A DNA stretch of 64,000 nt, from assembly GCA_028283825.1 (NCBI GenBank), contig JAPWJW010000005.1:558001-622000 (forward strand), given 5' to 3'. Shown here in pieces: positions 1-64,000 of the stretch. The notes below the pieces were generated by a model. That model had not been told where the DNA came from. It saw only the letters and a list, made by a program, of their open reading frames with translations, and ran no database searches. Source of the stretch: Azospirillaceae bacterium. GTDB lineage: Bacteria; Pseudomonadota; Alphaproteobacteria; Azospirillales; Azospirillaceae. The stretch's first letter is position 1. Each line of letters starts with the position of its first letter. A program made the translations under genes and the position numbers.

Positions 1-2
1 TC

Positions 3-941
3 CAGTCGGCCCAGCGCCCGTGGGAGGATGAGCCGGAGGCGCCCAAGGCCAACCCCACCGCGTCCTCGGTGGTGCCGGGCGCCACCTTGCTGAACACCTT
101 CGTCGTGCGCACCCTGCTGGCCCGTGGCGGCATGGGGGAGATCTACCGGGTCCGCCATCGCGACCTGAAGACCGACCACGCGGTCAAGGTCATCATCCCC
201 GAATATCGCGACGACGCGAAGATCGTGAGCCTGTTCCATGAGGAAGGCCGCCTGTTGCAACGGGTGCGCCATGACGCCGTGGTCAGCTGCGGCGGCCTGT
301 TCCGCGACGCCGACGGCCGGTCCATGCTGGTGCTGGAATATGTCGACGGGCCGTCGCTGTCCTATTTCCTGCGGCGTGGCCCCCTGGGCCTGACGGCGCT
401 GGAGGCCTTGCTGCGCCGCCTGGGCGCCGGGCTGGCGGCCATCCACGCCGTCGGCCTGGTGCATCGCGACGTGTCGCCGGACAACATCCTGCTGCCGGGC
501 GACAACCCGGCCGCCGCCAAGATCATCGATTTCGGCGTGGCACGGGAGATGCGCAACGGCGCCACGCCGCGCGATGGCCTGGACTTCGCCGGCAAGTTCT
601 CCTTCGCCTCGCCGGAACAGTTGGGCATGCACGGCGGCGCCATCGGCGTGGCGTCCGACATCTACAGCCTGGGCCTGGTCATCCTCGCCGCCGCGCGGGG
701 GGAAAAGCTGCCCATGGGCCAGACGGTGGAGGAGGCGACGGCGGCCCGCCGGCACGTGCCGGCGCTGGACGCCGTGCCCGACCGCCTGCGCGGCCTGGTG
801 CAGGCCATGCTGCAACCCGACCCGAAGCGCCGCCCGGCCGACCTGGCCCAGTTGCTGCGCGCCCTGGACACCGCCAGCGCCCCCGCCCGCAAGGGTGGAT
901 TCATGGGCTGGCTGCGTCCCATCCTGGGAAAGGGGGCGTGA
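3..941 (+). CDS. ppkA: PpkA-like serine/threonine protein kinase of the T6SS (5' end outside window)
   Basis: A Hanks-type kinase domain is visible: glycine loop ARGGMGEIY, the lysine in AVKVI, catalytic HRDVSPDNIL, metal-binding DFG in IIDFGVA and the ASPEQ activation-segment end, so the kinase looks catalytically intact. No transmembrane segment follows the domain; the protein ends about 30 residues later. The frame is open without a stop to the left edge, and a GTG at position 69 would cut into what reads as coding sequence, so I treat the gene as 5'-partial. Its stop overlaps the tssA start (TGATG). In known systems PpkA phosphorylates an Fha protein to switch on T6SS assembly; that role here is inferred from its place in the cluster. 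Confidence 0.85.
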   Translation, partial: QSAQRPWEDEPEAPKANPTASSVVPGATLLNTFVVRTLLARGGMGEIYRVRHRDLKTDHAVKVIIPEYRDDAKIVSLFHEEGRLLQRVRHDAVVSCGGLFRDADGRSMLVLEYVDGPSLSYFLRRGPLGLTALEALLRRLGAGLAAIHAVGLVHRDVSPDNILLPGDNPAAAKIIDFGVAREMRNGATPRDGLDFAGKFSFASPEQLGMHGGAIGVASDIYSLGLVILAAARGEKLPMGQTVEEATAARRHVPALDAVPDRLRGLVQAMLQPDPKRRPADLAQLLRALDTASAPARKGGFMGWLRPILGKGA

Positions 942-2077
942 TGGATACCGTGACCGTGGCGCCTGCCGCCACCTCCATCCTGGATCTGGACGCGCTGCTG
1001 GCGCCGCTGCCGGGCGATGCTCCCTGCGGGCTGGATCTGCGCGAGCATGCCGGCGGCGATGCCGTCTATTTCCAGCTGAAGGATTTGCGCGCCGCCGCCC
1101 GCGCCATCGAGCGGCGGGCGGATTCCGATGATGAGGCCCAGTCCTCGCTGGCGGAATGGCAGCGCATCCACCAGTTGGGCACGGTCGCCCTGCGCGACCG
1201 CACCAAGGATCTGGAAATCGCGGTGTGGATGACCGAGGCCGCCGTGCGCCTGGACGGCTTCGGCGGCCTGCGCGATGGCTTCCGCCTGATCGCCGGCCTG
1301 GTGGAGCGCTATTGGGACGGCGTCTTCCCCCAGCCGGATGAGGACGGCATCGCCGTGCGCCTGTCCCCCATCGGCGGCCTGAACGGCCATGGGGCGGAAG
1401 GCACCCTGATCCAGCCCATCCGCAAGGTGCCGCTGGTGCCGGAGGACGGCGACGCCGGCTTCGCCTATTGGCACTACGCCCTGGCGCAGCGGGCCAGCCA
1501 GACGCCGGACACCCGCAACCGCCCGGGCCGCAAGCCGCCGCCCACGCTGGACGAGTTGCGCCAGCGCGCGGCCCAGGCGCCGGTGGCCGCCAAGCGCCGC
1601 ACCCTGACCGAGGTGCGCGCCTGCCGCCAGGCCTTCCGCGACCTGGACCGGCTGTTGACGGAGCGCTGCGGCGGCGAGGCGCCGCCCACCTCCACCATCG
1701 CCAACATCCTGGAGGAGGTGGAGGATGCCGTCGTGTTCCTGACCGGCTTGGCCGAGGAGGAGGCGGCGCCGGCCGCCGAGGCCGCCGCCACTCCCAAGGC
1801 CGACGCTGCCGCCGAGGATCAGGGGCATGACGGCCCCCGCCGCCCGGCCAAGGGCATCACCAGCCGGGAAGAGGCGCTGAGCCTGCTGGATGAGATCGGA
1901 CAGTATTTCCGGCGGACGGAACCGCATTCGCCGCTGTCCTACACCATCGCGGACCTGGTCCGGCGCGGGCGCATGCCCTTGCCCGACCTGCTGGCGGAAC
2001 TGCTGCAGGACGCCGGCGCCCGCAACAGCCTGCTGACCGCCGCCGGCATCCGGCCGGTCCAGAATTCAGGACAATAG
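941..2077 (+). CDS. tssA: T6SS protein TssA (ImpA N-terminal domain)
   Basis: The N-terminal part (roughly residues 10-150) has the ImpA_N look: LLAPLPGDAPCGLDLR, then a helical stretch with AARAIERR, and a region around YWDGVFPQPDEDG that is typical of the family. An Ala/Glu-rich linker follows near residues 260-300, then a short C-terminal helical domain with SPLSYTIADLVRRG. TssA caps or primes the baseplate and distal end of the growing sheath. The ATG at 941 shares its A with the kinase stop. It leads the structural genes tssB-tssG, which start 77 bp downstream after a short spacer. Confidence 0.92.
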   Translation: MDTVTVAPAATSILDLDALLAPLPGDAPCGLDLREHAGGDAVYFQLKDLRAAARAIERRADSDDEAQSSLAEWQRIHQLGTVALRDRTKDLEIAVWMTEAAVRLDGFGGLRDGFRLIAGLVERYWDGVFPQPDEDGIAVRLSPIGGLNGHGAEGTLIQPIRKVPLVPEDGDAGFAYWHYALAQRASQTPDTRNRPGRKPPPTLDELRQRAAQAPVAAKRRTLTEVRACRQAFRDLDRLLTERCGGEAPPTSTIANILEEVEDAVVFLTGLAEEEAAPAAEAAATPKADAAAEDQGHDGPRRPAKGITSREEALSLLDEIGQYFRRTEPHSPLSYTIADLVRRGRMPLPDLLAELLQDAGARNSLLTAAGIRPVQNSGQ

Positions 2078-2154
2078 ACGATTGAAACCAAATCACTTTT
2101 CGTCGCTGCGAACCGCGTACGACACCAAGCAACCCGTGGGTAGGAGAACTTAAA

Positions 2155-2664
2155 ATGGCCAGTGTTCATGACAAGCTCGAGCGGGTTCGCAAGCCGCGCG
2201 TGCACATCAAGTACGAGGTCGAGACCGATGGCGCGATGGTCGAGAAGGAGCTGCCCTTCGTGGTCGGCGTCCTGGGCGACTTCTCCGGCGATCCGACGGA
2301 GGATTTGAAGCCGCTGAAGGACCGCAAGTTCATCCAGATCGACCGCGACAACTTCAACGAGATCCTGGCGCGCATGAAGCCGTCCCTGGCCTTGCGGGTG
2401 CGCAATGAGCTGGAGGACGACGACAGCGAGATGGCGGTGGAGTTGAGCTTCTCCTCCCTGGAGGACATGGAGCCCGGCCAGATCGTCCGCCAGGTGCCGG
2501 CCCTGCGCAAGCTGTTGGAGACGCGCAACCAGCTGCGCGACCTGCTGACCAAGGCCGACCGCTCGACCCAGCTGGAAGACCTGCTGGAATCCATTCTTCA
2601 GGATGACGCCCAGCTGCGCAAACTGTCGCAGCAGTTGGGTGTCGCCACCGAGGAGGTGAAGTGA
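2155..2664 (+). CDS. tssB: T6SS sheath small subunit TssB (VipA/ImpB)
   Basis: A 169-aa protein with the TssB signature: a start of [18 protein letters not shown], then [14 protein letters not shown] and a strongly charged C-terminal helical half ([16 protein letters not shown]) that interlocks with TssC. TssB and TssC form the contractile cytoplasmic sheath around the Hcp tube. The start is supported by TAGGAGAAC ahead of the ATG. The stop overlaps the start of tssC. The 77-bp spacer upstream (2078-2154) is less GC-rich than the genes and may carry a promoter for the sheath genes, although I see no clear -35/-10 pair. Confidence 0.96.
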
Positions 2665-4151
2665 TGACCGACACGCTGACCGTATCCCGCGACGAAGCCG
2701 CCACCCTCGACAGCGTCTCGCTGCTGGACCAGGCCATCGGCGCCACCAAGCAGACGGAGCCGGCCCGGGTGCAGGAACTGCTGCGCACCCTGACGGAAGA
2801 GGCGCTGTCCGGCACGGTGACCTACAGCCGCAACCTGACGCTGACCCTGACGGAGGCGGTGAAGGCCATCGACGCCAAGCTGTCCAAGCAGCTGGCGGCC
2901 ATCATGCACCACCCGGAGTTCCTGAAGCTGGAAGGCAGCTGGCGGGGCCTGCACCACCTGGTGATGAACACCGAAACCAGCGCCAATCTGAAGGTCCGCG
3001 TCCTGAACGTGCGCAAGCGCGAACTGATGAAGGACCTGTCCAAGGCGGTGGAGTTCGACCAGAGCGAACTGTTCAAGAAGCTGTACGAGAACGAGTTCGG
3101 CACGCCGGGCGGTGAGCCTTACGGCATGCTGATCGGCGACTATGAGTTCACCAACCACCCCGAGGATGTGCAGATGCTGACCAGCATCTCCAGCATCTCG
3201 GCGGCGGCGTTCGCCCCCTTCGTCACCGCGGCCAGCCCCAAGCTGTTCGGCTTCCAGGACTATCAGGAACTGGCCAAGCCCCGCGACCTGGAGAAGATTT
3301 TCGATTCCGCCGAATACACCCAGTGGCGCGGCTTCCGCGACAGCGAGGACAGCCGTTTCGTCACCCTGACCTTGCCGCGCGTCCTGGCCCGTCTGCCCTA
3401 CGGCAGCGGCACCCTGACGGTGGACGACTTCAATTACGAGGAAGGTCCGATGGATGGCGCCGGCAAGGCCCAGGCCCTGGACCATTCCGAATATTGCTGG
3501 ATGAACGCCTCCTACGTCCTGGGCGCGCGCGCCACCGAGGCCTTCTCCAAATACGGCTGGTGCACCGCCATCCGTGGCGCCGAAGGGGGCGGCAAGGTGG
3601 AGAACCTGCCCACCCACGTCTTCGTCAGCGATGACGGCGATCCCGACCAGAAGTGCCCGACGGAGATCGGCATCACCGACCGCCGCGACGCCGAACTGGG
3701 CAAGATGGGTTTCCTGCCGCTGTGCCATTACAAGAACACCGACTACGCCGTGTTCTTCGGGGCCCAGACGGCGCAGAAGCCCAAGAAGTACGACCGCCCG
3801 GACGCCACGGCCAACGCCGCCATCTCCGCCCGTCTGCCCTACATGATGGCGACCTCGCGTTTCGCCCATTACCTGAAGGTGATGGCGCGCGACAAGATCG
3901 GTTCCTTCCTGGAGGTCGAGGATTGCGAGGCCTGGCTGAACCGCTGGATCAACAACTACGTGAACGCCAACGAAGGGGCGGGCCAGGAAATGAAGGCCGC
4001 CTATCCCTTGCGTGAGGCCAAGATCACGGTGAAGGAGATCCCGGGCAAGCCCGGCTCATACAACGCCATCGCCTGGCTGCGGCCCTGGCTGCAGATGGAA
4101 GAGCTGACGACCTCCCTGCGCATGGTGGCGCGGATACCGAGCAAGCTCTGA
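2661..4151 (+). CDS. tssC: T6SS sheath large subunit TssC (VipB/ImpC)
   Basis: A 496-aa protein of normal TssC length. Family landmarks are visible in order: [18 protein letters not shown] near residue 95, [20 protein letters not shown] near 140, [27 protein letters not shown] and [16 protein letters not shown] near 400, ending in a conserved hydrophobic segment. It pairs with TssB in the contractile sheath and is the substrate of ClpV recycling through TssB. The gene overlaps tssB by 4 bases; the sequence reads ATGATG, so 2664 is an equally possible start. A second TssC paralogue follows with a one-base overlap. Confidence 0.96.
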
Positions 4152-5602
4152 TGCAGCAGACCCTTGAGGCGGCAGCCCCGGGGGTGGAGCGTAAGATCGA
4201 CGTCGTGGAAGGCCGGCCCGTCCGGCCCGAAGCGCCCCGGGTTTGGCGGCTGGACCTCAGCCGCCACCCGGACAAGCGCCTGGTCATCGACCAGCTGATC
4301 GCGTCGATCGATGCCCTGCTCACGGCCCAGGTCAACGCGATCCTGCACCATCCACGCTTCCAGCAATTGGAAGCGTCGTGGCGCGGGCTGCTTCAGCTCA
4401 CCGAAGCGTCGGCGACCACCCGCGCCGTCAAGATCCGCGTGCTGGACGTGTCCTGGCGCGAACTGTGCCGCGACTTCGAACGCGCCATCGAGTTCGACCA
4501 GAGCCAGCTGTTCGGCAAGGTCTACAGCGATGAGTTCGGCACGCCGGGCGGGGAGCCCTTCGGGCTGTTGATCGGCGACTATTACGTCCAGCACCAGCGG
4601 GCCGCCGACCACCCCACCGACGACGTGGGCACGCTGAAGGCCATCGCGGCGGTGGCGGCCGCCGCCTTCTGCCCCTTCGTCACCAGCTGTTCGCCGGCCC
4701 TGTTCGGCCTGGACAGCTTCGCCGACCTGTCCAACACGGTGGACCTCGGCCGCTCGTTCGAGGGGCATGAGTTCATCCGCTGGCGGGCCCTGCGGGAGGC
4801 GGACGACGCCCGTTTCGTCGGCATCGCCCTGCCGCACGTGCTGATGCGCCAGCCCTATGGCCGCGACCCCAACCGGGTGGACGGTTTCCGCTTCGCCGAG
4901 CGGGCGGGGCGGCCGGGTGCTGCTGATTACCTGTGGGGCAACGCCGCCTTCGCCTTCGCCACCGTGGTGATGCGCGCCTTCCAGCAGTACGGTTGGTTCG
5001 CCGACATCCGCGGCGCGCCGGACGATCTGGGCGGTGGCGGCCTAGTGGACGACTTCCCCGGCCATGCCTTCGCCAGTATGGGACGGGCGTCGCCGGCGGC
5101 GGCCCCCATGGACGTCTACCTGTCCGACCGGCAGGAAAAGCAGCTGAGCGACCTGGGCATCGTGCCCATGTCACGGGTCAGCTACCTGGACGCCTGCGTC
5201 TTCTACAGCAGCCAGTCGCTGCACGCGCCCAAGGTCTATGACCGCGCCACCGCCTCGTCCAACGCGCGGCTGTCGGCCATGCTGCAGTACGTGCTCTGCG
5301 CCTCGCGCTTCGCGCACTACATCAAGATGATCGGTCGGGACAAGATCGGCTCCTTCGCCACGGCGCAGGATTTCGAGGCGCATTTGCGCGATTGGCTGCG
5401 CGGCTATTGCCTGGGCAACGACGACGCCAGCAACAGCTTCAAGGCGCGCTATCCGCTGCGTGAGGCCGAGGTGCAGGTCCGCGACATTGTTGGCCGGCCG
5501 GGCGCCTTCGGCTGCGTCATCCACCTGAAACCGCATTTCCAGCTCGACGATGTCCAGACCAGCTTCCGCCTGGTCACGGAACTCGTCGGCCCCCAGGTCT
5601 GA
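4151..5602 (+). CDS. impD: second TssC-family protein (ImpD type)
   Basis: A 483-aa paralogue of the upstream TssC: it shares HHPRFQQLEASWRGL, FDQSQLFGKVYSDEFGTPGG, LIGDYYVQH and FAHYIKMIGRDKIGSF, but carries a different N-terminus of about 40 residues and a Gly-rich insert (DDLGGGGLVDD) near residue 295. The gene order tssB-tssC-impD-impE-tssE matches the imp locus of rhizobia, where ImpC and ImpD are both EvpB-family proteins. Whether it forms part of the sheath or has an accessory baseplate role cannot be read from the sequence. It overlaps tssC by one base (TGATG). Confidence 0.9.
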   Translation: MQQTLEAAAPGVERKIDVVEGRPVRPEAPRVWRLDLSRHPDKRLVIDQLIASIDALLTAQVNAILHHPRFQQLEASWRGLLQLTEASATTRAVKIRVLDVSWRELCRDFERAIEFDQSQLFGKVYSDEFGTPGGEPFGLLIGDYYVQHQRAADHPTDDVGTLKAIAAVAAAAFCPFVTSCSPALFGLDSFADLSNTVDLGRSFEGHEFIRWRALREADDARFVGIALPHVLMRQPYGRDPNRVDGFRFAERAGRPGAADYLWGNAAFAFATVVMRAFQQYGWFADIRGAPDDLGGGGLVDDFPGHAFASMGRASPAAAPMDVYLSDRQEKQLSDLGIVPMSRVSYLDACVFYSSQSLHAPKVYDRATASSNARLSAMLQYVLCASRFAHYIKMIGRDKIGSFATAQDFEAHLRDWLRGYCLGNDDASNSFKARYPLREAEVQVRDIVGRPGAFGCVIHLKPHFQLDDVQTSFRLVTELVGPQV

Positions 5603-5618
5603 GGGAAGGGTCCCGATC

Positions 5619-6437
5619 ATGAGCCAAGACGCCGTTTCCAACCTTCTCGAGGCCGGTGACCTGACGGGCGCCATCGCCGCCGCCACCGCCCAGGTGCAGA
5701 AGGCGCCCACCGACACCGGCGCCCGTTATCTGCTGGCGGAATTGCTGTGCGCGGCGGGGCAGCTGGAACGCGCCGACACCCAGCTGACCGTGGTGCTGAA
5801 CCAGGATCCCGGTTCCATGGTGCCGGTGTCGCTGCTCCGCCAGTTGATTCGGGCGGAGACGGCGCGCCAGGATTGGCACCGCGCCGGCCGCCCGCCGGAA
5901 TTCCTGACGGAGGTGCCGCCCGCCGCCCGCCTGCACCTGGAGGCCGGGGTGAAGGCCCGGGACGGCGACGGGCAGGGGGCGGCACAGTCTTGGGGCGAGG
6001 CCGAAAGCCTGCGCCGTCCGCACGCCGGCCGGCACAAGGATGCCGTCTTCGCCGACTTCCGCGACCTGGACGATGCCTGCGGCGGCCTGCTGGAGGTGCT
6101 TAGCGCCGATGGCAAGTATTTCTGGGTGGCACTGGACGATGTCGGCGGCCTGGACTTCCAGCCACCCAAGCGTTTGTCGGAACTGCTGTGGCGGCCGGCG
6201 CGCCTGACCCTGCGCGATGGCACCGCCGGCACCGTCTACGTGCCCCTGGTCTATGCCGGCGTGACGCCGGAGACGGACCAGGAGCGTCTGGGCCGCGTCA
6301 CCGACTGGGTGGAACGCGACGGTGCCGTCCTGGGCCGGGGGCAGCGCTGCTTCCTGGTGGGGGATGAGGCCGTTGGGCTCTTGGACCTGACCAGCCTGCG
6401 CTTCACCGAGGCGCTGTCGGATGAGGAGGCCGCGTAA
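5619..6437 (+). CDS. impE: T6SS accessory protein ImpE
   Basis: A 272-aa protein. The N-terminal half is TPR-like and Ala-rich (GDLTGAIAAATAQVQKAP, then LLAELLCAAGQLERAD), and the C-terminal half has the ImpE features DLDDACGGLLEVLS, YFWVALDDV and a late LGRGQRCFLVGDEAVGLLD. The family is found in imp-type T6SS clusters of alphaproteobacteria and some pathogens and its precise role is unsettled. I chose the ATG at 5619, behind GAGGGAAGGG, rather than in-frame starts inside the end of impD. It sits 16 bp after impD and 3 bp before tssE, so it is surely co-transcribed. Confidence 0.88.
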   Translation: MSQDAVSNLLEAGDLTGAIAAATAQVQKAPTDTGARYLLAELLCAAGQLERADTQLTVVLNQDPGSMVPVSLLRQLIRAETARQDWHRAGRPPEFLTEVPPAARLHLEAGVKARDGDGQGAAQSWGEAESLRRPHAGRHKDAVFADFRDLDDACGGLLEVLSADGKYFWVALDDVGGLDFQPPKRLSELLWRPARLTLRDGTAGTVYVPLVYAGVTPETDQERLGRVTDWVERDGAVLGRGQRCFLVGDEAVGLLDLTSLRFTEALSDEEAA

Positions 6438-6440
6438 GCC

Positions 6441-6932
6441 ATGCCGGCCCCGTCGCCCGCCACCATCGTCCCGTCCGTGCTGGACCGGCTGTTGCAGCCG
6501 GTGGAGGGGCCTAGCGCGCGCCAGCCCGGCTGGAACGCTGCCGTCACCCAGCTGAAGCAGTCCATCCGCCGGGATCTGGAGGCGATGCTGAACACCCGCC
6601 GGCGGCCGGGCAAGCTGGGCCGGGACGTGGCGGAACTGCTGCGGTCGCCCTTGCGGTACGGCATCCCCGACTTCACCGCCCTGAACATGGCGGCCAAGGA
6701 ACGGCAGGCCGCCTTCGGCCAGGCGCTGGAAACCGCCATCCGTGATTTCGAACCGCGCCTCAGCGGCGTGGCCGTGACCCTGCTGAACAGCGACAGCGGC
6801 CTGGACCGCACCCTGCGTTTCCGGGTGGAGGCGGTGATCCGGGTCGAGCCGTCGCCCGAGCCCATCGTCTTCGAATCCGTGCTGGACCCCGTCAGCCAGA
6901 CCTTCTCCATCAAGGGCGATGTCCATGCCTGA
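6441..6932 (+). CDS. tssE: T6SS baseplate protein TssE (gp25-like)
   Basis: A 163-aa protein of gp25/lysozyme-like baseplate type: SVLDRLL near the N-terminus, a central LGRDVAELLRSPLRYGIPDF, and a C-terminal half with a conserved AIRDFEPRLSGVAVTL and a beta-rich end. TssE joins TssF, TssG and TssK in the wedge complex that seeds sheath polymerisation. The start lies 3 bp after impE; its 3' end overlaps tssF by 8 or 14 bases depending on the tssF start. Confidence 0.93.
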   Translation: MPAPSPATIVPSVLDRLLQPVEGPSARQPGWNAAVTQLKQSIRRDLEAMLNTRRRPGKLGRDVAELLRSPLRYGIPDFTALNMAAKERQAAFGQALETAIRDFEPRLSGVAVTLLNSDSGLDRTLRFRVEAVIRVEPSPEPIVFESVLDPVSQTFSIKGDVHA

Positions 6933-8748
6933 TACCTTCCTGTCCCTTTACAACCAGGAACTGGCGGCCATCCGGCGGGCGGCGACGCGCTTCGCGGGTG
7001 AGCATCCCAAGGTGGCGGGCCATCTGCGCATCAGCCCGACGACGGTGGACGACCCCCACGTCGCCCGCCTGATCGAATCCTTCGCCTATCTGACGGCGCG
7101 GGTGCGGCAGAAGCTGGATGACGATTTCCCGGAACTGACCGACGCCATGCTGGGGGTGCTGTACCCCCACCTGATGACGCCGCTGCCGTCCATGTCCATC
7201 GTGCAGATGAAGGCGGCCCCCGAGCTGACCGGCTGTTTCACCGTGCCGCGCGGGGCGGCGCTGGAGACGGAAGCCGTGCGGGGAGAGCCCTGCCGCTTCC
7301 AGACCACCATGCCGGCGGAGGTTTGGCCGGTGGAGGTGACGGCCGCCAGCCTGGCCGCCCTACCGGCGGCGGCCCCGCTGGTCAACGCGGCGCGCACCGC
7401 CAAGGCCGTCCTGCGGCTGAAGATCAGTTCCACCGCGCAAGGCATGGGCCTGACCGATCTGGGCGTGGACCGCCTGCGTTTCTTCCTGTCCGGTCCGCCG
7501 GAGCTGTCCTACACCCTGCATGAGCTGCTGCTGAACAACGTGGTCGGCATGGCGGTGGTGGAGGATGTGAACGACCCCCATCCGGTGGAACTGGGGCCCG
7601 ACCATCTGAAATCCGTGGGTTTCGAGCCCGAGGACGGCATGGTGCCCTACGGCGCCCAGTCCTTCGTGGGCTATCGCCTGCTGAGCGAGCTGTTCGCCTT
7701 TCCGGAAAAGTTCCTGTTCGTGGACCTGCACGGCCTCAGCGCCCGCACGCTGCGCGGCGTGGGCCAGCATGCCGAAATCTACATCTACCTGGACCGCGCC
7801 TGGCCGGAGGGGGAGCGCCTGGTGCGGCCCCAGGTGTTCGCCCTGGGCTGCGCCCCGGTGGTCAATCTGTTCCGTCAGTCGGCGGAGCCCATCATCCTGG
7901 GCCATGACGCCACCGAGTACTTGGTGCAGGCCGACGCCCGCCGGCCGGAGGCGCGTGAGATCTACGCCATCGAACGGGTGCGCGCTTCTTCCCCCCGGGG
8001 GGAGAAGGTGGAATTCCTGCCGCTCTACGGCAACCACCATGGCACCGATCCGGCCCGCCATCAGCATTTCTGGCACACCATGCGGCGCCAGCGCGGGGCG
8101 CGGGATCGCAGCAGCGAGTTGTTCATCTCCCTGGTCGATCTGGGCCTGAACCCCAACGCCCCGCCGGACTGGACCGTCAGCATTGAGACGGTGTGCTTCA
8201 ACCGCGACCTGCCGGCGCAACTGCCCTTCGGCGGCGGCCATCCCCGCTTCCACCTGACCGACGGCGGCCCGGTGTCCGGTGTGGCCTGTCTGACGCCGCC
8301 CACGGCGGTGGTGCGGCCGCAGATGGGGGATGGGGCCCGCTGGCGCCTGATCTCCCACCTCAACCTCAACCACCTGTCGCTGATCGACGGTGCTGACGGC
8401 AGTGGGGCGGCGGCCTTGCGTGAACTGCTGAAGCTGTACGACCTGAAGGACACGCCGGAGACCCGCGCCATCATCGAGGCGGTGACCAGCGTCGACAACC
8501 GCCGCGCCACGGCCCGGGCGCCGCATGCCGACTTCGCCGCCCTGTGCCGGGGCGTGGACATCGATCTGGTGCTGGATCCGGAACGGGCGGGCGCCATGGG
8601 CATCTTCCTGCCGGCGGCGGTGCTGGAACGCTTCTTCGCGCTCTACGCCTCCATCAATTCCTTCACCCGCCTGACCCTGCGGGCCAAGGGGCGGAAGGAG
8701 GCGCTGGTGCGCTGGGGTGCCCGCATCGGCGAGAAGGTGACGGCATGA
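6925..8748 (+). CDS. tssF: T6SS baseplate protein TssF (ImpG)
   Basis: A protein of about 607 aa, typical for TssF. The N-terminal FLSLYNQELAAIRRAATRFA and the PKVAGHLRIS / DDPHVARLIESFAYLTAR stretch are hallmark sequences, followed by the LYPHLMTPLPSMSI region. It is the main wedge component with TssG. Two in-frame starts exist: 6919 and 6925. The AAGGG at 6912-6916 is spaced better for 6925, giving an 8-base overlap with tssE. The gene overlaps tssG by four bases (ATGA). Confidence 0.95.
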   Translation: MPDTFLSLYNQELAAIRRAATRFAGEHPKVAGHLRISPTTVDDPHVARLIESFAYLTARVRQKLDDDFPELTDAMLGVLYPHLMTPLPSMSIVQMKAAPELTGCFTVPRGAALETEAVRGEPCRFQTTMPAEVWPVEVTAASLAALPAAAPLVNAARTAKAVLRLKISSTAQGMGLTDLGVDRLRFFLSGPPELSYTLHELLLNNVVGMAVVEDVNDPHPVELGPDHLKSVGFEPEDGMVPYGAQSFVGYRLLSELFAFPEKFLFVDLHGLSARTLRGVGQHAEIYIYLDRAWPEGERLVRPQVFALGCAPVVNLFRQSAEPIILGHDATEYLVQADARRPEAREIYAIERVRASSPRGEKVEFLPLYGNHHGTDPARHQHFWHTMRRQRGARDRSSELFISLVDLGLNPNAPPDWTVSIETVCFNRDLPAQLPFGGGHPRFHLTDGGPVSGVACLTPPTAVVRPQMGDGARWRLISHLNLNHLSLIDGADGSGAAALRELLKLYDLKDTPETRAIIEAVTSVDNRRATARAPHADFAALCRGVDIDLVLDPERAGAMGIFLPAAVLERFFALYASINSFTRLTLRAKGRKEALVRWGARIGEKVTA

Positions 8749-9836
8749 ACGCCATCGCCCCGGCCGCGACGATCACCATGCCGAATGCCCTGATCGACCT
8801 GCTGCGGTTTGAGCCGTTCCGCTTCGACCTGTTCCGCGCCATCCAGTTGCTGGAGCGGCAGTTCGGGGGCGAGGTGGGGGACGATGATCTGCCGCTCCGC
8901 TTCGCCGCCAATCAGTCGCTGTCCTTCCCGGCGCATGAGATCCAACGCCTGGATCTGCCGCACCTGCCCGGCGCCCCGGTCGAGGACGAACCGGACGGGC
9001 CAGGGGACGGGGCGTCCGTCCTGGCGCGCGTCGATCTGAACGTCCTGACCCTGACCGGGCCCCTGTCGGCGCTGCCCCAGGCCTATACCGAGACGGCCAT
9101 CCGCAGCCTGCGCGACCGCACGCCAGGCTTCGCCGCCTTCCTGGACATCTTCAACGACCGCATCGCCACCCTGCTGTTCCGGGCGTGGCGGCGCTATCGC
9201 CTGCCGGCGCTGTATGAACTGCGCGGCCTGGCGGGGGGCGATAGCGCCACGGCGGCCCTGTTCGGCATCGCCGGTTTCGGCACCGGCCATCTGCGCGGGC
9301 GGCTGTCGATGCCCGATGAGGTCATGCTGTTCTACGCCGGGCTGTTCAGCCAGCAGCCGCGGGCGGCCATCTCGCTGGAACGCATGCTGGCCGATGCCGC
9401 CGGCCTGCCGGCGCGGGTGGAGCAGTTCGCCGGCCGCTGGATCGCCATCCCGGCGGAGGAGCAAAGCTGTTTGCGTGTCGGTGGCAAGGCGCCGGCCTAT
9501 AATCGCCTGGGCGTGGATACGGTGGTGGGGGCCCGCATGTGGGACGTGCAGGGGCAGTTCCGCATCGTGCTGGGGCCCCTGACGCGACGGCAGTTCCTGG
9601 ACCATTTGCCGGGCCGGCCGGCGCTGAAACGCCTGGTGGAACTGGCCCGCCTGTATGTGGGGCCGGAGTTCGGATTCGATATCCAGCTGGTGCTGCACCG
9701 GGAAGAGGTGCCGGGCTGCGTGCTGGACAGCCATGCCGAGTGCGGTCCGCGGCTGGGGTATGACACCTGGCTGGCGGCGCTACCCATGCTGAACGACCCT
9801 AAAGACACCATTATTGATATAAAAGGTATTGATTAG
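8745..9836 (+). CDS. tssG: T6SS baseplate protein TssG (ImpH)
   Basis: A 363-aa TssG/ImpH protein: LLRFEPFRFDLFRAIQLLERQFGG near residue 20, RFAANQSLSFPAHEI, then LTGPLSALPQAYTE, DFN-type FLDIFNDRIATLLFRAWRRYR, and a C-terminal LGYDTWL. It completes the TssE-F-G wedge. The last roughly ten codons (KDTIIDIKGID) are abruptly AT-rich compared with the rest of the gene, and the AT-rich stretch continues into the following gap, as if the gene end was replaced or added by insertion of foreign DNA. Confidence 0.93.
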   Translation: MNAIAPAATITMPNALIDLLRFEPFRFDLFRAIQLLERQFGGEVGDDDLPLRFAANQSLSFPAHEIQRLDLPHLPGAPVEDEPDGPGDGASVLARVDLNVLTLTGPLSALPQAYTETAIRSLRDRTPGFAAFLDIFNDRIATLLFRAWRRYRLPALYELRGLAGGDSATAALFGIAGFGTGHLRGRLSMPDEVMLFYAGLFSQQPRAAISLERMLADAAGLPARVEQFAGRWIAIPAEEQSCLRVGGKAPAYNRLGVDTVVGARMWDVQGQFRIVLGPLTRRQFLDHLPGRPALKRLVELARLYVGPEFGFDIQLVLHREEVPGCVLDSHAECGPRLGYDTWLAALPMLNDPKDTIIDIKGID

Positions 9837-10035
9837 AGTATATTTACAATATAAAATATCAAAAGCGACTTTGTGTTAATGTATTGTTACGTGAACATCA
9901 TAATAACAGATGGCAAATTAGACTCTATAACTATTGGGCAAGTTCCATTTTGATTTCCAGGATTATTTTGCACTCCTGTCACGCCCATGTGGGACGTGGC
10001 CGTTGGCAGGGCGATGTCAACCCGAAGCGCAGGTC
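9837..10035. other. AT-rich gap between tssG and tssH
   Basis: About 200 bp of strikingly AT-rich DNA, especially 9800-9960, inside otherwise very GC-rich coding sequence. It breaks the overlapping-gene pattern of the tss operon, so it most likely holds the promoter for tssH and hcp. I see several AT-rich hexamers but no unambiguous -35/-10 or sigma-54 (GG-N10-GC) element. No convincing gene is in it. Confidence 0.6.
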
Positions 10036-12705
10036 ATGACGATGGACTCGATGGATCTAAGGACGCTGGTCGATGGGCTGGATGCCGTGGCCCGGCGGGC
10101 GCTGGAAGCCGCGGCCGGCAGCGCCATGGCCAAGACGCATTATGAGATCGAGATCGAACACTGGCTGCTGGCCTTGGCTGACCGGCCGGAGGTGGGCTTG
10201 CGCACGGCCTTGGGCCCCCTGGGCCTGGCGCCGGAGACGCTGGAACGGGCGCTGGATCGCGCGCTGGCCCGCTGCCGCACCGGCAGCAGCCGGGCGCCGG
10301 CCTTCTCCCCCCGCGTCGTCTCGCTGATGCGTGAGGCCTGGTTCCTGGCCACCCTGCGTTTCAAGGCGGGCAAGGTTTCGCCGCTGCACCTGCTGGCGGC
10401 CCTGGTGCGCGACAAGAACGGCGCGCTGGCCTTCGCCGACTTGGCGGCAGCGCTGGAGAACATCGACGAGGCCGCGCTGGACACCGCCATCGAGGCGGAA
10501 GCGCCATCGGCCGAAGCCGGACCGGCCGCGCAAGGCGCCCGCAAGGTCGGCGGCCGCACGCCCAACCTGGACGCCTACACCATCGACCTGACGGCGGAGG
10601 CCGCCAGCGGGCGCATCGACCCCATCATCGGCCGTGATGCCGAGGTGCGGCAGGTGATCGACATCCTGACCCGCCGCCGCCAGAACAACCCCATCCTGGT
10701 GGGCGAGGCCGGCGTGGGCAAAACGGCGGTGGTGGAAAGCCTGGCCCTGCGCGTCGCGGCGGGGGAGGTGCCCCCGGCCCTGAAGGACGTTTCCATCCGC
10801 ACCCTGGATCTGGGCCTGTTGCAGGCCGGCGCCGGCGTGAAGGGGGAGTTCGAGAACCGCCTGAAGGGCGTGATCGATGAGGTCAAGGCCTCACCCAAGC
10901 CCGTCATCCTGTTCGTGGATGAGGCGCACACCCTGATCGGCGCCGGCGGGCAGGCGGGACAGGGCGACGCCGCCAACCTGCTGAAGCCCGACCTGGCCCG
11001 CGGCGCCCTGCGCATGGTGGCCGCCACCACCTGGGCGGAATACAAGCGCTATGTGGAACGTGACGCGGCCCTGGTCCGCCGCTTCCAGACGGTGAAGGTG
11101 GACGAACCGGATGAGGCGACGGCCATCGCCATGATGCGCGGCCTGGTGCCCACCCTGGAAAAGCACCACGGCGTGCGCATCCTGGATGAGGCGGTGCGGG
11201 CGTCGGTGCGCCTGTCCCACCGCTACATCAGCGGCCGCCAGCTGCCTGACAAGTGCGTCAGCCTGCTGGACACCGCCGCCGCCATGGTGGCCATGAGCCA
11301 TGCCGGCCGGCCGGAGGCGCTGGACGCCGTGGCGCAGGAGACCCGCACGCTGGAGGCGGAGAAGGCCGGCCTGCTGCGGGAGGCGGCGCTGGGCGCCGAC
11401 CACGATGCGGCGCTGGCGGTGCTGGAGGACAAGCTGGCCGACGCCCAGCGCCGCCAGGATGAGATCAACTGGCGCTGGGGCGAGGAACGCCGCCTGGTCG
11501 ATGAGATCGTGGGCGTGCGCGACGGGCTGGCGACGGCGGTCGGCGATACCGATGCCGCGGCCCTGCGGGGCCGCCATGTCCGCCTGCACCAGGACCTGAC
11601 GGATTTCCAGGGCGAGCGGCCCATGCTGCACCAGGACGTCACCGCCCAGGCGGTGGCGGAGGTGGTGGCGCGCTGGACCGGCATCCCGGTGGGCCGCATG
11701 CTGTCCAGCGAGATCGACACCGTGCTGGGCCTGGAATGGCGGCTGGGCCAGCGGGTGGTGGGCCAGGACGGCGCCCTGCACCTGATCGCCGACGTGCTGC
11801 ACACGGCCCGCGCCGGCATTGCCGACCCGCGCAAGCCGCCGGCCATCTTCCTGCTGGCGGGCCCCAGCGGCGTGGGCAAGACCGAGACGGCGCTGTCGCT
11901 GGCCGAGCTGATGTATGGCGGCGAGCAGAGCCTGACGGTCATCAACATGTCGGAGTTCAAGGAGGAGCATAAGGTCTCCCTCCTCATGGGCTCACCGCCC
12001 GGTTATGTCGGTTATGGCGAGGGCGGGGTGCTGACCGAGGCGGTGCGCCGCCGGCCCTACGGCGTGCTGCTGTTGGATGAGATGGAAAAGGCGCACCCCG
12101 GCGTGCAGGACATCTTCTACCAGGTGTTCGACAAGGGCGTGCTGCGCGACGGCGAAGGCCGCGACATCGACTTCCGCAACACCACCATCCTGATGGCGTC
12201 CAACGCCGGGTCGGACCTGCTGACCGCCCTGGGCGCGGACCGGGAGACGCTGCCGGACATGGCCGGGCTGGCGGCGGCGCTGCACCCGGAACTGCTGAAA
12301 CACTACAAGGCGGCCTTCCTGGGTCGTATCACGGTGGTGCCCTACCTGCCGCTGACGGCGGACCGCCTGCGCGACATCGTGGGCCTGCAACTGGGCCGCC
12401 TGCGCCAGCGGGTGGACCAGACCTATGGCGCGGCATTGTCGGTGTCGCCGGCGGTGGTGGACCGGCTGGTGGCGCGCTGTGACGAGGGCGACATGGGTGC
12501 CCGGGCCATCGACCACGTGCTGTCGCGTGGCCTGATGCCGGCCCTGTCGCGCCGCCTTCTGGAAGTTTTGGCCGCCCGGCGCACCGTCGCCGCCGCGACC
12601 GTCGATTGGGATGACGAGGCCGGGGACTTCCGGATCGACATCCAAACGGTGCCCTTGGCCGAAAGGCCGATCCCTGAAACGGCCGTGGAGTCCGCAGCCG
12701 ACTGA
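10036..12705 (+). CDS. tssH: T6SS sheath-recycling AAA+ ATPase ClpV (TssH)
   Basis: A protein of 889 aa with two AAA+ modules. The N-terminal domain contains LVDGLDAVARRALEAAAG and HYEIEIEHWLLAL, the ClpV version of the Clp N-domain. Module 1 has Walker A GEAGVGKT and Walker B ILFVDEAH; module 2 has Walker A GPSGVGKTE and LLLDEMEKAH, separated by a short coiled middle domain rich in Glu/Arg. A C-terminal Clp domain follows. ClpV disassembles contracted TssBC sheaths. The ATG at 10036 is one choice; 10042 has a better spacing to the AGGT at 10031. It ends 117 bp before hcp. Confidence 0.95.
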   Translation: MTMDSMDLRTLVDGLDAVARRALEAAAGSAMAKTHYEIEIEHWLLALADRPEVGLRTALGPLGLAPETLERALDRALARCRTGSSRAPAFSPRVVSLMREAWFLATLRFKAGKVSPLHLLAALVRDKNGALAFADLAAALENIDEAALDTAIEAEAPSAEAGPAAQGARKVGGRTPNLDAYTIDLTAEAASGRIDPIIGRDAEVRQVIDILTRRRQNNPILVGEAGVGKTAVVESLALRVAAGEVPPALKDVSIRTLDLGLLQAGAGVKGEFENRLKGVIDEVKASPKPVILFVDEAHTLIGAGGQAGQGDAANLLKPDLARGALRMVAATTWAEYKRYVERDAALVRRFQTVKVDEPDEATAIAMMRGLVPTLEKHHGVRILDEAVRASVRLSHRYISGRQLPDKCVSLLDTAAAMVAMSHAGRPEALDAVAQETRTLEAEKAGLLREAALGADHDAALAVLEDKLADAQRRQDEINWRWGEERRLVDEIVGVRDGLATAVGDTDAAALRGRHVRLHQDLTDFQGERPMLHQDVTAQAVAEVVARWTGIPVGRMLSSEIDTVLGLEWRLGQRVVGQDGALHLIADVLHTARAGIADPRKPPAIFLLAGPSGVGKTETALSLAELMYGGEQSLTVINMSEFKEEHKVSLLMGSPPGYVGYGEGGVLTEAVRRRPYGVLLLDEMEKAHPGVQDIFYQVFDKGVLRDGEGRDIDFRNTTILMASNAGSDLLTALGADRETLPDMAGLAAALHPELLKHYKAAFLGRITVVPYLPLTADRLRDIVGLQLGRLRQRVDQTYGAALSVSPAVVDRLVARCDEGDMGARAIDHVLSRGLMPALSRRLLEVLAARRTVAAATVDWDDEAGDFRIDIQTVPLAERPIPETAVESAAD

Positions 12706-12822
12706 CGAAGGGCGCCGTTCCCAAGGCGAGGGCGGAAGGGCCGGCCGCAGAGTCACCCCGCCCGCGCATGCTTTCCACAACCACCCAACCAAACGCAACG
12801 TCAACGTAACCAAGGAGTTATC

Positions 12823-13299
12823 ATGCCCATCTACCTGCAGATCGACGGCATCGCCGGTGACGCCACCCAGCAGAACCACACCCAGTGGACGGACATCAAG
12901 ACCCTGCAATGGGGTGTCAGCCGCTCCATGAATACCCTGGCGGGCGCCACCGCCAACCGCGAAGGGTCGGAGCCCAGCATCCGCGAAGTGATCCTGACCA
13001 AGACCAGCGACAGTTCGTCGGTGAAGCTGTTCTCGCAGGCCTGCAGCGGCCGTTCCGGCGTGAACGCCAAGATCCATATCGTCACCAGCGGCAACCCCGG
13101 TGACACCTATATCGAGTTCAACCTGACCAACACCCTGATCTCGTCCTACAACATCTCCGCTTCCGCCGACCGCCCGGAAGAGCAGGTCGTGCTGAACTTC
13201 ACGAAGGTGGAGATGAAGTACACCCCGTACGACAGCCAGCACAACCCGCAGTCCCCGATCATTGCGTCCTACGATTTGGCCACCACCAAGTCGGCTTGA
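12823..13299 (+). CDS. hcp: T6SS tube protein Hcp
   Basis: A 158-aa Hcp1-family protein: it begins MPIYLQIDGIAGDATQQNH, has WGVSR, the EPSIREVILTKTSD strand pair, and the late NISASADRPEEQVVLNFTKVEMKY typical of the hexameric ring protein. Hcp rings stack into the expelled tube, and small effectors can travel inside the ring. CAAGGAGTT lies just ahead of the ATG. A strong hairpin follows 12 bp after the stop. The genes after it are candidate cargo with cognate immunity. Confidence 0.96.
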   Translation: MPIYLQIDGIAGDATQQNHTQWTDIKTLQWGVSRSMNTLAGATANREGSEPSIREVILTKTSDSSSVKLFSQACSGRSGVNAKIHIVTSGNPGDTYIEFNLTNTLISSYNISASADRPEEQVVLNFTKVEMKYTPYDSQHNPQSPIIASYDLATTKSA

Positions 13300-13311
13300 T
13301 GCCATGCGGTG

Positions 13312-13339
13312 CGTGGGGCGCGCTTCGGTGCGCCCCACG
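13312..13339 (+). terminator. hairpin after hcp, likely partial terminator
   Basis: A perfect 10-bp stem (CGTGGGGCGC / GCGCCCCACG) with an 8-base loop containing CTTCGG begins 12 bp after the hcp stop. The downstream stretch is pyrimidine-rich (GATCTCCCTTCATTT) but not a pure T-tract, so it may stop only part of the transcripts and keep hcp expression above that of the effector genes. Confidence 0.6.
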
Positions 13340-13407
13340 GATCTCCCTTCATTTACTCCACGGCTTCATCGGTATCTTCTTTGTCTCTTGAAATAGGGGT
13401 ACGGGCG

Positions 13408-13872
13408 ATGTCAAAGCTGCAATTCGACGGGCAGGCGCACCAAATCACGCTTGTCAACGCGGCCGGAACTTCGGTGGGAACGTGGGCAGCCTATAATAAT
13501 GTCGATAGTCATGCGACAATTCGGCACGTCCAAAACGGCACTTACATTATCCTGGATACGAGGGCGCCGCATCCGCACGCGGCTTCCGCGAACGGGCCGT
13601 ATGGATTGCATGGCATCATTCGTTTCAATGTTCCGGGACATCCTGGGATCGGTGTGCATTCTGGCCGGGCGGCAGCGCGGCATTTGCCTGGGCCTGAACA
13701 CCCGACCATGGGCTGTATCAGGACATCGGATGAGGCGATGGGTTCCATCGTGGGAGTGATGGGCCAAGACGCACTGACGACAATTGAAGTATTCAACAAT
13801 GATGGCGTGGGCGCCCACGTTGCATCCGAACGGAATTTTTATGAAAGCCTTCAGGGGCGTAAATATGCTTAA
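13408..13872 (+). CDS. L,D-transpeptidase-fold candidate T6SS effector
   Basis: A 154-aa protein without a signal peptide. A YkuD/Tlde1-like catalytic layout is visible: PYGLHGIIRFN, then GIGVHSG with His84, and after 18 residues TMGCIRTSD with Cys103 and Arg105, matching the His...(S/T)xGCxR pattern of L,D-transpeptidase-fold enzymes. It follows hcp on the same strand and overlaps by 8 bases a gene for an exported protein. Lack of a secretion signal plus an exported partner fits a T6SS toxin acting on peptidoglycan in the target periplasm. Known Tlde1 effectors cut or exchange muropeptides; the role here is inferred. GGGGTACGGGCG precedes the chosen ATG. Base composition is lower in GC than the tss genes. 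Confidence 0.7.
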   Translation: MSKLQFDGQAHQITLVNAAGTSVGTWAAYNNVDSHATIRHVQNGTYIILDTRAPHPHAASANGPYGLHGIIRFNVPGHPGIGVHSGRAAARHLPGPEHPTMGCIRTSDEAMGSIVGVMGQDALTTIEVFNNDGVGAHVASERNFYESLQGRKYA

Positions 13873-14311
13873 CGCTGAAACCAAGCGGGCGCGCTTGTTT
13901 GGGACGGGTGCGCTTGTCATCTCGATGGTGCTCTGGGCATCGCTGGCGAGTGCCAAAGTCTGTACGCCCGATGAAGCGGCCAAAGCCGACGAAATGGTCG
14001 ATCATCTGGACAGCTGGGCTCAAGTCAATATCGCTTATAAGAAGTATGGTCACTGTGATGATGGTGAAATCGCGGAAGGAAACTCGGAGGCGGTGGCACG
14101 GTTGCTGGTGGATCAGTGGAATACGTTGCCCCAACTTAATGCGCTGATCAAAGGCAGCCCCACCCTGAAAACCTTCGTCATCCATCATATCGATGGCACC
14201 CTGGATACGGCTGATCTGGAAAAGATCAAGGCTCTTTCGGGGAGTTCTTGCCCCGCCGATGCCGCCGCGCTGTGCCATGATTTGGCGCGTGCCGCCACCA
14301 AAGCGGAGTGA
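13865..14311 (+). CDS. exported four-cysteine protein, candidate immunity to the upstream effector
   Basis: A 148-aa protein with a clear signal peptide (hydrophobic TGALVISMVLWASLASA, predicted cleavage after residue 30) and a mature part of about 118 residues containing Cys33, Cys64, Cys129 and Cys137, likely two disulfides. I recognise no family. Its start lies inside the last codons of the L,D-transpeptidase-like gene (8-base overlap), the usual arrangement of effector and immunity genes, and a periplasmic location is what an inhibitor of a peptidoglycan enzyme needs. Function is inferred from context only. Confidence 0.65.
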   Translation: MLNAETKRARLFGTGALVISMVLWASLASAKVCTPDEAAKADEMVDHLDSWAQVNIAYKKYGHCDDGEIAEGNSEAVARLLVDQWNTLPQLNALIKGSPTLKTFVIHHIDGTLDTADLEKIKALSGSSCPADAAALCHDLARAATKAE

Positions 14312-14537
14312 CACTGGTCGCGCCCGTTGAGAATAATAAATTTATTGGATTGTGGCATGTATTCATGCTGATCGGTCATCGATCTCTTAATGAATTTGAA
14401 TTCTGATGCTAATTACCGAATTCAGTTCGCGTCTAATTCTGCCAAACATTCGCCGTACATGAAGAAGCTGGCGCGTTTTCCGGAACGGAAATGCCAAGCC
14501 TCGGGCGGTCTATGGGGCAAGCTTAAGGGAGGGAATT

Positions 14538-15488
14538 TTGCCACCAACATTGAACAGCGATTGGGGGCCCTATCGCAACGAGACCGAGGCGGCGGCCTGC
14601 CTGTGCGCCTATGTCGATAAGGTTTGCGGGCCCGGCGTCGGCATATCCTGGGCGACCAACGGGTACGTCTATCCCTTGCGCGGACCGACGCGGGATGCCG
14701 GCGGGTTCGGTGACATCTTCGTCTTCCAGTGGGACCACATCCCGGTGCCCCCGCCCAAGGCGGCGGTGGCGCCGGGCTTCTGGCATCGCGTCCGGTCCTT
14801 CATCGAACGCTGTATGGAGGCGGAAGGCAAGGCGGCCATCGCCCAGAGCCAGGCCGACATGGCGATGAGCCAGGCGATGGGCCGGGTCTTCAACCGCATG
14901 TTCACCTCGCACCAGGATGATGCCCTGGGCGTGGCGCTGGACATCCTGTGCGTCGCGGCCTCCATCGCCTTGATCCCCACGGGGCTGGGTGTCCTGGGCG
15001 TGGCGGGACTGGTGGGCGGCTCCTTCCTGCTGGTCGCGGACGGCACCGCCTATGGCATGGAACTGGCCGGCAACGACGAACAGGCCGAGGCCTTCAAGCA
15101 GCACACCGAGAAGTACCGCATCATCGCCACGGTGATGACCCTGCCCGACATCGTGGTCGGCGGGCCCAAGGCCATCAAGGAATTGGCCGAGGCCAGGGAG
15201 TTGCTGGAGGCGGACATGACGACCGCCCGGTCCGCTGAGACGCTGGGCGCCCGTACCGCCAATGCCTCCCGCGCGGAACGATACGCGCAGATTGCGGAGC
15301 GGGCTCATTTGCGGTCACAATTGCGCGCGCAACAGATCCGCGCCGGCATGACGCTGGAGGTCGCCCCCCGTGTCGCCGGCGTCGGGTCTGGTGTGCTGAT
15401 GATACGGGAGGAAGTGTTGGGCGAGGAATCCCTGCTGCATGAAATCGCCCGCCGCCTTCATGTCCACAGCGTCGCGGTGCATAAATGA
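14538..15488 (+). CDS. candidate T6SS effector with a central hydrophobic segment
   Basis: A 316-aa protein I cannot place in a family. It has a Cys-containing N-terminal domain (residues 1-70; WGPYRNE, then two Cys-rich helices and a beta-rich FGDIFVFQWDHIPVPPP end), a helical Ala/Gln-rich stretch, a long hydrophobic, Gly-rich segment at about 129-167 (able to form a membrane hairpin), and a charged helical C-terminus. There is no signal peptide. The start is TTG, chosen because AAGGGAGGG sits 6-7 bases upstream. It overlaps by four bases (ATGA) a multi-spanning membrane protein gene. The pairing and position behind hcp suggest a membrane-acting toxin with its immunity protein; this is inference. 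Confidence 0.55.
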   Translation: MPPTLNSDWGPYRNETEAAACLCAYVDKVCGPGVGISWATNGYVYPLRGPTRDAGGFGDIFVFQWDHIPVPPPKAAVAPGFWHRVRSFIERCMEAEGKAAIAQSQADMAMSQAMGRVFNRMFTSHQDDALGVALDILCVAASIALIPTGLGVLGVAGLVGGSFLLVADGTAYGMELAGNDEQAEAFKQHTEKYRIIATVMTLPDIVVGGPKAIKELAEARELLEADMTTARSAETLGARTANASRAERYAQIAERAHLRSQLRAQQIRAGMTLEVAPRVAGVGSGVLMIREEVLGEESLLHEIARRLHVHSVAVHK

Positions 15489-15910
15489 TCACTGACACCC
15501 AGCCGGCCCCCGCCTGGCGCCGGCCGTCGCCAGGATATCTGTTCCATTTCGCGCTGGCGGCGGTGGGCATCACCTTCCTGGCCATCGGGCTGGATGGTTC
15601 GTTGAAACTGCGGGCGGGCGCCGATCCCATGGACGCCATGGACGGCGCCGGCCTGGTGGCTTTCCTGTTCAGCTGGCTGCTGGTGTTCGGCTTCCGCCTG
15701 ATTTTCTGGGGCAAGGTGCCGGCGCCGGGCCAGCACCTGGTCCGCACGGTTCTCATCGGCATTTTCGCGGTGGAGATCGTGTGCGCCGTCGCCGCCCTGG
15801 CCCTGCTGTTCACCGGGCCGGGCAGCGTTCTGGTGACCGTGTTCACCCTGGCGGGGGTGCTGTGCCAGATCTCGACCATCGTCTGGCTGATCCGCCACCG
15901 GCAGGAGTGA
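15485..15910 (+). CDS. four-helix membrane protein, candidate immunity protein
   Basis: A 141-aa protein with four predicted membrane helices (around residues 17-37, 52-72, 84-108 and 111-134), short loops and the positively charged C-terminus RHRQE. I recognise no family. Its ATG overlaps the stop of the upstream 316-aa gene, so the two are translated together. Immunity proteins against pore-forming toxins are commonly small polytopic inner-membrane proteins, which fits; a plain accessory membrane protein is the alternative. Confidence 0.55.
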   Translation: MITDTQPAPAWRRPSPGYLFHFALAAVGITFLAIGLDGSLKLRAGADPMDAMDGAGLVAFLFSWLLVFGFRLIFWGKVPAPGQHLVRTVLIGIFAVEIVCAVAALALLFTGPGSVLVTVFTLAGVLCQISTIVWLIRHRQE

Positions 15911-15913
15911 GCG

Positions 15914-16495
15914 TCAGCGATCGCCGCTGAGCGGCAGCGTCTCCAGCAGGGGCCGCGCCAGGTACAACACCTGATAGGTGTCGCCAGCCGATGCCGGCGC
16001 TTCGGCCGTCAGGCGCAGGCGGGTCAGCGTCCAGGCGGCGGTGTCCAGGCCAGACGTCGCGGCCACAGTGTCACCGTCCTGGGCCGCCTGGCGGTTGCGT
16101 GCCGTCTCCGCCGCCAATTCGGCGGGCAGGTCGGCGTCCAGGGGAAGGGCGACATGCTCCACCGCCAGGAACCGGGCCGGTGCCCCGGCCGCGGGCCCCT
16201 TGCGCGCGTCCACCGCGATGCGCAGGTTCAGGACGGGCCGGCCGAAGCTGTCGGTGACCGACCGGAAGGTGCCGTCCGCGATGAAGTCGTGCAGGGCCGC
16301 CGCCTGGCGCCACAGATAGAAGGCGGAATAGCTGTTGGCGATGGCGCCGTCCTGCCCGGCGGCCCGCAGGACGAAGGCCTTGAAGTAAAGCTCCGCCTTG
16401 TTGTCCCAGAGCGGGCCGCGCTGGGCCGCGCGCCGGCGCAGGATTTCCAGGTCGTAATCGGCCGGAAGGCGGTGGGTGTAATGGGCGATCAGCAT
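15914..16495 (-). CDS. DUF4865 family protein
   Basis: A 193-aa protein whose N-terminus (MLIAHYTHRLPADYDLEILR) and the LWDNKAELYFKAFVLR / NSYSAFYLWR stretches look like DUF4865, a family of unknown function with an antibiotic-monooxygenase-like ferredoxin fold. It is transcribed leftwards downstream of a LysR gene, an arrangement that recurs for this family, so it is probably regulated by it. It ends 3 bp after the stop of the convergent membrane-protein gene. Confidence 0.75.
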   Translation of the reverse strand: MLIAHYTHRLPADYDLEILRRRAAQRGPLWDNKAELYFKAFVLRAAGQDGAIANSYSAFYLWRQAAALHDFIADGTFRSVTDSFGRPVLNLRIAVDARKGPAAGAPARFLAVEHVALPLDADLPAELAAETARNRQAAQDGDTVAATSGLDTAAWTLTRLRLTAEAPASAGDTYQVLYLARPLLETLPLSGDR

Positions 16496-16600
16496 GACGC
16501 GGTTCTCCGAGGTGGGGATGCCCGGAGGATAGCGGCGCGCCTATGATTTCATAATCAGCTGAATGAATATTTCAGAGATTTCAGATTGCAATGATGGTGG

Positions 16601-17518
16601 TCAACCGATGCCATCATTCGCGGTCCGCCGCAGGAAGTCCGCCAGGGCGCGCACCGCCGGCGGGGTATAGCGCTGCTTGGGGTAATAGAGGAACCAGCCG
16701 GGGAAGGGTGGGGAGAATTCCTGCAGCAGCGGCACCAGGGCGCCCTGGTCGATCAGCGGTCGCATCCAGCGGTCCGACCAATAGGCGAAGGCGATGCCCA
16801 CGCCCTGTGCCGCCGCCTGCAAGGCGGTGTCGCGATGGGACACCACCAGCGGTCCTTCCACCGCCACGGAAAACCAGCGGCCGTCGGTCTGGAATTCCCA
16901 ATTGTACAGCTTGCCGCTGCCGGGCTTGCGCCAGTTGATGCAGCGGTGGCCGTGCAGGTCGGCCGGCACCTGGGGCCGGCCATGGCGGGCGATATAGTCG
17001 GGGGAGGCCACGGCCACCTGGTGCAGGTCGGGGCCCAGCTTCACCGCCACCATGTCCTGGTCCAGCAATTCGCCCAGGGTGATGCCCACGTCGAAGCCGG
17101 CGCCGACGATGTCCACCACCGCGTCGTTGATCGCCAGTTCCAGGATGATGTCGGGGTATGCGGCATGGAAGCGGCCCAGCACCGGTTCCACCAGGCTGGC
17201 GGCCGCCAGGCGGGGCAGGTGCAGGCGCACCGTGCCGGCCGGCGTGGCGCGCAGGCTGCTGACATCCTCCACCGCCGCCTGCATCTGGTCCATCGCCGGC
17301 TTGAACCCCGCCAGCAGGCGGGCGCCGGCCTCGGTCAGGGCGGTGCTGCGGGTGGTGCGGTGGAACAGGCTGACGCCCAGCCTTTCCTCCAGGTCGCGGA
17401 TGGTCTGGCTGAGGGCCGAGGGCGTCACCCGCAACTGGGCGGCGGCGCGGGAGAAGTTGCCGTGTTCCGCGATCATGGCGAATGCCCGCAGGTCAGCGAA
17501 TTCATGGCCTCGCATCAT
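16601..17518 (-). CDS. LysR-family transcriptional regulator
   Basis: A 305-aa LysR protein: the N-terminal winged helix (FADLRAFAMIAEHGNFSRAA, then VTPSALSQTIRDLEERLGV and LFHRTTRS) is canonical, followed by a substrate-binding domain with the TPAGTVRLHLPR start. The annotated start can be 17518 or 17515 (two Met in a row). It lies between DUF4865 (same strand, about 105 bp downstream) and a divergent short-chain dehydrogenase, both plausible targets. Effector unknown. Confidence 0.93.
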   Translation of the reverse strand: MMRGHEFADLRAFAMIAEHGNFSRAAAQLRVTPSALSQTIRDLEERLGVSLFHRTTRSTALTEAGARLLAGFKPAMDQMQAAVEDVSSLRATPAGTVRLHLPRLAAASLVEPVLGRFHAAYPDIILELAINDAVVDIVGAGFDVGITLGELLDQDMVAVKLGPDLHQVAVASPDYIARHGRPQVPADLHGHRCINWRKPGSGKLYNWEFQTDGRWFSVAVEGPLVVSHRDTALQAAAQGVGIAFAYWSDRWMRPLIDQGALVPLLQEFSPPFPGWFLYYPKQRYTPPAVRALADFLRRTANDGIG

Positions 17519-17554
17519 ACGCGCGGCATCTGATCGTGACCGATCAAATGCCGT

Positions 17555-17685
17555 CCCTCAATCGCCGGGCGCCGGTATCCACCGGCTTGGCTTGTCCTCA
17601 GTTTCCAGTCCACTTCGTTCCCCGAAAACTTCCGGCGCCCCCGGTCGGGGTCTAGGGCGGCACGAGCCGCTTCTCATGCCGCCGA
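17555..17685 (+). repeat. dispersed structured intergenic element, copy A
   Basis: Shares with copies at 19818-19941 and 54657-54775 the order: CCTCA, a GCCGGGC start, a first hairpin (GCCGG 17571-17575 / CCGGC 17582-17586), the conserved block TTTCCAGTCCACTTCG, a hairpin closing on GAAAAC, a third hairpin with loop GGTC (17637-17652), then CTAGGGCGGCACGAG and a final stem closing on CTCATGCCGCC. Stem sequences differ between copies while pairing is largely kept. This copy lies between the divergent LysR and SDR genes. Confidence 0.75.
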
Positions 17686-17789
17686 GATTATGCCCTTAAA
17701 TCTAACAGACGTATCCGATTTATGTAGCATAGTGCAGAACGGCAGATGGTGGCTAGATGAGGGCAACCGCAATCGAGGTTTCCAAAGCC

Positions 17790-18632
17790 ATGACCGACAG
17801 CAAACAAAAAACTTTCCTGATCACCGGCACCAGTTCCGGTTTCGGCCGGGCCTTCGCCGAGGCCGCCCTGACCGCCGGCCACACCGTGGTGGGCACGGTG
17901 CGCGATCCCGCCGCGCAGGCCGCCTTCCGTGATCTCCATCCCAGCCGGGCGCACGCCGTGCTGCTGGATGTGACCGAGACCGACGCCATCGCGCCGGCGG
18001 TGGCCGCCATCGAGCGCGATATCGGCGCCGTCGACGTGCTGGTGGTCAACGCCGGCTACGGGCACGAAGGCCTCCTTGAGGAATCGCCGTTGGCGGAGAT
18101 GCGCCAGCAGTTCGAGGTCAACGTCTTCGGCGCGGTCGCCACCATCAAGGCCGTGCTGCCCTTCATGCGGCAGCGTCGCGCTGGCCACATCGTCACCATC
18201 ACCTCCATGGGCGGTTTCATCACCATGCCGGGCATCGCCTATTACTGCGGTAGCAAGTTCGCGCTGGAAGGCATCACCGAGGTGCTGGCCAAGGAGGTGC
18301 GGCACCTGGGCATACGCGTGACGGCGGTGGCGCCCGGATCGTTCCGCACCGATTGGGCCGGCCGTTCCATGGTGCGATCCGACCGCAGCATTCCCGACTA
18401 TGACAGCCTGTTCGATCCCATCCGCCAGGCGCGGCAGGACAAGAGCGGCCGCCAGGCGGGCGATCCGGCCAAGGCGGCGCAGGCGCTGCTAACGCTGGTG
18501 GCGGCCGATGCCCCGCCCGTGCACCTGCTGTTAGGCACCGACGCCCTGGGTCTGGTGCGGGCCAAGCTGGCGGACATGCAGGCGGAAATCGACGCGTGGG
18601 AGGATCTGACCCGCTCGACCGACTTTTCCTGA
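17790..18632 (+). CDS. short-chain dehydrogenase/reductase (SDR)
   Basis: A classical SDR of about 280 aa: cofactor motif TGTSSGFGRAFAE near the N-terminus, NAGYG, the catalytic Ser in ITSMGG and the YYCGSKFA Tyr-x3-Lys motif, followed by VAPGSFRTDWAG. The TGxxxGxG loop and the TVRD after strand 2 suggest NADP(H) preference. An in-frame ATG at 17757 would add 11 residues with no family match, so I prefer 17790. Substrate cannot be read off. It is divergent from the LysR gene, a likely regulator. Confidence 0.9.
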   Translation: MTDSKQKTFLITGTSSGFGRAFAEAALTAGHTVVGTVRDPAAQAAFRDLHPSRAHAVLLDVTETDAIAPAVAAIERDIGAVDVLVVNAGYGHEGLLEESPLAEMRQQFEVNVFGAVATIKAVLPFMRQRRAGHIVTITSMGGFITMPGIAYYCGSKFALEGITEVLAKEVRHLGIRVTAVAPGSFRTDWAGRSMVRSDRSIPDYDSLFDPIRQARQDKSGRQAGDPAKAAQALLTLVAADAPPVHLLLGTDALGLVRAKLADMQAEIDAWEDLTRSTDFS

Positions 18633-18698
18633 AGCGGAACTTTGGCCGGAAGGCCTTGGTTTCCCCTGGACCTGTCTTTATCAAAAAGGTGTGTCCAG

Positions 18699-19145
18699 AT
18701 GTCCAACACCCAGGAAGTGGCGGGGGACACCCCGCCCGTGGAACTCAACATCAGCGCGGAGAAGGTCTTTTTCATCATCGTCAAGGCGCGGGAGTTCGAC
18801 GTGAAGGTCGACCCCGTGGAGCCCGACCCGGCCTCCAACGCCGCCGATGATGGTGAACGCGCCATCCTTGAGGATTATGACGACGATCCCACCCAGGCCG
18901 AATTGGTGGGTGCCATCGCCAGCTTGAACGATGACGAGGTGGTGGACCTGATCGCCCTGGCCTGGGTGGGGCGCGGCGACTACGACGCCAGCGAATGGGC
19001 GGAGGCCCGTGCCTTGGCTTTTGAACGCCATCGCGAGAAATCCGCCCGCTACCTGATCGGCATCCCCACCTTGGGCGACTTCCTGGAGGAGGGGCTGGCG
19101 GCCCTGGGCCACTCCGTCGAGGAGTTTGAGGTGGACCGCCTGTGA
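18699..19145 (+). CDS. DUF3775 domain protein
   Basis: A 148-aa acidic protein. Recognisable DUF3775 features are LNISAEKVFFIIVKAREFDVK, SNAADD, the DDDPTQAELVGAI stretch, LIALAWVGRGDY and YLIGIPTLGDFLEEGL. The family has no known function and is common in alphaproteobacteria. AAAAAGGTG lies upstream of the ATG. It sits between the SDR gene and a ferritin-like gene, the latter 118 bp downstream with its own strong RBS, so the two may or may not be co-transcribed. Confidence 0.85.
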   Translation: MSNTQEVAGDTPPVELNISAEKVFFIIVKAREFDVKVDPVEPDPASNAADDGERAILEDYDDDPTQAELVGAIASLNDDEVVDLIALAWVGRGDYDASEWAEARALAFERHREKSARYLIGIPTLGDFLEEGLAALGHSVEEFEVDRL

Positions 19146-19263
19146 CGGCGCCGAATAGGCCGGAACCATCCCCGGTCCTGTTGATTGATGGTGCGCGGGC
19201 GTGCATCCGGCATGACGCCCGTCCCCAAAAATCCCACAGCAATGTCGCCGACGGAGGAAAACC

Positions 19264-19767
19264 ATGGGTTGGTTCACCAAGGACATCGAGACGATGAACG
19301 ATCTTTTCGTCCATCAGCTGAAGGACATCTACTACGCGGAAAAGCGCATCCTGAAGGCCCTGCCGGACATGGTGGAAAAGGCCACCAACCCGGAACTGAA
19401 GCAGGGGTTTGAAACCCATCTGCGCGAGACGCAAGGCCAGATCCAGCGGCTGGAGCAGGTGTTCCAGCTGCACGGCGTGGAGCCGGAGGCGGTGAAGTGC
19501 CCCGCCATCGACGGCATCCTGGATGAGGCCGACGACGTGGCCGGCGATGTCGAGGACAAGCAGGTGCTGGACGCCGCCCTGGTGGCCGCCGCCCAGGCGG
19601 TGGAGCACTATGAGATCTCGCGCTACGGCACCCTGGTCGCCTGGGCACAGTTGCTGGGCCGGGATGATTGCGCCCAACTGCTGGCCGACAATCTGGCCGA
19701 GGAAAAGGCCACGGACGAGAAGCTGACGGCCTTGGCGCGCTCACGCATCAATACGCTGGCGGCGTAA
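19264..19767 (+). CDS. YciE/YciF-type ferritin-like protein (DUF892)
   Basis: A 167-aa four-helix protein. The start (LFVHQLKDIYYAEKRILKALP) and the paired Glu/His positions on helices (ETHLRETQGQIQRLEQVF, then AVEHYEISRYGTL) match the DUF892 ferritin-like family, often induced under osmotic or general stress. GGAGGAAAA precedes the ATG. A strong intrinsic terminator follows 13 bp after the stop. Its neighbour otsA (trehalose synthesis, convergent) is also a stress gene, consistent with a general stress role. Confidence 0.92.
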   Translation: MGWFTKDIETMNDLFVHQLKDIYYAEKRILKALPDMVEKATNPELKQGFETHLRETQGQIQRLEQVFQLHGVEPEAVKCPAIDGILDEADDVAGDVEDKQVLDAALVAAAQAVEHYEISRYGTLVAWAQLLGRDDCAQLLADNLAEEKATDEKLTALARSRINTLAA

Positions 19768-19780
19768 CGAACCATAATGG

Positions 19781-19817
19781 AAAGGCCGGGGCCTGCGCGG
19801 GCCCCGGCCTTTCTTTT
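19781..19817 (+). terminator. intrinsic terminator after the ferritin-like gene
   Basis: AAAGGCCGGGGC pairs with GCCCCGGCCTTT across a short CTGCGCGG loop, followed by CTTTT: a long GC stem with a T-tract, the clearest intrinsic terminator in the window. It ends transcription of the DUF892 gene before repeat copy B and otsA. Confidence 0.9.
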
Positions 19818-19941
19818 CCCTCAATTGCCGGGCGCGGCCATCCGGTCGCTGGGCTTCCTCAGTTTCCAGTCCACTTCGTTCCCGGAAACTTCCGGCGGAC
19901 GCCGTCGCGTCCTACGGCGGCATGAGTGTTCATGCCGCCGT
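19818..19941 (+). repeat. dispersed structured intergenic element, copy B
   Basis: Best-paired copy of the family. Stems: GTTTCC 19862-19867 with GGAAAC 19884-19889; GGACGC 19897-19902 with GCGTCC 19907-19912 around loop CGTC; GGCGGCATGA 19916-19925 with TCATGCCGCC 19930-19939 around GTGT (10 of 10 pairs). It lies between two convergent gene ends. Confidence 0.8.
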
Positions 19942-19951
19942 TCGTATGCTC

Positions 19952-21430
19952 CTATTCAGCGGCGTTCAATGACAGGTCGGCCGCGCGGGCGGAGGCATGG
20001 GCCGCCGCCTTGCGGGGGGATGTCCGGGCGGTGGACGTCTTGCGGGTGGTGCGCGGGATCTTGCCGGCCTTCTTCTCCAGCGCCTCGGTGAAGGATTCAC
20101 CCCAGGCCACGGCGGTCTTGTCCTTGATGGCGTCCCACAGGCTGTGCCAGCGGCGCTGGCGTTCCTCCAGCGGCATGGACAGCGCGCGGCGCAACGTCTC
20201 CTCGATCTGGTCGGGGTCGTAGGGGTTCACCTGGACGGCGGCCTGCAACTGTGCCGCCGCGCCGGCGAAGCGCGACAGTACCAGCACCCCGGGATCGGCC
20301 GGGTCCTGTGCCGCCACGAATTCCTTGGCCACCAGGTTCATGCCGTCGCGCAACGGTGTTACCAGGCCGACGCGCGCCAGGCGCATGTAGCTGGCGACGG
20401 TGGTGCGCTGGCTGCCCTGGGTGACCAGCTTCAGCGGTGTCCAATCCGGATCGGAATAAGCGCCGTTGGTGGCGCCGGCGATGCGTTCCAGGTCGCGCAG
20501 CAGGGTGCGGTAGGCCTGCACCCCCTCACGCGACTTGGCGGCGATTTGCAGGAAGCTGACCTTGCGGTGCCATTTGGGCTCCGCCGCCAGGAACTGCTGG
20601 AAGGCGGTCAGCCGCTCCGTCAGGCCCTTGGTCGGGTCTAGCCGGTCGATGCCCAGCACCAGGGCGCGGCCGTCCAGATTATAGGCCAGATCCTGCGACG
20701 CCTGCTTTTTCATCGCCGCTTCGGTCACGCGGGCGAATTCCTGGGCATCGATTTCCACCGGGAAAACACCCAGGCGCACCGTGCGTTCCTCCACCTTCAG
20801 GGTCAGGGCACCGATGCGCCGGGCGCCGCCGTAGCGCGCGGCCGTCTGGGCGAAATGCTCGGCATCGTCGGCCGTCTGGAAACCGATCAGGTCGGACGCC
20901 AGCACGTCGCGCACCAGGCCCAGCAGGCCTTCGGAAATGGCGGCCACCACCGGCGGCGGGAAGGGGATGTGCAGGAAGAAACCGATGGGGTTGCGGACCT
21001 TCAGGTCGCGCAGCGCCGCCGGCATGCCCAGCAACTGGTAATCGTGGATCCAGACCAGGTCGTCCTTCTTCAGCAGGCCGGACAAGGCGGTGGCGAAGCG
21101 GTGGTTGACGGCGCGATAGGCGGCCAGTTCATTGCGCTGGAACCGCACCACCCCCGGCATGGTGTGCAGCAGGGGCCACAGCACGCCGTTGGCATAACCC
21201 AGGTAATATTTGCGATGTTCATCGGGGGTCAGGTCGATCATGGCGCATTTCACGCCCTGCCGCTCCACCAGCCGGGGCTCCGCGGCGGGCTTGTCCGACA
21301 GCGCGTCGCTCCATCCGAACCACAGGCCCTTGCGGCGCTGCAACAGGCCGCTCAGCGCCACCACCAGGCCGCCGGCCTGCGGCGTGCCGGCGGCGGGAAC
21401 CCGGTTGGATACGATGACCAGGCGTTTCAT
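19952..21430 (-). CDS. otsA: trehalose-6-phosphate synthase OtsA
   Basis: A 492-aa glycosyltransferase family 20 enzyme that joins UDP-glucose and glucose-6-phosphate. Visible landmarks: [27 protein letters not shown], the acceptor/donor region [44 protein letters not shown] and a late [15 protein letters not shown]. The last 40 or so residues are a Lys/Arg/Ser/Thr/Ala-rich tail ([20 protein letters not shown]) absent from typical OtsA. No otsB phosphatase gene is nearby. AGGGGGC precedes the start. Confidence 0.95.
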
Positions 21431-21517
21431 GGATGCCCCCTAAAATTACGTCAGCCCGGAAACGCAACCGTCCAACCGGGGGGTGAGTTCCATTGCGATG
21501 CAATAAAACCGTGTCGC

Positions 21518-23059
21518 TCAATAGTCGGGCGGGGCCGGCAACGCCGCCGGGTCCACCGGCTGCCAGCCCAGGCCCAGGCTTTTTTGCAGGGCGATGTAGT
21601 CGTTGCTGACCTGGGCCTGGGATTGGGCCAGGCTTTGTTCCGCCTGCAAGCGCTGTTGCTCGGCGTCCAGCGCGTCCAGCGCGGTGGCGGTGCCGCCACG
21701 ATAACGCATGTCGGTAAGGCGGGCGGCCCGGGTCGCCACCTCCAGCGCCCCTTCCAGCTGGAAGGCGTTCTCGCGCTGGTGGCCGTAGCGCGACAGGCTG
21801 CCCTCGGCGTCCTGCAGGGCTTGCAGCACCGTTTGCTGGTACTGCGCCAAGCTTTCCTGGTTGGCGGCGCTGGCCTGGCGGATCTGGGCGCGGGTCTTGC
21901 CCCAGTCCAGCACGTTCCAGCTCAGCATCGGCGCGCCAACCATGCTGAGGCTGCTGGCGCGGAACAGGGTGTCCACGGCGTTGGACCCGAAGCCGATGCT
22001 GCCGAACAAGCTGACGGTGGGGAACAGCTGGGCCACGGCATAGCCGATGCTGGCGTTGCTGGCCGCTAGCTGGCGTTCGGCGGCGCGGATGTCCGGCCGG
22101 CGGCGCAGCATGGCGGCGGGGTCGGCCACCGGCACCACGGCCGGCGGCAGGGGCAGGGGGCGCACGGGCGTGAGTTCCGCGTCCAGGGCGCCCGGTTCCT
22201 GGGCGGTCAGCATGGACAGCTGGTCCATCGCCTGTTCCACCTGGCCCTCCAGCGGGGACAAGCGGGCGTCGGTCTGGCGCATCTGCGCCTCCACCTTGGC
22301 CACGTCGGCGTCGGTGGCGGTACCCAGGCGGCGCTTGTCCAGGGTCAGGTCGAACATGCGGTGCTCGGCGGCGCTGGAGGCGCGCGCCAGGTCCAGTTCG
22401 TGCTGGGCGTCGCGCAGGCTGACGTAGGCCTGCCCCACCTCCGCCGCCAGTTGGACCTGCGCGTCCTCATACTGGGCCGCACTGGCGTCCATCTGCGCCG
22501 CCGCCGCCTCCACCTGGCGGCGGGTGCCGCCGAAGATGTCCAGTTCCCAGCGAGCGTCGAAGCCGACGTTGTACAGCTCGGTGGTGACGTGGTTGGGGAT
22601 ATCGACCTTGGGCGCGCCGTTGGGGAACAGCGCGGGGTCGGTGATGGCCTCCTGCGCCAGCGCGGCGTTGACGCGGTTGTCCAGGGTCGACAACTGGCCG
22701 GTGGGGATGCGGGCCTTGGCCGCCAGGGTGGATGAGTTGACCTGCGGGAACAGGGCGGACCGCGTCTGCACGATAGTGGCGCGGGCCTGAAGGATGCGCG
22801 CCTCCGCCGCCTTCAGGGTGGGGCTGGCGCCCAGCGCCAGGTCGATCAGGTGGGTCAGTTCGGGGTCGTTCATCCCCTCCCACCACCGCGCGGGCGGGGT
22901 GGCGACGTCCACGGGGGCCGATGCCGCGCGGTGGAACTGGCCAGCGGTTTCCGACATGGGCGCCACATCGGGCGGGCCCCGGTAATCCGGTCCCACGGTG
23001 CAGGCCGCCGCCAGCAGCAGAAGCAGGGCGGGCATCGTTTTCATCATCGCCGGCTTCAT
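21518..23059 (-). CDS. outer-membrane efflux channel lipoprotein (OprM/NodT family)
   Basis: A 513-aa RND/EmrAB-type outer-membrane factor. The N-terminus has a lipobox (LLLLLAAACTVGPDYRGP), then the standard helical coiled repeats, twice showing the QAAAQMDASAAQYEDAQVQLAAEVGQAY-like pattern of TolC proteins, and a conserved WELDIFGGTRRQ / WNVLDWGKTRAQI in each half. The reading frame is open further upstream, but that part is a shadow of the MFS gene; I start at 23059, which overlaps the MFS stop by 4 bases. Third gene of the efflux operon. Confidence 0.93.
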   Translation of the reverse strand: MKPAMMKTMPALLLLLAAACTVGPDYRGPPDVAPMSETAGQFHRAASAPVDVATPPARWWEGMNDPELTHLIDLALGASPTLKAAEARILQARATIVQTRSALFPQVNSSTLAAKARIPTGQLSTLDNRVNAALAQEAITDPALFPNGAPKVDIPNHVTTELYNVGFDARWELDIFGGTRRQVEAAAAQMDASAAQYEDAQVQLAAEVGQAYVSLRDAQHELDLARASSAAEHRMFDLTLDKRRLGTATDADVAKVEAQMRQTDARLSPLEGQVEQAMDQLSMLTAQEPGALDAELTPVRPLPLPPAVVPVADPAAMLRRRPDIRAAERQLAASNASIGYAVAQLFPTVSLFGSIGFGSNAVDTLFRASSLSMVGAPMLSWNVLDWGKTRAQIRQASAANQESLAQYQQTVLQALQDAEGSLSRYGHQRENAFQLEGALEVATRAARLTDMRYRGGTATALDALDAEQQRLQAEQSLAQSQAQVSNDYIALQKSLGLGWQPVDPAALPAPPDY

Positions 23060-24606
23060 GCCGCACCTCCGGGCGCGCCGCCCTTGGGCAGGGGGCGCAT
23101 CAGCAGGACCAGGGGAATGCAGCCGAACAGGATCATGCCGAACAGCCAGAACAGGTCGCTGTAGGTCATCACCGTGGCCTGCAATGTCACCTGCTGGGAA
23201 AACGCCGCCAGGCCTTGCAGAGGGCCGCCGTCCGGGTTGCGCGCCGCCAGTTGTTGCGACAGTGCCCCCAGGTAGTTCTGCCCGTCGGGGGAGTTGGCGG
23301 TGATGCTGGACCCGATGCGGTCCACATGCAGGGTGGTGCGCTGGTCCAGCAGGGTGGACACCACGGCCAGGGCGAAGGATCCGCCCAAATTGCGGGCGGC
23401 GTTGAACAGGCCGGACGCGTCCTCCGCCAGTTCCTTGGCCACCGACGCGGTGGCCGCCTGGTTCAGGAACAACATGGAAAAGAACTGCCCTACGCCGCGC
23501 AGCAACTGCGGCCCCACCAGTTCCGGCCCCGCCACCTCCGGCGTCAGGTGGGAGTTCAGCATGCAGCTGAGGCCGTAAAAGCCCAGCCCCGTCGCCACCG
23601 CCAGGCGCACGTCGATGCGTTTGACCGCCAGGGGGAATAGCGGCATCAGCATCAGGGTGGGGATGCCGCTGATCATGGCGATGTAGCCCGCCTGTTCCGG
23701 GTTGTAGCCGGGCACGGCGTTCAGGTACTGCGGGATCAGGTACAGCAGGCCATAGAGCGCGCCGCCCACCACCAGGCTCATCATGAAGACGCTGGCGAAG
23801 CTGCGGTTGAACAGGATGCGCAACTGGATCACCGGCTCGCGCGCCAGCAACTGCCCGGCGATCAGCAGCAGGAAGCCCACGATGGACACGGCCGTCAGGC
23901 TGTTGATCATGTCGGATTCGAACCAGCGCTCGCGCTGCCCTTCCTCCAGCAGGGTGGTCAGGCAGCCCAGGCCCAGGGTCAATCCCGCGATGCCCAGCCA
24001 GTCGGCGCGGGCCAGTTGCCCCCAGTCGCCCTTGTCCGACGGCAGGCCCAGGGTCAGCAGGCCCAAGAGGCCGACGCCGATGGGCAGGTTCAGGAAAAAG
24101 GCGTAGTGCCAGCTGGCGTTTTCCGCCAGGTAACCGCCGATCACCGGCCCCAGCACCGGCCCCAAAACGGCGGTGGCGCCGAACATGGCGACGCCGATGG
24201 GCTGCTTCTCCGGCGGCAGGCGGGTGGACACGATGGTGAGTGCCGTGGGGATCATGGCGCCGCCGGTCAGGCCCTGGCCCACCCGGCCGATGATCATCTG
24301 TCCCAGATTGCCGGCGATGCCGCACATCATCGACGACAGCACGAAGCCGCTGGTGACGATCAGCAGGAAGGTACGCAGGCCGATCATGCGCACGAACCAG
24401 CCGGCCAGCGCGATCATCACGATCTCCGCCACCAGGTAGGCGGTGGAAATCCAGGTGCCCTCGCTGCCGCTGGCGCCGACCTCACCCTGGATCAGGGGCA
24501 AGGCCGCGTTGACGATGGACACGTCCAACGTCGCCATCAGGGCGCCGATGGTGCCGGCGGCCACCGCCAGCCAGGCACCGTTCTCCGCTTTGGCCCCACC
24601 GCTCAA
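23056..24606 (-). CDS. emrB: EmrB-type multidrug efflux MFS transporter (DHA2, 14 TM)
   Basis: A 516-aa inner-membrane drug/proton antiporter. DHA2 signatures: MATLDVSIVNAALPLIQG in TM1, WISTAYLVAEIV, the motif-A-like MIGLRTFLLI, GRVGQGLTGGAMIPTALTI and motif C in AVLGPVLGPVIGGYL. Fourteen hydrophobic segments can be counted. It overlaps emrA upstream and the OprM-type gene downstream by 4 bases each, so the three form a complete tripartite pump exporting drugs across both membranes. Confidence 0.95.
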   Translation of the reverse strand: MSGGAKAENGAWLAVAAGTIGALMATLDVSIVNAALPLIQGEVGASGSEGTWISTAYLVAEIVMIALAGWFVRMIGLRTFLLIVTSGFVLSSMMCGIAGNLGQMIIGRVGQGLTGGAMIPTALTIVSTRLPPEKQPIGVAMFGATAVLGPVLGPVIGGYLAENASWHYAFFLNLPIGVGLLGLLTLGLPSDKGDWGQLARADWLGIAGLTLGLGCLTTLLEEGQRERWFESDMINSLTAVSIVGFLLLIAGQLLAREPVIQLRILFNRSFASVFMMSLVVGGALYGLLYLIPQYLNAVPGYNPEQAGYIAMISGIPTLMLMPLFPLAVKRIDVRLAVATGLGFYGLSCMLNSHLTPEVAGPELVGPQLLRGVGQFFSMLFLNQAATASVAKELAEDASGLFNAARNLGGSFALAVVSTLLDQRTTLHVDRIGSSITANSPDGQNYLGALSQQLAARNPDGGPLQGLAAFSQQVTLQATVMTYSDLFWLFGMILFGCIPLVLLMRPLPKGGAPGGAA

Positions 24607-25910
24607 TTGCCACCCCCGTTGCGCTCATCGCCATTGGGTGCACCGCCTTGACCGGCGCCGTTCAAGGGTTTGTCCTGCTTTTCGGCGTCGCGGTTGCGCT
24701 GCACGGCGTCGTCATGCTCGCGGTTGCGGCGTTCCTCCGTCCGTTTCGCCTCCTCGCGGATGCGCTTGTCTTCCTGCTTGGCGCCGATGGTATCGACGGT
24801 GACGATGACCGACAGCCCGGGCACCAGCACCTTGCGTGCCTCCGGTCCCGCCTCGATGTGGATGCGCACGGGCACGCGCTGCACGATCTTGGTGAAGTTG
24901 CCGGTGGCGTTCTGCGGCGGCAACAGGGCGAACTGCGCGCCGGTGCCGGGGGCGAAGCTTTCCACCGTGCCGTGGAACTCACCGCCGCTGACGGCATCCA
25001 CGGTGATTATCGCCGGCTGGCCGATGCGCATCAGGCCGATCTGCGTTTCCTTGTAGTTGGCGACCAGGTAGACGCCCTCAACCGGCACGATGGACATCAG
25101 GCGGGTGCCGGTCTGCACGTACTGGCCCACCCGCACGGTCCGGTCGCCCACCCGGCCGCGGATGCTGCTGACCACCAGGGTGGATTGCAGGTCCACGTCC
25201 GCCTGGTTGACCTGCGCCTGTGCTTGGTTCACCTGGGCCTGGGCGCTTTGGATTTGCGCGTTCAGCACGTCGATCTGGCGCTGGGCGCTTTCCACCGCGG
25301 CCTCATCCGCCACGGCCTCGGCCCGGGCCTGGTCGCGGCTCTGGCGCATCTGGTCCAGCTGTTCCGCCGTTTGTGCGCCGCTGGCGGCCAGTGGTGTATA
25401 GCGGTCCACCTGGCGCTGGGCATAGAGGGCGGTGGCCTGGGCGCCCAGCAATTGCGCTTTGGCACGGGTGATCTCCGCCTCCTGCCGGCGGATTTGCGCC
25501 TGGTATTCGGCGATGGCGGCGCGGCCCTGTTCCCTCTGGGCCAGCGCCTGGTCGTGCTTGGCCCGGGGCTCGCGCTCATCGATCTTGGCCAGCGCCTGGC
25601 CCGGTTCCACCAGCTGGTTGTCCTGCACCAGCACCTGTTCCACATAACCCGCCACCTTGGGCGAGATGGTGACCACGTCGGCCTGCAGATAGGCGTCGTT
25701 GGTCTCCTGCTCATACTGGCCGGTGGTCCAGTAATAGACGCCCCAGGCGATCAACAGGGCGGCGACCACGATCGCCGCGATGATCAGGCCGATGCGTACC
25801 CGCGGGTTGGCCAGCGGCGACGGCTTGTCTTTTTTCTCGTCCTTCTTGCCATCACCGGACTCCTTTTTGTCCGGCTCCTTCTCATCAGGGCGGTCGTCGC
25901 GGTCGCTCAT
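24603..25910 (-). CDS. emrA: EmrA/HlyD-type membrane fusion protein
   Basis: A 435-aa periplasmic adaptor. One membrane helix (RIGLIIAAIVVAALLIAWGVYYW) near residues 38-60, then TNDAYLQADVVTISPKVAGYV, the biotinyl-lipoyl half with VLVQDNQLVEPGQALAKID, a long coiled coil (QIQSAQAQVNQAQAQVNQA) and the second lipoyl half SIRGRVGDRTVRVGQYV. Both ends carry unusual highly charged low-complexity tails (Asp/Glu/Lys at the N-terminus, Arg/Glu/Asn/Gly at the C-terminus). I start at 25910 behind CCAAGG; an upstream TTG is less likely. First gene of the efflux operon. Confidence 0.93.
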   Translation of the reverse strand: MSDRDDRPDEKEPDKKESGDGKKDEKKDKPSPLANPRVRIGLIIAAIVVAALLIAWGVYYWTTGQYEQETNDAYLQADVVTISPKVAGYVEQVLVQDNQLVEPGQALAKIDEREPRAKHDQALAQREQGRAAIAEYQAQIRRQEAEITRAKAQLLGAQATALYAQRQVDRYTPLAASGAQTAEQLDQMRQSRDQARAEAVADEAAVESAQRQIDVLNAQIQSAQAQVNQAQAQVNQADVDLQSTLVVSSIRGRVGDRTVRVGQYVQTGTRLMSIVPVEGVYLVANYKETQIGLMRIGQPAIITVDAVSGGEFHGTVESFAPGTGAQFALLPPQNATGNFTKIVQRVPVRIHIEAGPEARKVLVPGLSVIVTVDTIGAKQEDKRIREEAKRTEERRNREHDDAVQRNRDAEKQDKPLNGAGQGGAPNGDERNGGGN

Positions 25911-26073
25911 GTACGGAACCTTGGCTGGTGGGCCGCTGTAAACGGACGCCGCTGTCCAGTTGTTCCGTGACAATCGCGTATGTGCTTATTTTTGCTGGCG
26001 ATGCAACCAAATGCCGTGTCGCGGCGTTATCCCTCCACGCCCCGTTGAGGTGCCACAGCCGGAGGAATGCCGC

Positions 26074-26622
26074 GTGCGGCGGGATGCTCAGGACCGTAGG
26101 GAAAAGCTGATCACGGCGGCGGCGGCGCTGTTCCGCCGCGACGGATACCATGTGCCGCTGGAGGCCATCGCCAACCAGGCGGGGGTCGGCCGGGCGACGC
26201 TCTACCGCAACTTCGCCGACCGCGCGGCCTTGGCCATCGCCGTCTTCGAACGCCAGCTGGACGCCCTGGCGCGGGAGGTGGAGGAGGTGCGCCATGATGC
26301 CGCCGCCTTCTTTTATCCCTTCCTGCACCGGGTGGCGCGCCAGGCGCTGCTGCACGGCCCGCTGATCGCCAGCCTGGAGGCGGAGGTCCACGGCCAGCGG
26401 CTGATCGACGGCTTGCGCGCGCGGCTGGACGCCGTGTTCGCCGTTCCGCTGGCGGCGGCGCAGGCGGCGGGCGTGGTGCGCGCCGACCTGTCGGTGGCGG
26501 ACATGCACCGCGCGGCCAAGATGCTGGTGGGCGCCGCCACGCGCCAGGCGCCAGAGGTGCAGGACCAGGTCATCGCCGACGCGCTGGTGCTGCTGACCGA
26601 TGGCCTGCGGCCCATTCGTTGA
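26074..26622 (+). CDS. TetR-family transcriptional regulator of the efflux operon
   Basis: A 182-aa TetR protein: REKLITAAAALFRRDGYHVPLEAIANQAGVGRATLYRNF is the DNA-binding helix-turn-helix, followed by a ligand domain. I take the GTG at 26074 because GGAGGA lies 7 bases upstream; in-frame starts further upstream lack an RBS. It is divergent from emrA across about 160 bp, the usual layout of a repressor controlling an adjacent pump operon and released by pump substrates. The ligand is unknown. Confidence 0.9.
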   Translation: MRRDAQDRREKLITAAAALFRRDGYHVPLEAIANQAGVGRATLYRNFADRAALAIAVFERQLDALAREVEEVRHDAAAFFYPFLHRVARQALLHGPLIASLEAEVHGQRLIDGLRARLDAVFAVPLAAAQAAGVVRADLSVADMHRAAKMLVGAATRQAPEVQDQVIADALVLLTDGLRPIR

Positions 26623-26624
26623 CG

Positions 26625-26667
26625 CTCTCAGGCGCCGGGCGCCGGCATCCGCCGGCTAGGCTTGTCA
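26625..26667 (+). repeat. partial copy D of the dispersed intergenic element
   Basis: Matches only the 5' part of the element: CTCTCAGGCGCCGGGC, the first hairpin GCCGG-CATCCG-CCGGC, and TAGGCTTGTC. It ends at the stop codon of the convergent hydrolase gene, so the rest was lost or never present. Confidence 0.6.
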
Positions 26668-27525
26668 GCCCTTCAGGAAGGGCCGCACCACAGCCAGGAA
26701 GTCGTCCAGCCGGTCGTGGTGGGGCCAGTGCCCGGCCTCCTGGATCATGGCCGTTCGCCCCTGGGTGAACAGGGCGGCGGCACCGTTCTGCACAGGGTCT
26801 TGCACCCAGCTTTTGGCGCCGTTGATCAGCAGGGTGGGGCACTGGATGCCGGCCCACAGCTCCTTCAGTTCCTCCAGGCTGATGCGGAAGGGGAAGGCGG
26901 TGCGGGTGTAGTTGTCGAACTTCCAGCTGAAGGTGCCGTCTTCATTCTGGTGCAGGCCGTGGACGGTCAGATGGTGGGCCTGCTCCTCCGACAGGAAACC
27001 GTTCTCCGCCCGCATGCGGGCCACGGCCTCCTCCAGGTTGGCGTATTTGCGGGGCCCTCGGGTGGACAGCTCGTGCACCTGGCTGACCCATGACCGGAAG
27101 CGTTCGGCCATGGGGGCCTGTTTGGCCAGTTCCTGCCAGGGCCACGTGCCCTCGATCACCGCCAGCCGGTCCACCAGGTCGGGATAGAGGCCGGCCAGGA
27201 ACAGGCTGGCGGCCCCGCCGTAGGAATGGCTGAGGATGGCGACCTTGCGCCCGGCGCGCTGGCGCAGCAACTGCACCAGGTCGGCGACCACGTCGGCCAG
27301 GGTGTAGCCGCCGCCCTGCGACCAGGCGGAATCGCCATGGCCGCGCAGGTCGGGTGCCAGGATGTGGAAATCCCCTTGCAGCGCGTGCGCCACCCAGTCC
27401 CAGCTGCGGCAATGGTCGCGCCCGCCATGGACCAACAGCAGGGTGGGCTTGTCCTCCCGCCCCCATTCCACATAGTGCAGGCGCAGGCGGTCGGCGAAAT
27501 AGAAGCGGGAGACGGGTCCGTTCAT
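26665..27525 (-). CDS. alpha/beta hydrolase
   Basis: A 286-aa alpha/beta-hydrolase-fold enzyme: oxyanion-region LLLVHGGRDH, LAPDLRGHGDS, the nucleophile elbow LSHSYGGAAS with Ser, a late Asp region and QEAGHWPHHD with the catalytic His. The typical substrates (esters, epoxides, haloalkanes) cannot be told from the sequence. I start at 27525 because MNGPVSRFYFADRLRLHYVEWG matches the family start; upstream in-frame sequence is Arg-rich and non-coding in character. Confidence 0.85.
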   Translation of the reverse strand: MNGPVSRFYFADRLRLHYVEWGREDKPTLLLVHGGRDHCRSWDWVAHALQGDFHILAPDLRGHGDSAWSQGGGYTLADVVADLVQLLRQRAGRKVAILSHSYGGAASLFLAGLYPDLVDRLAVIEGTWPWQELAKQAPMAERFRSWVSQVHELSTRGPRKYANLEEAVARMRAENGFLSEEQAHHLTVHGLHQNEDGTFSWKFDNYTRTAFPFRISLEELKELWAGIQCPTLLINGAKSWVQDPVQNGAAALFTQGRTAMIQEAGHWPHHDRLDDFLAVVRPFLKG

Positions 27526-27818
27526 CGGGGGCGGTTTTCCTTCTTGGCTACGGACGCCCGGTGATTGTCCCGGCGGATGCCCGCTTTGGCAACAGCGCCC
27601 TTGTGGCTTTACAAAGTTCGCAGGCGGCCTTTTCAGCCTTCGCACCCTTTTCCTAGCCAAGGCCGGGCGCCTGGCCTCATCATCGCCCCCACGTCGATAT
27701 CTGAAATCCTCATTGCCACCGGGGCGGTCCACAGACCGCCTTCCGGATGCGGCCGGTCTTTGACTTTATTCATCTTGTCAAAATCTTATGGCCGATTCTG
27801 AATTGGTAGGGTGAAGAC

Positions 27819-28040
27819 ATGCGCAGTGCCACGAAAGTGTTGGACCAGCCCCGTTTCTGGGATGAGGAAAGCCTGGCCCGCCTGGTGTCGATGAACGCCG
27901 ACGGCATGACGGATCCACAGATCGCCCGCGCCCTGGGCCGCACCATCGCCTCGGTCCAGCACAAGCGCCACCTGCTGCGCCTGGCCACGCCGGTGGACCA
28001 TCGCCGTGGACGCCGCATGGCGGAACAGGACAACGCCTGA
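27819..28040 (+). CDS. small helix-turn-helix protein (GcrA-like N-terminal motif)
   Basis: A 73-aa basic protein. The stretch WDEESLARLVSMNADGMTDP then QIARALGRTIASVQHKRHLL resembles the short SANT/GcrA-type helix-turn-helix seen at the start of GcrA cell-cycle regulators and in stand-alone small proteins of alphaproteobacteria. AGGGTGAAG precedes the ATG. Function unknown; a DNA-binding role is inferred from the motif. Confidence 0.6.
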   Translation: MRSATKVLDQPRFWDEESLARLVSMNADGMTDPQIARALGRTIASVQHKRHLLRLATPVDHRRGRRMAEQDNA

Positions 28041-28352
28041 AAGGGCCGTCCCCGGCGCCGGTTCGTTCCGGTCGATTTCGGGCCGAAATTCTGAAGCCCC
28101 GCGCCCGCGCCCGCCCGACAGCGGCAACAATCCATCTATTTTACGCCCCCGATCTTTTCGGTCGTGCCAAGGGTGCGGCGGGAATGGTTTAACTTCGGTC
28201 TGATCCGCCCGCGCGGCAGGTCTGAAAATCCGCCGTTACCACCAAACCGAAAAATCGATGACCGTATCGGACCGGCTGATGGGTTAGGTTACCGGCCAAG
28301 GAATAGGCCGAGGGGCAGGGCCCCGGGCCCAGGGACACGAAGGCTTGAGATC
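28041..28352. other. 312-bp gap before ilvE
   Basis: No gene that I can support. The part from 28205 to 28350 is the likely promoter and leader of ilvE; it contains a GC-rich run (GGGGCAGGGCCCCGGGCCC) just before the RBS region. I looked for a branched-chain amino-acid leader peptide and found none with Leu/Val/Ile runs. Confidence 0.5.
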
Positions 28353-29432
28353 ATGACGTTCACGATAGACCGCACCGCCACCCCGACCGATGACGCCACG
28401 CGGGCGCGCCTGCTGGAAAACCCGGGCTTCGGCAAGGTATTCACCGACCACATGGTCACCATCCGCTGGACCGAGGGCCAGGGCTGGCACGATGCCAAGG
28501 TGACCAAGCGGGTGCCGTTCTCCATCGACCCGGCCAGCGCGGTGCTGCATTACGCCCAGGAAATCTTCGAGGGCATGAAGGCCTACCGCGCGGCCGACGG
28601 CGGCGCCACCCTGTTCCGGCCTGAGGAAAACGCCCGCCGTTTCCGCCAGTCGGCGGAACGCATGGCCATGCCGCAGATCCCCGAGGATCTGTTCATGGAG
28701 GCGGTGGAAAGGCTGGTGCGCATCGACGCCGACTGGATCCCCGGCGGTGAGGGCAGCCTGTACCTGCGCCCCTTCATGTTCGCGACCGAGGCTTTCCTGG
28801 GTGTGCGGCCGGCGTCGGAATACATCTTCTGCGTCATCGCCAGCCCGGTGGGCGCCTATTTCAAGGGCGGGGCCAAGGCCATCACCGTCTGGGCGTCCGA
28901 CAGCTATACCCGTGCAGCCCCCGGCGGCACCGGTGCGGCCAAGTGCGGCGGCAACTACGCCGCCAGCCTGATCGCCCAGCTGGAGGCCAGCAAGCAGGGC
29001 TGCGACCAGGTAGTGTTCCTGGACGCGGCGGAGCATCGCTGGATCGAGGAACTGGGCGGCATGAACGTCTTCTTCGTCCTGGACGACGGCAGCCTGATGA
29101 CCCCGCCGCTCAGCGGCACCATCCTGCCCGGCATCACCCGCGACAGCATCATCGCCCTGGCCCGCTCGCTGGGCCGCACCGTGGTGGAAAAGCCCTACGC
29201 GCTGGACCAGTGGAAGGCCGACGCGGCCAGTGGCCGGGTGCGTGAGGTGTTCGCCTGCGGCACCGCCGCCGTGCTGGCCCCCATCGGCACCGTGCGCACG
29301 GCCGAGGGCGACTTCGTCATCGGCAACGGTGAGGGGGGCTCCACCACCGCCGATCTGCGCGAACGCCTGGTGGGCATGCAGCGCGGCAGCGTGCCGGCCC
29401 TGGTGGACAACTGGGTGCGCCGCGTTCCGTGA
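28353..29432 (+). CDS. ilvE: branched-chain amino acid aminotransferase IlvE
   Basis: A 359-aa class IV PLP aminotransferase of the larger (BCAT II) type. Landmarks: the VHYAQEIFEGMKAYR-like motif (LHYAQEIFEGMKAYR), RFRQSAERMAMPQIPEDLF, SLYLRPFMFATEAFLGVRP, and AAKCGGNYAASLIAQ with the lysine-bearing PLP-binding region, then RWIEELGGMNVFF. It transfers amino groups between glutamate and the keto acids of Leu, Ile and Val. I start at 28353, after GAAGGCTTGAG; the frame upstream is open but without family homology. A bidirectional hairpin follows the stop. Confidence 0.95.
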   Translation: MTFTIDRTATPTDDATRARLLENPGFGKVFTDHMVTIRWTEGQGWHDAKVTKRVPFSIDPASAVLHYAQEIFEGMKAYRAADGGATLFRPEENARRFRQSAERMAMPQIPEDLFMEAVERLVRIDADWIPGGEGSLYLRPFMFATEAFLGVRPASEYIFCVIASPVGAYFKGGAKAITVWASDSYTRAAPGGTGAAKCGGNYAASLIAQLEASKQGCDQVVFLDAAEHRWIEELGGMNVFFVLDDGSLMTPPLSGTILPGITRDSIIALARSLGRTVVEKPYALDQWKADAASGRVREVFACGTAAVLAPIGTVRTAEGDFVIGNGEGGSTTADLRERLVGMQRGSVPALVDNWVRRVP

Positions 29433-29448
29433 TATCTTGAAGAAAGTG

Positions 29449-29473
29449 CCCCGGCGCCACGTTGGCGCCGGGG
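29449..29473. terminator. bidirectional terminator hairpin between ilvE and the PIN gene
   Basis: Perfect 10-bp stem CCCCGGCGCC / GGCGCCGGGG with a 5-base loop. It lies 17 bp after the ilvE stop and 2 bp from the position where the PIN gene would end if its frame is corrected, serving convergent transcripts from both sides. Confidence 0.75.
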
Positions 29474-29475
29474 AC

Positions 29476-29890
29476 TCAGATTGCGCCGGTCAGTGCCAGA
29501 AACTCGGTAGCTGACAATACCCCGCGCGCTGCCATAACGGGGCGCCGTGAAGTCGCGATGGTTGCCGGTGATGATCGCATCGGCTTGACCGACGTGGGCG
29601 GCAACGATGTACATCACGTCTTTGGTGTCGGGCATCTCTTCTATATCGGGTATCGCACCGAATATGGGGATGTGCGTCGCCAGTGCCGCCATGTCATCCG
29701 CCAGCGTGCGGATGCGGTTTTGCACGGGCGCCGGAAACTTACGGTAGCCAGCCACCCGGAGATATTCGGATAGGATTTCAGCGGTTAGTAAAATCGTGTG
29801 GTTGTTCATTGCCTCGGCAATGACACGCTGGCAGGTGTTGCTGCGCAGGGCTGCGGACACGACGACGTTACAGTCGATGATGACGCGCAT
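29476..29890 (-). CDS. PIN-domain toxin (COG1569-like), frameshifted near its C-terminus
   Basis: The N-terminal part is a clear PIN domain: MRVIIDCNVVVSAALRS with the first catalytic Asp, LLTAEILSEYL with a conserved Glu, DTKDVMYIVAA and ADAIITGNHRDF with the later acidic residues. As written, the frame runs past its natural end to 29195, adding an Arg-rich tail that is only the antisense of ilvE. Dropping one G from the G4 run (29520-29523, read on the minus strand) restores ARVLSATEFLALTGAI and a stop at 29476-29478, the usual COG1569 ending. Catalytic residues precede the shift. It overlaps the antitoxin gene by 23 bases. Confidence 0.75.
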
Positions 29891-30161
29891 GGTTGTCCGG
29901 CTGCTGTGCGCGGGCTTCGTCAGTCATCCGTGCCGCATAGTCCATGATCTCCTGATCGGACATGTGCGCGAACTCGTCAGGTAACGGATCCAAATCCAAT
30001 TTCTTGTTAAGGCGGTCAAGCGTCGCAGGGCGCGCTTCTTCGGCATCGACGTACTCGATGGAGACGCGAACCCGTCGCCCGGGCTGGATACCGGCCTGCA
30101 AGGCCGCATCGCCCAATTTGGCGATGTCGGTGATTTCCAAAATGGTTTTCGCGGGCGCCAT
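29868..30161 (-). CDS. antitoxin partner of the PIN toxin
   Basis: A 97-aa protein: an N-terminal beta-rich part (KTILEITDIAKLGDAALQAG, then GRRVRVSIEYVDAEEAR) and a C-terminal acidic helical part (PDEFAHMSDQEIMDYAARM) suited to cover a toxin. I do not recognise the exact family. It precedes and overlaps the PIN gene, as antitoxin genes usually do, and a candidate autoregulatory palindrome lies upstream of its start. Confidence 0.7.
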   Translation of the reverse strand: MAPAKTILEITDIAKLGDAALQAGIQPGRRVRVSIEYVDAEEARPATLDRLNKKLDLDPLPDEFAHMSDQEIMDYAARMTDEARAQQPDNHARHHRL

Positions 30162-30192
30162 CAGATGATGTCCATCCAGTGTCCCTTGAATG

Positions 30193-30211
30193 TAGGCCCA
30201 TGCGGGTCCTA
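30193..30211. promoter_or_regulatory. imperfect palindrome upstream of the antitoxin gene
   Basis: TAGGCCCATGCGGGTCCTA is an inverted repeat with one mismatch in the arms, 32 bp before the antitoxin ATG. Toxin-antitoxin complexes usually repress their own promoter through such sites; that use here is inferred. Confidence 0.35.
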
Positions 30212-30225
30212 GGTCAAACCGGCCA

Positions 30226-31743
30226 TTAACCGGCCACCGGCGCGCGAGCCCTGGTCCTGGCGGCGCCCTTAACTTCCGGTGCCGGCTGGCCGGGCAAGCG
30301 GCGGGCGATGGCGCGGGCCACGTCCTCCGCGTGGGTCAGCACCTGGGGCAGGCCCATCAGTTCGCCGAAGGTGCCGCGCGCCAGCGGGCCGGCCACCCAT
30401 AGCGTCTCATCCGCCACACCGCGCACATCGACGGCGCGGCTTTGCTCGTCCACCTCGATGCCCAGGCCCAGGGCGTCGGGGTACAGGCGGCCGGCGGTGA
30501 CCAGGGGGGCCAGGGCGGGGACGGCGTCGATCAGGTGATCGTGCGCCGGGCCGGTCGCCACCACCACCGCGTCCACCGTGCGTTCCAGAAAGGCGCCGTT
30601 CCGGCGGGCGCGCAGGGTCACGTGGATGCCGTCGGGCGCGGGCGTGATGTCGGCCAGGCTGGCGGCCAGCACCTCCAGCCGGCCTTGGGCCTCCAGATCC
30701 TGCAGCATCGCCTCCGGCTGCGGGGCGATGCGATAGCGGTGGACGTCCCAGAAGGGACGCAGATGGCGCAGCAGGCGGCGCCGCTCGTTCAGGGACAGTG
30801 CCCGCCATACCGTGCGGGCGTCGCGGCGCACGGCGTCCAGCACCGGTTGCCAGGGTTTGCCCTCAGCCTTGGCTTCGGCCACGGCGGTCCGGATGCGGCG
30901 CAACAGCTCCAGCGAGGTGGTGGCCGGCTGGCCGGCGAAATCACCGATCAGGTCGCCGGCGTCCAGCGCGTGCCCCCGGGGCGTCAGCCCGCGGCGGGAG
31001 AAGACGGTGATGGGCCCCCGGTGCCGCCCGTCGCCCAAGGTCGCGACGATGTCGGCCATGGTCAGGCCGGATCCCATCACCAGCACGCGGCCATCGACCG
31101 GAATGTTGTCCAGCGCGCCCGGCGCCCAGGGGTTGACGATCAGGCGCGGGTCGTCGCCCAGGGCCTGGGTCAGGCGGGCGGGCGGGGCCGGGGGGGGATG
31201 GCTGGTCGCCACCACCAGGATGTCGGCCACCAGGCGCGCACCGCTTTCCAGCGCCACGGCGAAGCCGTAGGACTGCCCGGGCGGGGCGTCGCGGGGGATG
31301 GGGGTGACGGAGATCGCCCGCTGCTGCACATGGCGGATGTGGGCGGGGCCGTCCGCCACCGCCTGTTCCCGCACCAGGCCGTCCAGGTAGCGGCCGAATT
31401 CCAAGCGGCTGGGGAAGGCGTGGCCGCCCTTGACCAGGGCCTGCGGATCGGTCGCCAGGATGCCCTGCCGGCGGACCCAGCGGTCGAAATGGCCCATGTC
31501 GTCGGAAAAGGCGCTCATGCGCGCCGCCGGCACGTTGATGCGGTGCTGCGGGTCGGGGGTGGAATAGGCGACACCACCGCCCAGCAGGGGGCGCGGCTCC
31601 ACGATGTCGATGTCCACCGGCGCCTTGGCGGCGCGGGCCAGGTGCAGCGCGGTCATGGCGCCGCTGAACCCGCCGCCCAAAATGACGACGCGCGCGGCGG
31701 TACGCGGTTGGGGGGCATCACCAGGGGACGTCCCGAAAGGCAT
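30226..31743 (-). CDS. FAD/NAD(P)-binding oxidoreductase of the sulfonate cluster
   Basis: A 505-aa flavoprotein. The N-terminal Rossmann motif VVILGGGFSGAMTALHLA binds FAD, followed by DIVEPRPLLGGGVAYST and RINVPAARM, typical of the NAD_binding_9 family; a second dinucleotide motif VLVMGSGLTMADIVATL is near residue 215 and VVVATGPAHDH near 400. The reaction is unknown. It is the last gene of a leftward run of sulfonate-transport genes, 12 bp after the ABC ATPase, so an oxidoreductase role in processing an organosulfur substrate is likely but inferred. Confidence 0.85.
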   Translation of the reverse strand: MPFGTSPGDAPQPRTAARVVILGGGFSGAMTALHLARAAKAPVDIDIVEPRPLLGGGVAYSTPDPQHRINVPAARMSAFSDDMGHFDRWVRRQGILATDPQALVKGGHAFPSRLEFGRYLDGLVREQAVADGPAHIRHVQQRAISVTPIPRDAPPGQSYGFAVALESGARLVADILVVATSHPPPAPPARLTQALGDDPRLIVNPWAPGALDNIPVDGRVLVMGSGLTMADIVATLGDGRHRGPITVFSRRGLTPRGHALDAGDLIGDFAGQPATTSLELLRRIRTAVAEAKAEGKPWQPVLDAVRRDARTVWRALSLNERRRLLRHLRPFWDVHRYRIAPQPEAMLQDLEAQGRLEVLAASLADITPAPDGIHVTLRARRNGAFLERTVDAVVVATGPAHDHLIDAVPALAPLVTAGRLYPDALGLGIEVDEQSRAVDVRGVADETLWVAGPLARGTFGELMGLPQVLTHAEDVARAIARRLPGQPAPEVKGAARTRARAPVAG

Positions 31744-31755
31744 GGGGGCACCCGA

Positions 31756-32538
31756 TTATAAGGCGGCGGCGGTCAGACTGTCGGGTGGCAGAGTGTCAGG
31801 CGCCAGCGATCGGTTCAAGGCGGCACGTAGTTGCCGCTTGTGCACTTCGAAATTATGGCTGTCGCGGTCGCGGGGGCGCGACATGGTCACGGCCCGCACA
31901 TCGTCCACCCGGCCGGGGCGGGGCCGCAGGGTGACCACCCGGTCGGCCAGCACCAGCGCCTCCTCGATGTCATGCGTGACCAGCACCAGGGTGGGGCGAT
32001 CCTCCGCCCACAGTTCCAGCAGATGGTCCTGCAAATCCGTGCGGGTCAGCGCGTCCAGGGCCGAGAACGGCTCATCCAGCAGCAGAATCTGGGGCTTGGC
32101 CACCAGGGCCCGCGCCAGGGCCGCGCGCTGCGCCTGGCCGCCCGACAGTTCGCGCGGCCAGGATTGCGCGTGCGCCGCCAGGCCCACCCGTTCCAGCGCG
32201 ACCGCCACCCGGGCGGCGCGCTCCCCCGCCGGCAGGGATGTCAGGCCGAAGCCGACATTGTCGGCGACGCTGAGCCAGGGCAGCAGGCGCGGCTCCTGGA
32301 ACACCAGGCCCACGGCCGGGTGGGGGCCGCCCACCAGGTCGCCGCCCACGCGTACGCTGCCGGCGGTCGGCGCCTCCAGCCCGGCGATCAGGCGCAGCAG
32401 CGTGCTTTTGCCGCAACCGGATCCGCCGACGATGGCCAGGATTTCACCCGGTGCCACGCCCAAATCCACCCCGCCCAGGGCCGTCAGGCCGTTGGGGTAG
32501 GTCTTGACCAGGCCGCGTATGTCCAGTGCCACGCTCAT
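31756..32538 (-). CDS. sulfonate/nitrate/taurine-type ABC transporter ATPase (second set)
   Basis: A 260-aa ABC ATPase: Walker A GGSGCGKST, Q-loop in VFQEPRLLPWLSV, signature LSGGQAQRAALARAL, Walker B ILLLDEPFSALD and the H-loop LVTHDIEEAL. The LLPW after the Q-loop is typical of SsuB/TauB. I start at 32538, one base overlapping the permease stop; the open frame upstream is antisense-like and not coding. It energises the permease encoded directly upstream. Confidence 0.93.
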   Translation of the reverse strand: MSVALDIRGLVKTYPNGLTALGGVDLGVAPGEILAIVGGSGCGKSTLLRLIAGLEAPTAGSVRVGGDLVGGPHPAVGLVFQEPRLLPWLSVADNVGFGLTSLPAGERAARVAVALERVGLAAHAQSWPRELSGGQAQRAALARALVAKPQILLLDEPFSALDALTRTDLQDHLLELWAEDRPTLVLVTHDIEEALVLADRVVTLRPRPGRVDDVRAVTMSRPRDRDSHNFEVHKRQLRAALNRSLAPDTLPPDSLTAAAL

Positions 32539-33392
32539 CACCGGCCGCCCTTGTACGAATCCTGCCAGCGCAGGAAGGGGGCGGTGGCCGCCACGATCAG
32601 GCTGTCGGCCGCCTTGCCCAGCAGGGCGAACACCAGGATGGCGGCGATGATCTGGTCGGGCTTGCCCAACTGCTGGCCATCCACCAGCAGGTAACCGATG
32701 CCCTCCGACGCGCCCATGTATTCGGCGGCCACCACGAACATCCAGCCCAGGCCCAGGCCGGTGCGCAAGGCCACCACCAGCGCCGGCAGGATGGCGGGCA
32801 GCAGGATGCGGCGGGCCAGATCCAGGCCCGACAGGCGGTAGATGCGCCCGACCTCCACGATCTTGCGGTCCACGCCCAGCACGGCGCCCATGACGCCCAG
32901 ATAGACCGGGAAGAACACGCCGACGGCGATCAACGCCACCTTCGACGTCTCGAAGATTCCCAGCCACAGTAGGAACAGCGGCACCCACGCCAGGGAGGGG
33001 ATGGCGCGCAAGCCCTGGAGCGTGGGGTCCACCAGGCGGCGGAACAGGGGGGAATAGCTGGCGGCGAGGCCGGACAGGATGCCGGCGATGGCGCCCAGGA
33101 CGAAACCGGCGCCCACCCGGCCGGTGGTGGCGCCGACATGGGGCCGCAACTCCCCCGTCCGCGCCAGTTTCCACAGGGTCTCGGCCACCCGGCTGGGCGG
33201 GGGCAGCAGGCGTCCGGTGGCCAGGCCCGCCCGCACCACGATTTCCCAAACGAAGGCCGCCGCCACCGGCAGAACCAGGCCCAGCACCAGCGGCTGCCAG
33301 CGGATGGCCCAGGCGACCGCCGGGCGGGGCCCCGCCGCCGCGATGGCCAGCACACCGGTTTCCGGGCCGGCCGCGTCCTGGATCGCCGTCAT
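32538..33392 (-). CDS. sulfonate-type ABC transporter permease (second set)
   Basis: A 284-aa inner-membrane permease of the SsuC/TauC type with about six helices, the EAA-like loop (GVDRKIVEVGRIYRLSGLDLARRILLPAILPALV) and a VVAAEYMGASEGIGYLL region near the end. It lies 4 bp after the binding-protein gene and overlaps the ATPase gene by one base. Confidence 0.93.
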   Translation of the reverse strand: MTAIQDAAGPETGVLAIAAAGPRPAVAWAIRWQPLVLGLVLPVAAAFVWEIVVRAGLATGRLLPPPSRVAETLWKLARTGELRPHVGATTGRVGAGFVLGAIAGILSGLAASYSPLFRRLVDPTLQGLRAIPSLAWVPLFLLWLGIFETSKVALIAVGVFFPVYLGVMGAVLGVDRKIVEVGRIYRLSGLDLARRILLPAILPALVVALRTGLGLGWMFVVAAEYMGASEGIGYLLVDGQQLGKPDQIIAAILVFALLGKAADSLIVAATAPFLRWQDSYKGGR

Positions 33393-33396
33393 GGCG

Positions 33397-34383
33397 TCAG
33401 CCCACGGCGAAGCGGGGGTCGACCAGCTCCGCCGCCACCTTGCGTACGTCCACCGACGGCTCGATCAATCCCACCTGCTGCATGGCGAGGCCGGAGGCGA
33501 CGACGCTTTCGGCCTGCGCCGGCTTCAGGTGGCCCTGGCTGATGTCGGTGCGCTGCAACTGCCGCGCGACCACGGCGTCCGGCAGCTTGGTCAGGGCGAC
33601 CAGCGAGGCCGCCAGGGCGTCGGGGTGGGCCAGGGCGTAGGTCCGCGCCTTCTCGTACGCCGCCAGCACCTTCTGCACCAGGGCGGGGTTCTCGGCCGCG
33701 AATTCCTCCCGCACGTTCAGGGCGCCCCAGCTGTTGTAGGCCGGGTTGCGGTACAGCAGGCGGGCGTTGTTCTCGATCTCCGCCGCCGCCATCAGCGGGT
33801 CCAGCCCGGCCCAGGCGTCCACGTCGCCGCGCAGCAGCGCTTGCTTGCCGTCGGGATGCTGCAACAGCACCAGCTTCACGTCGTCCTGGGTCAGGCCGGC
33901 GGTGGCCAGCGCCCGCACCAGGAAGATGTGCGGGTCGGTGCCGCGGGTGACGGCGATGCGCTTGCCCTTCAGGTCGGCGATGGTCTTGGCCGGGCTATCG
34001 GCCGGCACCACCAGGGCGGTCCATTCCGACCGGCCGTAGATGTAGATGGAATGGATGAGGTTGCCACCGATGCGGCCCAGCAAGGCGGCGGCGCTGGCGG
34101 TGGAACCGAAATCCAGGCTGCCGGCGTTCAGGAATTCCAGCGCCTTGTTGGAGCCCAGCGACTGCACCCAGCGCACGGTGACGCCGTCGGCCTTCAGATC
34201 CTCCTCCAGCCAGCCCTTGTCCTTCAACAGCGCGCTGACCGGACTATAGGTCGCATAATCCAGATGCACCTCCGTCGCCTTGGCGGCGAAGACGCGGGGG
34301 GCACGCAGCGCGGCGGCGGCGCCCAGCGCCAGGCCGCCGGCCAGCAGGGTGCGGCGGTTGGGGGTGAAGCGGTTGGCGGTCAT
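33397..34383 (-). CDS. sulfonate-type ABC transporter binding protein (second set)
   Basis: A 328-aa periplasmic solute-binding protein of the NMT1/SsuA-like fold. The N-terminus NRRTLLAGGLALGAAAALRAP is a twin-arginine-like signal ending at FAAK, so it may leave by the Tat route, unlike the SsuA encoded at 37167-38150. Further landmarks: LNAGSLDFGSTASAAAL, VPADSPAKTIADLKGKRIAV and WAGLDPLMAAAE. The ligand is probably an alkanesulfonate or a related organosulfur compound. Confidence 0.9.
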   Translation of the reverse strand: MTANRFTPNRRTLLAGGLALGAAAALRAPRVFAAKATEVHLDYATYSPVSALLKDKGWLEEDLKADGVTVRWVQSLGSNKALEFLNAGSLDFGSTASAAALLGRIGGNLIHSIYIYGRSEWTALVVPADSPAKTIADLKGKRIAVTRGTDPHIFLVRALATAGLTQDDVKLVLLQHPDGKQALLRGDVDAWAGLDPLMAAAEIENNARLLYRNPAYNSWGALNVREEFAAENPALVQKVLAAYEKARTYALAHPDALAASLVALTKLPDAVVARQLQRTDISQGHLKPAQAESVVASGLAMQQVGLIEPSVDVRKVAAELVDPRFAVG

Positions 34384-34415
34384 GGCGGGGTCTACCTCTT
34401 CTTCCGGGGGCTTGT

Positions 34416-35180
34416 TCAGACGGCTTGCAGGATGCGGCGTTCCAGGTCGGCCAGGCTGCCGCCGGCCCGCGCGCTGCGGGGGATGTCGATGGCGATGTCG
34501 GCGGCCACCAGCCCGTCGCGCAGCACGATCACGCGATCGGCCAGGGCTGCGGCCTCGGCCACGTCGTGGGTGATCAGCACGGCGGTGAAGCCATGCTGGC
34601 GCCAGATGCGGGTCAGCAGGCGGTGCATGTCGGCCCGGGTCAGGGCGTCCAGCGCGCCGAACGGCTCATCCAGCAACAGGATGCCCGGTTCCGTCACCAA
34701 GGCGCGGGCCAGGGCCACGCGCTGCTTCTGCCCACCGGACAGGACATAGGGCCAGTCGCCGGCGCGGTCGCCCAAGCCGACCTCGGCCAGCAGGGCCTGG
34801 GCGCGTTCCTTCCAGCCGGGACCGCGGGCGATGCCGACATTGCTCAACACCCGCTGCCACGGCAGCAGGCGGGCGTCCTGGAACAGCAGGCGTACATCGG
34901 GCTGCAGCCCCCGGCGGGGCGTGCCGTCAATGCGGATGACGCCGCCGGTGGGCGCGTCCAGCCCGGCGATCAGGCGCATCAGCGTGGTCTTGCCGCCGCC
35001 GGAGCGGCCGACCACGGCCACGAACTGGCCGGCCGGGATGGTGAGGTCCAGGCCCTTCAGCACGCCGACGTCGCCGAAGGCCTTGGTCACCCCCTCGAAC
35101 GCCAGATCCAGGCCCTTGGTGCCGATGGGACGGTCTTCGGCAACAAGCTCAGGTGGGGTGACGGCGCGCAGCGGGATCAT
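34416..35180 (-). CDS. ssuB: alkanesulfonate ABC transporter ATPase SsuB
   Basis: A 254-aa ATPase: Walker A GRSGGGKTT, LLFQDARLLPWQRV, signature LSGGQKQRVALARAL, Walker B ILLLDEPFGALDALTR and LITHDVAEAAALADR. The RLLPWQRVLSNV stretch closely matches SsuB. I start at 35180, overlapping the ssuC stop by one base. Part of ssuA-ssuD-ssuC-ssuB, all leftward with 1-4 base overlaps. Confidence 0.94.
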   Translation of the reverse strand: MIPLRAVTPPELVAEDRPIGTKGLDLAFEGVTKAFGDVGVLKGLDLTIPAGQFVAVVGRSGGGKTTLMRLIAGLDAPTGGVIRIDGTPRRGLQPDVRLLFQDARLLPWQRVLSNVGIARGPGWKERAQALLAEVGLGDRAGDWPYVLSGGQKQRVALARALVTEPGILLLDEPFGALDALTRADMHRLLTRIWRQHGFTAVLITHDVAEAAALADRVIVLRDGLVAADIAIDIPRSARAGGSLADLERRILQAV

Positions 35181-35974
35181 CACGCGGCCTCCAATCCGGT
35201 GCGGAAGGCCGGGTTCCAGTCCAGCGCGCGGCGTTCCAGCCAGCGCGACGCCATGTCCGCCAGCTTGCCCAACAGCGCGTAGACGATGATGCCCAGCAGC
35301 ACCATGTCGGTTTGCAGGAATTCGCGGGCGTTCATGGTCATGTACCCGATGCCGGAGGAGGCGGAGATGGTCTCCGCCACGATCAGGGTCAGCCACATGA
35401 TGCCCAGGGCGTAGCGCAGCCCCACCAGGATGGAGGGCAGGGCGCCGGGCAGGATGACGCGCAGGTACAGCGCCACCGGCCCCAGGCCGTAGACCCGCCC
35501 CATCTCCACCAGTCCCCGGTCCACCGCGCGGATGCCGTGGAATGTGTTTAGGTACATGGGGAACAGCACGCCGACGGCCACCAGGAAGACCTTGGCCTCC
35601 TCCCCGATGCCGAACCACAGGATGACCATGGGGATGATGGCTAGGTGGGGCACGTTGCGCAGCATCTGCAAACTGCTGTCCAGCAAATCCTCCGCCAGGG
35701 GCAGGGCGCCGTTGATCAGGCCCAGGGCGAAACCCAACCCGCCGCCGATCACCAGGCCCAGGAAGGCGCGCTCGGCGCTGATGCCGACATGGTGGGGCAG
35801 GCTGCCGTCACGCAGGGTCGTCCAGAAGGCGACGGCGATGTCGCTGGGTGCGGGCAGCACGCGGGCCGACAGCCAGCCCACCTTGGCCGCCACCTCCCAC
35901 CCCGCCAGCAGGGCGATGGGCAGCAGCCAGGGGACCAGGGCGCGCCGAAGGGCCTTGGCCCTGCCGGCGCTCAT
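35180..35974 (-). CDS. ssuC: alkanesulfonate ABC transporter permease SsuC
   Basis: A 264-aa permease: [33 protein letters not shown], the [20 protein letters not shown] segment and the EAA-type loop [30 protein letters not shown], ending in [19 protein letters not shown] as in SsuC. I start at 35974, which overlaps ssuD by 4 bases; the frame upstream of it is antisense to ssuD and not coding. Confidence 0.94.
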
Positions 35975-37170
35975 GATGCGGAGGCCTGGCGCAGGGGGGC
36001 CTCCTTGGGTGCCGGCGGCAGGGTGTTGGCGATGCGCTCGCCAAACGGGCCGTGGTTGGTGGCCGGGCCCCGGTCGCGGCCAGTGCCCGCGGCCAGCGGC
36101 AGCAGCGGGAACACCAGTTCGGCGAAGCGGTAGGCCTCTTCCAGGTGCGGATAGCCCGACAGGATGAAGCTGTCGATACCGACCGCCATGTATTCCTTCA
36201 TGCGCTGGGCCACCGTTTCCGGATCGCCCACCAGGGCGGTGCCGGCACCGCCGCGCACCAGGCCGACGCCGGCCCACAAATTGGGGCTGACCTCCAGCTT
36301 GTCGCGCCGACCGCCGTGCAGGGCCTGCATGCGGGCCTGGCCGACGCTGTCCATGCGGGCGAAGGTCTTCTGCGCCTGGGCGACGGTGGCGTCGTCCACG
36401 TGCTGGATCAGCTCATCCGCCGCGCGCCACGCGGCCTCATTGGTCTCGCGCACGATGACGTGCAGGCGGATGCCGAAGCTGACCTTGCGGCCCTTGGCGG
36501 CCGCGGCGGCGCGCACGGTCGCGACCTTTTCCGCCACTTGCGCCGGGGGTTCGCCCCAGGTCAGGTACTTGTCCACCGTCTCCGCCGCCACGTCGATGGC
36601 ATCGGGGGAGGAGCCGCCGAAGTACAGCGGCGGATAGGGGCGCTGCTGCGACGGGAAGAACAGGCGCCCATCCTCGATCCGGATGTGCTTGCCTTCATAG
36701 TCCACCGTCTCGCCCGCCACCAGGCGGGTCCAGACCGACAGGAATTCCCGCGTCACTTCATAGCGTTCGGCGTGCGACAGGAAGATGCCGTCACCGGCAT
36801 TCTCCACTGGGTCGCCGCCGGTGACGACGTTGATCAGCAGGCGGCCGTTGGACACGCGGTCCAGGGTGGCCGCCATGCGGGCGGACACGGTGGGTGATTG
36901 CAGGCCCGGCCGCACGGCGACCAGGAAGCGCAGGCGCTCTGTCAGCGGCGCCAGGGCGGAGGCCACCACCCAGCTGTCCTCGCAACTGCGCCCGGTGGGC
37001 AGCAGCACGCCGTAATAGCCCAGGCTGTCGGCGGCCTGCGCGATCTGCTTCAGGTAATCGAAGGTGACGGCGCGGGCGCCTTGCGTCGTGCCCAGGTAAC
37101 GGCCGTCGCCATGCGTCGGGATGAACCAGAAGACGTTCGCCTCGGTGGCGGGGGTGTTCTCAATGCTCAT
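35971..37170 (-). CDS. ssuD: FMNH2-dependent alkanesulfonate monooxygenase SsuD
   Basis: A 399-aa bacterial-luciferase-fold enzyme that cleaves alkanesulfonates to aldehyde and sulfite with O2 and reduced FMN. Sequence matches to the family include [61 protein letters not shown] and [14 protein letters not shown]. It is slightly longer than the E. coli enzyme through a C-terminal extension. It overlaps ssuA and ssuC by 4 bases each. No ssuE flavin-reductase gene is in the window. Confidence 0.96.
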
Positions 37171-38150
37171 GATTTGGATTCCGGAATGGCGTCGGACACT
37201 TTGATGGGCTTGGGGATCAGGCCCAGCTTGTGGAAGGTGTCGGCGATCTTCTGCTGGTCGGCGACCACGTCGGGGGTCATGGGCTGGATGCCGTAACCCA
37301 TGCGGGCCAGGGCGGTTTCCAGTACCGGGGCCGGGATGCCGATCTGCGGGCTGAGGCGCTGGGCCACGTCCTTGGGATTGTTGCGTGAGGCCGCGTCGAC
37401 CTCCGTCAAGGCCGCCAGGATGGTCTTCACCAGCTGCGGCCGGGCCTCATAGAAGCTGCGTTCGGCCAGGTAGAACTGATGATTGGCCACCCGGTTGCTG
37501 CCATCGGGGCGCACGCCGTCCACCAGCACGCGGGCCTGGGTGGCGGCGGCCGCGGCGGCGTAGTAGGGATCCCAGATCACCCAGGCATCGACGCTGCCCT
37601 GCTCGAACGCCGCGCGGGCGTCGGCCGGGGCCAGGTAGGTCGGCTGGATGTCGGAATAACTCAAGCCGGCCTCTTCCAATGCCTTCACCAGCAGGTAATG
37701 GACGTTGGAGCCTTTGTTCAGGGCGACCTTCTTGCCCTTGAGGTCGGCGACGGTCTTCAGGGGGCTGTCCTTGGGCACCAGGATGGCCTCGCCCTTGGGG
37801 GCCGGCGGTTCGACACCGACATAGACGAAGGGGGCGCCGGCGGCCTGGGCGAAGATGGGCGGCGCCTCGCCAGCGATGCCGAAATCCAGCGCGCCGACGT
37901 TCAGCGCCTCCAGCAATTGCGGGCCGCCGGGGAATTCCCGCCATTCCACAGTGATGCCTTGGGCTTTCAGTTGTTCGTCCAGCTTGCCGCTTTCCTTCAG
38001 CAGCACCAGGGTGCCGTACTTCTGATAACCGATGCGTACCGGCTTTTCCGCGGCATGGGCATCAATCCCCAGCCATGGTGCCAGGCAGATGAACAGGGGC
38101 AAAGCCAGGGCCAAGGCCAGCCGGCAAAGGGTGGGGAAGGCTTTACCCAT
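37167..38150 (-). CDS. ssuA: alkanesulfonate-binding protein SsuA
   Basis: A 327-aa periplasmic binding protein with a Sec signal ([21 protein letters not shown], cleaved near HAAEKP), then [44 protein letters not shown] and [28 protein letters not shown], all strong SsuA landmarks. First gene of the run; GGGAGACAGCG precedes the ATG. The region 38151-38300 should hold the promoter; sulfate-starvation control is expected but no site is certain. Confidence 0.95.
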
Positions 38151-38426
38151 CGCTGTCTCCCGTCTGATCCATCGGTGTCGCCCGATAAATCACACATAAA
38201 AATATGCTGTTTATGCGCCGACGCATTTGATTTTACGTCATGGGAGGATGCTAAATTGACGGCATGCTATGTGTCAATGCGGACAATTAACTGTTCTTAA
38301 ATGTGCAATGTGGCCCGCAAGGAAACCGGTGCGTGGCTGAAGGGAACCAAAGGGGAGGAAGTGGCGTTGGCCTTGACCTTCCTTTGCGGCCGTCTTCGAT
38401 GGCCAGTCCCTGATGGAGTGACGGCC

Positions 38427-39533
38427 ATGACGCAGTCCCCGCTTGCACGCCCCATCCCTTTCACCCCGGCGGTTGAGACGGTCAGCCCCGATGAGGCGGA
38501 GACCAACCGCGCGCTGGCGGAGGTGTTCGAGACCATCATCACCAAAACCCATGCGGATCTGGGCCATGCCCAGCGCGGCGTGCATGCCAAGAGCCACGCT
38601 CTGCTGCGGGCCGAACTGACGGTGCGGCCCGACCTGCCCACCGAGCTGCGCCAGGGCATCTTCGCGGAGCCGGGGCGCACCTATCCCGCCTTGGTCCGCA
38701 TTTCCACCACGCCCGGTGACCCCTTGCGCGACAGCGTTTCCCTGCCGCGCGGCATTGCCATCAAGGTGATCGGGGTGGAGGGGGACCGCCTGCCCGGGTC
38801 GGAGCGTGACGTGACCCAGGATTTCCTGATGGCGACGGCACCGGTGTTTTCCGCCCCGGATGCCAAGGGCTTCCTGCAGGTTCTGAAGCTGCTGGCCGCC
38901 ACCACCGACAGGGCGGAGTGGGCGAAGGCGGCCCTGTCGGCCACCTTGCGCCCGTTGGAGAAGGGGCTGGAGGCGCTGGGCACGGAGAGCGCGCTGCTGA
39001 AAGGCTTGGGTGGCTATCCCAGGACCCACCCGCTGGGCGAACGTTATTTCACACAAGCGGCCAGTCGCTTCGGCGCCTGCATGGCCAAGCTGGATCTCCA
39101 GGCCGCCTCCGACAATTTCCGCGCCCTGGTCGGGCAGGAGATCGACTACGCCGGCCGGGAGAACGCCTTGCGGGAGGAGGTGGCGGATCTGCTGGCCCGG
39201 CAGGGCGGGGCCTGGACCCTGGGCGCCCAGCTATGCCGCGACCTGGAGGCCAACCCCATCGAGGATGCCTCCCGCCCGTGGGCGGAAGAGGCCAACCCCT
39301 ACCTGGCGCTGGCCACCCTGGTGGTGCCGGCCCAGGACAGTTGGACCGCACCCCGATCCCAGGCGATGGATGACGAGATGAGCTTCAACCCCTGGCACGG
39401 CATCGAGGCGCACCGGCCGCTGGGCAACATCATGCGCGCCCGGCGCCATGTCTACCCCGTCTCCGCCGGCCTGCGCAGCCACCTCAACGGCTGTCCCATC
39501 CATGAGCCACGGTCGGTGCCGGCCCTGGGATGA
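38427..39533 (+). CDS. catalase-like haem protein (SrpA-type)
   Basis: A 368-aa protein of the catalase-like superfamily without the full catalase length: AQRGVHAKSHALLRAELTV with the distal-side His, YPALVRISTTPGDP, RGIAIKVIGVEG, DFLMATAPVFSAPDAKGFL, HPLGERYFTQAASRFG and a C-terminal Arg/Tyr-containing region. Such proteins bind haem and act as low-activity catalase/peroxidases. The frame is open back to 38301, but ATG 38427 with GATGGAGTG upstream matches the family start. It is divergent from ssuA. Confidence 0.85.
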   Translation: MTQSPLARPIPFTPAVETVSPDEAETNRALAEVFETIITKTHADLGHAQRGVHAKSHALLRAELTVRPDLPTELRQGIFAEPGRTYPALVRISTTPGDPLRDSVSLPRGIAIKVIGVEGDRLPGSERDVTQDFLMATAPVFSAPDAKGFLQVLKLLAATTDRAEWAKAALSATLRPLEKGLEALGTESALLKGLGGYPRTHPLGERYFTQAASRFGACMAKLDLQAASDNFRALVGQEIDYAGRENALREEVADLLARQGGAWTLGAQLCRDLEANPIEDASRPWAEEANPYLALATLVVPAQDSWTAPRSQAMDDEMSFNPWHGIEAHRPLGNIMRARRHVYPVSAGLRSHLNGCPIHEPRSVPALG

Positions 39534-39655
39534 CACACGTTGACAGGGAAGGGCGTCGCGGCCACCATGCCGCCCATGGTCACGACGCTTCCCCTTTGCT
39601 GCACGTATTACGCGCCCTCCTCATAGGAGCGGCGTTGTTCGACCATGTTGAAACG

Positions 39656-39685
39656 ATGCCGCCGCCAAGGCGGCATTCGTTTTTA
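39656..39685 (+). terminator. intrinsic terminator 48 bp before tyrS
   Basis: ATGCCGCC pairs with GGCGGCAT around a 5-base loop, followed by TCGTTTTTA. It lies 123 bp after the catalase-like gene and just upstream of the tyrS start, so it either terminates the catalase transcript or acts as an attenuator in the tyrS leader. Confidence 0.8.
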
Positions 39686-39732
39686 TGACGATCGGTTCCT
39701 TGGTGGCGATCCACCACGCGAGGACACCGACG

Positions 39733-41007
39733 ATGGATACCCTGGACCCTTCCCGACATACGACCTTCCGCTCCGCCGCCCTGACCGTGCTGGCGGCGCG
39801 GGGGTACCTGCACCAGTGCACCAACCTGGAGGGCGTGGACGCGGCCTTCCAGGCGGGGGTGGTGCCGGCCTACATCGGCTTCGATGCCACCGCCGACAGC
39901 CTGCATGTCGGCCATCTGCTGCCCATCATGACCCTGCGCCGGTTGCAGCAGGCGGGGCACAAGCCCATCGTGCTGATCGGCGGCGGCACCACCCGCATCG
40001 GCGATCCCAGCTTCCGCGCCACCGAACGGCCGTTGCTGACCGATGACCAGATCGCCGCCAACATCCGGGGCATCCGCCGGGCGTTCGAACGCTTCCTGGT
40101 GTTCGGCGACGGCCCCACGGATGCGATCATGGTCAATAACGCCGACTGGCTGGACCGCCTAGGCTATATCGACCTGCTGCGCGACGTGGGCCGCCATTTC
40201 TCCGTCAACCGCATGCTGTCCTTCGACAGCGTCAAGGCGCGGCTGGATCGCCAGGAGCCGCTGAGCTTCCTGGAGTTCAACTACATGATCTTGCAGGCTT
40301 ACGATTTCCTGGAACTGCACCGCCGCGCCGGCTGCGTGGTGCAGATGGGTGGGTCGGATCAGTGGGGCAACATCGTCAACGGCATCGACCTGGTGCGCCG
40401 GATCGAGGGGCGGGAGGTGTTCGGCCTGACCACGCCGCTGCTGACCACCGCGTCGGGCGCCAAGATGGGCAAGACCGCCGCCGGCGCCGTCTGGCTGAAC
40501 GCCGACCGGCTGCCGCCCTACGACTACTGGCAGTTCTGGCGCAACACCGACGATGCCGATGTCGGCCGTTTCCTGCGCCTGTTCACCGATCTGCCCTTGG
40601 CGGAGATCGCGGCGCTGGAGGCGTTGCCGGGGGCGGAGATCAACCGGGCCAAGCGGGTGCTGGCCGACGCCGCCACCACCCTGGCCCATGGCGCCGACGC
40701 GGCCCAGGCCGCGAGCGCCACCGCCGCCGGGGCTTTCGCCGGTGCCGACGCCGAGGGGTTGCCGGTGGTGATGCTGACGATGGCGGAGGTTGAGGGGGGC
40801 GCTGCGTTGGTGGACCTGCTGACGCGCGGTGGGCTGGCATCCTCGAAAGGGGAGGCGCGGCGGCTGATCGCCGGTGGTGGTGTGCGGATGGACGGCACGG
40901 TTATCGACGCGGCGGATGCCGTCGTGGCGGCCGCCCTGCCGCTGGAGGGCGCCCTGCGCCTGTCGGTGGGGCGCAAGCGGCATGTGCTGGTGCGCCGGCC
41001 CGCCTGA
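39733..41007 (+). CDS. tyrS: tyrosyl-tRNA synthetase TyrS
   Basis: A 424-aa class I synthetase: [20 protein letters not shown] carries the HIGH motif as [14 protein letters not shown] and [10 protein letters not shown] bind tyrosine, and AKMGKT replaces KMSKS. A C-terminal S4-like RNA-binding region ([20 protein letters not shown]) follows. I prefer ATG 39733 over an in-frame ATG at 39685 that sits in the terminator tail, because [12 protein letters not shown] aligns with the usual TyrS start. A strong terminator follows the stop. Confidence 0.95.
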
Positions 41008-41028
41008 GGCAGACCGTCCCCATTGGAG

Positions 41029-41053
41029 CGGCCGGGCGGCTGCCCGGCCGTTT
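41029..41053 (+). terminator. intrinsic terminator after tyrS
   Basis: CGGCCGGGC / GCCCGGCCG, a perfect 9-bp stem with a 4-base loop, followed by TTT, 21 bp after the tyrS stop. Confidence 0.8.
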
Positions 41054-41075
41054 CCGCATCCGGAAATGTGTTGAA

Positions 41076-41095
41076 GTTAAGAATGATTATCACTA
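41076..41095. promoter_or_regulatory. Fur-box-like sequence
   Basis: GTTAAGAATGATTATCACTA resembles the Fur recognition sequence (core AATGATTATCA) and stands out as an AT-rich patch after the tyrS terminator. It is 38 bp before a small membrane-protein reading frame. Iron control is inferred only from sequence similarity. Confidence 0.4.
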
Positions 41096-41132
41096 AGCCT
41101 GTCACCGCGAGCATTGATGGGGGGCATCGACC

Positions 41133-41411
41133 ATGGCGGGGCAGTCGAGTGTGGGGCGGTTGGGAAGCACGTTGACGATGACGGCGCGACATATCCGTGT
41201 ACTGGGGATCGCGATCCTGGCCACGGCTGCCGCATTGGGCATTCTGGCGGGGGCCATGGTGCTGATGGCGGTGGCGCTGGCGGCCACCCTTCTGGCGCAA
41301 CTGCGCTGGCCGCGCCGGGCCGCCTACTGCGCCACGGCCTGGGATTCACCCTTGCCCCAGGTCATGCCCTCCAGCCTCATGCCGTCCGGGTCCCGGAAAT
41401 GGACGGCGTAA
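41133..41411 (+). CDS. possible small membrane protein
   Basis: A 92-aa reading frame with one or two hydrophobic helices (residues 22-58, IRVLGIAILATAAALG and MVLMAVALAATLLAQL). A GGGGGG run precedes the ATG and a Fur-box-like sequence lies upstream. The last 30 codons are antisense to the end of the VOC gene, which argues against it or suggests a decayed 3' end. Low confidence. Confidence 0.3.
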   Translation: MAGQSSVGRLGSTLTMTARHIRVLGIAILATAAALGILAGAMVLMAVALAATLLAQLRWPRRAAYCATAWDSPLPQVMPSSLMPSGSRKWTA

Positions 41412-41785
41412 AGGTCGTCGTCCTCTTCCCCGGCGGGGGCCACGATCTCGGCCCCGATGGACGTCAGGAAGCTTTGCAGCGCATCCACGTCCCGCCGGCA
41501 GCGCAATTCGAAGGCGTAGCGGCGTAGGCCGGCATCGCCCAGGCGGTAGGATTGAGGTTTCTCGCTGGGTTTGGCGGCGGAAATCCAGAAACGGGTTACC
41601 GGGTTGCACCAGCCGACCATGTTGGCGTAGTCGCCTATGACCTCGAATCCTAAGAAACCGAACAGCTTGCCGTAGAAATCCCGGGATCGCGCCAGATCAC
41701 CCACCCGCACCACCATGTGGTCCACCGGCCGGGAACCGCCGGGCTGATAGGGGGCGGGTTGTGTGGCGATGGCATGGACGGTCAT
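41324..41785 (-). CDS. VOC (glyoxalase/bleomycin-resistance) family protein
   Basis: A 153-aa protein with one VOC unit: DHMVVRVGDLARSRDFYGKLF, a central FWIS, YAFELRCRRDVDAL and DLYAVHFRDPDGMRLEGM near the end, the usual beta-alpha-beta3 pattern with metal-ligand positions. The substrate is unknown. ATG 41785 is chosen over 41839 because sequence before it is Pro/Ser-rich and lacks homology. Confidence 0.85.
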   Translation of the reverse strand: MTVHAIATQPAPYQPGGSRPVDHMVVRVGDLARSRDFYGKLFGFLGFEVIGDYANMVGWCNPVTRFWISAAKPSEKPQSYRLGDAGLRRYAFELRCRRDVDALQSFLTSIGAEIVAPAGEEDDDLYAVHFRDPDGMRLEGMTWGKGESQAVAQ

Positions 41786-41853
41786 CGAGGGGCTTTCGGA
41801 GGGAGGGGGCGATAGGCAGGAAACTGCCCAAGACCCCATCCGGTTCCCTGGGT

Positions 41854-42339
41854 TTAGCCTCGCGTCGCCATGCCCTCGGTAAAGACCTTGAAGTCGCCGC
41901 CCGGCGGCTTGATCTCAAAGCGGACGCGCAGGTTCTCCTTGCCAACGGCGCTGTAGGTCAGGCGGAAGGTGGGGCCCGTACCGTCGCTGAGGAAGGTCAC
42001 CTGGTCCGCCGTCACCGAGGCGGCCTGGTAATGGATGACGTGGCCGGCGGTGTCGAAGAAGTCGGCCCGCAGGCCGCCGGCCTCCGGGTAGACCAGCATC
42101 AGCATGTCCATGGCCCCGCCGTCTTTCAGGCGGATATGGTCGTGGCGGACCAGCACGGTGCCGCCCAGGTCGCGGCCGATGTCGAATGTGCCGCCCTGGT
42201 CGGGGCTGTCGGCCGATACGGCCGGCGCCTGCCAATGGCCGATCAGGAAATCCAGCGGCGCCAGCGGATCGGCGGCCCAGGCCGTGCCGGACATCAGCAG
42301 TGGCAGCAGGGCCGCCGCCCAAACCTTACGGCGCTTCAT
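41854..42339 (-). CDS. exported DUF1579/lipocalin-like protein
   Basis: A 161-aa protein with a Sec signal peptide (VWAAALLPLLMSGTAWAADP) and a mature beta-rich part starting LDFLIGHWQAPAV, similar in style to the FABP/lipocalin-like DUF1579 group. Function unknown. The start at 42339 lies inside the end of the upstream gene (14-base overlap), implying co-translation. Confidence 0.75.
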   Translation of the reverse strand: MKRRKVWAAALLPLLMSGTAWAADPLAPLDFLIGHWQAPAVSADSPDQGGTFDIGRDLGGTVLVRHDHIRLKDGGAMDMLMLVYPEAGGLRADFFDTAGHVIHYQAASVTADQVTFLSDGTGPTFRLTYSAVGKENLRVRFEIKPPGGDFKVFTEGMATRG

Positions 42340-42883
42340 CGTAGGCCTCCCGCAGCCAGGTCTGGATCTCGGCATCGAAATCGGCCGGGGTGGTCAGTTT
42401 TACCCGGTGGCTGAACATGGGGTTGAAGCTGCCAGACGCCTCCAGCCGGCCTTCGGGCGCGCGCCCCTTCAGGATCAGGCCCAAATCCAGCCGCGCCCTG
42501 GTGCTGGGTTGCAGCAGGGCGAACTGCTTGGCCCGGCGTAGGCTGACATTGGCCTTCTTGGGCGCCACCTCCACATCCGGGCCCAGTGTCAGGACGTAGG
42601 CCACCACCTGGTCGTACAGGGGGCGCAGGCTCTCCTTCCCTTCGAACAGGTGCGCGACCGGATCGTCGGCGTCGCGCGGGGCGGCGGCCTCCAGCGCGCG
42701 CTTGGCGATATGGTTGGCGTGGCCGTGGCCGACCCCGTGCTCCGTCTTCAGCCAGGCGACCATGGCGCCATGCTTGGCCAGCCCTTGCGCCTGGATGCGT
42801 GTCACCCATTCGGCGATGGGCGTGCCGTAGGCCGCCTCTATATTGCGTTCCAGCGTGGCGATGCCCTGTTCCACCGATGCCAT
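42326..42883 (-). CDS. DUF4287 and DUF5655 domain protein
   Basis: A 185-aa protein. The N-terminal part (YGTPIAEWVTRIQAQGLAKH, then VAWLKTEHGVGHGHANHIAK) matches DUF4287, and the C-terminal part (LRPLYDQVVAYVLTLGPDVE, then SLRRAKQFALLQPS and LDLGLILKG) matches DUF5655. The families often occur together; function unknown, possibly DNA- or nucleotide-related. It is divergent from the WYL regulator at 42986. Confidence 0.85.
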   Translation of the reverse strand: MASVEQGIATLERNIEAAYGTPIAEWVTRIQAQGLAKHGAMVAWLKTEHGVGHGHANHIAKRALEAAAPRDADDPVAHLFEGKESLRPLYDQVVAYVLTLGPDVEVAPKKANVSLRRAKQFALLQPSTRARLDLGLILKGRAPEGRLEASGSFNPMFSHRVKLTTPADFDAEIQTWLREAYDEAP

Positions 42884-42985
42884 TGTTCCCCCACTTCTCC
42901 ATTTGGCCGGCCGCTTGAGATTTTCCTTTTGCCCTCAGCCGCTTCATGCATCCTACGCGTGTTCTCTTGACAGCGTGGTGTCAAC

Positions 42986-43714
42986 ATGGCGCGCCGGGCG
43001 GAACGCCTGCTCTCATTGCTGGATCTGTTGCGGGCGCGGCCGGTGGTGACGGCGGCCAGCCTGGCGGAGGCGCTGGAGGTGTCGGCCCGCACCGTCTACC
43101 GCGACATCGACGCGCTGCTGGCGGCGGGCGTGCCCATCAAGGGTGAGGCGGGCGTGGGCTTCACCTTGCAAGCGGGATACTTCCTGCCGCCCCTGACCCT
43201 GACGGAGGATGAGGCGGAGGCGCTGGCCTTCGCCGCCCGCATCCTGGCGATCTGGAGCGACGGCGCCTTGGCTGCCCAGGCGGAACTGGCGCTGGCCAAG
43301 GTCAAGGCGGTGCTGCCGCCCACGGCGCAGTCCAGCATCGACCGCAACATCCTGTGGGCGCCGCAATGGGTGACACGCCATCCGCCCACGGTGGACCTGC
43401 TGCAATTGAAGCGCGCGGCGCAACGGCGGCAATGCCTGTCCATCCGCTACCGCACCCTGCGCGGCAGCGTCAGCACGCGGGTGGTGCGGCCGCTGTCCCT
43501 GACCTTCTTCGGGCCGGTGTGGCTGCTGGTGGCATGGTGCGAGATGCAGGCGGACTTCCGCTGCTTCCGCCTGGATCGCATCGAAGCGCTGGAGGTGCTG
43601 GACCGTACCTTCCGGGACGAACCCGGCAAGCGCCTGGCGGACTTCCGGCGGCTGAAGGGGGAGGCGGCGCTGGCCGCCGCTGGCGCGGCGCCTACCCTTG
43701 ACGCGGCGGATTGA
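42986..43714 (+). CDS. HTH and WYL-domain transcriptional regulator (YafY-like)
   Basis: A 242-aa regulator: N-terminal HTH_11 (RRAERLLSLLDLLRARPVVT, then VSARTVYRDIDALLAAGVPI) and a WYL-type C-terminal domain (SIRYRTLRGSVSTRVVRPLSL, FGPVWLLVAWCEM, FRCFRLDRIEALEVLD). WYL regulators sense nucleic-acid-like or small ligands. It is divergent from the DUF4287 gene, probably its target, and its stop directly abuts the stop of the convergent metallopeptidase gene. Confidence 0.9.
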   Translation: MARRAERLLSLLDLLRARPVVTAASLAEALEVSARTVYRDIDALLAAGVPIKGEAGVGFTLQAGYFLPPLTLTEDEAEALAFAARILAIWSDGALAAQAELALAKVKAVLPPTAQSSIDRNILWAPQWVTRHPPTVDLLQLKRAAQRRQCLSIRYRTLRGSVSTRVVRPLSLTFFGPVWLLVAWCEMQADFRCFRLDRIEALEVLDRTFRDEPGKRLADFRRLKGEAALAAAGAAPTLDAAD

Positions 43715-45439
43715 TCAGAGGCTGCAAGCGGCCGGATGGTCCGGTTTCAGGAGCCAAGTGTACTCCGGCACCGTTTTCCCTGCCGTGGAGAACTTGAACA
43801 GCAGGGGCTTGTCTTCGCGCTCCACCACCACATCGACTTGCGCGTCCAGATCGACATTCGACCGGCTGTGGCGGATGTTGGGAGTGACGCCAAAGAAGGA
43901 AGTGATGGCGTCGCCTTCGCGCAGTCCGCTTCGGGCCGCGGCGGAATCCGGCACCAGGTCGGTCACCTTGTAGGGTGGCACCAGGAAGGTGTCTTCCGAC
44001 ATCCCCAATTCCGGGCGCGGATGGGTGGTCGCGTGCCGGGCAAAGCAATCGCCGAACGCGTCCTCGGGCGGAACGATCAGGTCGCCGTGCAGCATCCGGT
44101 CAAAGTCCTCTTCGCCGGGATGCCCAAGTTCCTGGTTCAGCACGGCGCGCCAGGCGGCCTCATCATAGGATAGTCCTGCCCGGCGGCGTTCCAGCATGGC
44201 CAGCACCAGATTATCCAGTGACCGCCGCCCTTTTGAATGCGCTTGGATCAGCGCGTTCAGATTGACGAAGTACATGAAACCCCGGTTGTAGGGCACCACC
44301 TGGGCGGCGCCCCCAGCCCAGCGTTGTTTGCCCATGTCGGCATAGGGGGTGGTTGCCAGCGGGCTCATGTAATAGGCGTTGGTCATGCCACCGATTTCGC
44401 GGGCGGTCTCCACGACGTTCACCAGGCCGGCGCGCAGGGGCAGGCGGATTTTGTAAAACTCGGCCAGCCCTTCGCCAAACCAGGCGTTGGCACTGCTGTC
44501 CCCGTCCAGCACGCCGACGAAGTGATGGACCATCTCATGGGTGAACATCAGGCGCCGGGCCGCGTCGTCCATGGCGCCCCTGCCGTATTCCAGCATGAAG
44601 CCGCCCCGGGCGGCGCCGCCACCGTCACGGGGTCGCAAATAGGGACGCATCAGCAGGGTGAAGGGTTTGGCGTCCGTATCCTGGAAGAAATCCTGAAGCG
44701 TCGTGAACGACTTGCGGGTCCAGTCGATCATGGACTCGGCATCGAAAGGCGGGGTTCCGATCCAGTAGGCTTGGAACTGGGAGCCGGCGCTGGTCTGTCC
44801 ATGAAGCCGGCCGGCCAGAAAGAACGTCCCGTAGATGTCCATGGGCGGCGCTTCCGCCGAATAGTCGGCGCCGCCCGATGTCGTGGCCACCCTCATCCCG
44901 TCCGGTGGTTCCGCCACCTGCCAGGCAAGGTGGATGGCCACCTTCGGGACCTGCAAGGGCAGCAGCAGGAAGGAGAAATAAGCGCCGCCGACGCCGCCTT
45001 CCGCCCCGCGCAAATCATAGGAGGGGCCGGGCTTCCGTGGTGTCAGCGCGGGCGCGACCCTGGCGGAATAGGTTATGGTGATGGCGCCATCAGTGGCCCG
45101 CAGTGGCGTGAAGCTGCGCATCTGCAGGGGCATTCCCGGCGGCGGCTGATCGACATCCATGCGGGCGGGCAATGGGCCGTTGGCGTCCTGGAACACCACG
45201 TCGGCCGCCGCATAGTCCTGTCCCATGGTCAGGGCGATACGCGCTGGAACGGAGACGAGGGCCTGCGCTGGCGACCCCTCGATCCCGGTCAGGGCCTCCG
45301 TCACGCGGATGCCGGATAGGTTCCCGTCCGACATGATCGGCGTCAGCTTCACCTCAACATGAGGCAGGGACTGCGCGATGGCCGAGGTGCAAATCCACGA
45401 TGCGCTGACGGCCAGCGCCGCCAGGAATGTCTGCCGCAC
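43715..45439 (-). CDS. exported M61-like metallopeptidase with PDZ-type C-terminus (paralogue 1)
   Basis: A protein of 574 aa. An N-terminal signal (TFLAALAVSASWICTSAIAQ) is followed by a beta-rich domain with PSYDLRGAEGG, a gluzincin zinc site HEMVHH at residues 301-306 with a second-site Glu323 in FGEGLAEFY, and a C-terminal PDZ-like part (VPDSAAARSGLREGDAITSF). M61 enzymes are aminopeptidases. It shares a design with 49953-51677 and 55963-57669. I take GTG 45439 behind AGGGG; an upstream in-frame start would spoil the signal peptide. Downstream of the S10 gene at 45513 on the same strand. A conserved Cys sits near the C-terminus. Confidence 0.85.
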   Translation of the reverse strand: MRQTFLAALAVSASWICTSAIAQSLPHVEVKLTPIMSDGNLSGIRVTEALTGIEGSPAQALVSVPARIALTMGQDYAAADVVFQDANGPLPARMDVDQPPPGMPLQMRSFTPLRATDGAITITYSARVAPALTPRKPGPSYDLRGAEGGVGGAYFSFLLLPLQVPKVAIHLAWQVAEPPDGMRVATTSGGADYSAEAPPMDIYGTFFLAGRLHGQTSAGSQFQAYWIGTPPFDAESMIDWTRKSFTTLQDFFQDTDAKPFTLLMRPYLRPRDGGGAARGGFMLEYGRGAMDDAARRLMFTHEMVHHFVGVLDGDSSANAWFGEGLAEFYKIRLPLRAGLVNVVETAREIGGMTNAYYMSPLATTPYADMGKQRWAGGAAQVVPYNRGFMYFVNLNALIQAHSKGRRSLDNLVLAMLERRRAGLSYDEAAWRAVLNQELGHPGEEDFDRMLHGDLIVPPEDAFGDCFARHATTHPRPELGMSEDTFLVPPYKVTDLVPDSAAARSGLREGDAITSFFGVTPNIRHSRSNVDLDAQVDVVVEREDKPLLFKFSTAGKTVPEYTWLLKPDHPAACSL

Positions 45440-45512
45440 TTTGTCTTTTCCCCTAGGAATTTGCGTCAGGGGTGGGGGCTGGCCGGCGCCCCCACCCACC
45501 GCCTACCGCTGA

Positions 45513-47027
45513 TCAGGCCGGCTTGCCGCCTGTGACGAAGGCGCGCACGTCGGCGGCCAGTGCCTTGCGGGCGGGGTCGTTGGTGTAGCTGACGTGGCCG
45601 CCCTCGAACTGCCGCAGGAAGACGCGGTCGGCCGGGTAGTCGCTGCGCGACACCAGATAGCGGGCGGGCCCCACCGTGGTGGTCAGGTCATAGATGCCGG
45701 TGCCGACCAGCAGGCGGAACTTGGGGTTGGCTTGGAAGGCTTTGCTGAGGTCGGCGGGGTAGTCGTAATCCTCGAACGGGCCGCCGCCCATGCTGGCGGT
45801 GACGTTGTAGAGCCAGCCGTCCACGTCGGGCGCGGCCTCACGATAATCCGCGCCCGGCCAGGTGACGCCCAGGTCCTGGGCCAGATGGTCGCGCATGGCG
45901 CTGCCGACGGCGGCGATGGCGGGCGCGAAGGGGTCGTGGGCGCGCTGGCCGGGGGCAGGGGCCGGGCCGACGTAGCGCGCGTCGTAGATGCCCATGATCT
46001 TCCCCTGGTCGCGCAGCAACTCACGCGAGAAGGCCATCTTGCTGATGATCAGGCGGTTGGCCAGGTAATAGTCGGCGCTGATGCCGGTGAAGGCTTGCAG
46101 GCGCAGGGCGATGTGCTGGCGCTCCGCCGGGCTCAGCGCCTGGCCCTTGAACAGCGCCTGCAGGTACTCGGTCGTGCCCCAGGCGTAGGCTTCCTCGATG
46201 AAGGCCGCCATGGACTTGGCCCTGCGGTCGGCCTTGCCGTGATAGGCGGCGATGGCGGCCAGGGCGGTGATGTTCAGGGCGTAGCTGACGATGTTGTTCC
46301 GGCGCTGGCTGGTCTCGATCATGTTGACCGCCTGGCCGAACAGGCAGACGCCGTCCAGCGGCATGACCTTGGACAGGCGGCCGGCCACCAAGGCCGCACG
46401 GATGGTGCCGTAGCTTTCACCCAGCACGAATTTGGGCGAGGCCTCGCGGCCGTTGGCCTTCACCCAGGCGGCGATGAAGTCCGCGACCGACTGGGCGTCG
46501 CCGAAGGCGCTGTAGAAATAGTCACGCTTTCCGCCCGGCTGGATGCGGCTGAAGCCGGTCTCCGCCGGGTCGATGAACACCAGGTCGGCCGCGTCCAGCA
46601 CGCTTTCGGCATTGTCCACCACCGGCTGCGGATCGGGCTGGGGCTGGGCCGGGTCCTGGGCAACGGCGATGCGCTTCGGCCCCAAGCCCACCATGTGCAG
46701 GGTGGCCGACGCCACGCTGGGCCCACCGTTGAACAGGAACAGCACCGGGCGCGTGGCGGTGTCGGCGCCGTCGCGCACATAGGACGTGGTGATGAAACGC
46801 ACGCCCGGCGCGCCCTCGGGGCCGGCCACCACCGTCTCACCCACCGTGGCGGTGTAGGCGACGCTTTCCCCGTTGAAGGTGCCGGTGTGCCGCGTGACGA
46901 AAGGGCCGCCGGAAAGCGGGGCGACGGCGGGGGCCGCCTCCTGCGCCTGCGCGCTGCCGGCGGCCTTCAAGGTCAGGGCGGCGACGGCGGCGCCAAGCAG
47001 GGATTGCCTACGGGTGAGTGACGGCAT
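45513..47027 (-). CDS. exported S10 serine carboxypeptidase (paralogue 1)
   Basis: A 504-aa peptidase S10 with a Tat-like leader (SLTRRQSLLGAAVAALTLKA). The oxyanion region VLFLFNGGPSVAS, DAADLVFIDPAETGFSR, the nucleophile elbow LGESYGT (Ser205), VGTGIYDLTT (Asp) and FEGGHVSY (His) give a full catalytic triad. In the oxyanion motif the usual GGPG is GGPS. S10 enzymes remove C-terminal residues. It heads a leftward pair with the M61-like gene and is divergent from the TonB receptor; a candidate Lrp operator lies 144 bp upstream. Confidence 0.9.
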   Translation of the reverse strand: MPSLTRRQSLLGAAVAALTLKAAGSAQAQEAAPAVAPLSGGPFVTRHTGTFNGESVAYTATVGETVVAGPEGAPGVRFITTSYVRDGADTATRPVLFLFNGGPSVASATLHMVGLGPKRIAVAQDPAQPQPDPQPVVDNAESVLDAADLVFIDPAETGFSRIQPGGKRDYFYSAFGDAQSVADFIAAWVKANGREASPKFVLGESYGTIRAALVAGRLSKVMPLDGVCLFGQAVNMIETSQRRNNIVSYALNITALAAIAAYHGKADRRAKSMAAFIEEAYAWGTTEYLQALFKGQALSPAERQHIALRLQAFTGISADYYLANRLIISKMAFSRELLRDQGKIMGIYDARYVGPAPAPGQRAHDPFAPAIAAVGSAMRDHLAQDLGVTWPGADYREAAPDVDGWLYNVTASMGGGPFEDYDYPADLSKAFQANPKFRLLVGTGIYDLTTTVGPARYLVSRSDYPADRVFLRQFEGGHVSYTNDPARKALAADVRAFVTGGKPA

Positions 47028-47598
47028 GGCTCTTCATCTCTTGGCTGAGGTCGGCATCGGCGCCGGCGGAGTTCGGGATACGCCCGTCCCTGTCCGGTAC
47101 GCTCATGAAACAGCCTAAGAACGGGGCCGCGCATTTAATATGTGAAAATCCGCGTCACGGGCGTTTTGGGGAATAGCTTATGCGCGCCCGCCGTCCGGCC
47201 GGCATTGCCGTTTCACGGGATGGCGGGGCGCCCCCTCTGGCTGGCTATCCCTTCGGTGTAGGCCGGATTAACGGTATTTTAGGGAAATATATCCCTGAAT
47301 CGCCTTGTATGCGGCATGGCTATTGCCGCTTTTGGCGCATCCTGGGTTTTCAGTTTCAAATTGGCCTATCCCAATCGTTGCTTTGATGCGGGCGTCCCGG
47401 CCCATTCGGCAGAAAATTTCTGGCGAGGCCCGCTCGGGAATAAAATTGCCTCTCAGGCCGCGATTGCGGTCACAATTTGGAAAGAAAAGTCTGGGGCCGC
47501 CGGTATCATAAATTATCTTTTTCGCCCATGCCGGATAACAAAATCCCACAAGGATTGGTGAAGGCATGGTGGGAGCTTCAAGAACAGGGGGTAGTAAT
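47028..47598. other. 571-bp divergent control region between S10 peptidase and TonB receptor
   Basis: No gene I can support. It holds a candidate operator (47171-47184), an AT-rich patch with the inverted repeat AGGGA-AATATA-TCCCT near 47280-47295, and a run of moderately AT-rich sequence up to the receptor start, so both divergent promoters must lie here. Short reading frames at 47305-47561 have no domain and no good RBS. Confidence 0.55.
47171..47184. promoter_or_regulatory. candidate Lrp operator, site 1
   Basis: GAATAGCTTATGCG, matching the motif GNATAGCYTATGYG found at four other positions in this island. Located between the divergent S10 peptidase and TonB receptor genes. Confidence 0.55.
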
Positions 47599-49809
47599 AT
47601 GAAGAGCCGTAGTGGTATCCGCGCCCTTTTGGCGACGACTATTCTTACGACTTTCTCTTTCAGCTCACTGGCGGCCTATGCCGCTGACGCCAGCGACAAC
47701 AGCGCCGACGATTTGCAGGAAATCGTTGTTACGGCGCAGAAGAAGTCCGAGCGCCTGATGGACGTGCCGGCCTCCATCGCCGTCGTCAGCGCCGACACGC
47801 TGCTGCAGACCAACAGCACCCAGATGCGGGACTTCTATTCCCAGGTGCCGGGCCTGAACGTCATCTCCAGCGGCAACGGCCGTTCCACCATCGCCATCCG
47901 CGGCATCACCACCGGCGGCGGCAACAACCCGACCGTGGGCTTCACCATCGACGACGTTCCGATCGGCGGCGGCGGCCTGGGTGACTCCGTGGTGCCGGAA
48001 CTGGATCCCTCCAGCATCCAGCAGATCGAAGTGCTGCGCGGCCCGCAGGGCACGCTGTACGGTGCGGCCTCCATGGGCGGCCTGATCCGCTACGTGACCG
48101 CGGCCCCCAACCTGGATGAGACCTTCGGCCAGGTCGCCATCTCCGGCTCCTCCGTTGCCCATGGCGGCGAGGGCGGCGGCGGCCGCGCCTATATCAACGT
48201 GCCCATCGTCGAGGGTGTGCTGGGCCTGCGGGTCAGCGCCTTCGGCCGCATGGACCCGGGCTACATGACCAACGCCAACAGCGGCCAGACGCAGATCAAC
48301 GTCACCCGCACGGAAGGCGGCCGCGCCAGCCTGCTGTGGCAGATCACGCCGGACATCAGCTACCAGGTGTCGGGCACCTACCAGCACTCGCTGGCCCAGG
48401 GTTCGGCCAACGAATACGTCGATATCAACCGCAAGACGCTGTACGGCGACTACACCCAGGCGCCCATTTCCGGCCTGAACAGCGGTTATACCGACATGGG
48501 CATCTATAACGGCAACCTGAAGGCCGACCTCGGGTTCGCCAACCTGGTGGCCGTCACGTCCTACAGCCACACCGTGTTCAACGGCCCGCAGGACGTCAGC
48601 GGCACTTTCGGCCGCTATCTCAGCTACTTCTTCCCGTCCACCGCCATCCCGTCACTGGGTGCGGGCATCTACAACTACTACCAGATGAACAAGCTGAGCC
48701 AGGAAGTCCGCCTGGAATCCCAGCCCGGCGGCAAGCTGGACTGGATGGTCGGCGGCTTCGCCACCAATGAAGACAACCTGAATCGGCAGAACATCTACGT
48801 CGCCACCAAGGCGGACGGCAAGAATGTCGGCTTCCCCGACCTGTACACCGTCTTCGGCCCGTCGCATTATCGTGAATACGCCGGCTTCGGCTCGCTGACC
48901 TACCACTTCGACGACAAGCTGGACTTCACCTTCGGTGGCCGTTGGAGCCGCCAGTTCCAGGAAGATTACAGCAACATCGGCGGTGTGCTGGAAGGCGACA
49001 ACACCATCACCGACCTGCATTCCAACAGCAGCGTCTTCACCTACTCGCTCGGGCCGCAGTATCACATCACCAAGGACATGATGGTCTATGGCCGCGTGTC
49101 GACCGGCTACCGCCCCGGCGGCCCGAACGATGCGCCCGGCGAGGCCGCCTCATATCAGCCCGACACCACCACCAACTACGAAATCGGCTTCAAGGGCGTC
49201 CTGGTCGACCACCTGCTAAGCATCGATGCCTCGATTTACGACATCGAGTGGGATGCCATCCAGTTGCAGGCGGCGTCGCCCACCGGCTTCTCCTACATCC
49301 AGAACGGCGGCACCGCCCGGTCGCGCGGTGGTGAGGTCAACCTGACCGTCACCCCGTCGGAAGGCCTGACGCTGGTCGCCAACCTGGACTACACCGACGC
49401 CACCCTGACCGAAAACGTCCGGACGTCGGGCCTATACGGTAACACCGGCGACCGCCTGCCGTTCTCCGCGCGCTTCACCGGCAGCCTGTCGGCCGACCAG
49501 AAGTTCCACATCACGGAAGGCTTCAACGGCTTCGTCGGGGCCACCGTGTCCTACGTCGGCGACCGTTACAGCGTGTTCAACACCACGGCCACCGGGGCCC
49601 GCTTCTACATGCCGGCCTACACCACGTTCGATGTGCGGACCGGTTTCACCCACGACGATTGGAGCGTCTCGTTCTACGGCAAGAACCTGACGGACAAGAT
49701 CGCCTTCGTCGGCGGGACCCCGCTGGACACCATCACCCGTACCGGGACGTACTCGGGCGGCATCATCCAGCCGCGTACCTTCGGCATCAACATCAGCCGC
49801 GATTTCTAA
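47599..49809 (+). CDS. TonB-dependent outer-membrane receptor
   Basis: A receptor of 736 aa. Signal peptide (ALLATTILTTFSFSSLAAYA), TonB-box-like DLQEIVVTAQKKSER, plug domain with DVPASIAVVSADTL, FYSQVPGLNVIS, STIAIRGITTGGG and VEVLRGPQGTLYGAASMGGLIRY, then a beta-barrel rich in aromatic-ended strands and a terminal Phe (NISRDF). ATG 47599 fits the signal peptide; an upstream ATG at 47566 would add 11 residues. No sigma/anti-sigma pair is adjacent, so control likely rests on the Lrp-type regulators nearby. Substrate is probably a peptide, judging by the neighbours. Confidence 0.95.
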   Translation: MKSRSGIRALLATTILTTFSFSSLAAYAADASDNSADDLQEIVVTAQKKSERLMDVPASIAVVSADTLLQTNSTQMRDFYSQVPGLNVISSGNGRSTIAIRGITTGGGNNPTVGFTIDDVPIGGGGLGDSVVPELDPSSIQQIEVLRGPQGTLYGAASMGGLIRYVTAAPNLDETFGQVAISGSSVAHGGEGGGGRAYINVPIVEGVLGLRVSAFGRMDPGYMTNANSGQTQINVTRTEGGRASLLWQITPDISYQVSGTYQHSLAQGSANEYVDINRKTLYGDYTQAPISGLNSGYTDMGIYNGNLKADLGFANLVAVTSYSHTVFNGPQDVSGTFGRYLSYFFPSTAIPSLGAGIYNYYQMNKLSQEVRLESQPGGKLDWMVGGFATNEDNLNRQNIYVATKADGKNVGFPDLYTVFGPSHYREYAGFGSLTYHFDDKLDFTFGGRWSRQFQEDYSNIGGVLEGDNTITDLHSNSSVFTYSLGPQYHITKDMMVYGRVSTGYRPGGPNDAPGEAASYQPDTTTNYEIGFKGVLVDHLLSIDASIYDIEWDAIQLQAASPTGFSYIQNGGTARSRGGEVNLTVTPSEGLTLVANLDYTDATLTENVRTSGLYGNTGDRLPFSARFTGSLSADQKFHITEGFNGFVGATVSYVGDRYSVFNTTATGARFYMPAYTTFDVRTGFTHDDWSVSFYGKNLTDKIAFVGGTPLDTITRTGTYSGGIIQPRTFGINISRDF

Positions 49810-49863
49810 GCCGGGGCTGTTCAGTACCTGAGGGGGCGGCTGGCAGGTCGCCCCCATCCTACC

Positions 49864-49893
49864 CCAGGCCGGTCCGGCGACGGTCCGGCCTGG
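49864..49893 (+). terminator. hairpin after the TonB receptor gene
   Basis: CCAGGCCGG / CCGGCCTGG, a perfect 9-bp stem with a 12-base loop, 55 bp after the receptor stop. There is no T-tract, so it may be a processing or weak termination site before the M61-like gene. Confidence 0.5.
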
Positions 49894-49952
49894 ATTCACC
49901 CCGGATCCGGCAAAACGGGTCCGGCGGTCCTATGACAGTGGGGGGCAGGGTG

Positions 49953-51677
49953 ATGCGTCGAACCGGGTTCCGTGGCCTGCTGGCAGCCTTGGCGCTGTCG
50001 GCGTCCGCCCTTTCCATGATGTCCGCGGCGCAAGCCGCCGATGCGGCCCCTGAATTGGCCGTGACCCTGAAGCCGGCCGCGGCGGACGCCGCCGGCACCG
50101 TTCCTTATGTCGATGTCACCGTCACCATCCCGGCCGTGAAGGCCGTCGCCGGCGCGCCCTTGCTGCGCATGCCGCTGGTGACCAACAACGTCAAGAGCGT
50201 GGCCGACACGCTGAGCGACCTGACGGCCAGCGACGCCGCCGGCCCCCTCACGCTGGTGTCCACCGACGATGCCGACAAGCCGGTCATGGCCTACCGCCAC
50301 TGGACGGCGGACCGCCCGGTGGATGGCACGGTGACCGTGCGGTACCGGGCGCCCATCACCACCTTGGCGAACCCCCGGGGTGCCGCCCCGCCGCTGGAAT
50401 TGCGCACCGATGGCGGCGCCTTTTCCGGCGCCACCGAAACCTTTCTGATCCTGCCCGAGGCGGCGACGCCCTATCGCCTGGCGCTGCACTGGGACCTGGG
50501 GGCAGGGGCCGCCGGCATCTCCAGCCTGGGCGCCGGCGACGTCACGTCCGCCGACCTGCTGAAGCCGGAGGCGTTGGGCGCCACCTATGTCATGGGCGGC
50601 AACATCCACCGCTATCCCGAGGTGACACCGCGCCAGGGCTTCTTCTCCGCCTGGCAGGGCGACCCGCCGTTCGACGGCCGGGCCCTGATGCAGTGGACGG
50701 AAAGCCTGTACCACCATTACCTGGGCTATTTCAAAACGGCGGGCGCCCCCCCCTATGGCGTGTTCCTGCGGCCCAACCTGGTGAACGCCGGTGGTGGCGT
50801 GGAACTGAACGGGTCCTTCATCGGCACCTACGACCAGAAGACCAGGGTCGAGGACTTCAAGTTCACCCTGGCGCACGAGATGGTGCACACCTTCATCCAG
50901 TCACTGGATGCGCCGGCCGGGCTGGCGGGGTCGTGGTTCACCGAAGGCATCGCGGTCTATTATCAGAACCGCTTGCCGCTGCGCGCCGGCCAGATCACCA
51001 ATGACGAATTCCTGCGCGACCTCAACACCACCGTCGCCCGCTATTACACCAACATCCTGAACACCGCGCCTAACAGCGCCATCCCTGAGCGGTTCTGGGC
51101 CGACACCCGCATCCGCGTGCTGCCCTATGACCGTGGGGCGATCTACTTCGCCCTGGTGGATGGGGAGGTGCGCAAGGCCAGCCACGGCCGGCGGTCGCTG
51201 GACGATCTGATCCTGGCCATGCTGGACCGGCGTCACCAGGGCAAGCCGATGGACCAGGCCGCCTGGGTCGAGACCATCACCAGGGAACTGGGGGAACGCG
51301 GTGGCCAGGAATTCCAGGCCATGCTGGACGGCGCCTTGATCGTGCTGGACGACGACGCCTTCGGTTCCTGTTTCACCCGCACGACCGTGCCCCTGCGCCG
51401 CTATCAGCTGGGCTTCGACCCCGAAGTGCTGATCCAGCCCAAGCGCATCATTCACGGCCTGATCCCCGGCTCTGCCGCGGCGGAGGCCGGCGTTCGCGAT
51501 GGCGATGAGATCGTCAAGCCGGTGCCGCAGGATATCCTCCAGGGCGACCAGAAGGCCACCCTGACCCTGCAAATCCGGCGCGACGGCCAGGTCTTCCCCG
51601 TCACCTACCTGCCGCGTGGCGAGACGGTGCCGACATACCAGTGGGCCCTGAAACCAGGCAAGGCCGCATGTAAATAG
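49953..51677 (+). CDS. exported M61-like metallopeptidase with PDZ-type C-terminus (paralogue 2)
   Basis: A 574-aa protein: signal peptide (LLAALALSASALSMMSAAQA), beta-rich domain, zinc site AHEMVHTF with His308, Glu309 and His312, second Glu331 in FTEGIAVYY, RRSLDDLILAMLDRR after it and a PDZ-like end (IPGSAAAEAGVRDGDEIVKP). The layout copies paralogue 1 almost segment by segment. It follows the TonB receptor on the same strand. GGGGGCAGGGTG precedes ATG 49953; 49932 is another in-frame ATG. Confidence 0.85.
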   Translation: MRRTGFRGLLAALALSASALSMMSAAQAADAAPELAVTLKPAAADAAGTVPYVDVTVTIPAVKAVAGAPLLRMPLVTNNVKSVADTLSDLTASDAAGPLTLVSTDDADKPVMAYRHWTADRPVDGTVTVRYRAPITTLANPRGAAPPLELRTDGGAFSGATETFLILPEAATPYRLALHWDLGAGAAGISSLGAGDVTSADLLKPEALGATYVMGGNIHRYPEVTPRQGFFSAWQGDPPFDGRALMQWTESLYHHYLGYFKTAGAPPYGVFLRPNLVNAGGGVELNGSFIGTYDQKTRVEDFKFTLAHEMVHTFIQSLDAPAGLAGSWFTEGIAVYYQNRLPLRAGQITNDEFLRDLNTTVARYYTNILNTAPNSAIPERFWADTRIRVLPYDRGAIYFALVDGEVRKASHGRRSLDDLILAMLDRRHQGKPMDQAAWVETITRELGERGGQEFQAMLDGALIVLDDDAFGSCFTRTTVPLRRYQLGFDPEVLIQPKRIIHGLIPGSAAAEAGVRDGDEIVKPVPQDILQGDQKATLTLQIRRDGQVFPVTYLPRGETVPTYQWALKPGKAACK

Positions 51678-51686
51678 CCTGATAAC

Positions 51687-51735
51687 GCGGATAGCTTATG
51701 CGCCACTTAAATAAAATGCCGCATAAGCTATCCGC
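51687..51735. promoter_or_regulatory. pair of inverted candidate Lrp operators, sites 2 and 3
   Basis: GCGGATAGCTTATGCG and its exact reverse complement CGCATAAGCTATCCGC face each other across 17 bp, centres about 32-33 bp (three helical turns) apart. Two copies of the island motif, they sit between the M61-like gene and the aminotransferase gene. They would also form a 16-bp RNA stem, so termination is an alternative role. Confidence 0.65.
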
Positions 51736-51797
51736 AATCGGCGCCTCGGGCGGTGTATTCGCAAAAAACCACCCGTGCAGTTGTCTAGACTTTAGGC

Positions 51798-53075
51798 ATG
51801 AAACCGGTCGCGGCCCCTCTGTTCCGCGACCTTCGCCCGATAGGGAAGTGCGCCTTGAATTCTGCCGGTAAATCCGTCGGTTCCGTTTCCCCAGCGCCGG
51901 TTGCCGGCGCCACGGACGACTTCTTCGCGGCCGCCAGCTACCCGGACTGGGTGCGGGGCAGCCTGCGGGCCATGGCCGGCCATCCCGACGCGGTGGCGCT
52001 GTACGACAGCACCATCAGCGAGCCCACGGACCTGTTGGCGAAACTGATCGCCGGCACGCTGATCACCCGCGCCGACGCGGATGCCGCCCCGCATATGAGT
52101 TCGCGCTACGTCAGCGTCTTCGCCAACGGCAACCGCCACCTGGTCGACGCCCTGTGCGCCCGCTATGGCGAGACGCCGGATCGGGTGATGAGCACCACCG
52201 GCGTCACCGGCGGCCTGCAATTGATCCTGCGTGCCCTGGTGCGGCCGGGGGAGCGCGTGCTGATCGAGACGCCGGGCTTCAGCCTGTTGCCCAGCCTGGC
52301 GCTGGAGGCCGGGGCGGTGGTGGACGACCTGCCGCGCGCCGCACCCGACTTCGGCGTCGATGCGGCCGAGGTGACCGCCCGGCTGAAGCTGGACACCCGA
52401 CTGGTCATCCTGACCAGCCCGCACAACCCCACCGGCGCGGCCCTGAACCACGCCACCCTGAAGGCGGTGGCGCGGGCCGCATCCGCCGTCGGCGCCCTGG
52501 TGGTGGTGGATGAGGTTTATGGCGACTTCGCCCGGCGGCCGTCGGCCGGCGTGGCGGCGGCGCTGGCCCCCAACATCGTCACCCTCAGCAGCCTGACCAA
52601 GGTGTTCGGCCTGTTCGCGCTGAAGTGTGGATGGATCATGGCTGACCCGGCCGTGCTGGCCCGCATCCGCGCCGGCCAGCCGGAAGGCGACGTAGGCGTT
52701 TCCAAGCTGTCGCACGCCGTGGCCGCCCACGTGATGGAAGATGCCGACAGTTATGACCGGCATTGGCAGACGGTGATGACGGCGACCACGCCGGTCCTGC
52801 GCAGCCATGCCGCCGCCATGCGGGCGGAGGGGCTGATCGACGGCGACGTGCCGCCGGCCGGCTGCCTGTACTTCCCGCGCATCGTCGGGGTGGCCGACAC
52901 CAAGGCGCTGACCCGCCATCTGTGGCATCGCTTCAACCTGCTGGTGGCGCCGGGCGAGTATTTCGGCTTGGCCGGCCATGTGCGCCTGGGTTACGCCGGC
53001 GATGCCGACACGCTGGACCGGGGATTGACCCGCCTGCATGAAGGATTGCGCGCCTGGCGGCGTGCCCAGGGATAA
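51798..53075 (+). CDS. class I/II PLP-dependent aminotransferase
   Basis: A protein of up to 425 aa with the fold-type I landmarks: VSTTGVTGGLQLILRAL (cofactor phosphate cup), TSPHNPTGAAL, VVVDEVYGDFA with the PLP Asp-Tyr, SSLTKVFGLFALKCGW with the Schiff-base Lys, and a late GCLYFPR. It probably acts in the cytoplasm on amino acids released by the peptidases. The start is uncertain: ATG 51798 has no clear RBS and TTG 51855 is another option. It is followed 27 bp later by an S10 peptidase gene. Confidence 0.9.
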   Translation: MKPVAAPLFRDLRPIGKCALNSAGKSVGSVSPAPVAGATDDFFAAASYPDWVRGSLRAMAGHPDAVALYDSTISEPTDLLAKLIAGTLITRADADAAPHMSSRYVSVFANGNRHLVDALCARYGETPDRVMSTTGVTGGLQLILRALVRPGERVLIETPGFSLLPSLALEAGAVVDDLPRAAPDFGVDAAEVTARLKLDTRLVILTSPHNPTGAALNHATLKAVARAASAVGALVVVDEVYGDFARRPSAGVAAALAPNIVTLSSLTKVFGLFALKCGWIMADPAVLARIRAGQPEGDVGVSKLSHAVAAHVMEDADSYDRHWQTVMTATTPVLRSHAAAMRAEGLIDGDVPPAGCLYFPRIVGVADTKALTRHLWHRFNLLVAPGEYFGLAGHVRLGYAGDADTLDRGLTRLHEGLRAWRRAQG

Positions 53076-53102
53076 AGCGAAACTGGCAATGGGGGTGGGG
53101 CG

Positions 53103-54548
53103 ATGAGGGCGAAGGCGATACGGTACGGCATCGGCGCCCTGGCGCTGTCCCTGGTTCTGGGCTGTACCGGTGGGAAAGAGGCGGCGCCAACCCAACAGAT
53201 CACCGTGGCGGGCAGGCCGCTGCGCTATGTCGCCGAACCGGGCACGCTGGATCTGACGGACGCGCAGGGCGTCATCCACGCCCATGTCTTCTATGTGGCC
53301 TATCGCGTGCCCGGGGCCCCCAAGCGCCCCGTCACCTTCCTGTGGAACGGCGGCCCCGGCGCCAACAGCACCCTGCTGCATTTCGAGGCTTTTGGGCCCC
53401 GGCGGCTTGAGGGCGGGGCCTTGGTCGACAACGCCGACACCCTGCTGGCCACCAGCGACCTGGTGTTCGTCGACCCGGTGGGCACGGGCTTCAGCCGCCC
53501 GGCCAAGCCGGAATTCGGGGCCGATTATTACAGCACTCTGGGCGACATCGCCTCCATCGCCGATTTCGTCCAGGGCTGGACGGCGCGTCATGCCGACGCC
53601 GCCACGCCGCTGTACCTGGTGGGCGAAAGTTACGGCGTCTGGCGCGCCGCCGGCGTGGCGGAGGCGCTGGAGAAGCGCGGCCGGCCGGTGGCGGGTGTCG
53701 TGCTGATCTCCGGTGGCATCCCCGTCGGCCCGATCCTGCCCAAGGAGGTCACGACCGCCCTGAAGCTGCCCGGCCGGGCGGCGGCGGCGCAGTTCCATGG
53801 GCGCCTGCCGGCCGACCTGGCGGCACCCAGCCCGCAGGCCGCGGCCGATGCCGCCCTGGCCTGGGCGCGTGCGACCTACATCCCGGCGCTGGCCCATGTG
53901 GGCGGCCTGACGCCGGCGCAGAAGACGGCGACGGCCCAGGACTTGGCCCATCATTTGGGCCTGGATGTATCCCAGGTGGATGCCACCACCCTGACCGTTT
54001 CCAGCCGGCAGTTCCTGAACGGCCTGCTGCCTGGGCGCAAGCTGGACACCTTCGACATGCGCATCAGCACGCCGGTGCCGGCCCCGGCGGAGGCCGAACC
54101 CAACGCCGCGATCATGACGCATTACCTGCGTGACACGCTGGGTTACCACACCGACCTGCCCTATCTGGGGCTGGAGAAGGACAGCGACCCCACCGCCAAG
54201 GAGGTGGGGAACGAATGGAACTACAATTCCGGTGACACCTCACCGGCCGCGTTCGCCGCCGCCATCGTCGCCGCGCGGGCGGGCGAGGGGCCGCCCGGTG
54301 CGGAACCCTGGATCCGCCGCGCCATGGAACATGATCCCAAGCTGCGCGTCTTCGCCGCCGCCGGTCTGTACGACAGCCTGAACAGCTGTTCCGCCAACGA
54401 AATGATCAAGGAAAAGCTGGAGCCTGGTTTATCGGCGCGGCTGTCGGTCAATTGCTATGCCGGTGGCCATATGATGTACCGCGACGCCGCCGCGCGCGTA
54501 CGCCTCAGCGCCGACCTCAGCGGGTTCATCGGCATAAGCCGCCGATGA
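53103..54548 (+). CDS. S10 serine carboxypeptidase, predicted lipoprotein (paralogue 2)
   Basis: A 481-aa S10 peptidase. The leader ends in a lipobox (LSLVLGC, Cys21), so this paralogue is probably membrane-anchored, unlike the other two. FLWNGGPGANST, TSDLVFVDPVGTGFSR, LVGESYGVW (Ser176), FAAAGLYDSLNS (Asp) and YAGGHMMYRD (His) complete the triad. A gene for an aminotransferase lies directly upstream; repeat copy C and the Lrp-1 gene follow in convergent orientation. Confidence 0.9.
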   Translation: MRAKAIRYGIGALALSLVLGCTGGKEAAPTQQITVAGRPLRYVAEPGTLDLTDAQGVIHAHVFYVAYRVPGAPKRPVTFLWNGGPGANSTLLHFEAFGPRRLEGGALVDNADTLLATSDLVFVDPVGTGFSRPAKPEFGADYYSTLGDIASIADFVQGWTARHADAATPLYLVGESYGVWRAAGVAEALEKRGRPVAGVVLISGGIPVGPILPKEVTTALKLPGRAAAAQFHGRLPADLAAPSPQAAADAALAWARATYIPALAHVGGLTPAQKTATAQDLAHHLGLDVSQVDATTLTVSSRQFLNGLLPGRKLDTFDMRISTPVPAPAEAEPNAAIMTHYLRDTLGYHTDLPYLGLEKDSDPTAKEVGNEWNYNSGDTSPAAFAAAIVAARAGEGPPGAEPWIRRAMEHDPKLRVFAAAGLYDSLNSCSANEMIKEKLEPGLSARLSVNCYAGGHMMYRDAAARVRLSADLSGFIGISRR

Positions 54549-54656
54549 ACCACCCCCGGCCGGTGGGGGAACGCTCGCTGCCATCCACATCCGGACCGCC
54601 CTGTCCCGCTGCCCCGTGGGCGGGGCTGGGGGATGGCGGCGTCTTTATTCTTTCCC

Positions 54657-54775
54657 GCCCTCAGGTGCCGGGCGTCAGCAACCGCTGACTTGGCTGATCC
54701 TCGGTTTCCAGTCCGCCTCTGGCTCCCCAGAAACCTCCGGCGGCTGCGGTCGCAGCCTATGGCAGCATGAGCCGA
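54657..54775 (+). repeat. dispersed structured intergenic element, copy C
   Basis: Same layout as copies A and B with different stem sequences: GTCAGC 54674-54679 / GCTGAC 54684-54689; GTTTC / GAAAC; GGCTGC 54742-54747 / GCAGCC 54752-54757 around loop GGTC; then CTATGGCAGCATGAG. The conserved unpaired blocks TTTCCAGTCC and CTAxGGCxGCAYGAG are retained. The last stem is degenerate here. It lies between convergent gene ends. Confidence 0.75.
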
Positions 54776-54793
54776 CGTCTCGCGCCGCTGGTG

Positions 54794-55276
54794 CTACTGG
54801 AATTTCCTCGGTTTCAGCGGAACGGCCGTGGTGTTTTTGGCTTCCGACAGGGTGACGATGGAGCGGATGTCCTGGACGCCGGGCAGCTTCATCAGGCTGT
54901 TGAAGATGAACTCCTGGTACCATTTCACGTCCGGCGCCACGATCTTCAACAGGGCGTCCATCTCCCCGAAAACCGTATAGCATTCAAGGATTTCCGGGAT
55001 GTTCTGAATGCCCCGGAAGAAGGTCTCACGTTCCTCATCCGATAGCCGCGCGATCTTCACCTGGGCGAAGATCTGCATGGGGAAGCCCAGCTTCTCCCGG
55101 TCCACGATGACGACCTGGCCCTTGATGTAGCCCTCGTCATGCAGGCGCTGGATACGGCGCCAGCAGGGCGACTGCGATATGCCGACCTTCTCCGCCAACT
55201 CGGCCGTGGTCAGCGACGCGTCCTTCTGCATCAGCGTCAGGATCTTCATGTCGATGGCGTCCAGTTCCGTCGGCAT
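54794..55276 (-). CDS. Lrp/AsnC-family regulator (paralogue 1)
   Basis: A 160-aa regulator with an N-terminal helix-turn-helix (LDAIDMKILTLMQKDASLT, ELAEKVGISQSPCWRRIQ) and a C-terminal RAM-type ligand domain (PMQIFAQVKIARLSDEE, GEMDALLKIVAPDVKWYQEF). I count 13 substitutions and a one-residue insertion against the adjacent paralogue at 55362-55847, so they are a recent tandem duplication. AGGGGGC precedes the ATG. Confidence 0.93.
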   Translation of the reverse strand: MPTELDAIDMKILTLMQKDASLTTAELAEKVGISQSPCWRRIQRLHDEGYIKGQVVIVDREKLGFPMQIFAQVKIARLSDEERETFFRGIQNIPEILECYTVFGEMDALLKIVAPDVKWYQEFIFNSLMKLPGVQDIRSIVTLSEAKNTTAVPLKPRKFQ

Positions 55277-55361
55277 GCCCTTTAGCGCCCCCTGTTATTG
55301 GATTTTCCGGTCCCAGCACCGGTGCCCGCCTTCCGAAATTATGACATTTCTGCCGGCGCCG

Positions 55362-55847
55362 TCACTGAAACTTGCGCGGCTTCAAGGGGATGGCGGTGGT
55401 GCTTTTCGCTTCGGACAGAGTGATGATGGACCGGACGTCCAGGACGCCGGGCAGCTTCATCAGGCTGTTGAAGATGAATTCCTGGTACCATTTCACGTCC
55501 GGCGCCACGACCTTCAGCAGGGCGTCCATTTCCCCGAAGACGGCATAGCATTCAAGGATTTCCGGGATGTTCTGGATGCCGCGATGGAAGGTCTCGCGCT
55601 CCTCATCCGTCAGCCGGGCCATCTTCACCTGGGCGAAGATCTGCATGGGGAAGCCCAGCTTCTCCCGGTCGACGATGACGACCTGGCCCTTGATGTAGCC
55701 CTCACCCTGCAGGCGCTGGATGCGGCGCCAGCAGGGGGACTGCGATATTCCGACCTTTTCCGCCAGTTCCGCCGTCGTCAATGAGGCGTCCTTCTGCATG
55801 AAGGTCAGAATCTTCATGTCGATGGCGTCGAGTTCCGTTGTCGGCAT
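55362..55847 (-). CDS. Lrp/AsnC-family regulator (paralogue 2)
   Basis: A 161-aa Lrp/AsnC protein with the same recognition helix (ELAEKVGISQSPCWRR) and the same C-terminal KPRKFQ as paralogues 1 and 3. A copy of the island palindrome covers its own start codon region (55843-55858), a natural autoregulatory site. The gene points left toward paralogue 1. Confidence 0.93.
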   Translation of the reverse strand: MPTTELDAIDMKILTFMQKDASLTTAELAEKVGISQSPCWRRIQRLQGEGYIKGQVVIVDREKLGFPMQIFAQVKMARLTDEERETFHRGIQNIPEILECYAVFGEMDALLKVVAPDVKWYQEFIFNSLMKLPGVLDVRSIITLSEAKSTTAIPLKPRKFQ

Positions 55848-55858
55848 AGCCTATGTGG
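55843..55858. promoter_or_regulatory. candidate Lrp operator, site 4, over the start of Lrp paralogue 2
   Basis: GGCATAGCCTATGTGG, a near-perfect 13-bp palindrome (GCATAG-C-CTATGT), spans the start codon of the Lrp-2 gene, so a bound regulator would directly hinder its expression. Confidence 0.55.
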
Positions 55859-55962
55859 TTCCCCATACTGCCCTGCATCACGCATGGGGTCTTTCGCCCC
55901 ATCTGGGGATAAATCTACCTCATTTGGCGGGGATGTCGACAACGGTTCTCCGTCTTCACATT

Positions 55963-57669
55963 TTAAAGATGGCAGGCGCTGTCCGGCGTGCCCGGCACCC
56001 GTTCCCAATGCCAGCTGGTCACCGCCGGCAGGCGCGGGCTGTAGCTGATGGCCAGCGTCTGGTCGCCGCGCTTGACCGACATTTCCTGGCGCTTGGCCGG
56101 ATCCTTGGCCAGGTCCGGCGTGGGGATGCGCGACAGGACGACATCGCCGTTCTTCAGGCCGGCCGCCGCCGCGGGGCTGTCGGCCCGCAGGCCGGCGACC
56201 ACGCCCAGGCTCATGTCGTCGAAGCCCAGATCCAGCGGCTGTTCCGCCTCCGCCACGGGGCGGAAGCAGGGGGCGAAGCTGTTGGCCGCCGGCTGGATCA
56301 GCGTGCCGGCCACCATGTCCTCATACTCCTGCCTGGCGCCGGCGCCCAGTTCGCGCACCACCAGGTCCACCCACGCGTCCAGGCCGACCTTTTCACCCTT
56401 GCGCTGGCGGTCCTGCACCTCCAGCACCAGATCGTCCAGGCTGCGCTTGCCATTCGACTTGGCGCGGATCTCCGCATCCAGGCGGGCGAAGTAGACGAAA
56501 CCCCGGCCGTAGGGCACGCGCTGGGCGCGGGCGTCGCTCCAGAACTTGGCGCCGGCGGCGGTGTTGGTCAGGGCCACGAAGGGATTGGTGTAATAGTTGG
56601 TGGCGTGTTCGTTGATGATGCGCTGGAACTTGGCGAGGTCGATGACGCCGCTGCGCTGGGCCAGCACGACGGAGTAATACTCGGCCGTGCCCTCCGTGTA
56701 CCAGGCGGTGGCGGCATGTTCGTCGCCGTCCAGCCGGGGCCAGTTGTGCGTCATCTCATGCGCCAGCAACATCTGGGTGTCGTTGCCCACCGTGGTGCCG
56801 TCGACGCCGTAGCCGAACATGAAGGACTTGGCCAGCGCCGTGCCACCGCCGGCGGGGTAGGGGTTGGCGCGGATGAAGACGCGGTAGGGCGCGCCGTCAT
56901 CCTTGAAGAAATGCGCCATATAGCCGTACAGGCGCTGGATGCCGCCGGCCAGCTCGTTCACGTCGAACGGCGGCTGGTTCAGCCAGTACAGGCCGAAATT
57001 GCCGCCCTCATTGCTTGCCGGCACGCTCTTGATGGCGCCGGCGGCGTAGAAGGAGAAGGCCAGCATTTCGGCCGGGCCGACGGTGGACTGGTCACCTTCG
57101 CCCAGGCTCCAGACGCCCCGGCTGCCCTGGGGCATATCGGCCAGGTTCCATTTCAGGCTGATGCGATAGGGCTGCTCCCCCGGCGGCAGGGCCAGGAAAT
57201 AGACGCCGGCACCCATCATGCCGCCCTCCTGGCGGCGCAGGTCGAACAGCGGGCCGTTGCGGGTGCTGACGTCCACCGCGCGCGGCGGTGTCGCGTAACG
57301 CACGATGACATCGCCCACCGTCGGGCGATCGACGTTGTAGTCGCGATAATTGCCGGTGGGCGTGGGCTTCTCATCCACGGCGGTCAGTGGCAGCGGCCCC
57401 TTGTCGTCCCGGGCCACCAGGGCGCTGGCGTCGTAACCGGCGGTGGGGGTGGAGACGATGTAGGTGGGCATGCGCAGCAGCGCCTGGCCGGCGGCAACGG
57501 CGGGGGCGGCGAGGTGCAGTTGCACGTCCATGCGGTCGGCGGTGCCGTTGGTCGCGTGCGGCGTCAGCACCAAATCCAGGGCCGGTGGCGGACCATCGGC
57601 CGCACGGGCGCCGAATGCCAGGCCAAGCAGCGTTGTCGTGGCCAGCAGGCCGGCGGTCAGTTTTTTCAT
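55963..57669 (-). CDS. exported M61-like metallopeptidase (paralogue 3)
   Basis: A 568-aa protein and the most typical of the three: signal peptide (LTAGLLATTTLLGLAFGARA), zinc site LLAHEMTHNWPRLDGDEH with His304, Glu305 and His308 followed by Asn-Trp as in true M61 glycyl aminopeptidases, second Glu in YTEGTAEYY, then RSLDDLVLEVQDRQ and a PDZ-like end (RADSPAAAAGLKNGDVVLS). A candidate operator sits about 120 bp upstream. It is transcribed leftwards between Lrp-2 and Lrp-3. Confidence 0.9.
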   Translation of the reverse strand: MKKLTAGLLATTTLLGLAFGARAADGPPPALDLVLTPHATNGTADRMDVQLHLAAPAVAAGQALLRMPTYIVSTPTAGYDASALVARDDKGPLPLTAVDEKPTPTGNYRDYNVDRPTVGDVIVRYATPPRAVDVSTRNGPLFDLRRQEGGMMGAGVYFLALPPGEQPYRISLKWNLADMPQGSRGVWSLGEGDQSTVGPAEMLAFSFYAAGAIKSVPASNEGGNFGLYWLNQPPFDVNELAGGIQRLYGYMAHFFKDDGAPYRVFIRANPYPAGGGTALAKSFMFGYGVDGTTVGNDTQMLLAHEMTHNWPRLDGDEHAATAWYTEGTAEYYSVVLAQRSGVIDLAKFQRIINEHATNYYTNPFVALTNTAAGAKFWSDARAQRVPYGRGFVYFARLDAEIRAKSNGKRSLDDLVLEVQDRQRKGEKVGLDAWVDLVVRELGAGARQEYEDMVAGTLIQPAANSFAPCFRPVAEAEQPLDLGFDDMSLGVVAGLRADSPAAAAGLKNGDVVLSRIPTPDLAKDPAKRQEMSVKRGDQTLAISYSPRLPAVTSWHWERVPGTPDSACHL

Positions 57670-57790
57670 GATCTATCCCATCCCGTTCAGTCGAGCTTTT
57701 GGTCGTGCCGTTGGCGCCCCCGCGCACCATCATCATGACCGGCATGGGCGAAAATTATTTTCCCGTTTCCGCAAGGGATTGCGGCCCGCC

Positions 57791-57806
57791 CGGCATAGCC
57801 TATGCG
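57791..57806. promoter_or_regulatory. candidate Lrp operator, site 5, upstream of M61-like paralogue 3
   Basis: CGGCATAGCCTATGCG contains the perfect 13-bp palindrome GCATAG-C-CTATGC, the best version of the island motif. It lies 122 bp before the metallopeptidase start and just after the stop of the Lrp-3 gene. Confidence 0.65.
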
Positions 57807-57810
57807 CGGA

Positions 57811-58302
57811 TTACTGGAACTTGCGCGGCTTCATCGGGATGGCGGTGGTGTTCTTGGCCTCCGCCAGGGTGACGATGGAGCGGATGTCCTCCACCCCCGG
57901 CAGCTTCATCAGGCTGTTGAAGACGAATTCCTGGTACCACTTCACGTCCGGCGCCACGATCTTCAGCAGGGCGTCCATCTCACCGAACACGGTGTAGCAT
58001 TCCAGCACCTCGGGGATGTTCTGGATGCCCTGGAAGAAGGTGTTGCGCTCCTCCTCCGACAGCCGCGCGATCTTCACCTGGGCGAAGATGTGCATCTGGA
58101 AGCCCAGCTTTTCGCGGTCGACCAGCACCACCTGGCTTTTGATGAAACCCTCATCATGCAGGCGCTGGACGCGGCGCCAGCAGGGCGACTGGGATATGCC
58201 GACCTTTTCCGCCAGTTCCGCCGTCGTCAGCGAACTGTCGCGCTGCATGATGGTCAGGATCTTCATGTCGATGGCGTCCAGTTCCACGGCCGCCGCCTTC
58301 AT
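57811..58302 (-). CDS. Lrp/AsnC-family regulator (paralogue 3)
   Basis: A 163-aa Lrp/AsnC protein, more diverged than paralogues 1 and 2 but with the identical recognition segment ELAEKVGISQSPCWRR and ending KPRKFQ. ATG 58302 overlaps the stop of the ornithine-cyclodeaminase-like gene by four bases, so it is co-transcribed with it. Ligand probably an amino acid. Confidence 0.93.
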   Translation of the reverse strand: MKAAAVELDAIDMKILTIMQRDSSLTTAELAEKVGISQSPCWRRVQRLHDEGFIKSQVVLVDREKLGFQMHIFAQVKIARLSEEERNTFFQGIQNIPEVLECYTVFGEMDALLKIVAPDVKWYQEFVFNSLMKLPGVEDIRSIVTLAEAKNTTAIPMKPRKFQ

Positions 58303-59013
58303 GCTTCCGGATCCAGCAGGGGCCAGGCGCTGGCCAAGTCCTGCACCACGTGGCCCAGCGACTTGTAGAGGGTGACCTGTTCCGGGGACTGTCGCCCGGG
58401 CACGCGGCCGGCCAGCACCTCGCCGATCTCCGCCACCACATGGCTGTCGTCCACCAGGCCGGCGGCCTTGGCGCGCAGGAACTCCGCCCCCTGGCGCAGC
58501 ACGTGCTCGCGGCAATCGGCGATGAAGCGGGACCGCAGCACCAGGTCGTGATCCACCTCCGCCGGGCCGGCGATGCTGGAGCCCACCACGTTGACGTGGG
58601 CGCCGGGGGCGACCCAAGCGCCGTGCAGGATGGGCTCGCGCGCCGCGGTGACGGTGCAGACGATGTCGGCGTCCACCACCGCCTCCTGCGCGCTGGCGGC
58701 CGCGCGCACGGGCAGGCCCAGTTCGGCACCCAGGCGCTGGGCGAAGGCGGCGGCGCGCTCAGGCGACCGGCCCCAGACGGTAATGCGGCTGAGGCGCCGC
58801 ACGCGGGCGATGGCGCGGGCATGGGTGGCCGCCTGTTCGCCATAGCCCAGCAGGGCCAGGGTGGCGGCCTCGGGCCGGGCCAGGGCGTCGGTGGCGACGG
58901 CGCTGGCCGCCGCCGTGCGGATGGCCGTGACCTCCCCGCCATCGACCACGCCCACCGGCCGGCCGCTGTCGCGGTCGAACAGCACGATGACGCCCTGGTG
59001 CGAGGGCAGGCCC
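58299..59013 (-). pseudogene. C-terminal part of the second ornithine-cyclodeaminase-like unit, out of frame
   Basis: Continues the second unit of the upstream gene in another frame: VIVLFDRDSGRPVGVVDGGE, LALLGYGEQAATHARAI (dinucleotide loop), ITVWGRSPERAAAFAQ, VGSSIAGPAEVDHDLV and the ending YKSLGHVVQDLASAW. Removing one A or T at the AAATTT run (59020-59025) joins it to the N-terminal half as FPDNFDKGLPSHQG. It could also be expressed alone from an internal start but would lack its N-terminal lobe. Its stop overlaps the Lrp-3 start. Confidence 0.75.
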
Positions 59014-60240
59014 TTATCGAAATTTGTCGGGGAACACGGCCACCAGCTTGGCGCCGAACGGCCCGTCGTTCAGCGCGCCGGGCATGACACCGAACATATG
59101 GCCGTTGTCCAGCGGCAGGACGGCGCGCGGCAGTTGCTGTGTTTCGCCATTGGACAGCTTCACCATGGCGTCGCGCACGGTGGCAATGCAGGTATCGTAG
59201 TCCAGCTTGGTCGCCACCGCGTGCCCGTCCACCACTGTCAGGCCGGATGGCGCGGTCGGGTGGGGGGCGTGGGCGTGCAGCCAGGCGGCGGCGGCCAGAT
59301 CCTGCACCGCGTGGCCCAGCGATTTGTAGACCGTGACCTGATCGTCGGACTGGCGGCCGGGTGCGGTGCCCGCCAGCACGGCGCCGATCTCGGCGGCGAT
59401 GTGGTCGTCACCGATGGCGCCGGCCGCCTTGGCGCGCAGGAACTCCCCGCCGTGGACCAGCACATGCTCACGATGGTCGACGATGAAACGGCTGCTTGCC
59501 ACCAGGTCGGTGTCGATTTCCGCCTGGCCCGGCCCGCTGGACCCCACGGCGTTGACGTGGGTGCCGGGGGCGATCCAGGTGCCCTTGAGGATGGGGTCGG
59601 CGGCGCCGGTGACGGTGCAGACGATGGCGGCGTTCGCCACCGCTTCGCGTGCCGTCTGCGCCGCCGTGACGGGGATGCCGGTGGCGGCTGCCAACTCTTG
59701 GGCGAAGGCCTGGGCCTTGGCCAGGTCGCGGCCCCACACGGTGATGCGGGTGAGGGGGCGCACCATCCGGATGGCCTGGGCGTGGGCCAGCGCCTGGCGG
59801 CCGATGCCCAGCAGGGCCAGGCTGTCGGCGTCCTTGCGGGCCAGGGCGTCGGTGGCGACGGCGCTGGCGGCGGCGGTGCGGATGGCGGTCACTTCCGCCG
59901 CATCGGCCAGGCAGACCGGCCGGCCGCTGGTGCCGTCGAACAGCACCACCAGGCCCTCGTGCGCCTTGCGGCCGTGGCCGTCATTATAGACGCTGACCAG
60001 CTTGGCGCCGAACGGGCCGCCAAAGGGGGCTGGCGCCTCACCACCGACGAAGGCCGCCGGCATGATGGCGAAGGTGCGCCCCGCGCCGATGCTGATGAAG
60101 CTGCGCAGTTGCTGGCGCACACGGCCGGTCGACAGCGCCACCATGGCATCGCGCACCACGGGGATGGCGTCGCCATAGCCCAGCGCGCCGCGCACCGCGT
60201 CCGCATCGAAGATGACCATGTCGCCAGGCACCGCACCCAT
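59014..60240 (-). CDS. ornithine-cyclodeaminase/mu-crystallin-like protein fused to the N-terminal lobe of a second copy
   Basis: The first about 325 residues are a full member of this family: VIFDADAVRGALGYGDAIPV, RQQLRSFISIG, FGAKLVSVYNDGHG, EVTAIRTAAASAVATDALA, LALLGIGRQALAHAQAI and VYKSLGHAVQDLAAAAW. Without a stop it runs into LTVVDGHAVATKLDYDTCI and VRDAMVKLSNGETQQLPRAVLPL, the N-terminal lobe of a second unit, and ends at TAA 59014-59016 after FPDKFR. Enzymes of this family make proline from ornithine or reduce imines/ketimines with NAD(P)H. The start at 60240 follows TGGGGACATGGGAT; 60219 is an alternative. Confidence 0.8.
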   Translation of the reverse strand: MGAVPGDMVIFDADAVRGALGYGDAIPVVRDAMVALSTGRVRQQLRSFISIGAGRTFAIMPAAFVGGEAPAPFGGPFGAKLVSVYNDGHGRKAHEGLVVLFDGTSGRPVCLADAAEVTAIRTAAASAVATDALARKDADSLALLGIGRQALAHAQAIRMVRPLTRITVWGRDLAKAQAFAQELAAATGIPVTAAQTAREAVANAAIVCTVTGAADPILKGTWIAPGTHVNAVGSSGPGQAEIDTDLVASSRFIVDHREHVLVHGGEFLRAKAAGAIGDDHIAAEIGAVLAGTAPGRQSDDQVTVYKSLGHAVQDLAAAAWLHAHAPHPTAPSGLTVVDGHAVATKLDYDTCIATVRDAMVKLSNGETQQLPRAVLPLDNGHMFGVMPGALNDGPFGAKLVAVFPDKFR

Positions 60241-60603
60241 ATCCCATGTCCCCAAATGGCCCATTGCTTGATGATGGATCTTAAGATCGGGGGCAGGGTT
60301 TTTCTTTGCGAAAAACAACGCGCGAAAGGTCAAAAGCCGGGAAAAATTTCCGCCTATCCGTTTGCGCCGGCGCAAACTATGCGGCAAATGCGTCAAAGCC
60401 GGTGAGATGGACCGCCATATCCCACCCTTCGCAATTTCCATGCGGTCGTTTCCGGGGACGGGGATAAAATTTGCGGGAGCGGTGATGAATGGGCCGAACT
60501 TAGCGAAAAATACCCCCGGGGCTTTCGCTACCATGGCGATCAGTCAGGGAATGCGCTCCAGGGCCGGGCGCCCGTTTTGCCACGATAGCTTTGAGTGACA
60601 GGC
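60241..60603. promoter_or_regulatory. divergent control region with a perfect 16-bp palindrome
   Basis: Between the cyclodeaminase-like gene and the class V PLP gene. TTTGCGCCGGCGCAAA (60361-60376) is a perfect palindrome, flanked by CCTATCCG and CTATGCGG, half-sites reminiscent of the island Lrp motif. An inverted repeat TAGCGAAA (60501-60508) / TTTCGCTA (60523-60530) lies nearer the class V gene. No gene of its own is visible. Confidence 0.55.
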
Positions 60604-61860
60604 ATGAGAATGACGCGCAGGGACGTGATGTTGGCTGCCGGCAGCCTTTCCATGGCCGGTGCGGTGTCCGCCGCCGCGCAGACGGCCGCCGCCGCCGCCA
60701 AGGCGCCGTCCGCCCTGCCGACGAAGTTCCCGGACAAGGCCGCCTATTTCCCGACTGACCTGGTCTATCTGGACAACGGATCCCAGCATCCCATCAGCCT
60801 GGGTGGCAAGGCGGCGATCGACACCTACCTGACCAAGCGCCTGCTGGACCCGGCCGAGGCCCATTATGAGCTGCCCGAAGATGGCGTGCGCGAGAAGTTC
60901 GCCCGCCTGGTGAACGCCGACGCCGACGACATCGCCTATGTGCAGAGCACGACGGCGGGGGAGCAGATGGTGCTGCGCGGCCTGGGCCTGCCGCAATCCG
61001 GCGGCCACATCGTCACCGACACCCTGCATTTCTTCGGCTCCCTCCCGCTGTATGAGGAGATGCAGCGCCGGGGCGTGGAGGTCACCTGGATCGAGCCCAA
61101 GGACGGCCGCATCCGGATGGAGGACATGAAGCAGGCCATCCGCAGGGACACCAAGCTGGTGGCCCTGTCGCTGGTCTCCACCATCAACGGGTTCGAGCAT
61201 GATCTGAAGGCGGTGTGCGACCTGGCGCACGCCAACGGCGCCCTGGTCTATGCCGATATCATCCACGCCGCCGGCTGCGTGCCGGTGGATCTGAAGGGCA
61301 GCGGCGTCGATTTCGCCGCCTGCGCCAGCTACAAATGGCTGATGGGCGAATTCGGCCTGGGTTTCATCTACGCCACCAAGGAAGCCCGCGCCCGCCTGAC
61401 CCGCACCGAATACGGCTATTACGGGATGAGCGCGTTCAAGCCGCACGTCTACCCGCTGGATCCGCCGGGTGAGGCGATCGCCGACTACGCCTTCGCCGAC
61501 ACGGCGGAGGGCACCTTCGCCCACGGCACCCACGCCCACACGGTCATCGCGCTGCTGGGCCACTCACTGGACTACATCCTGGGTGTCGGCGTGCCGGCCA
61601 TCCAGGCGCATGCCCAGGATCTGATTGGCCGGTTGAAGCGCGAACTGCCCAAGCTGGGCTACACCCTGATGACGCCGCCGGAGACGACCACGCCCCTGGT
61701 GACCTGCGTGTACGAGAACGCGCGGGACAAGCTGAACCCGAAGCTGGCGGCGGCCAAGATCAAGATGACGGTAAGCGGCAACCGCTTCCGCGTCACCCCA
61801 TCGGTGTTCAACGATCACACCGATATCGACCGTCTGCTGGCCGCCATCGGCCACGCCTGA
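60604..61860 (+). CDS. Tat-exported class V PLP-dependent enzyme
   Basis: A 418-aa protein with a twin-arginine leader (MTRRDVMLAAGSLSMAGAVS) and a class V fold-type I body: YVQSTTAGEQMVLRGLG, VALSLVSTINGFEHDL, VYADIIHAAGCVPVDL, CASYKWLMGEFGLGF with the Schiff-base Lys near residue 244, and a late RVTPSVFNDHTDIDRLL. Relatives include cysteine desulfurases, isopenicillin-N epimerase-like and lyase enzymes. Export of a PLP enzyme folded in the cytoplasm fits the Tat route. The substrate is unknown. Start could be GTG 60595, ATG 60604 or ATG 60610. The RidA and S10 genes follow on the same strand. Confidence 0.88.
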   Translation: MRMTRRDVMLAAGSLSMAGAVSAAAQTAAAAAKAPSALPTKFPDKAAYFPTDLVYLDNGSQHPISLGGKAAIDTYLTKRLLDPAEAHYELPEDGVREKFARLVNADADDIAYVQSTTAGEQMVLRGLGLPQSGGHIVTDTLHFFGSLPLYEEMQRRGVEVTWIEPKDGRIRMEDMKQAIRRDTKLVALSLVSTINGFEHDLKAVCDLAHANGALVYADIIHAAGCVPVDLKGSGVDFAACASYKWLMGEFGLGFIYATKEARARLTRTEYGYYGMSAFKPHVYPLDPPGEAIADYAFADTAEGTFAHGTHAHTVIALLGHSLDYILGVGVPAIQAHAQDLIGRLKRELPKLGYTLMTPPETTTPLVTCVYENARDKLNPKLAAAKIKMTVSGNRFRVTPSVFNDHTDIDRLLAAIGHA

Positions 61861-61931
61861 CGGTTTTTACGCGTACCAAAACAAAATCTTAAGGCAGTTG
61901 GGTTCTCTCTTATCAAAGCACCCTGGTGGAT

Positions 61932-61958
61932 GGGGCCGGTCGCGGACGCGCCGGCCCC
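61932..61958 (+). terminator. hairpin after the class V PLP gene
   Basis: GGGGCCGG / CCGGCCCC with an inner GCG/CGC pair, followed by GTTTCC, about 70 bp after the stop. A weak terminator or processing site before ridA. Confidence 0.5.
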
Positions 61959-61997
61959 GTTTCCCCGGGGGCCAATGAATCTGGATTGGGGATTTCC

Positions 61998-62480
61998 ATG
62001 CGCACCGCGTTCCTCGCGTTGGCCGGCGCCGTGTTCGCGGCCGCCCCGGCTTGGGCCTTGACCGCCGTTCCGGCAGGGGCGGGTGAGGGCGGCACGCCGG
62101 TGCCGGCGGTGCAGTACTACCGGCCCGACACCACCAAGGTGCCGTACTCGCAGGTCGTGCGGGTCGACAACATCCTCTACGTCTCCGGCCAGTTGGGCGT
62201 GAACCCGGACGGCAAGCCGCTGGACGGCATGGCGGCACAGGCCAAGGCCGCGCTGGACCATGTGGCGGAGGCCCTGGGCCGGGTGGGCAGTGGCATGGAC
62301 GCGGTGTTCAAATGCACCGTCATGCTGACCGACATGGGCCAGTGGGCGGCGTTCAACCAGGTCTATGTCGGCTATTTCAAGCCCGACCGCCTGCCGGCCC
62401 GCAGCGCCATGGCCGTGAGCGGCCTGCCGCTGGGCTCCAGCGTCGAGGTCGAATGCTGGGCCTACGCGCCTACCAAGTAA
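61998..62480 (+). CDS. exported RidA-family enamine/imine deaminase
   Basis: A 160-aa protein with a signal peptide (FLALAGAVFAAAPAWALT) ahead of a full RidA domain: VPYSQVVRVDNILYVSGQLG, HVAEALGRVGSGMDAVFKCTVML, and LPARSAMAVSGLPLGSSVEVECWAYA with the conserved Arg and Glu. RidA proteins hydrolyse 2-aminoacrylate and other enamines/imines made by PLP enzymes. Here both the PLP enzyme upstream and this RidA are predicted outside the cytoplasm, an unusual pairing. Confidence 0.9.
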   Translation: MRTAFLALAGAVFAAAPAWALTAVPAGAGEGGTPVPAVQYYRPDTTKVPYSQVVRVDNILYVSGQLGVNPDGKPLDGMAAQAKAALDHVAEALGRVGSGMDAVFKCTVMLTDMGQWAAFNQVYVGYFKPDRLPARSAMAVSGLPLGSSVEVECWAYAPTK

Positions 62481-62515
62481 AAAACCAAAATCAAATACGG
62501 GAAATGGGGGCGGGC

Positions 62516-64000
62516 ATGATGGGAAAGACGGTGCGGGGCCTGGTTCTGGGCCTGCTGGTGACGGCCTCGCCGGTCGTGGCGTTGGCGCAGGGTGTGCCGG
62601 TGCCGGAGATCGCGGGTCCCATCCTGGGGCCGGTCAGCACGCCGCACAGCATCACCCTGGCCGGCAAGGTGGTGCGCTACACCGCCACCTTCGCCGAGAA
62701 GGAACTGAAGGACGCCCAGGCCAAGCCGCTGGCCACCCTGTCGGCCACGGCCTATGTGGCCAGCCCGGTGGTGAAGACGCGGCCGGTGCTGTTCGTCTTC
62801 AACGGCGGCCCCGGCGCCTCATCCTCGCCTTTGCATTTCGGCGCCTTCGGGCCGCGCAGCATCGTGAAGGGGGCGGACGGCAACCGCACCCTGGCCGACA
62901 ACCCGCACAGCCTGCTGGGGGACGCCGACCTGGTGTTCATCGATCCGGTGGGCACGGGCTTCAGCCGCGTGCTGCCCGGCGGTGACGGCCATCCCTATTG
63001 GAACCCCGATGGCGACGCCCAGGCGGTGCTGGGCCTGATCCGCGACTGGCTGCGCGACAACGGCCGCGCCGGTTCGCCCGTCTACATCGCCGGCGAAAGC
63101 TACGGCGGCTTCCGCCTGGCCACCATGATGAAGTTCACGGGCGATCTGCCCATCGCCGGTCTGATCCTGATTTCCCCCGCGCTGGACTTCTCCGCCACGG
63201 CGGAGAACCCGGGCAACGACCTGCCGCATATCTTCGACCTGCCGACCATGGCGGTGACGGCATGGAAGCACGGCCGTAGCCATATCGAGGCGCAGACGCC
63301 GGAACAGGCCTTCCAGGTGGCGGCCGAGTATGCCCAGGGCCCCTACGCCCTGGCGCTGCTGAAGGGCGGCGCCTTGCCGGCGGCGGAACGGGATACCGTG
63401 GCGGCACGCCTGTCCGACCTGATCGGCCTGCCGGCCAAGACCATCGCCGACGCCAACCTGCGCATCGGCTCACAAGCCTTCCTGGAAAAGCTGCTGGCCG
63501 ACCAGGGCGTGGTGGTGGGCCGGCTGGACAGCCGCGTCACCGCCCCGGTGCCCAAGGATGCGCCGGCCGACCGCCCGGCCGCCGCCAAGGACCCCTCATT
63601 GGGCCTGGGGCGCAGCAACATCATCACCTCCGCCGTCGCCACCGACTATTTCAAGCATGAGCTGAACGTGCCGGTGGACCGCGACTATGTCAGCCTGACC
63701 CTGGATGTGAACTTCGCCTTCTCCTACCTTTCGGACAAGCGGGAGGGGCAGTTCTACGTCAACGCCGCCCCCAACATCGCCCCGGTGATGAAGGCGCAAG
63801 CCCGCACCCGCCTGCTGCTGGTCGGCGGCTATTACGACATGGCGGTACCCCTGCTGGCCGCCCGCTACGCCATCGACCGGGCCGGCATTCCCCTTGACCG
63901 CGTGACCACCGCCGCCTTCGATGCCGGCCACAGCCCCTTCGAAGGCGATGCGGGTCAGGTGCGGATGCAGGAGATGATGCATGGGTTCTTGGTCGGGCAC
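62516..64000 (+). CDS. exported S10 serine carboxypeptidase (paralogue 3, 3' end outside window)
   Basis: Open from ATG 62516 to the right edge. Signal peptide (LVLGLLVTASPVVALAQG), oxyanion LFVFNGGPGASSSPLHF, DADLVFIDPVGTGFSR, IAGESYGGFR (Ser195), LLLVGGYYDMAVP (Asp) and AAFDAGHSPFEG (His) are all present, so almost the whole catalytic domain is inside the window. ATGGGGGCGGGC precedes the start. It ends the RidA/class V run and is the third S10 in the island. Confidence 0.92.
   Translation, partial: MMGKTVRGLVLGLLVTASPVVALAQGVPVPEIAGPILGPVSTPHSITLAGKVVRYTATFAEKELKDAQAKPLATLSATAYVASPVVKTRPVLFVFNGGPGASSSPLHFGAFGPRSIVKGADGNRTLADNPHSLLGDADLVFIDPVGTGFSRVLPGGDGHPYWNPDGDAQAVLGLIRDWLRDNGRAGSPVYIAGESYGGFRLATMMKFTGDLPIAGLILISPALDFSATAENPGNDLPHIFDLPTMAVTAWKHGRSHIEAQTPEQAFQVAAEYAQGPYALALLKGGALPAAERDTVAARLSDLIGLPAKTIADANLRIGSQAFLEKLLADQGVVVGRLDSRVTAPVPKDAPADRPAAAKDPSLGLGRSNIITSAVATDYFKHELNVPVDRDYVSLTLDVNFAFSYLSDKREGQFYVNAAPNIAPVMKAQARTRLLLVGGYYDMAVPLLAARYAIDRAGIPLDRVTTAAFDAGHSPFEGDAGQVRMQEMMHGFLVGH

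Follow-up and report, generated by a model that had tools for sequence, protein, structure and literature searches.

Which protein reads the short palindrome that recurs in the peptide island of an Azospirillaceae bacterium, and what would it control there? An earlier note on the 64,000-nucleotide stretch of DNA that was analysed (the window) had proposed that the palindrome links the genes of the island and is the common site of three Lrp paralogues encoded among them. With a probability of about 0.85, we regard the palindrome as the predicted operator of a local, self-regulated Lrp/AsnC regulon that is encoded in the island and serves peptide breakdown.

Within the window, GNATAGCYTATGYG is matched exactly at five places, every one of which lies inside the island (Table 1). 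Thus, the five copies listed in the earlier note were all recovered, their coordinates had been given correctly to within two bases, and no exact match occurs elsewhere in the window. The best site, at positions 57793-57805, is indeed the perfect palindrome GCATAG-C-CTATGC. Each copy is located 5' of an island gene; the description of the sites as lying in or next to gaps has to be amended for the copy at 55844, which covers a start codon and lies in no gap. When up to two mismatches were allowed, 11 matches were found in the window, as compared to a mean of 2.17 in 100 shuffled sequences, none of which reached 11. The earlier note had also proposed a scan of the complete genome as a check. 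In the 7.16 Mb of sequence the exact copies are not scattered, the only five being those of the island, and with at most one mismatch 12 matches were obtained versus 7 for the reversed control. A zero-order estimate at 67.4% GC predicts about 0.3 exact matches per genome, a value that is no independent test because the pattern was written from these very sites. One of the seven one-mismatch matches is an additional island site beyond the end of the window (contig 5:623961, window-equivalent 65961). It reads GCATAGTTTATGCG, is followed by the inverted partner GCATAAACTATTCC 40 bp further on, and precedes an amidohydrolase gene. With five sites in the window and two beyond it, the number of strong island sites is seven or more. 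In the rest of the genome, the one-mismatch sites L006-L011 are situated inside open frames of at least 355 codons and were not taken as targets; this is a weak test, as L012 and three of the four island sites tested in this way (L002, L004 and L005, the exception being L001) likewise fall within frames of at least 120 codons. Scans with loose 13-mers were set aside as uninformative because they did not rise above the controls; with up to three mismatches, for instance, the window showed no enrichment (27 matches versus a mean of 19.5, with 8 of 100 shuffles reaching 27).

Table 1. Predicted operators and genes of the peptide island; positions refer to the window
Feature	Position	Strand	Remark
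M61-like gene	43715-45499		named by resemblance, without Pfam match; after the S10 gene 45513-47027
S10 serine carboxypeptidase	45513-47027	-	PF00450; likely target of the 47171 site
Weaker copy CGCATTTAATATGTG	starts 47130		40 bp before the 47171 site
Candidate operator GAATAGCTTATGCG	47171-47184	+	exact match; upstream of the S10 gene 45513-47027
Weaker element AAGATAATTTATGAT	47505-47519	-	score 11.9; some 80 bp upstream of the TonB receptor gene
TonB-dependent receptor	47599-49809	+	PF00593, PF07715; start chosen by eye
M61 peptidase	49950-51677	+	PF05299; start approximate
Candidate operator GGATAGCTTATGCG, first of inverted pair	51689-51702	+	exact match; before the aminotransferase gene
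Candidate operator GGATAGCTTATGCG, second of inverted pair	51720-51733	-	exact match; 32 bp from the first
Class I/II aminotransferase	51798-53075	+	PF00155; likely target of the 51689/51720 pair
S10 gene	53103-54548		PF00450; follows the class I/II aminotransferase
Lrp1, Lrp/AsnC regulator	54794-55276	-	HTH_AsnC-type and AsnC_trans_reg (Pfam)
Lrp2, Lrp/AsnC regulator	55362-55847	-	92% identical to Lrp1; own predicted operator over the start codon
Candidate operator GCATAGCCTATGTG	55844-55857	+	exact match; covers the Lrp2 start codon (55845-55847)
M61 peptidase	55963-57669	-	PF05299; likely target of the 57793 site
Candidate operator, perfect palindrome GCATAGCCTATGC plus G	57793-57806	+	exact match; after the Lrp3 stop, before the M61 gene
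Lrp3, Lrp/AsnC regulator	57811-58302	-	87% identity to Lrp1; follows the OCD frames directly
Two ornithine-cyclodeaminase-family (OCD) frames	58299-58985, 59014-60534	-	PF02423
Class V aminotransferase	60595-61860	+	PF00266
RidA-like protein	about 61998-62480	+	PF01042

Past the end of the window, the island continues with another S10-like gene (the name being based on translation and resemblance), an S9 peptidase gene, the amidohydrolase gene, an S10 gene and an amino-acid permease gene, and a YafY-type gene and a TetR gene stand at its two edges. At two places in the island no clear site was found: no sequence in the gap before Lrp1 scores at least 8, which may be transcribed by read-through from Lrp2, and no clear conserved site is present at the divergent promoter between the OCD frames and the class V aminotransferase gene (about 60400-60594).

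Several features of the encoded proteins deserve mention. The OCD frames form one continuous open frame in six relatives and are split here by one extra base near 59025, which may be a real change or a sequencing error; their best match, below the cut-off, is a pyrroline-2-carboxylate reductase model. The amidohydrolase (L013:4105-6240) has a below-cut-off match to a Caulobacter-type Xaa-Pro dipeptidase model, and the S9 gene (L013:2008-3915) belongs to the prolyl oligopeptidase family. Together, the amidohydrolase, S9 and OCD matches hint at proline-rich peptides as the substrate. The class V aminotransferase, which shows a below-cut-off match to PvdN, and the RidA-like protein both start with signal-like segments as judged by eye, and these segments suggest periplasmic PLP chemistry. 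Another part of the window (30226-38150), with a monooxygenase-like gene and two sets of genes for ABC transporters of the nitrate/sulfonate type, looks like a locus for sulfonate use when the translations are judged by eye.

The gene order of the island is largely the same in six named relatives, five of them deposited under the name Nitrospirillum and the sixth as Azospirillum sp. B4, and four to seven genomes could be aligned per gap. The palindrome in the M61 gap (57793) is conserved in all four aligned genomes, that is, in the own genome and in the three relatives having this M61 gene at this place. The dyad ACATAGGMTATGCC over the Lrp2 start codon is found at the same position in the own genome and in all six relatives, and the dyad pair in front of the amidohydrolase gene, with its spacing of 40 bp, is kept in five of five. 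In the aminotransferase pair, the inner halves TTATGCG (with a single change in one genome) and CGCATAAGCT are retained in seven of seven genomes; in the six relatives, the outer halves have diverged. The element AAGATAATTTATGAT before the TonB receptor gene is identical in six of seven genomes and shows a single difference in L025, within a stretch where conservation is high throughout. In general, the dyads are not the sole conserved blocks in the gaps, and the other blocks are probably promoters.

All three island regulators belong to the Lrp/AsnC family. The N-terminal AsnC-type winged helix-turn-helix models PF13404 and PF13412 are above the cut-off in each of them, and the C-terminal ligand domain AsnC_trans_reg (PF01037) scores 64.9-68.5 bits (cut-off 25). 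Lrp1, the only paralogue that was scanned with the NCBIfam equivalog models, stayed below both cut-offs, with 117.6 bits for the E. coli-type Lrp model NF008370 (cut-off 233) and 58.6 bits for the AsnC model NF008384 (cut-off 227). The number of paralogues is one or two in relatives, and six other genomes of the genus have two each. The next-best homologue in the own genome is a sister AsnC regulator that is 45% identical. The earlier note had based the assignment of one motif to three regulators on their identical recognition segment, SQSPCWRR. The identity is real; the segment is not specific, as it is also present in the sister regulator and in the sister proteins of other genomes. It is plausible that all three paralogues bind the motif.

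The occurrence of the motif in other genomes follows this Lrp subfamily. Among 82 genomes of the own family, all seven of the genus, taken to be Nitrospirillum, contain GNATARNYTATGCSG, which is partly so by construction because the pattern had been widened after the sites of the relatives were seen. In these seven Nitrospirillum genomes 17 of 19 matches listed are located within 8 kb of an Lrp gene (some palindromes being tallied on both strands), and the remaining two are on another contig of a fragmented assembly. The other 75 genomes yielded 8 genomes with a match versus 14 for the reversed control. The shorter 13-mer RCATARNYTATGC did not exceed its reversed control in whole genomes; five of six Nitrospirillum relatives have one match to it on a contig showing neither Lrp nor an identified island gene, and one of these matches is the perfect palindrome. 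The count in the Caulobacteraceae is free of the circularity mentioned above. In this family, which is that of the Phenylobacterium locus L030 and was identified by the name of that locus, 49 of 390 genomes carry the Lrp subfamily at E 1e-55 or better (55 places), and GNATARNYTATGCSG was detected in 22 of these 49 as compared to 51 of 341 without it (Fisher 5e-6), the test being made on raw genome counts whatever the genome size and its P-value overstating independence because the loci share descent. In the Lrp-carrying genomes, 16 of 29 places with a match are within 20 kb of the Lrp gene, and two are the Lrp start itself. Twelve loci were fetched, of which eleven were picked from 14 genomes for a match near Lrp and one (L154) for comparison. 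In all eleven the match lies directly before an S10 gene, a position like that of the site at 47171; in L151 and L152 it is between Lrp and S10 and has modest scores of 13.0 and 12.1. Moreover, in four Phenylobacterium loci a 75-76% identical Lrp is surrounded by aminotransferase, class V aminotransferase, M61, S10, OCD and permease genes.

The motif is not evident at every Lrp start. The more distant members L034 (65% identity), L155 and L156 (69-70%) have no clear site there, L091 (62%) has half sites only, as judged by eye, and the starts in L146, L148 and L153 score less than 11, the cut-off used. The motif was also sought in a third family of the class (L155-L158), where the neighbourhood is kept and no clear palindrome is present at the Lrp start. 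As regards this neighbourhood, in L157 and L158 an Lrp with 69-70% identity is encoded beside amidohydrolase, M61 and class V aminotransferase genes, to which S10 and permease genes are added in L158.

Matrices were applied in both directions between the two families. A matrix derived from the start codons of the Caulobacteraceae Lrp genes ranks the seven island sites 1, 3, 4, 6, 9, 12 and 13 in 100 kb. It was built from 23 sequences that represent 11 distinct start-codon sites and from a 15-base stretch chosen for its motif-like look; six of 29 sites (L135, L137-L141), with a misplaced start pick or a poor site, were omitted, and no ATG is present in L142. In dinucleotide-matched random sequence the best score averages 13.3 (maximum 20.8), and single scores are thus not decisive. 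The ninth-best score is 12.8 in the island stretch and averages 7.8 in random sequence, with a maximum of 10.5. Conversely, with the matrix made from the seven island sites, the upstream regions of all 30 Caulobacteraceae Lrp genes that were scored reach at least 9 (4.3% of shuffles do), these genes being 30 of the 55 places and mostly the most similar ones, and 23 of these upstream sites lie over the start codon. Downstream of the same genes 16 of 30 reach this score (3.6% of shuffles). Of 22 other AsnC genes, which are 22 of 25 sister loci after omission of L099, L104 and L111 near contig ends, four reach it upstream and none downstream. As a group, the upstream regions of these 22 genes exceed their shuffles as well (median 6.5 versus 2.4), and related dyads may be common in the AsnC family. 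In view of the genome count against the reversed control, the conservation and the cross-family matrix tests, chance was rejected as the origin of the sites.

The sites also recur at preferred distances. Neighbours were scored for 47 strong sites from 23 sources. For 31 of these sites the best neighbour reaches at least 5, and it is found at 31 bp (13), 40 bp (11), 32 bp (5), 41 bp (1) or 45 bp (1) when each pair is counted from both members. By promoter, the best neighbour is at 31, 32 or 40 bp in 10 of 14 hand-picked cases (with weak partners in L143, L147 and L153), these spacings having been chosen after they were seen and the promoters sharing descent. Outside this pattern are L148 and the own Lrp2, M61 and TonB sites, the Lrp2 and M61 sites showing no clear partner dyad in the neighbour scan. 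In the Caulobacteraceae, 22 of 29 Lrp promoters have a second dyad of the GCATCCGCTATGC kind exactly 31 bp upstream; TTGACA together with the upstream dyad could be taken for a promoter there only tentatively, the spacer to TATGCG being about 20 bp by our reading. It has been described that Lrp sites are two or three turns apart (PMC2995911) and that the usual periods of repeated Lrp/AsnC sites include 30-31 bp (PMC8707732). A distance of 40 bp does not correspond to an integral number of helical turns at 10.5 bp each.

The matrix tests in both directions, the conserved dyads, the co-occurrence with Lrp and the Lrp-like spacing thus support the proposal that the island genes are linked by the palindrome and that the island Lrp proteins use it as their site. 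The shared recognition segment brings the sister AsnC regulator into play as the main reader of the motif, or as a reader jointly with the island paralogues. The sister gene in the own genome (L019, C1:640847) is itself preceded by CGCATAGTCTTTGCG at upstream position -90, which scores 16.8 and is close enough to the island motif that cross-talk is possible. Since the upstream regions of the other AsnC genes exceed their shuffles too, the motif may not be exclusive to the island-type Lrp. However, 21 of the 75 other family genomes have the sister (43-47% identity), yet the motif is no commoner in those 75 than the reversed control, and the strong sites track the island-type Lrp gene. Reading by the sister is quite improbable.

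We consider it very improbable that the palindrome serves another regulator as its operator, either TetR, YafY/WYL or a protein encoded elsewhere, with the Lrp genes merely among its targets. The presence of regulator genes at both edges of the island would favour this, but TetR and YafY were found in none of 24 related loci, many of which do not reach those positions, as against 23 with Lrp, and the edge regulators were set aside as not conserved. Moreover, in both families the matches accompany the Lrp subfamily, and the architecture of the sites fits Lrp proteins. That one site covers a start codon and another follows a stop codon could also point to a hairpin, a terminator or a start-codon feature kept for translation or at the RNA level. 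This is hardly credible, as, from our reading of the sequence, the remaining sites are located at some distance upstream of genes, the dyad permits a short stem only and no T run follows it, and as second copies recur at repeated spacings.

For the island Lrp proteins as readers, we infer binding, oligomeric state, direction of control and ligand as follows. One regulator dimer would read one 13-bp dyad of the GCATAR-N-YTATGC type, and dimers within one oligomer would also touch another dyad, in many cases a weaker one, at a distance of about three turns (31-32 bp) or of 40 bp, thereby bending the DNA. Lrp most likely represses itself, since a predicted operator lies across its own start codon and the Caulobacteraceae partner 31 bp upstream is near a likely promoter. 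The other predicted operators precede S10 and M61 peptidase, aminotransferase and amidohydrolase genes, and a weaker conserved one precedes the TonB receptor gene; at these targets Lrp would probably sense an amino acid from imported peptides and switch their uptake and breakdown. A variant, in which the three 87-92% identical paralogues, having one recognition helix in common, form mixed oligomers on the shared pairs (31-32 and 40 bp), so that two promoter states of one island, repressed and activated, are set by spacing and paralogue mix and not by different DNA sites, is rather unlikely.

Two other members of the family, FL11 of Pyrococcus and Lrp of E. coli, are global regulators, and the latter recognises a degenerate A+T-rich site. 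The structure of E. coli Lrp (PDB 2gqq) matches the profile of the three paralogues at E 5.4e-29, in line with membership of the same family; the equivalog score of Lrp1 (117.6 versus 233 bits) sets the two apart. The archaeal Lrp-like protein FL11 resembles the proposed system in that its dimer binds a 13-bp palindrome, as seen in what was described in 2010 as the only known co-crystal of the family (PMC2995911), and differs in its consensus, ATAAA-ATT-TTTAT (PMC8707732), as compared to GCATAR-N-YTATGC here. The island can also be compared to the local bacterial regulators AsnC, which represses itself, BkdR, KynR, PutR and PA2577, whose genes likewise stand beside their targets and which use repeated sites (PMC8707732). 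However, each of these controls a neighbouring gene or operon (PMC8707732), whereas in the island the near-identical paralogues, up to three in number, are interspersed with several units that encode peptidases, a receptor and amino-acid enzymes. Our literature search, the coverage of which excluded most subscription journals, found no earlier description of the regulon or its site. An operator read by the island's own regulators, the most likely case, would be a switch of an ordinary bacterial type, for which this analysis puts forward the site and the target genes.

To predict the sites of Lrp-like proteins from sequence has been described as generally difficult (PMC2995911), and a near-exact motif whose exact copies are confined to one island is therefore a useful handle. 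The analysis provides a proposed DNA site, a list of targets and a role for the Lrp/AsnC subfamily of Nitrospirillum and the Caulobacteraceae. Furthermore, the perfect 13-bp dyad, the short probes that it allows and the at most three near-identical regulators make up a compact system for studying how Lrp oligomers read paired sites. For the bacteria themselves, the motif predicts which peptidases and receptors would belong to one pathway of peptide use.
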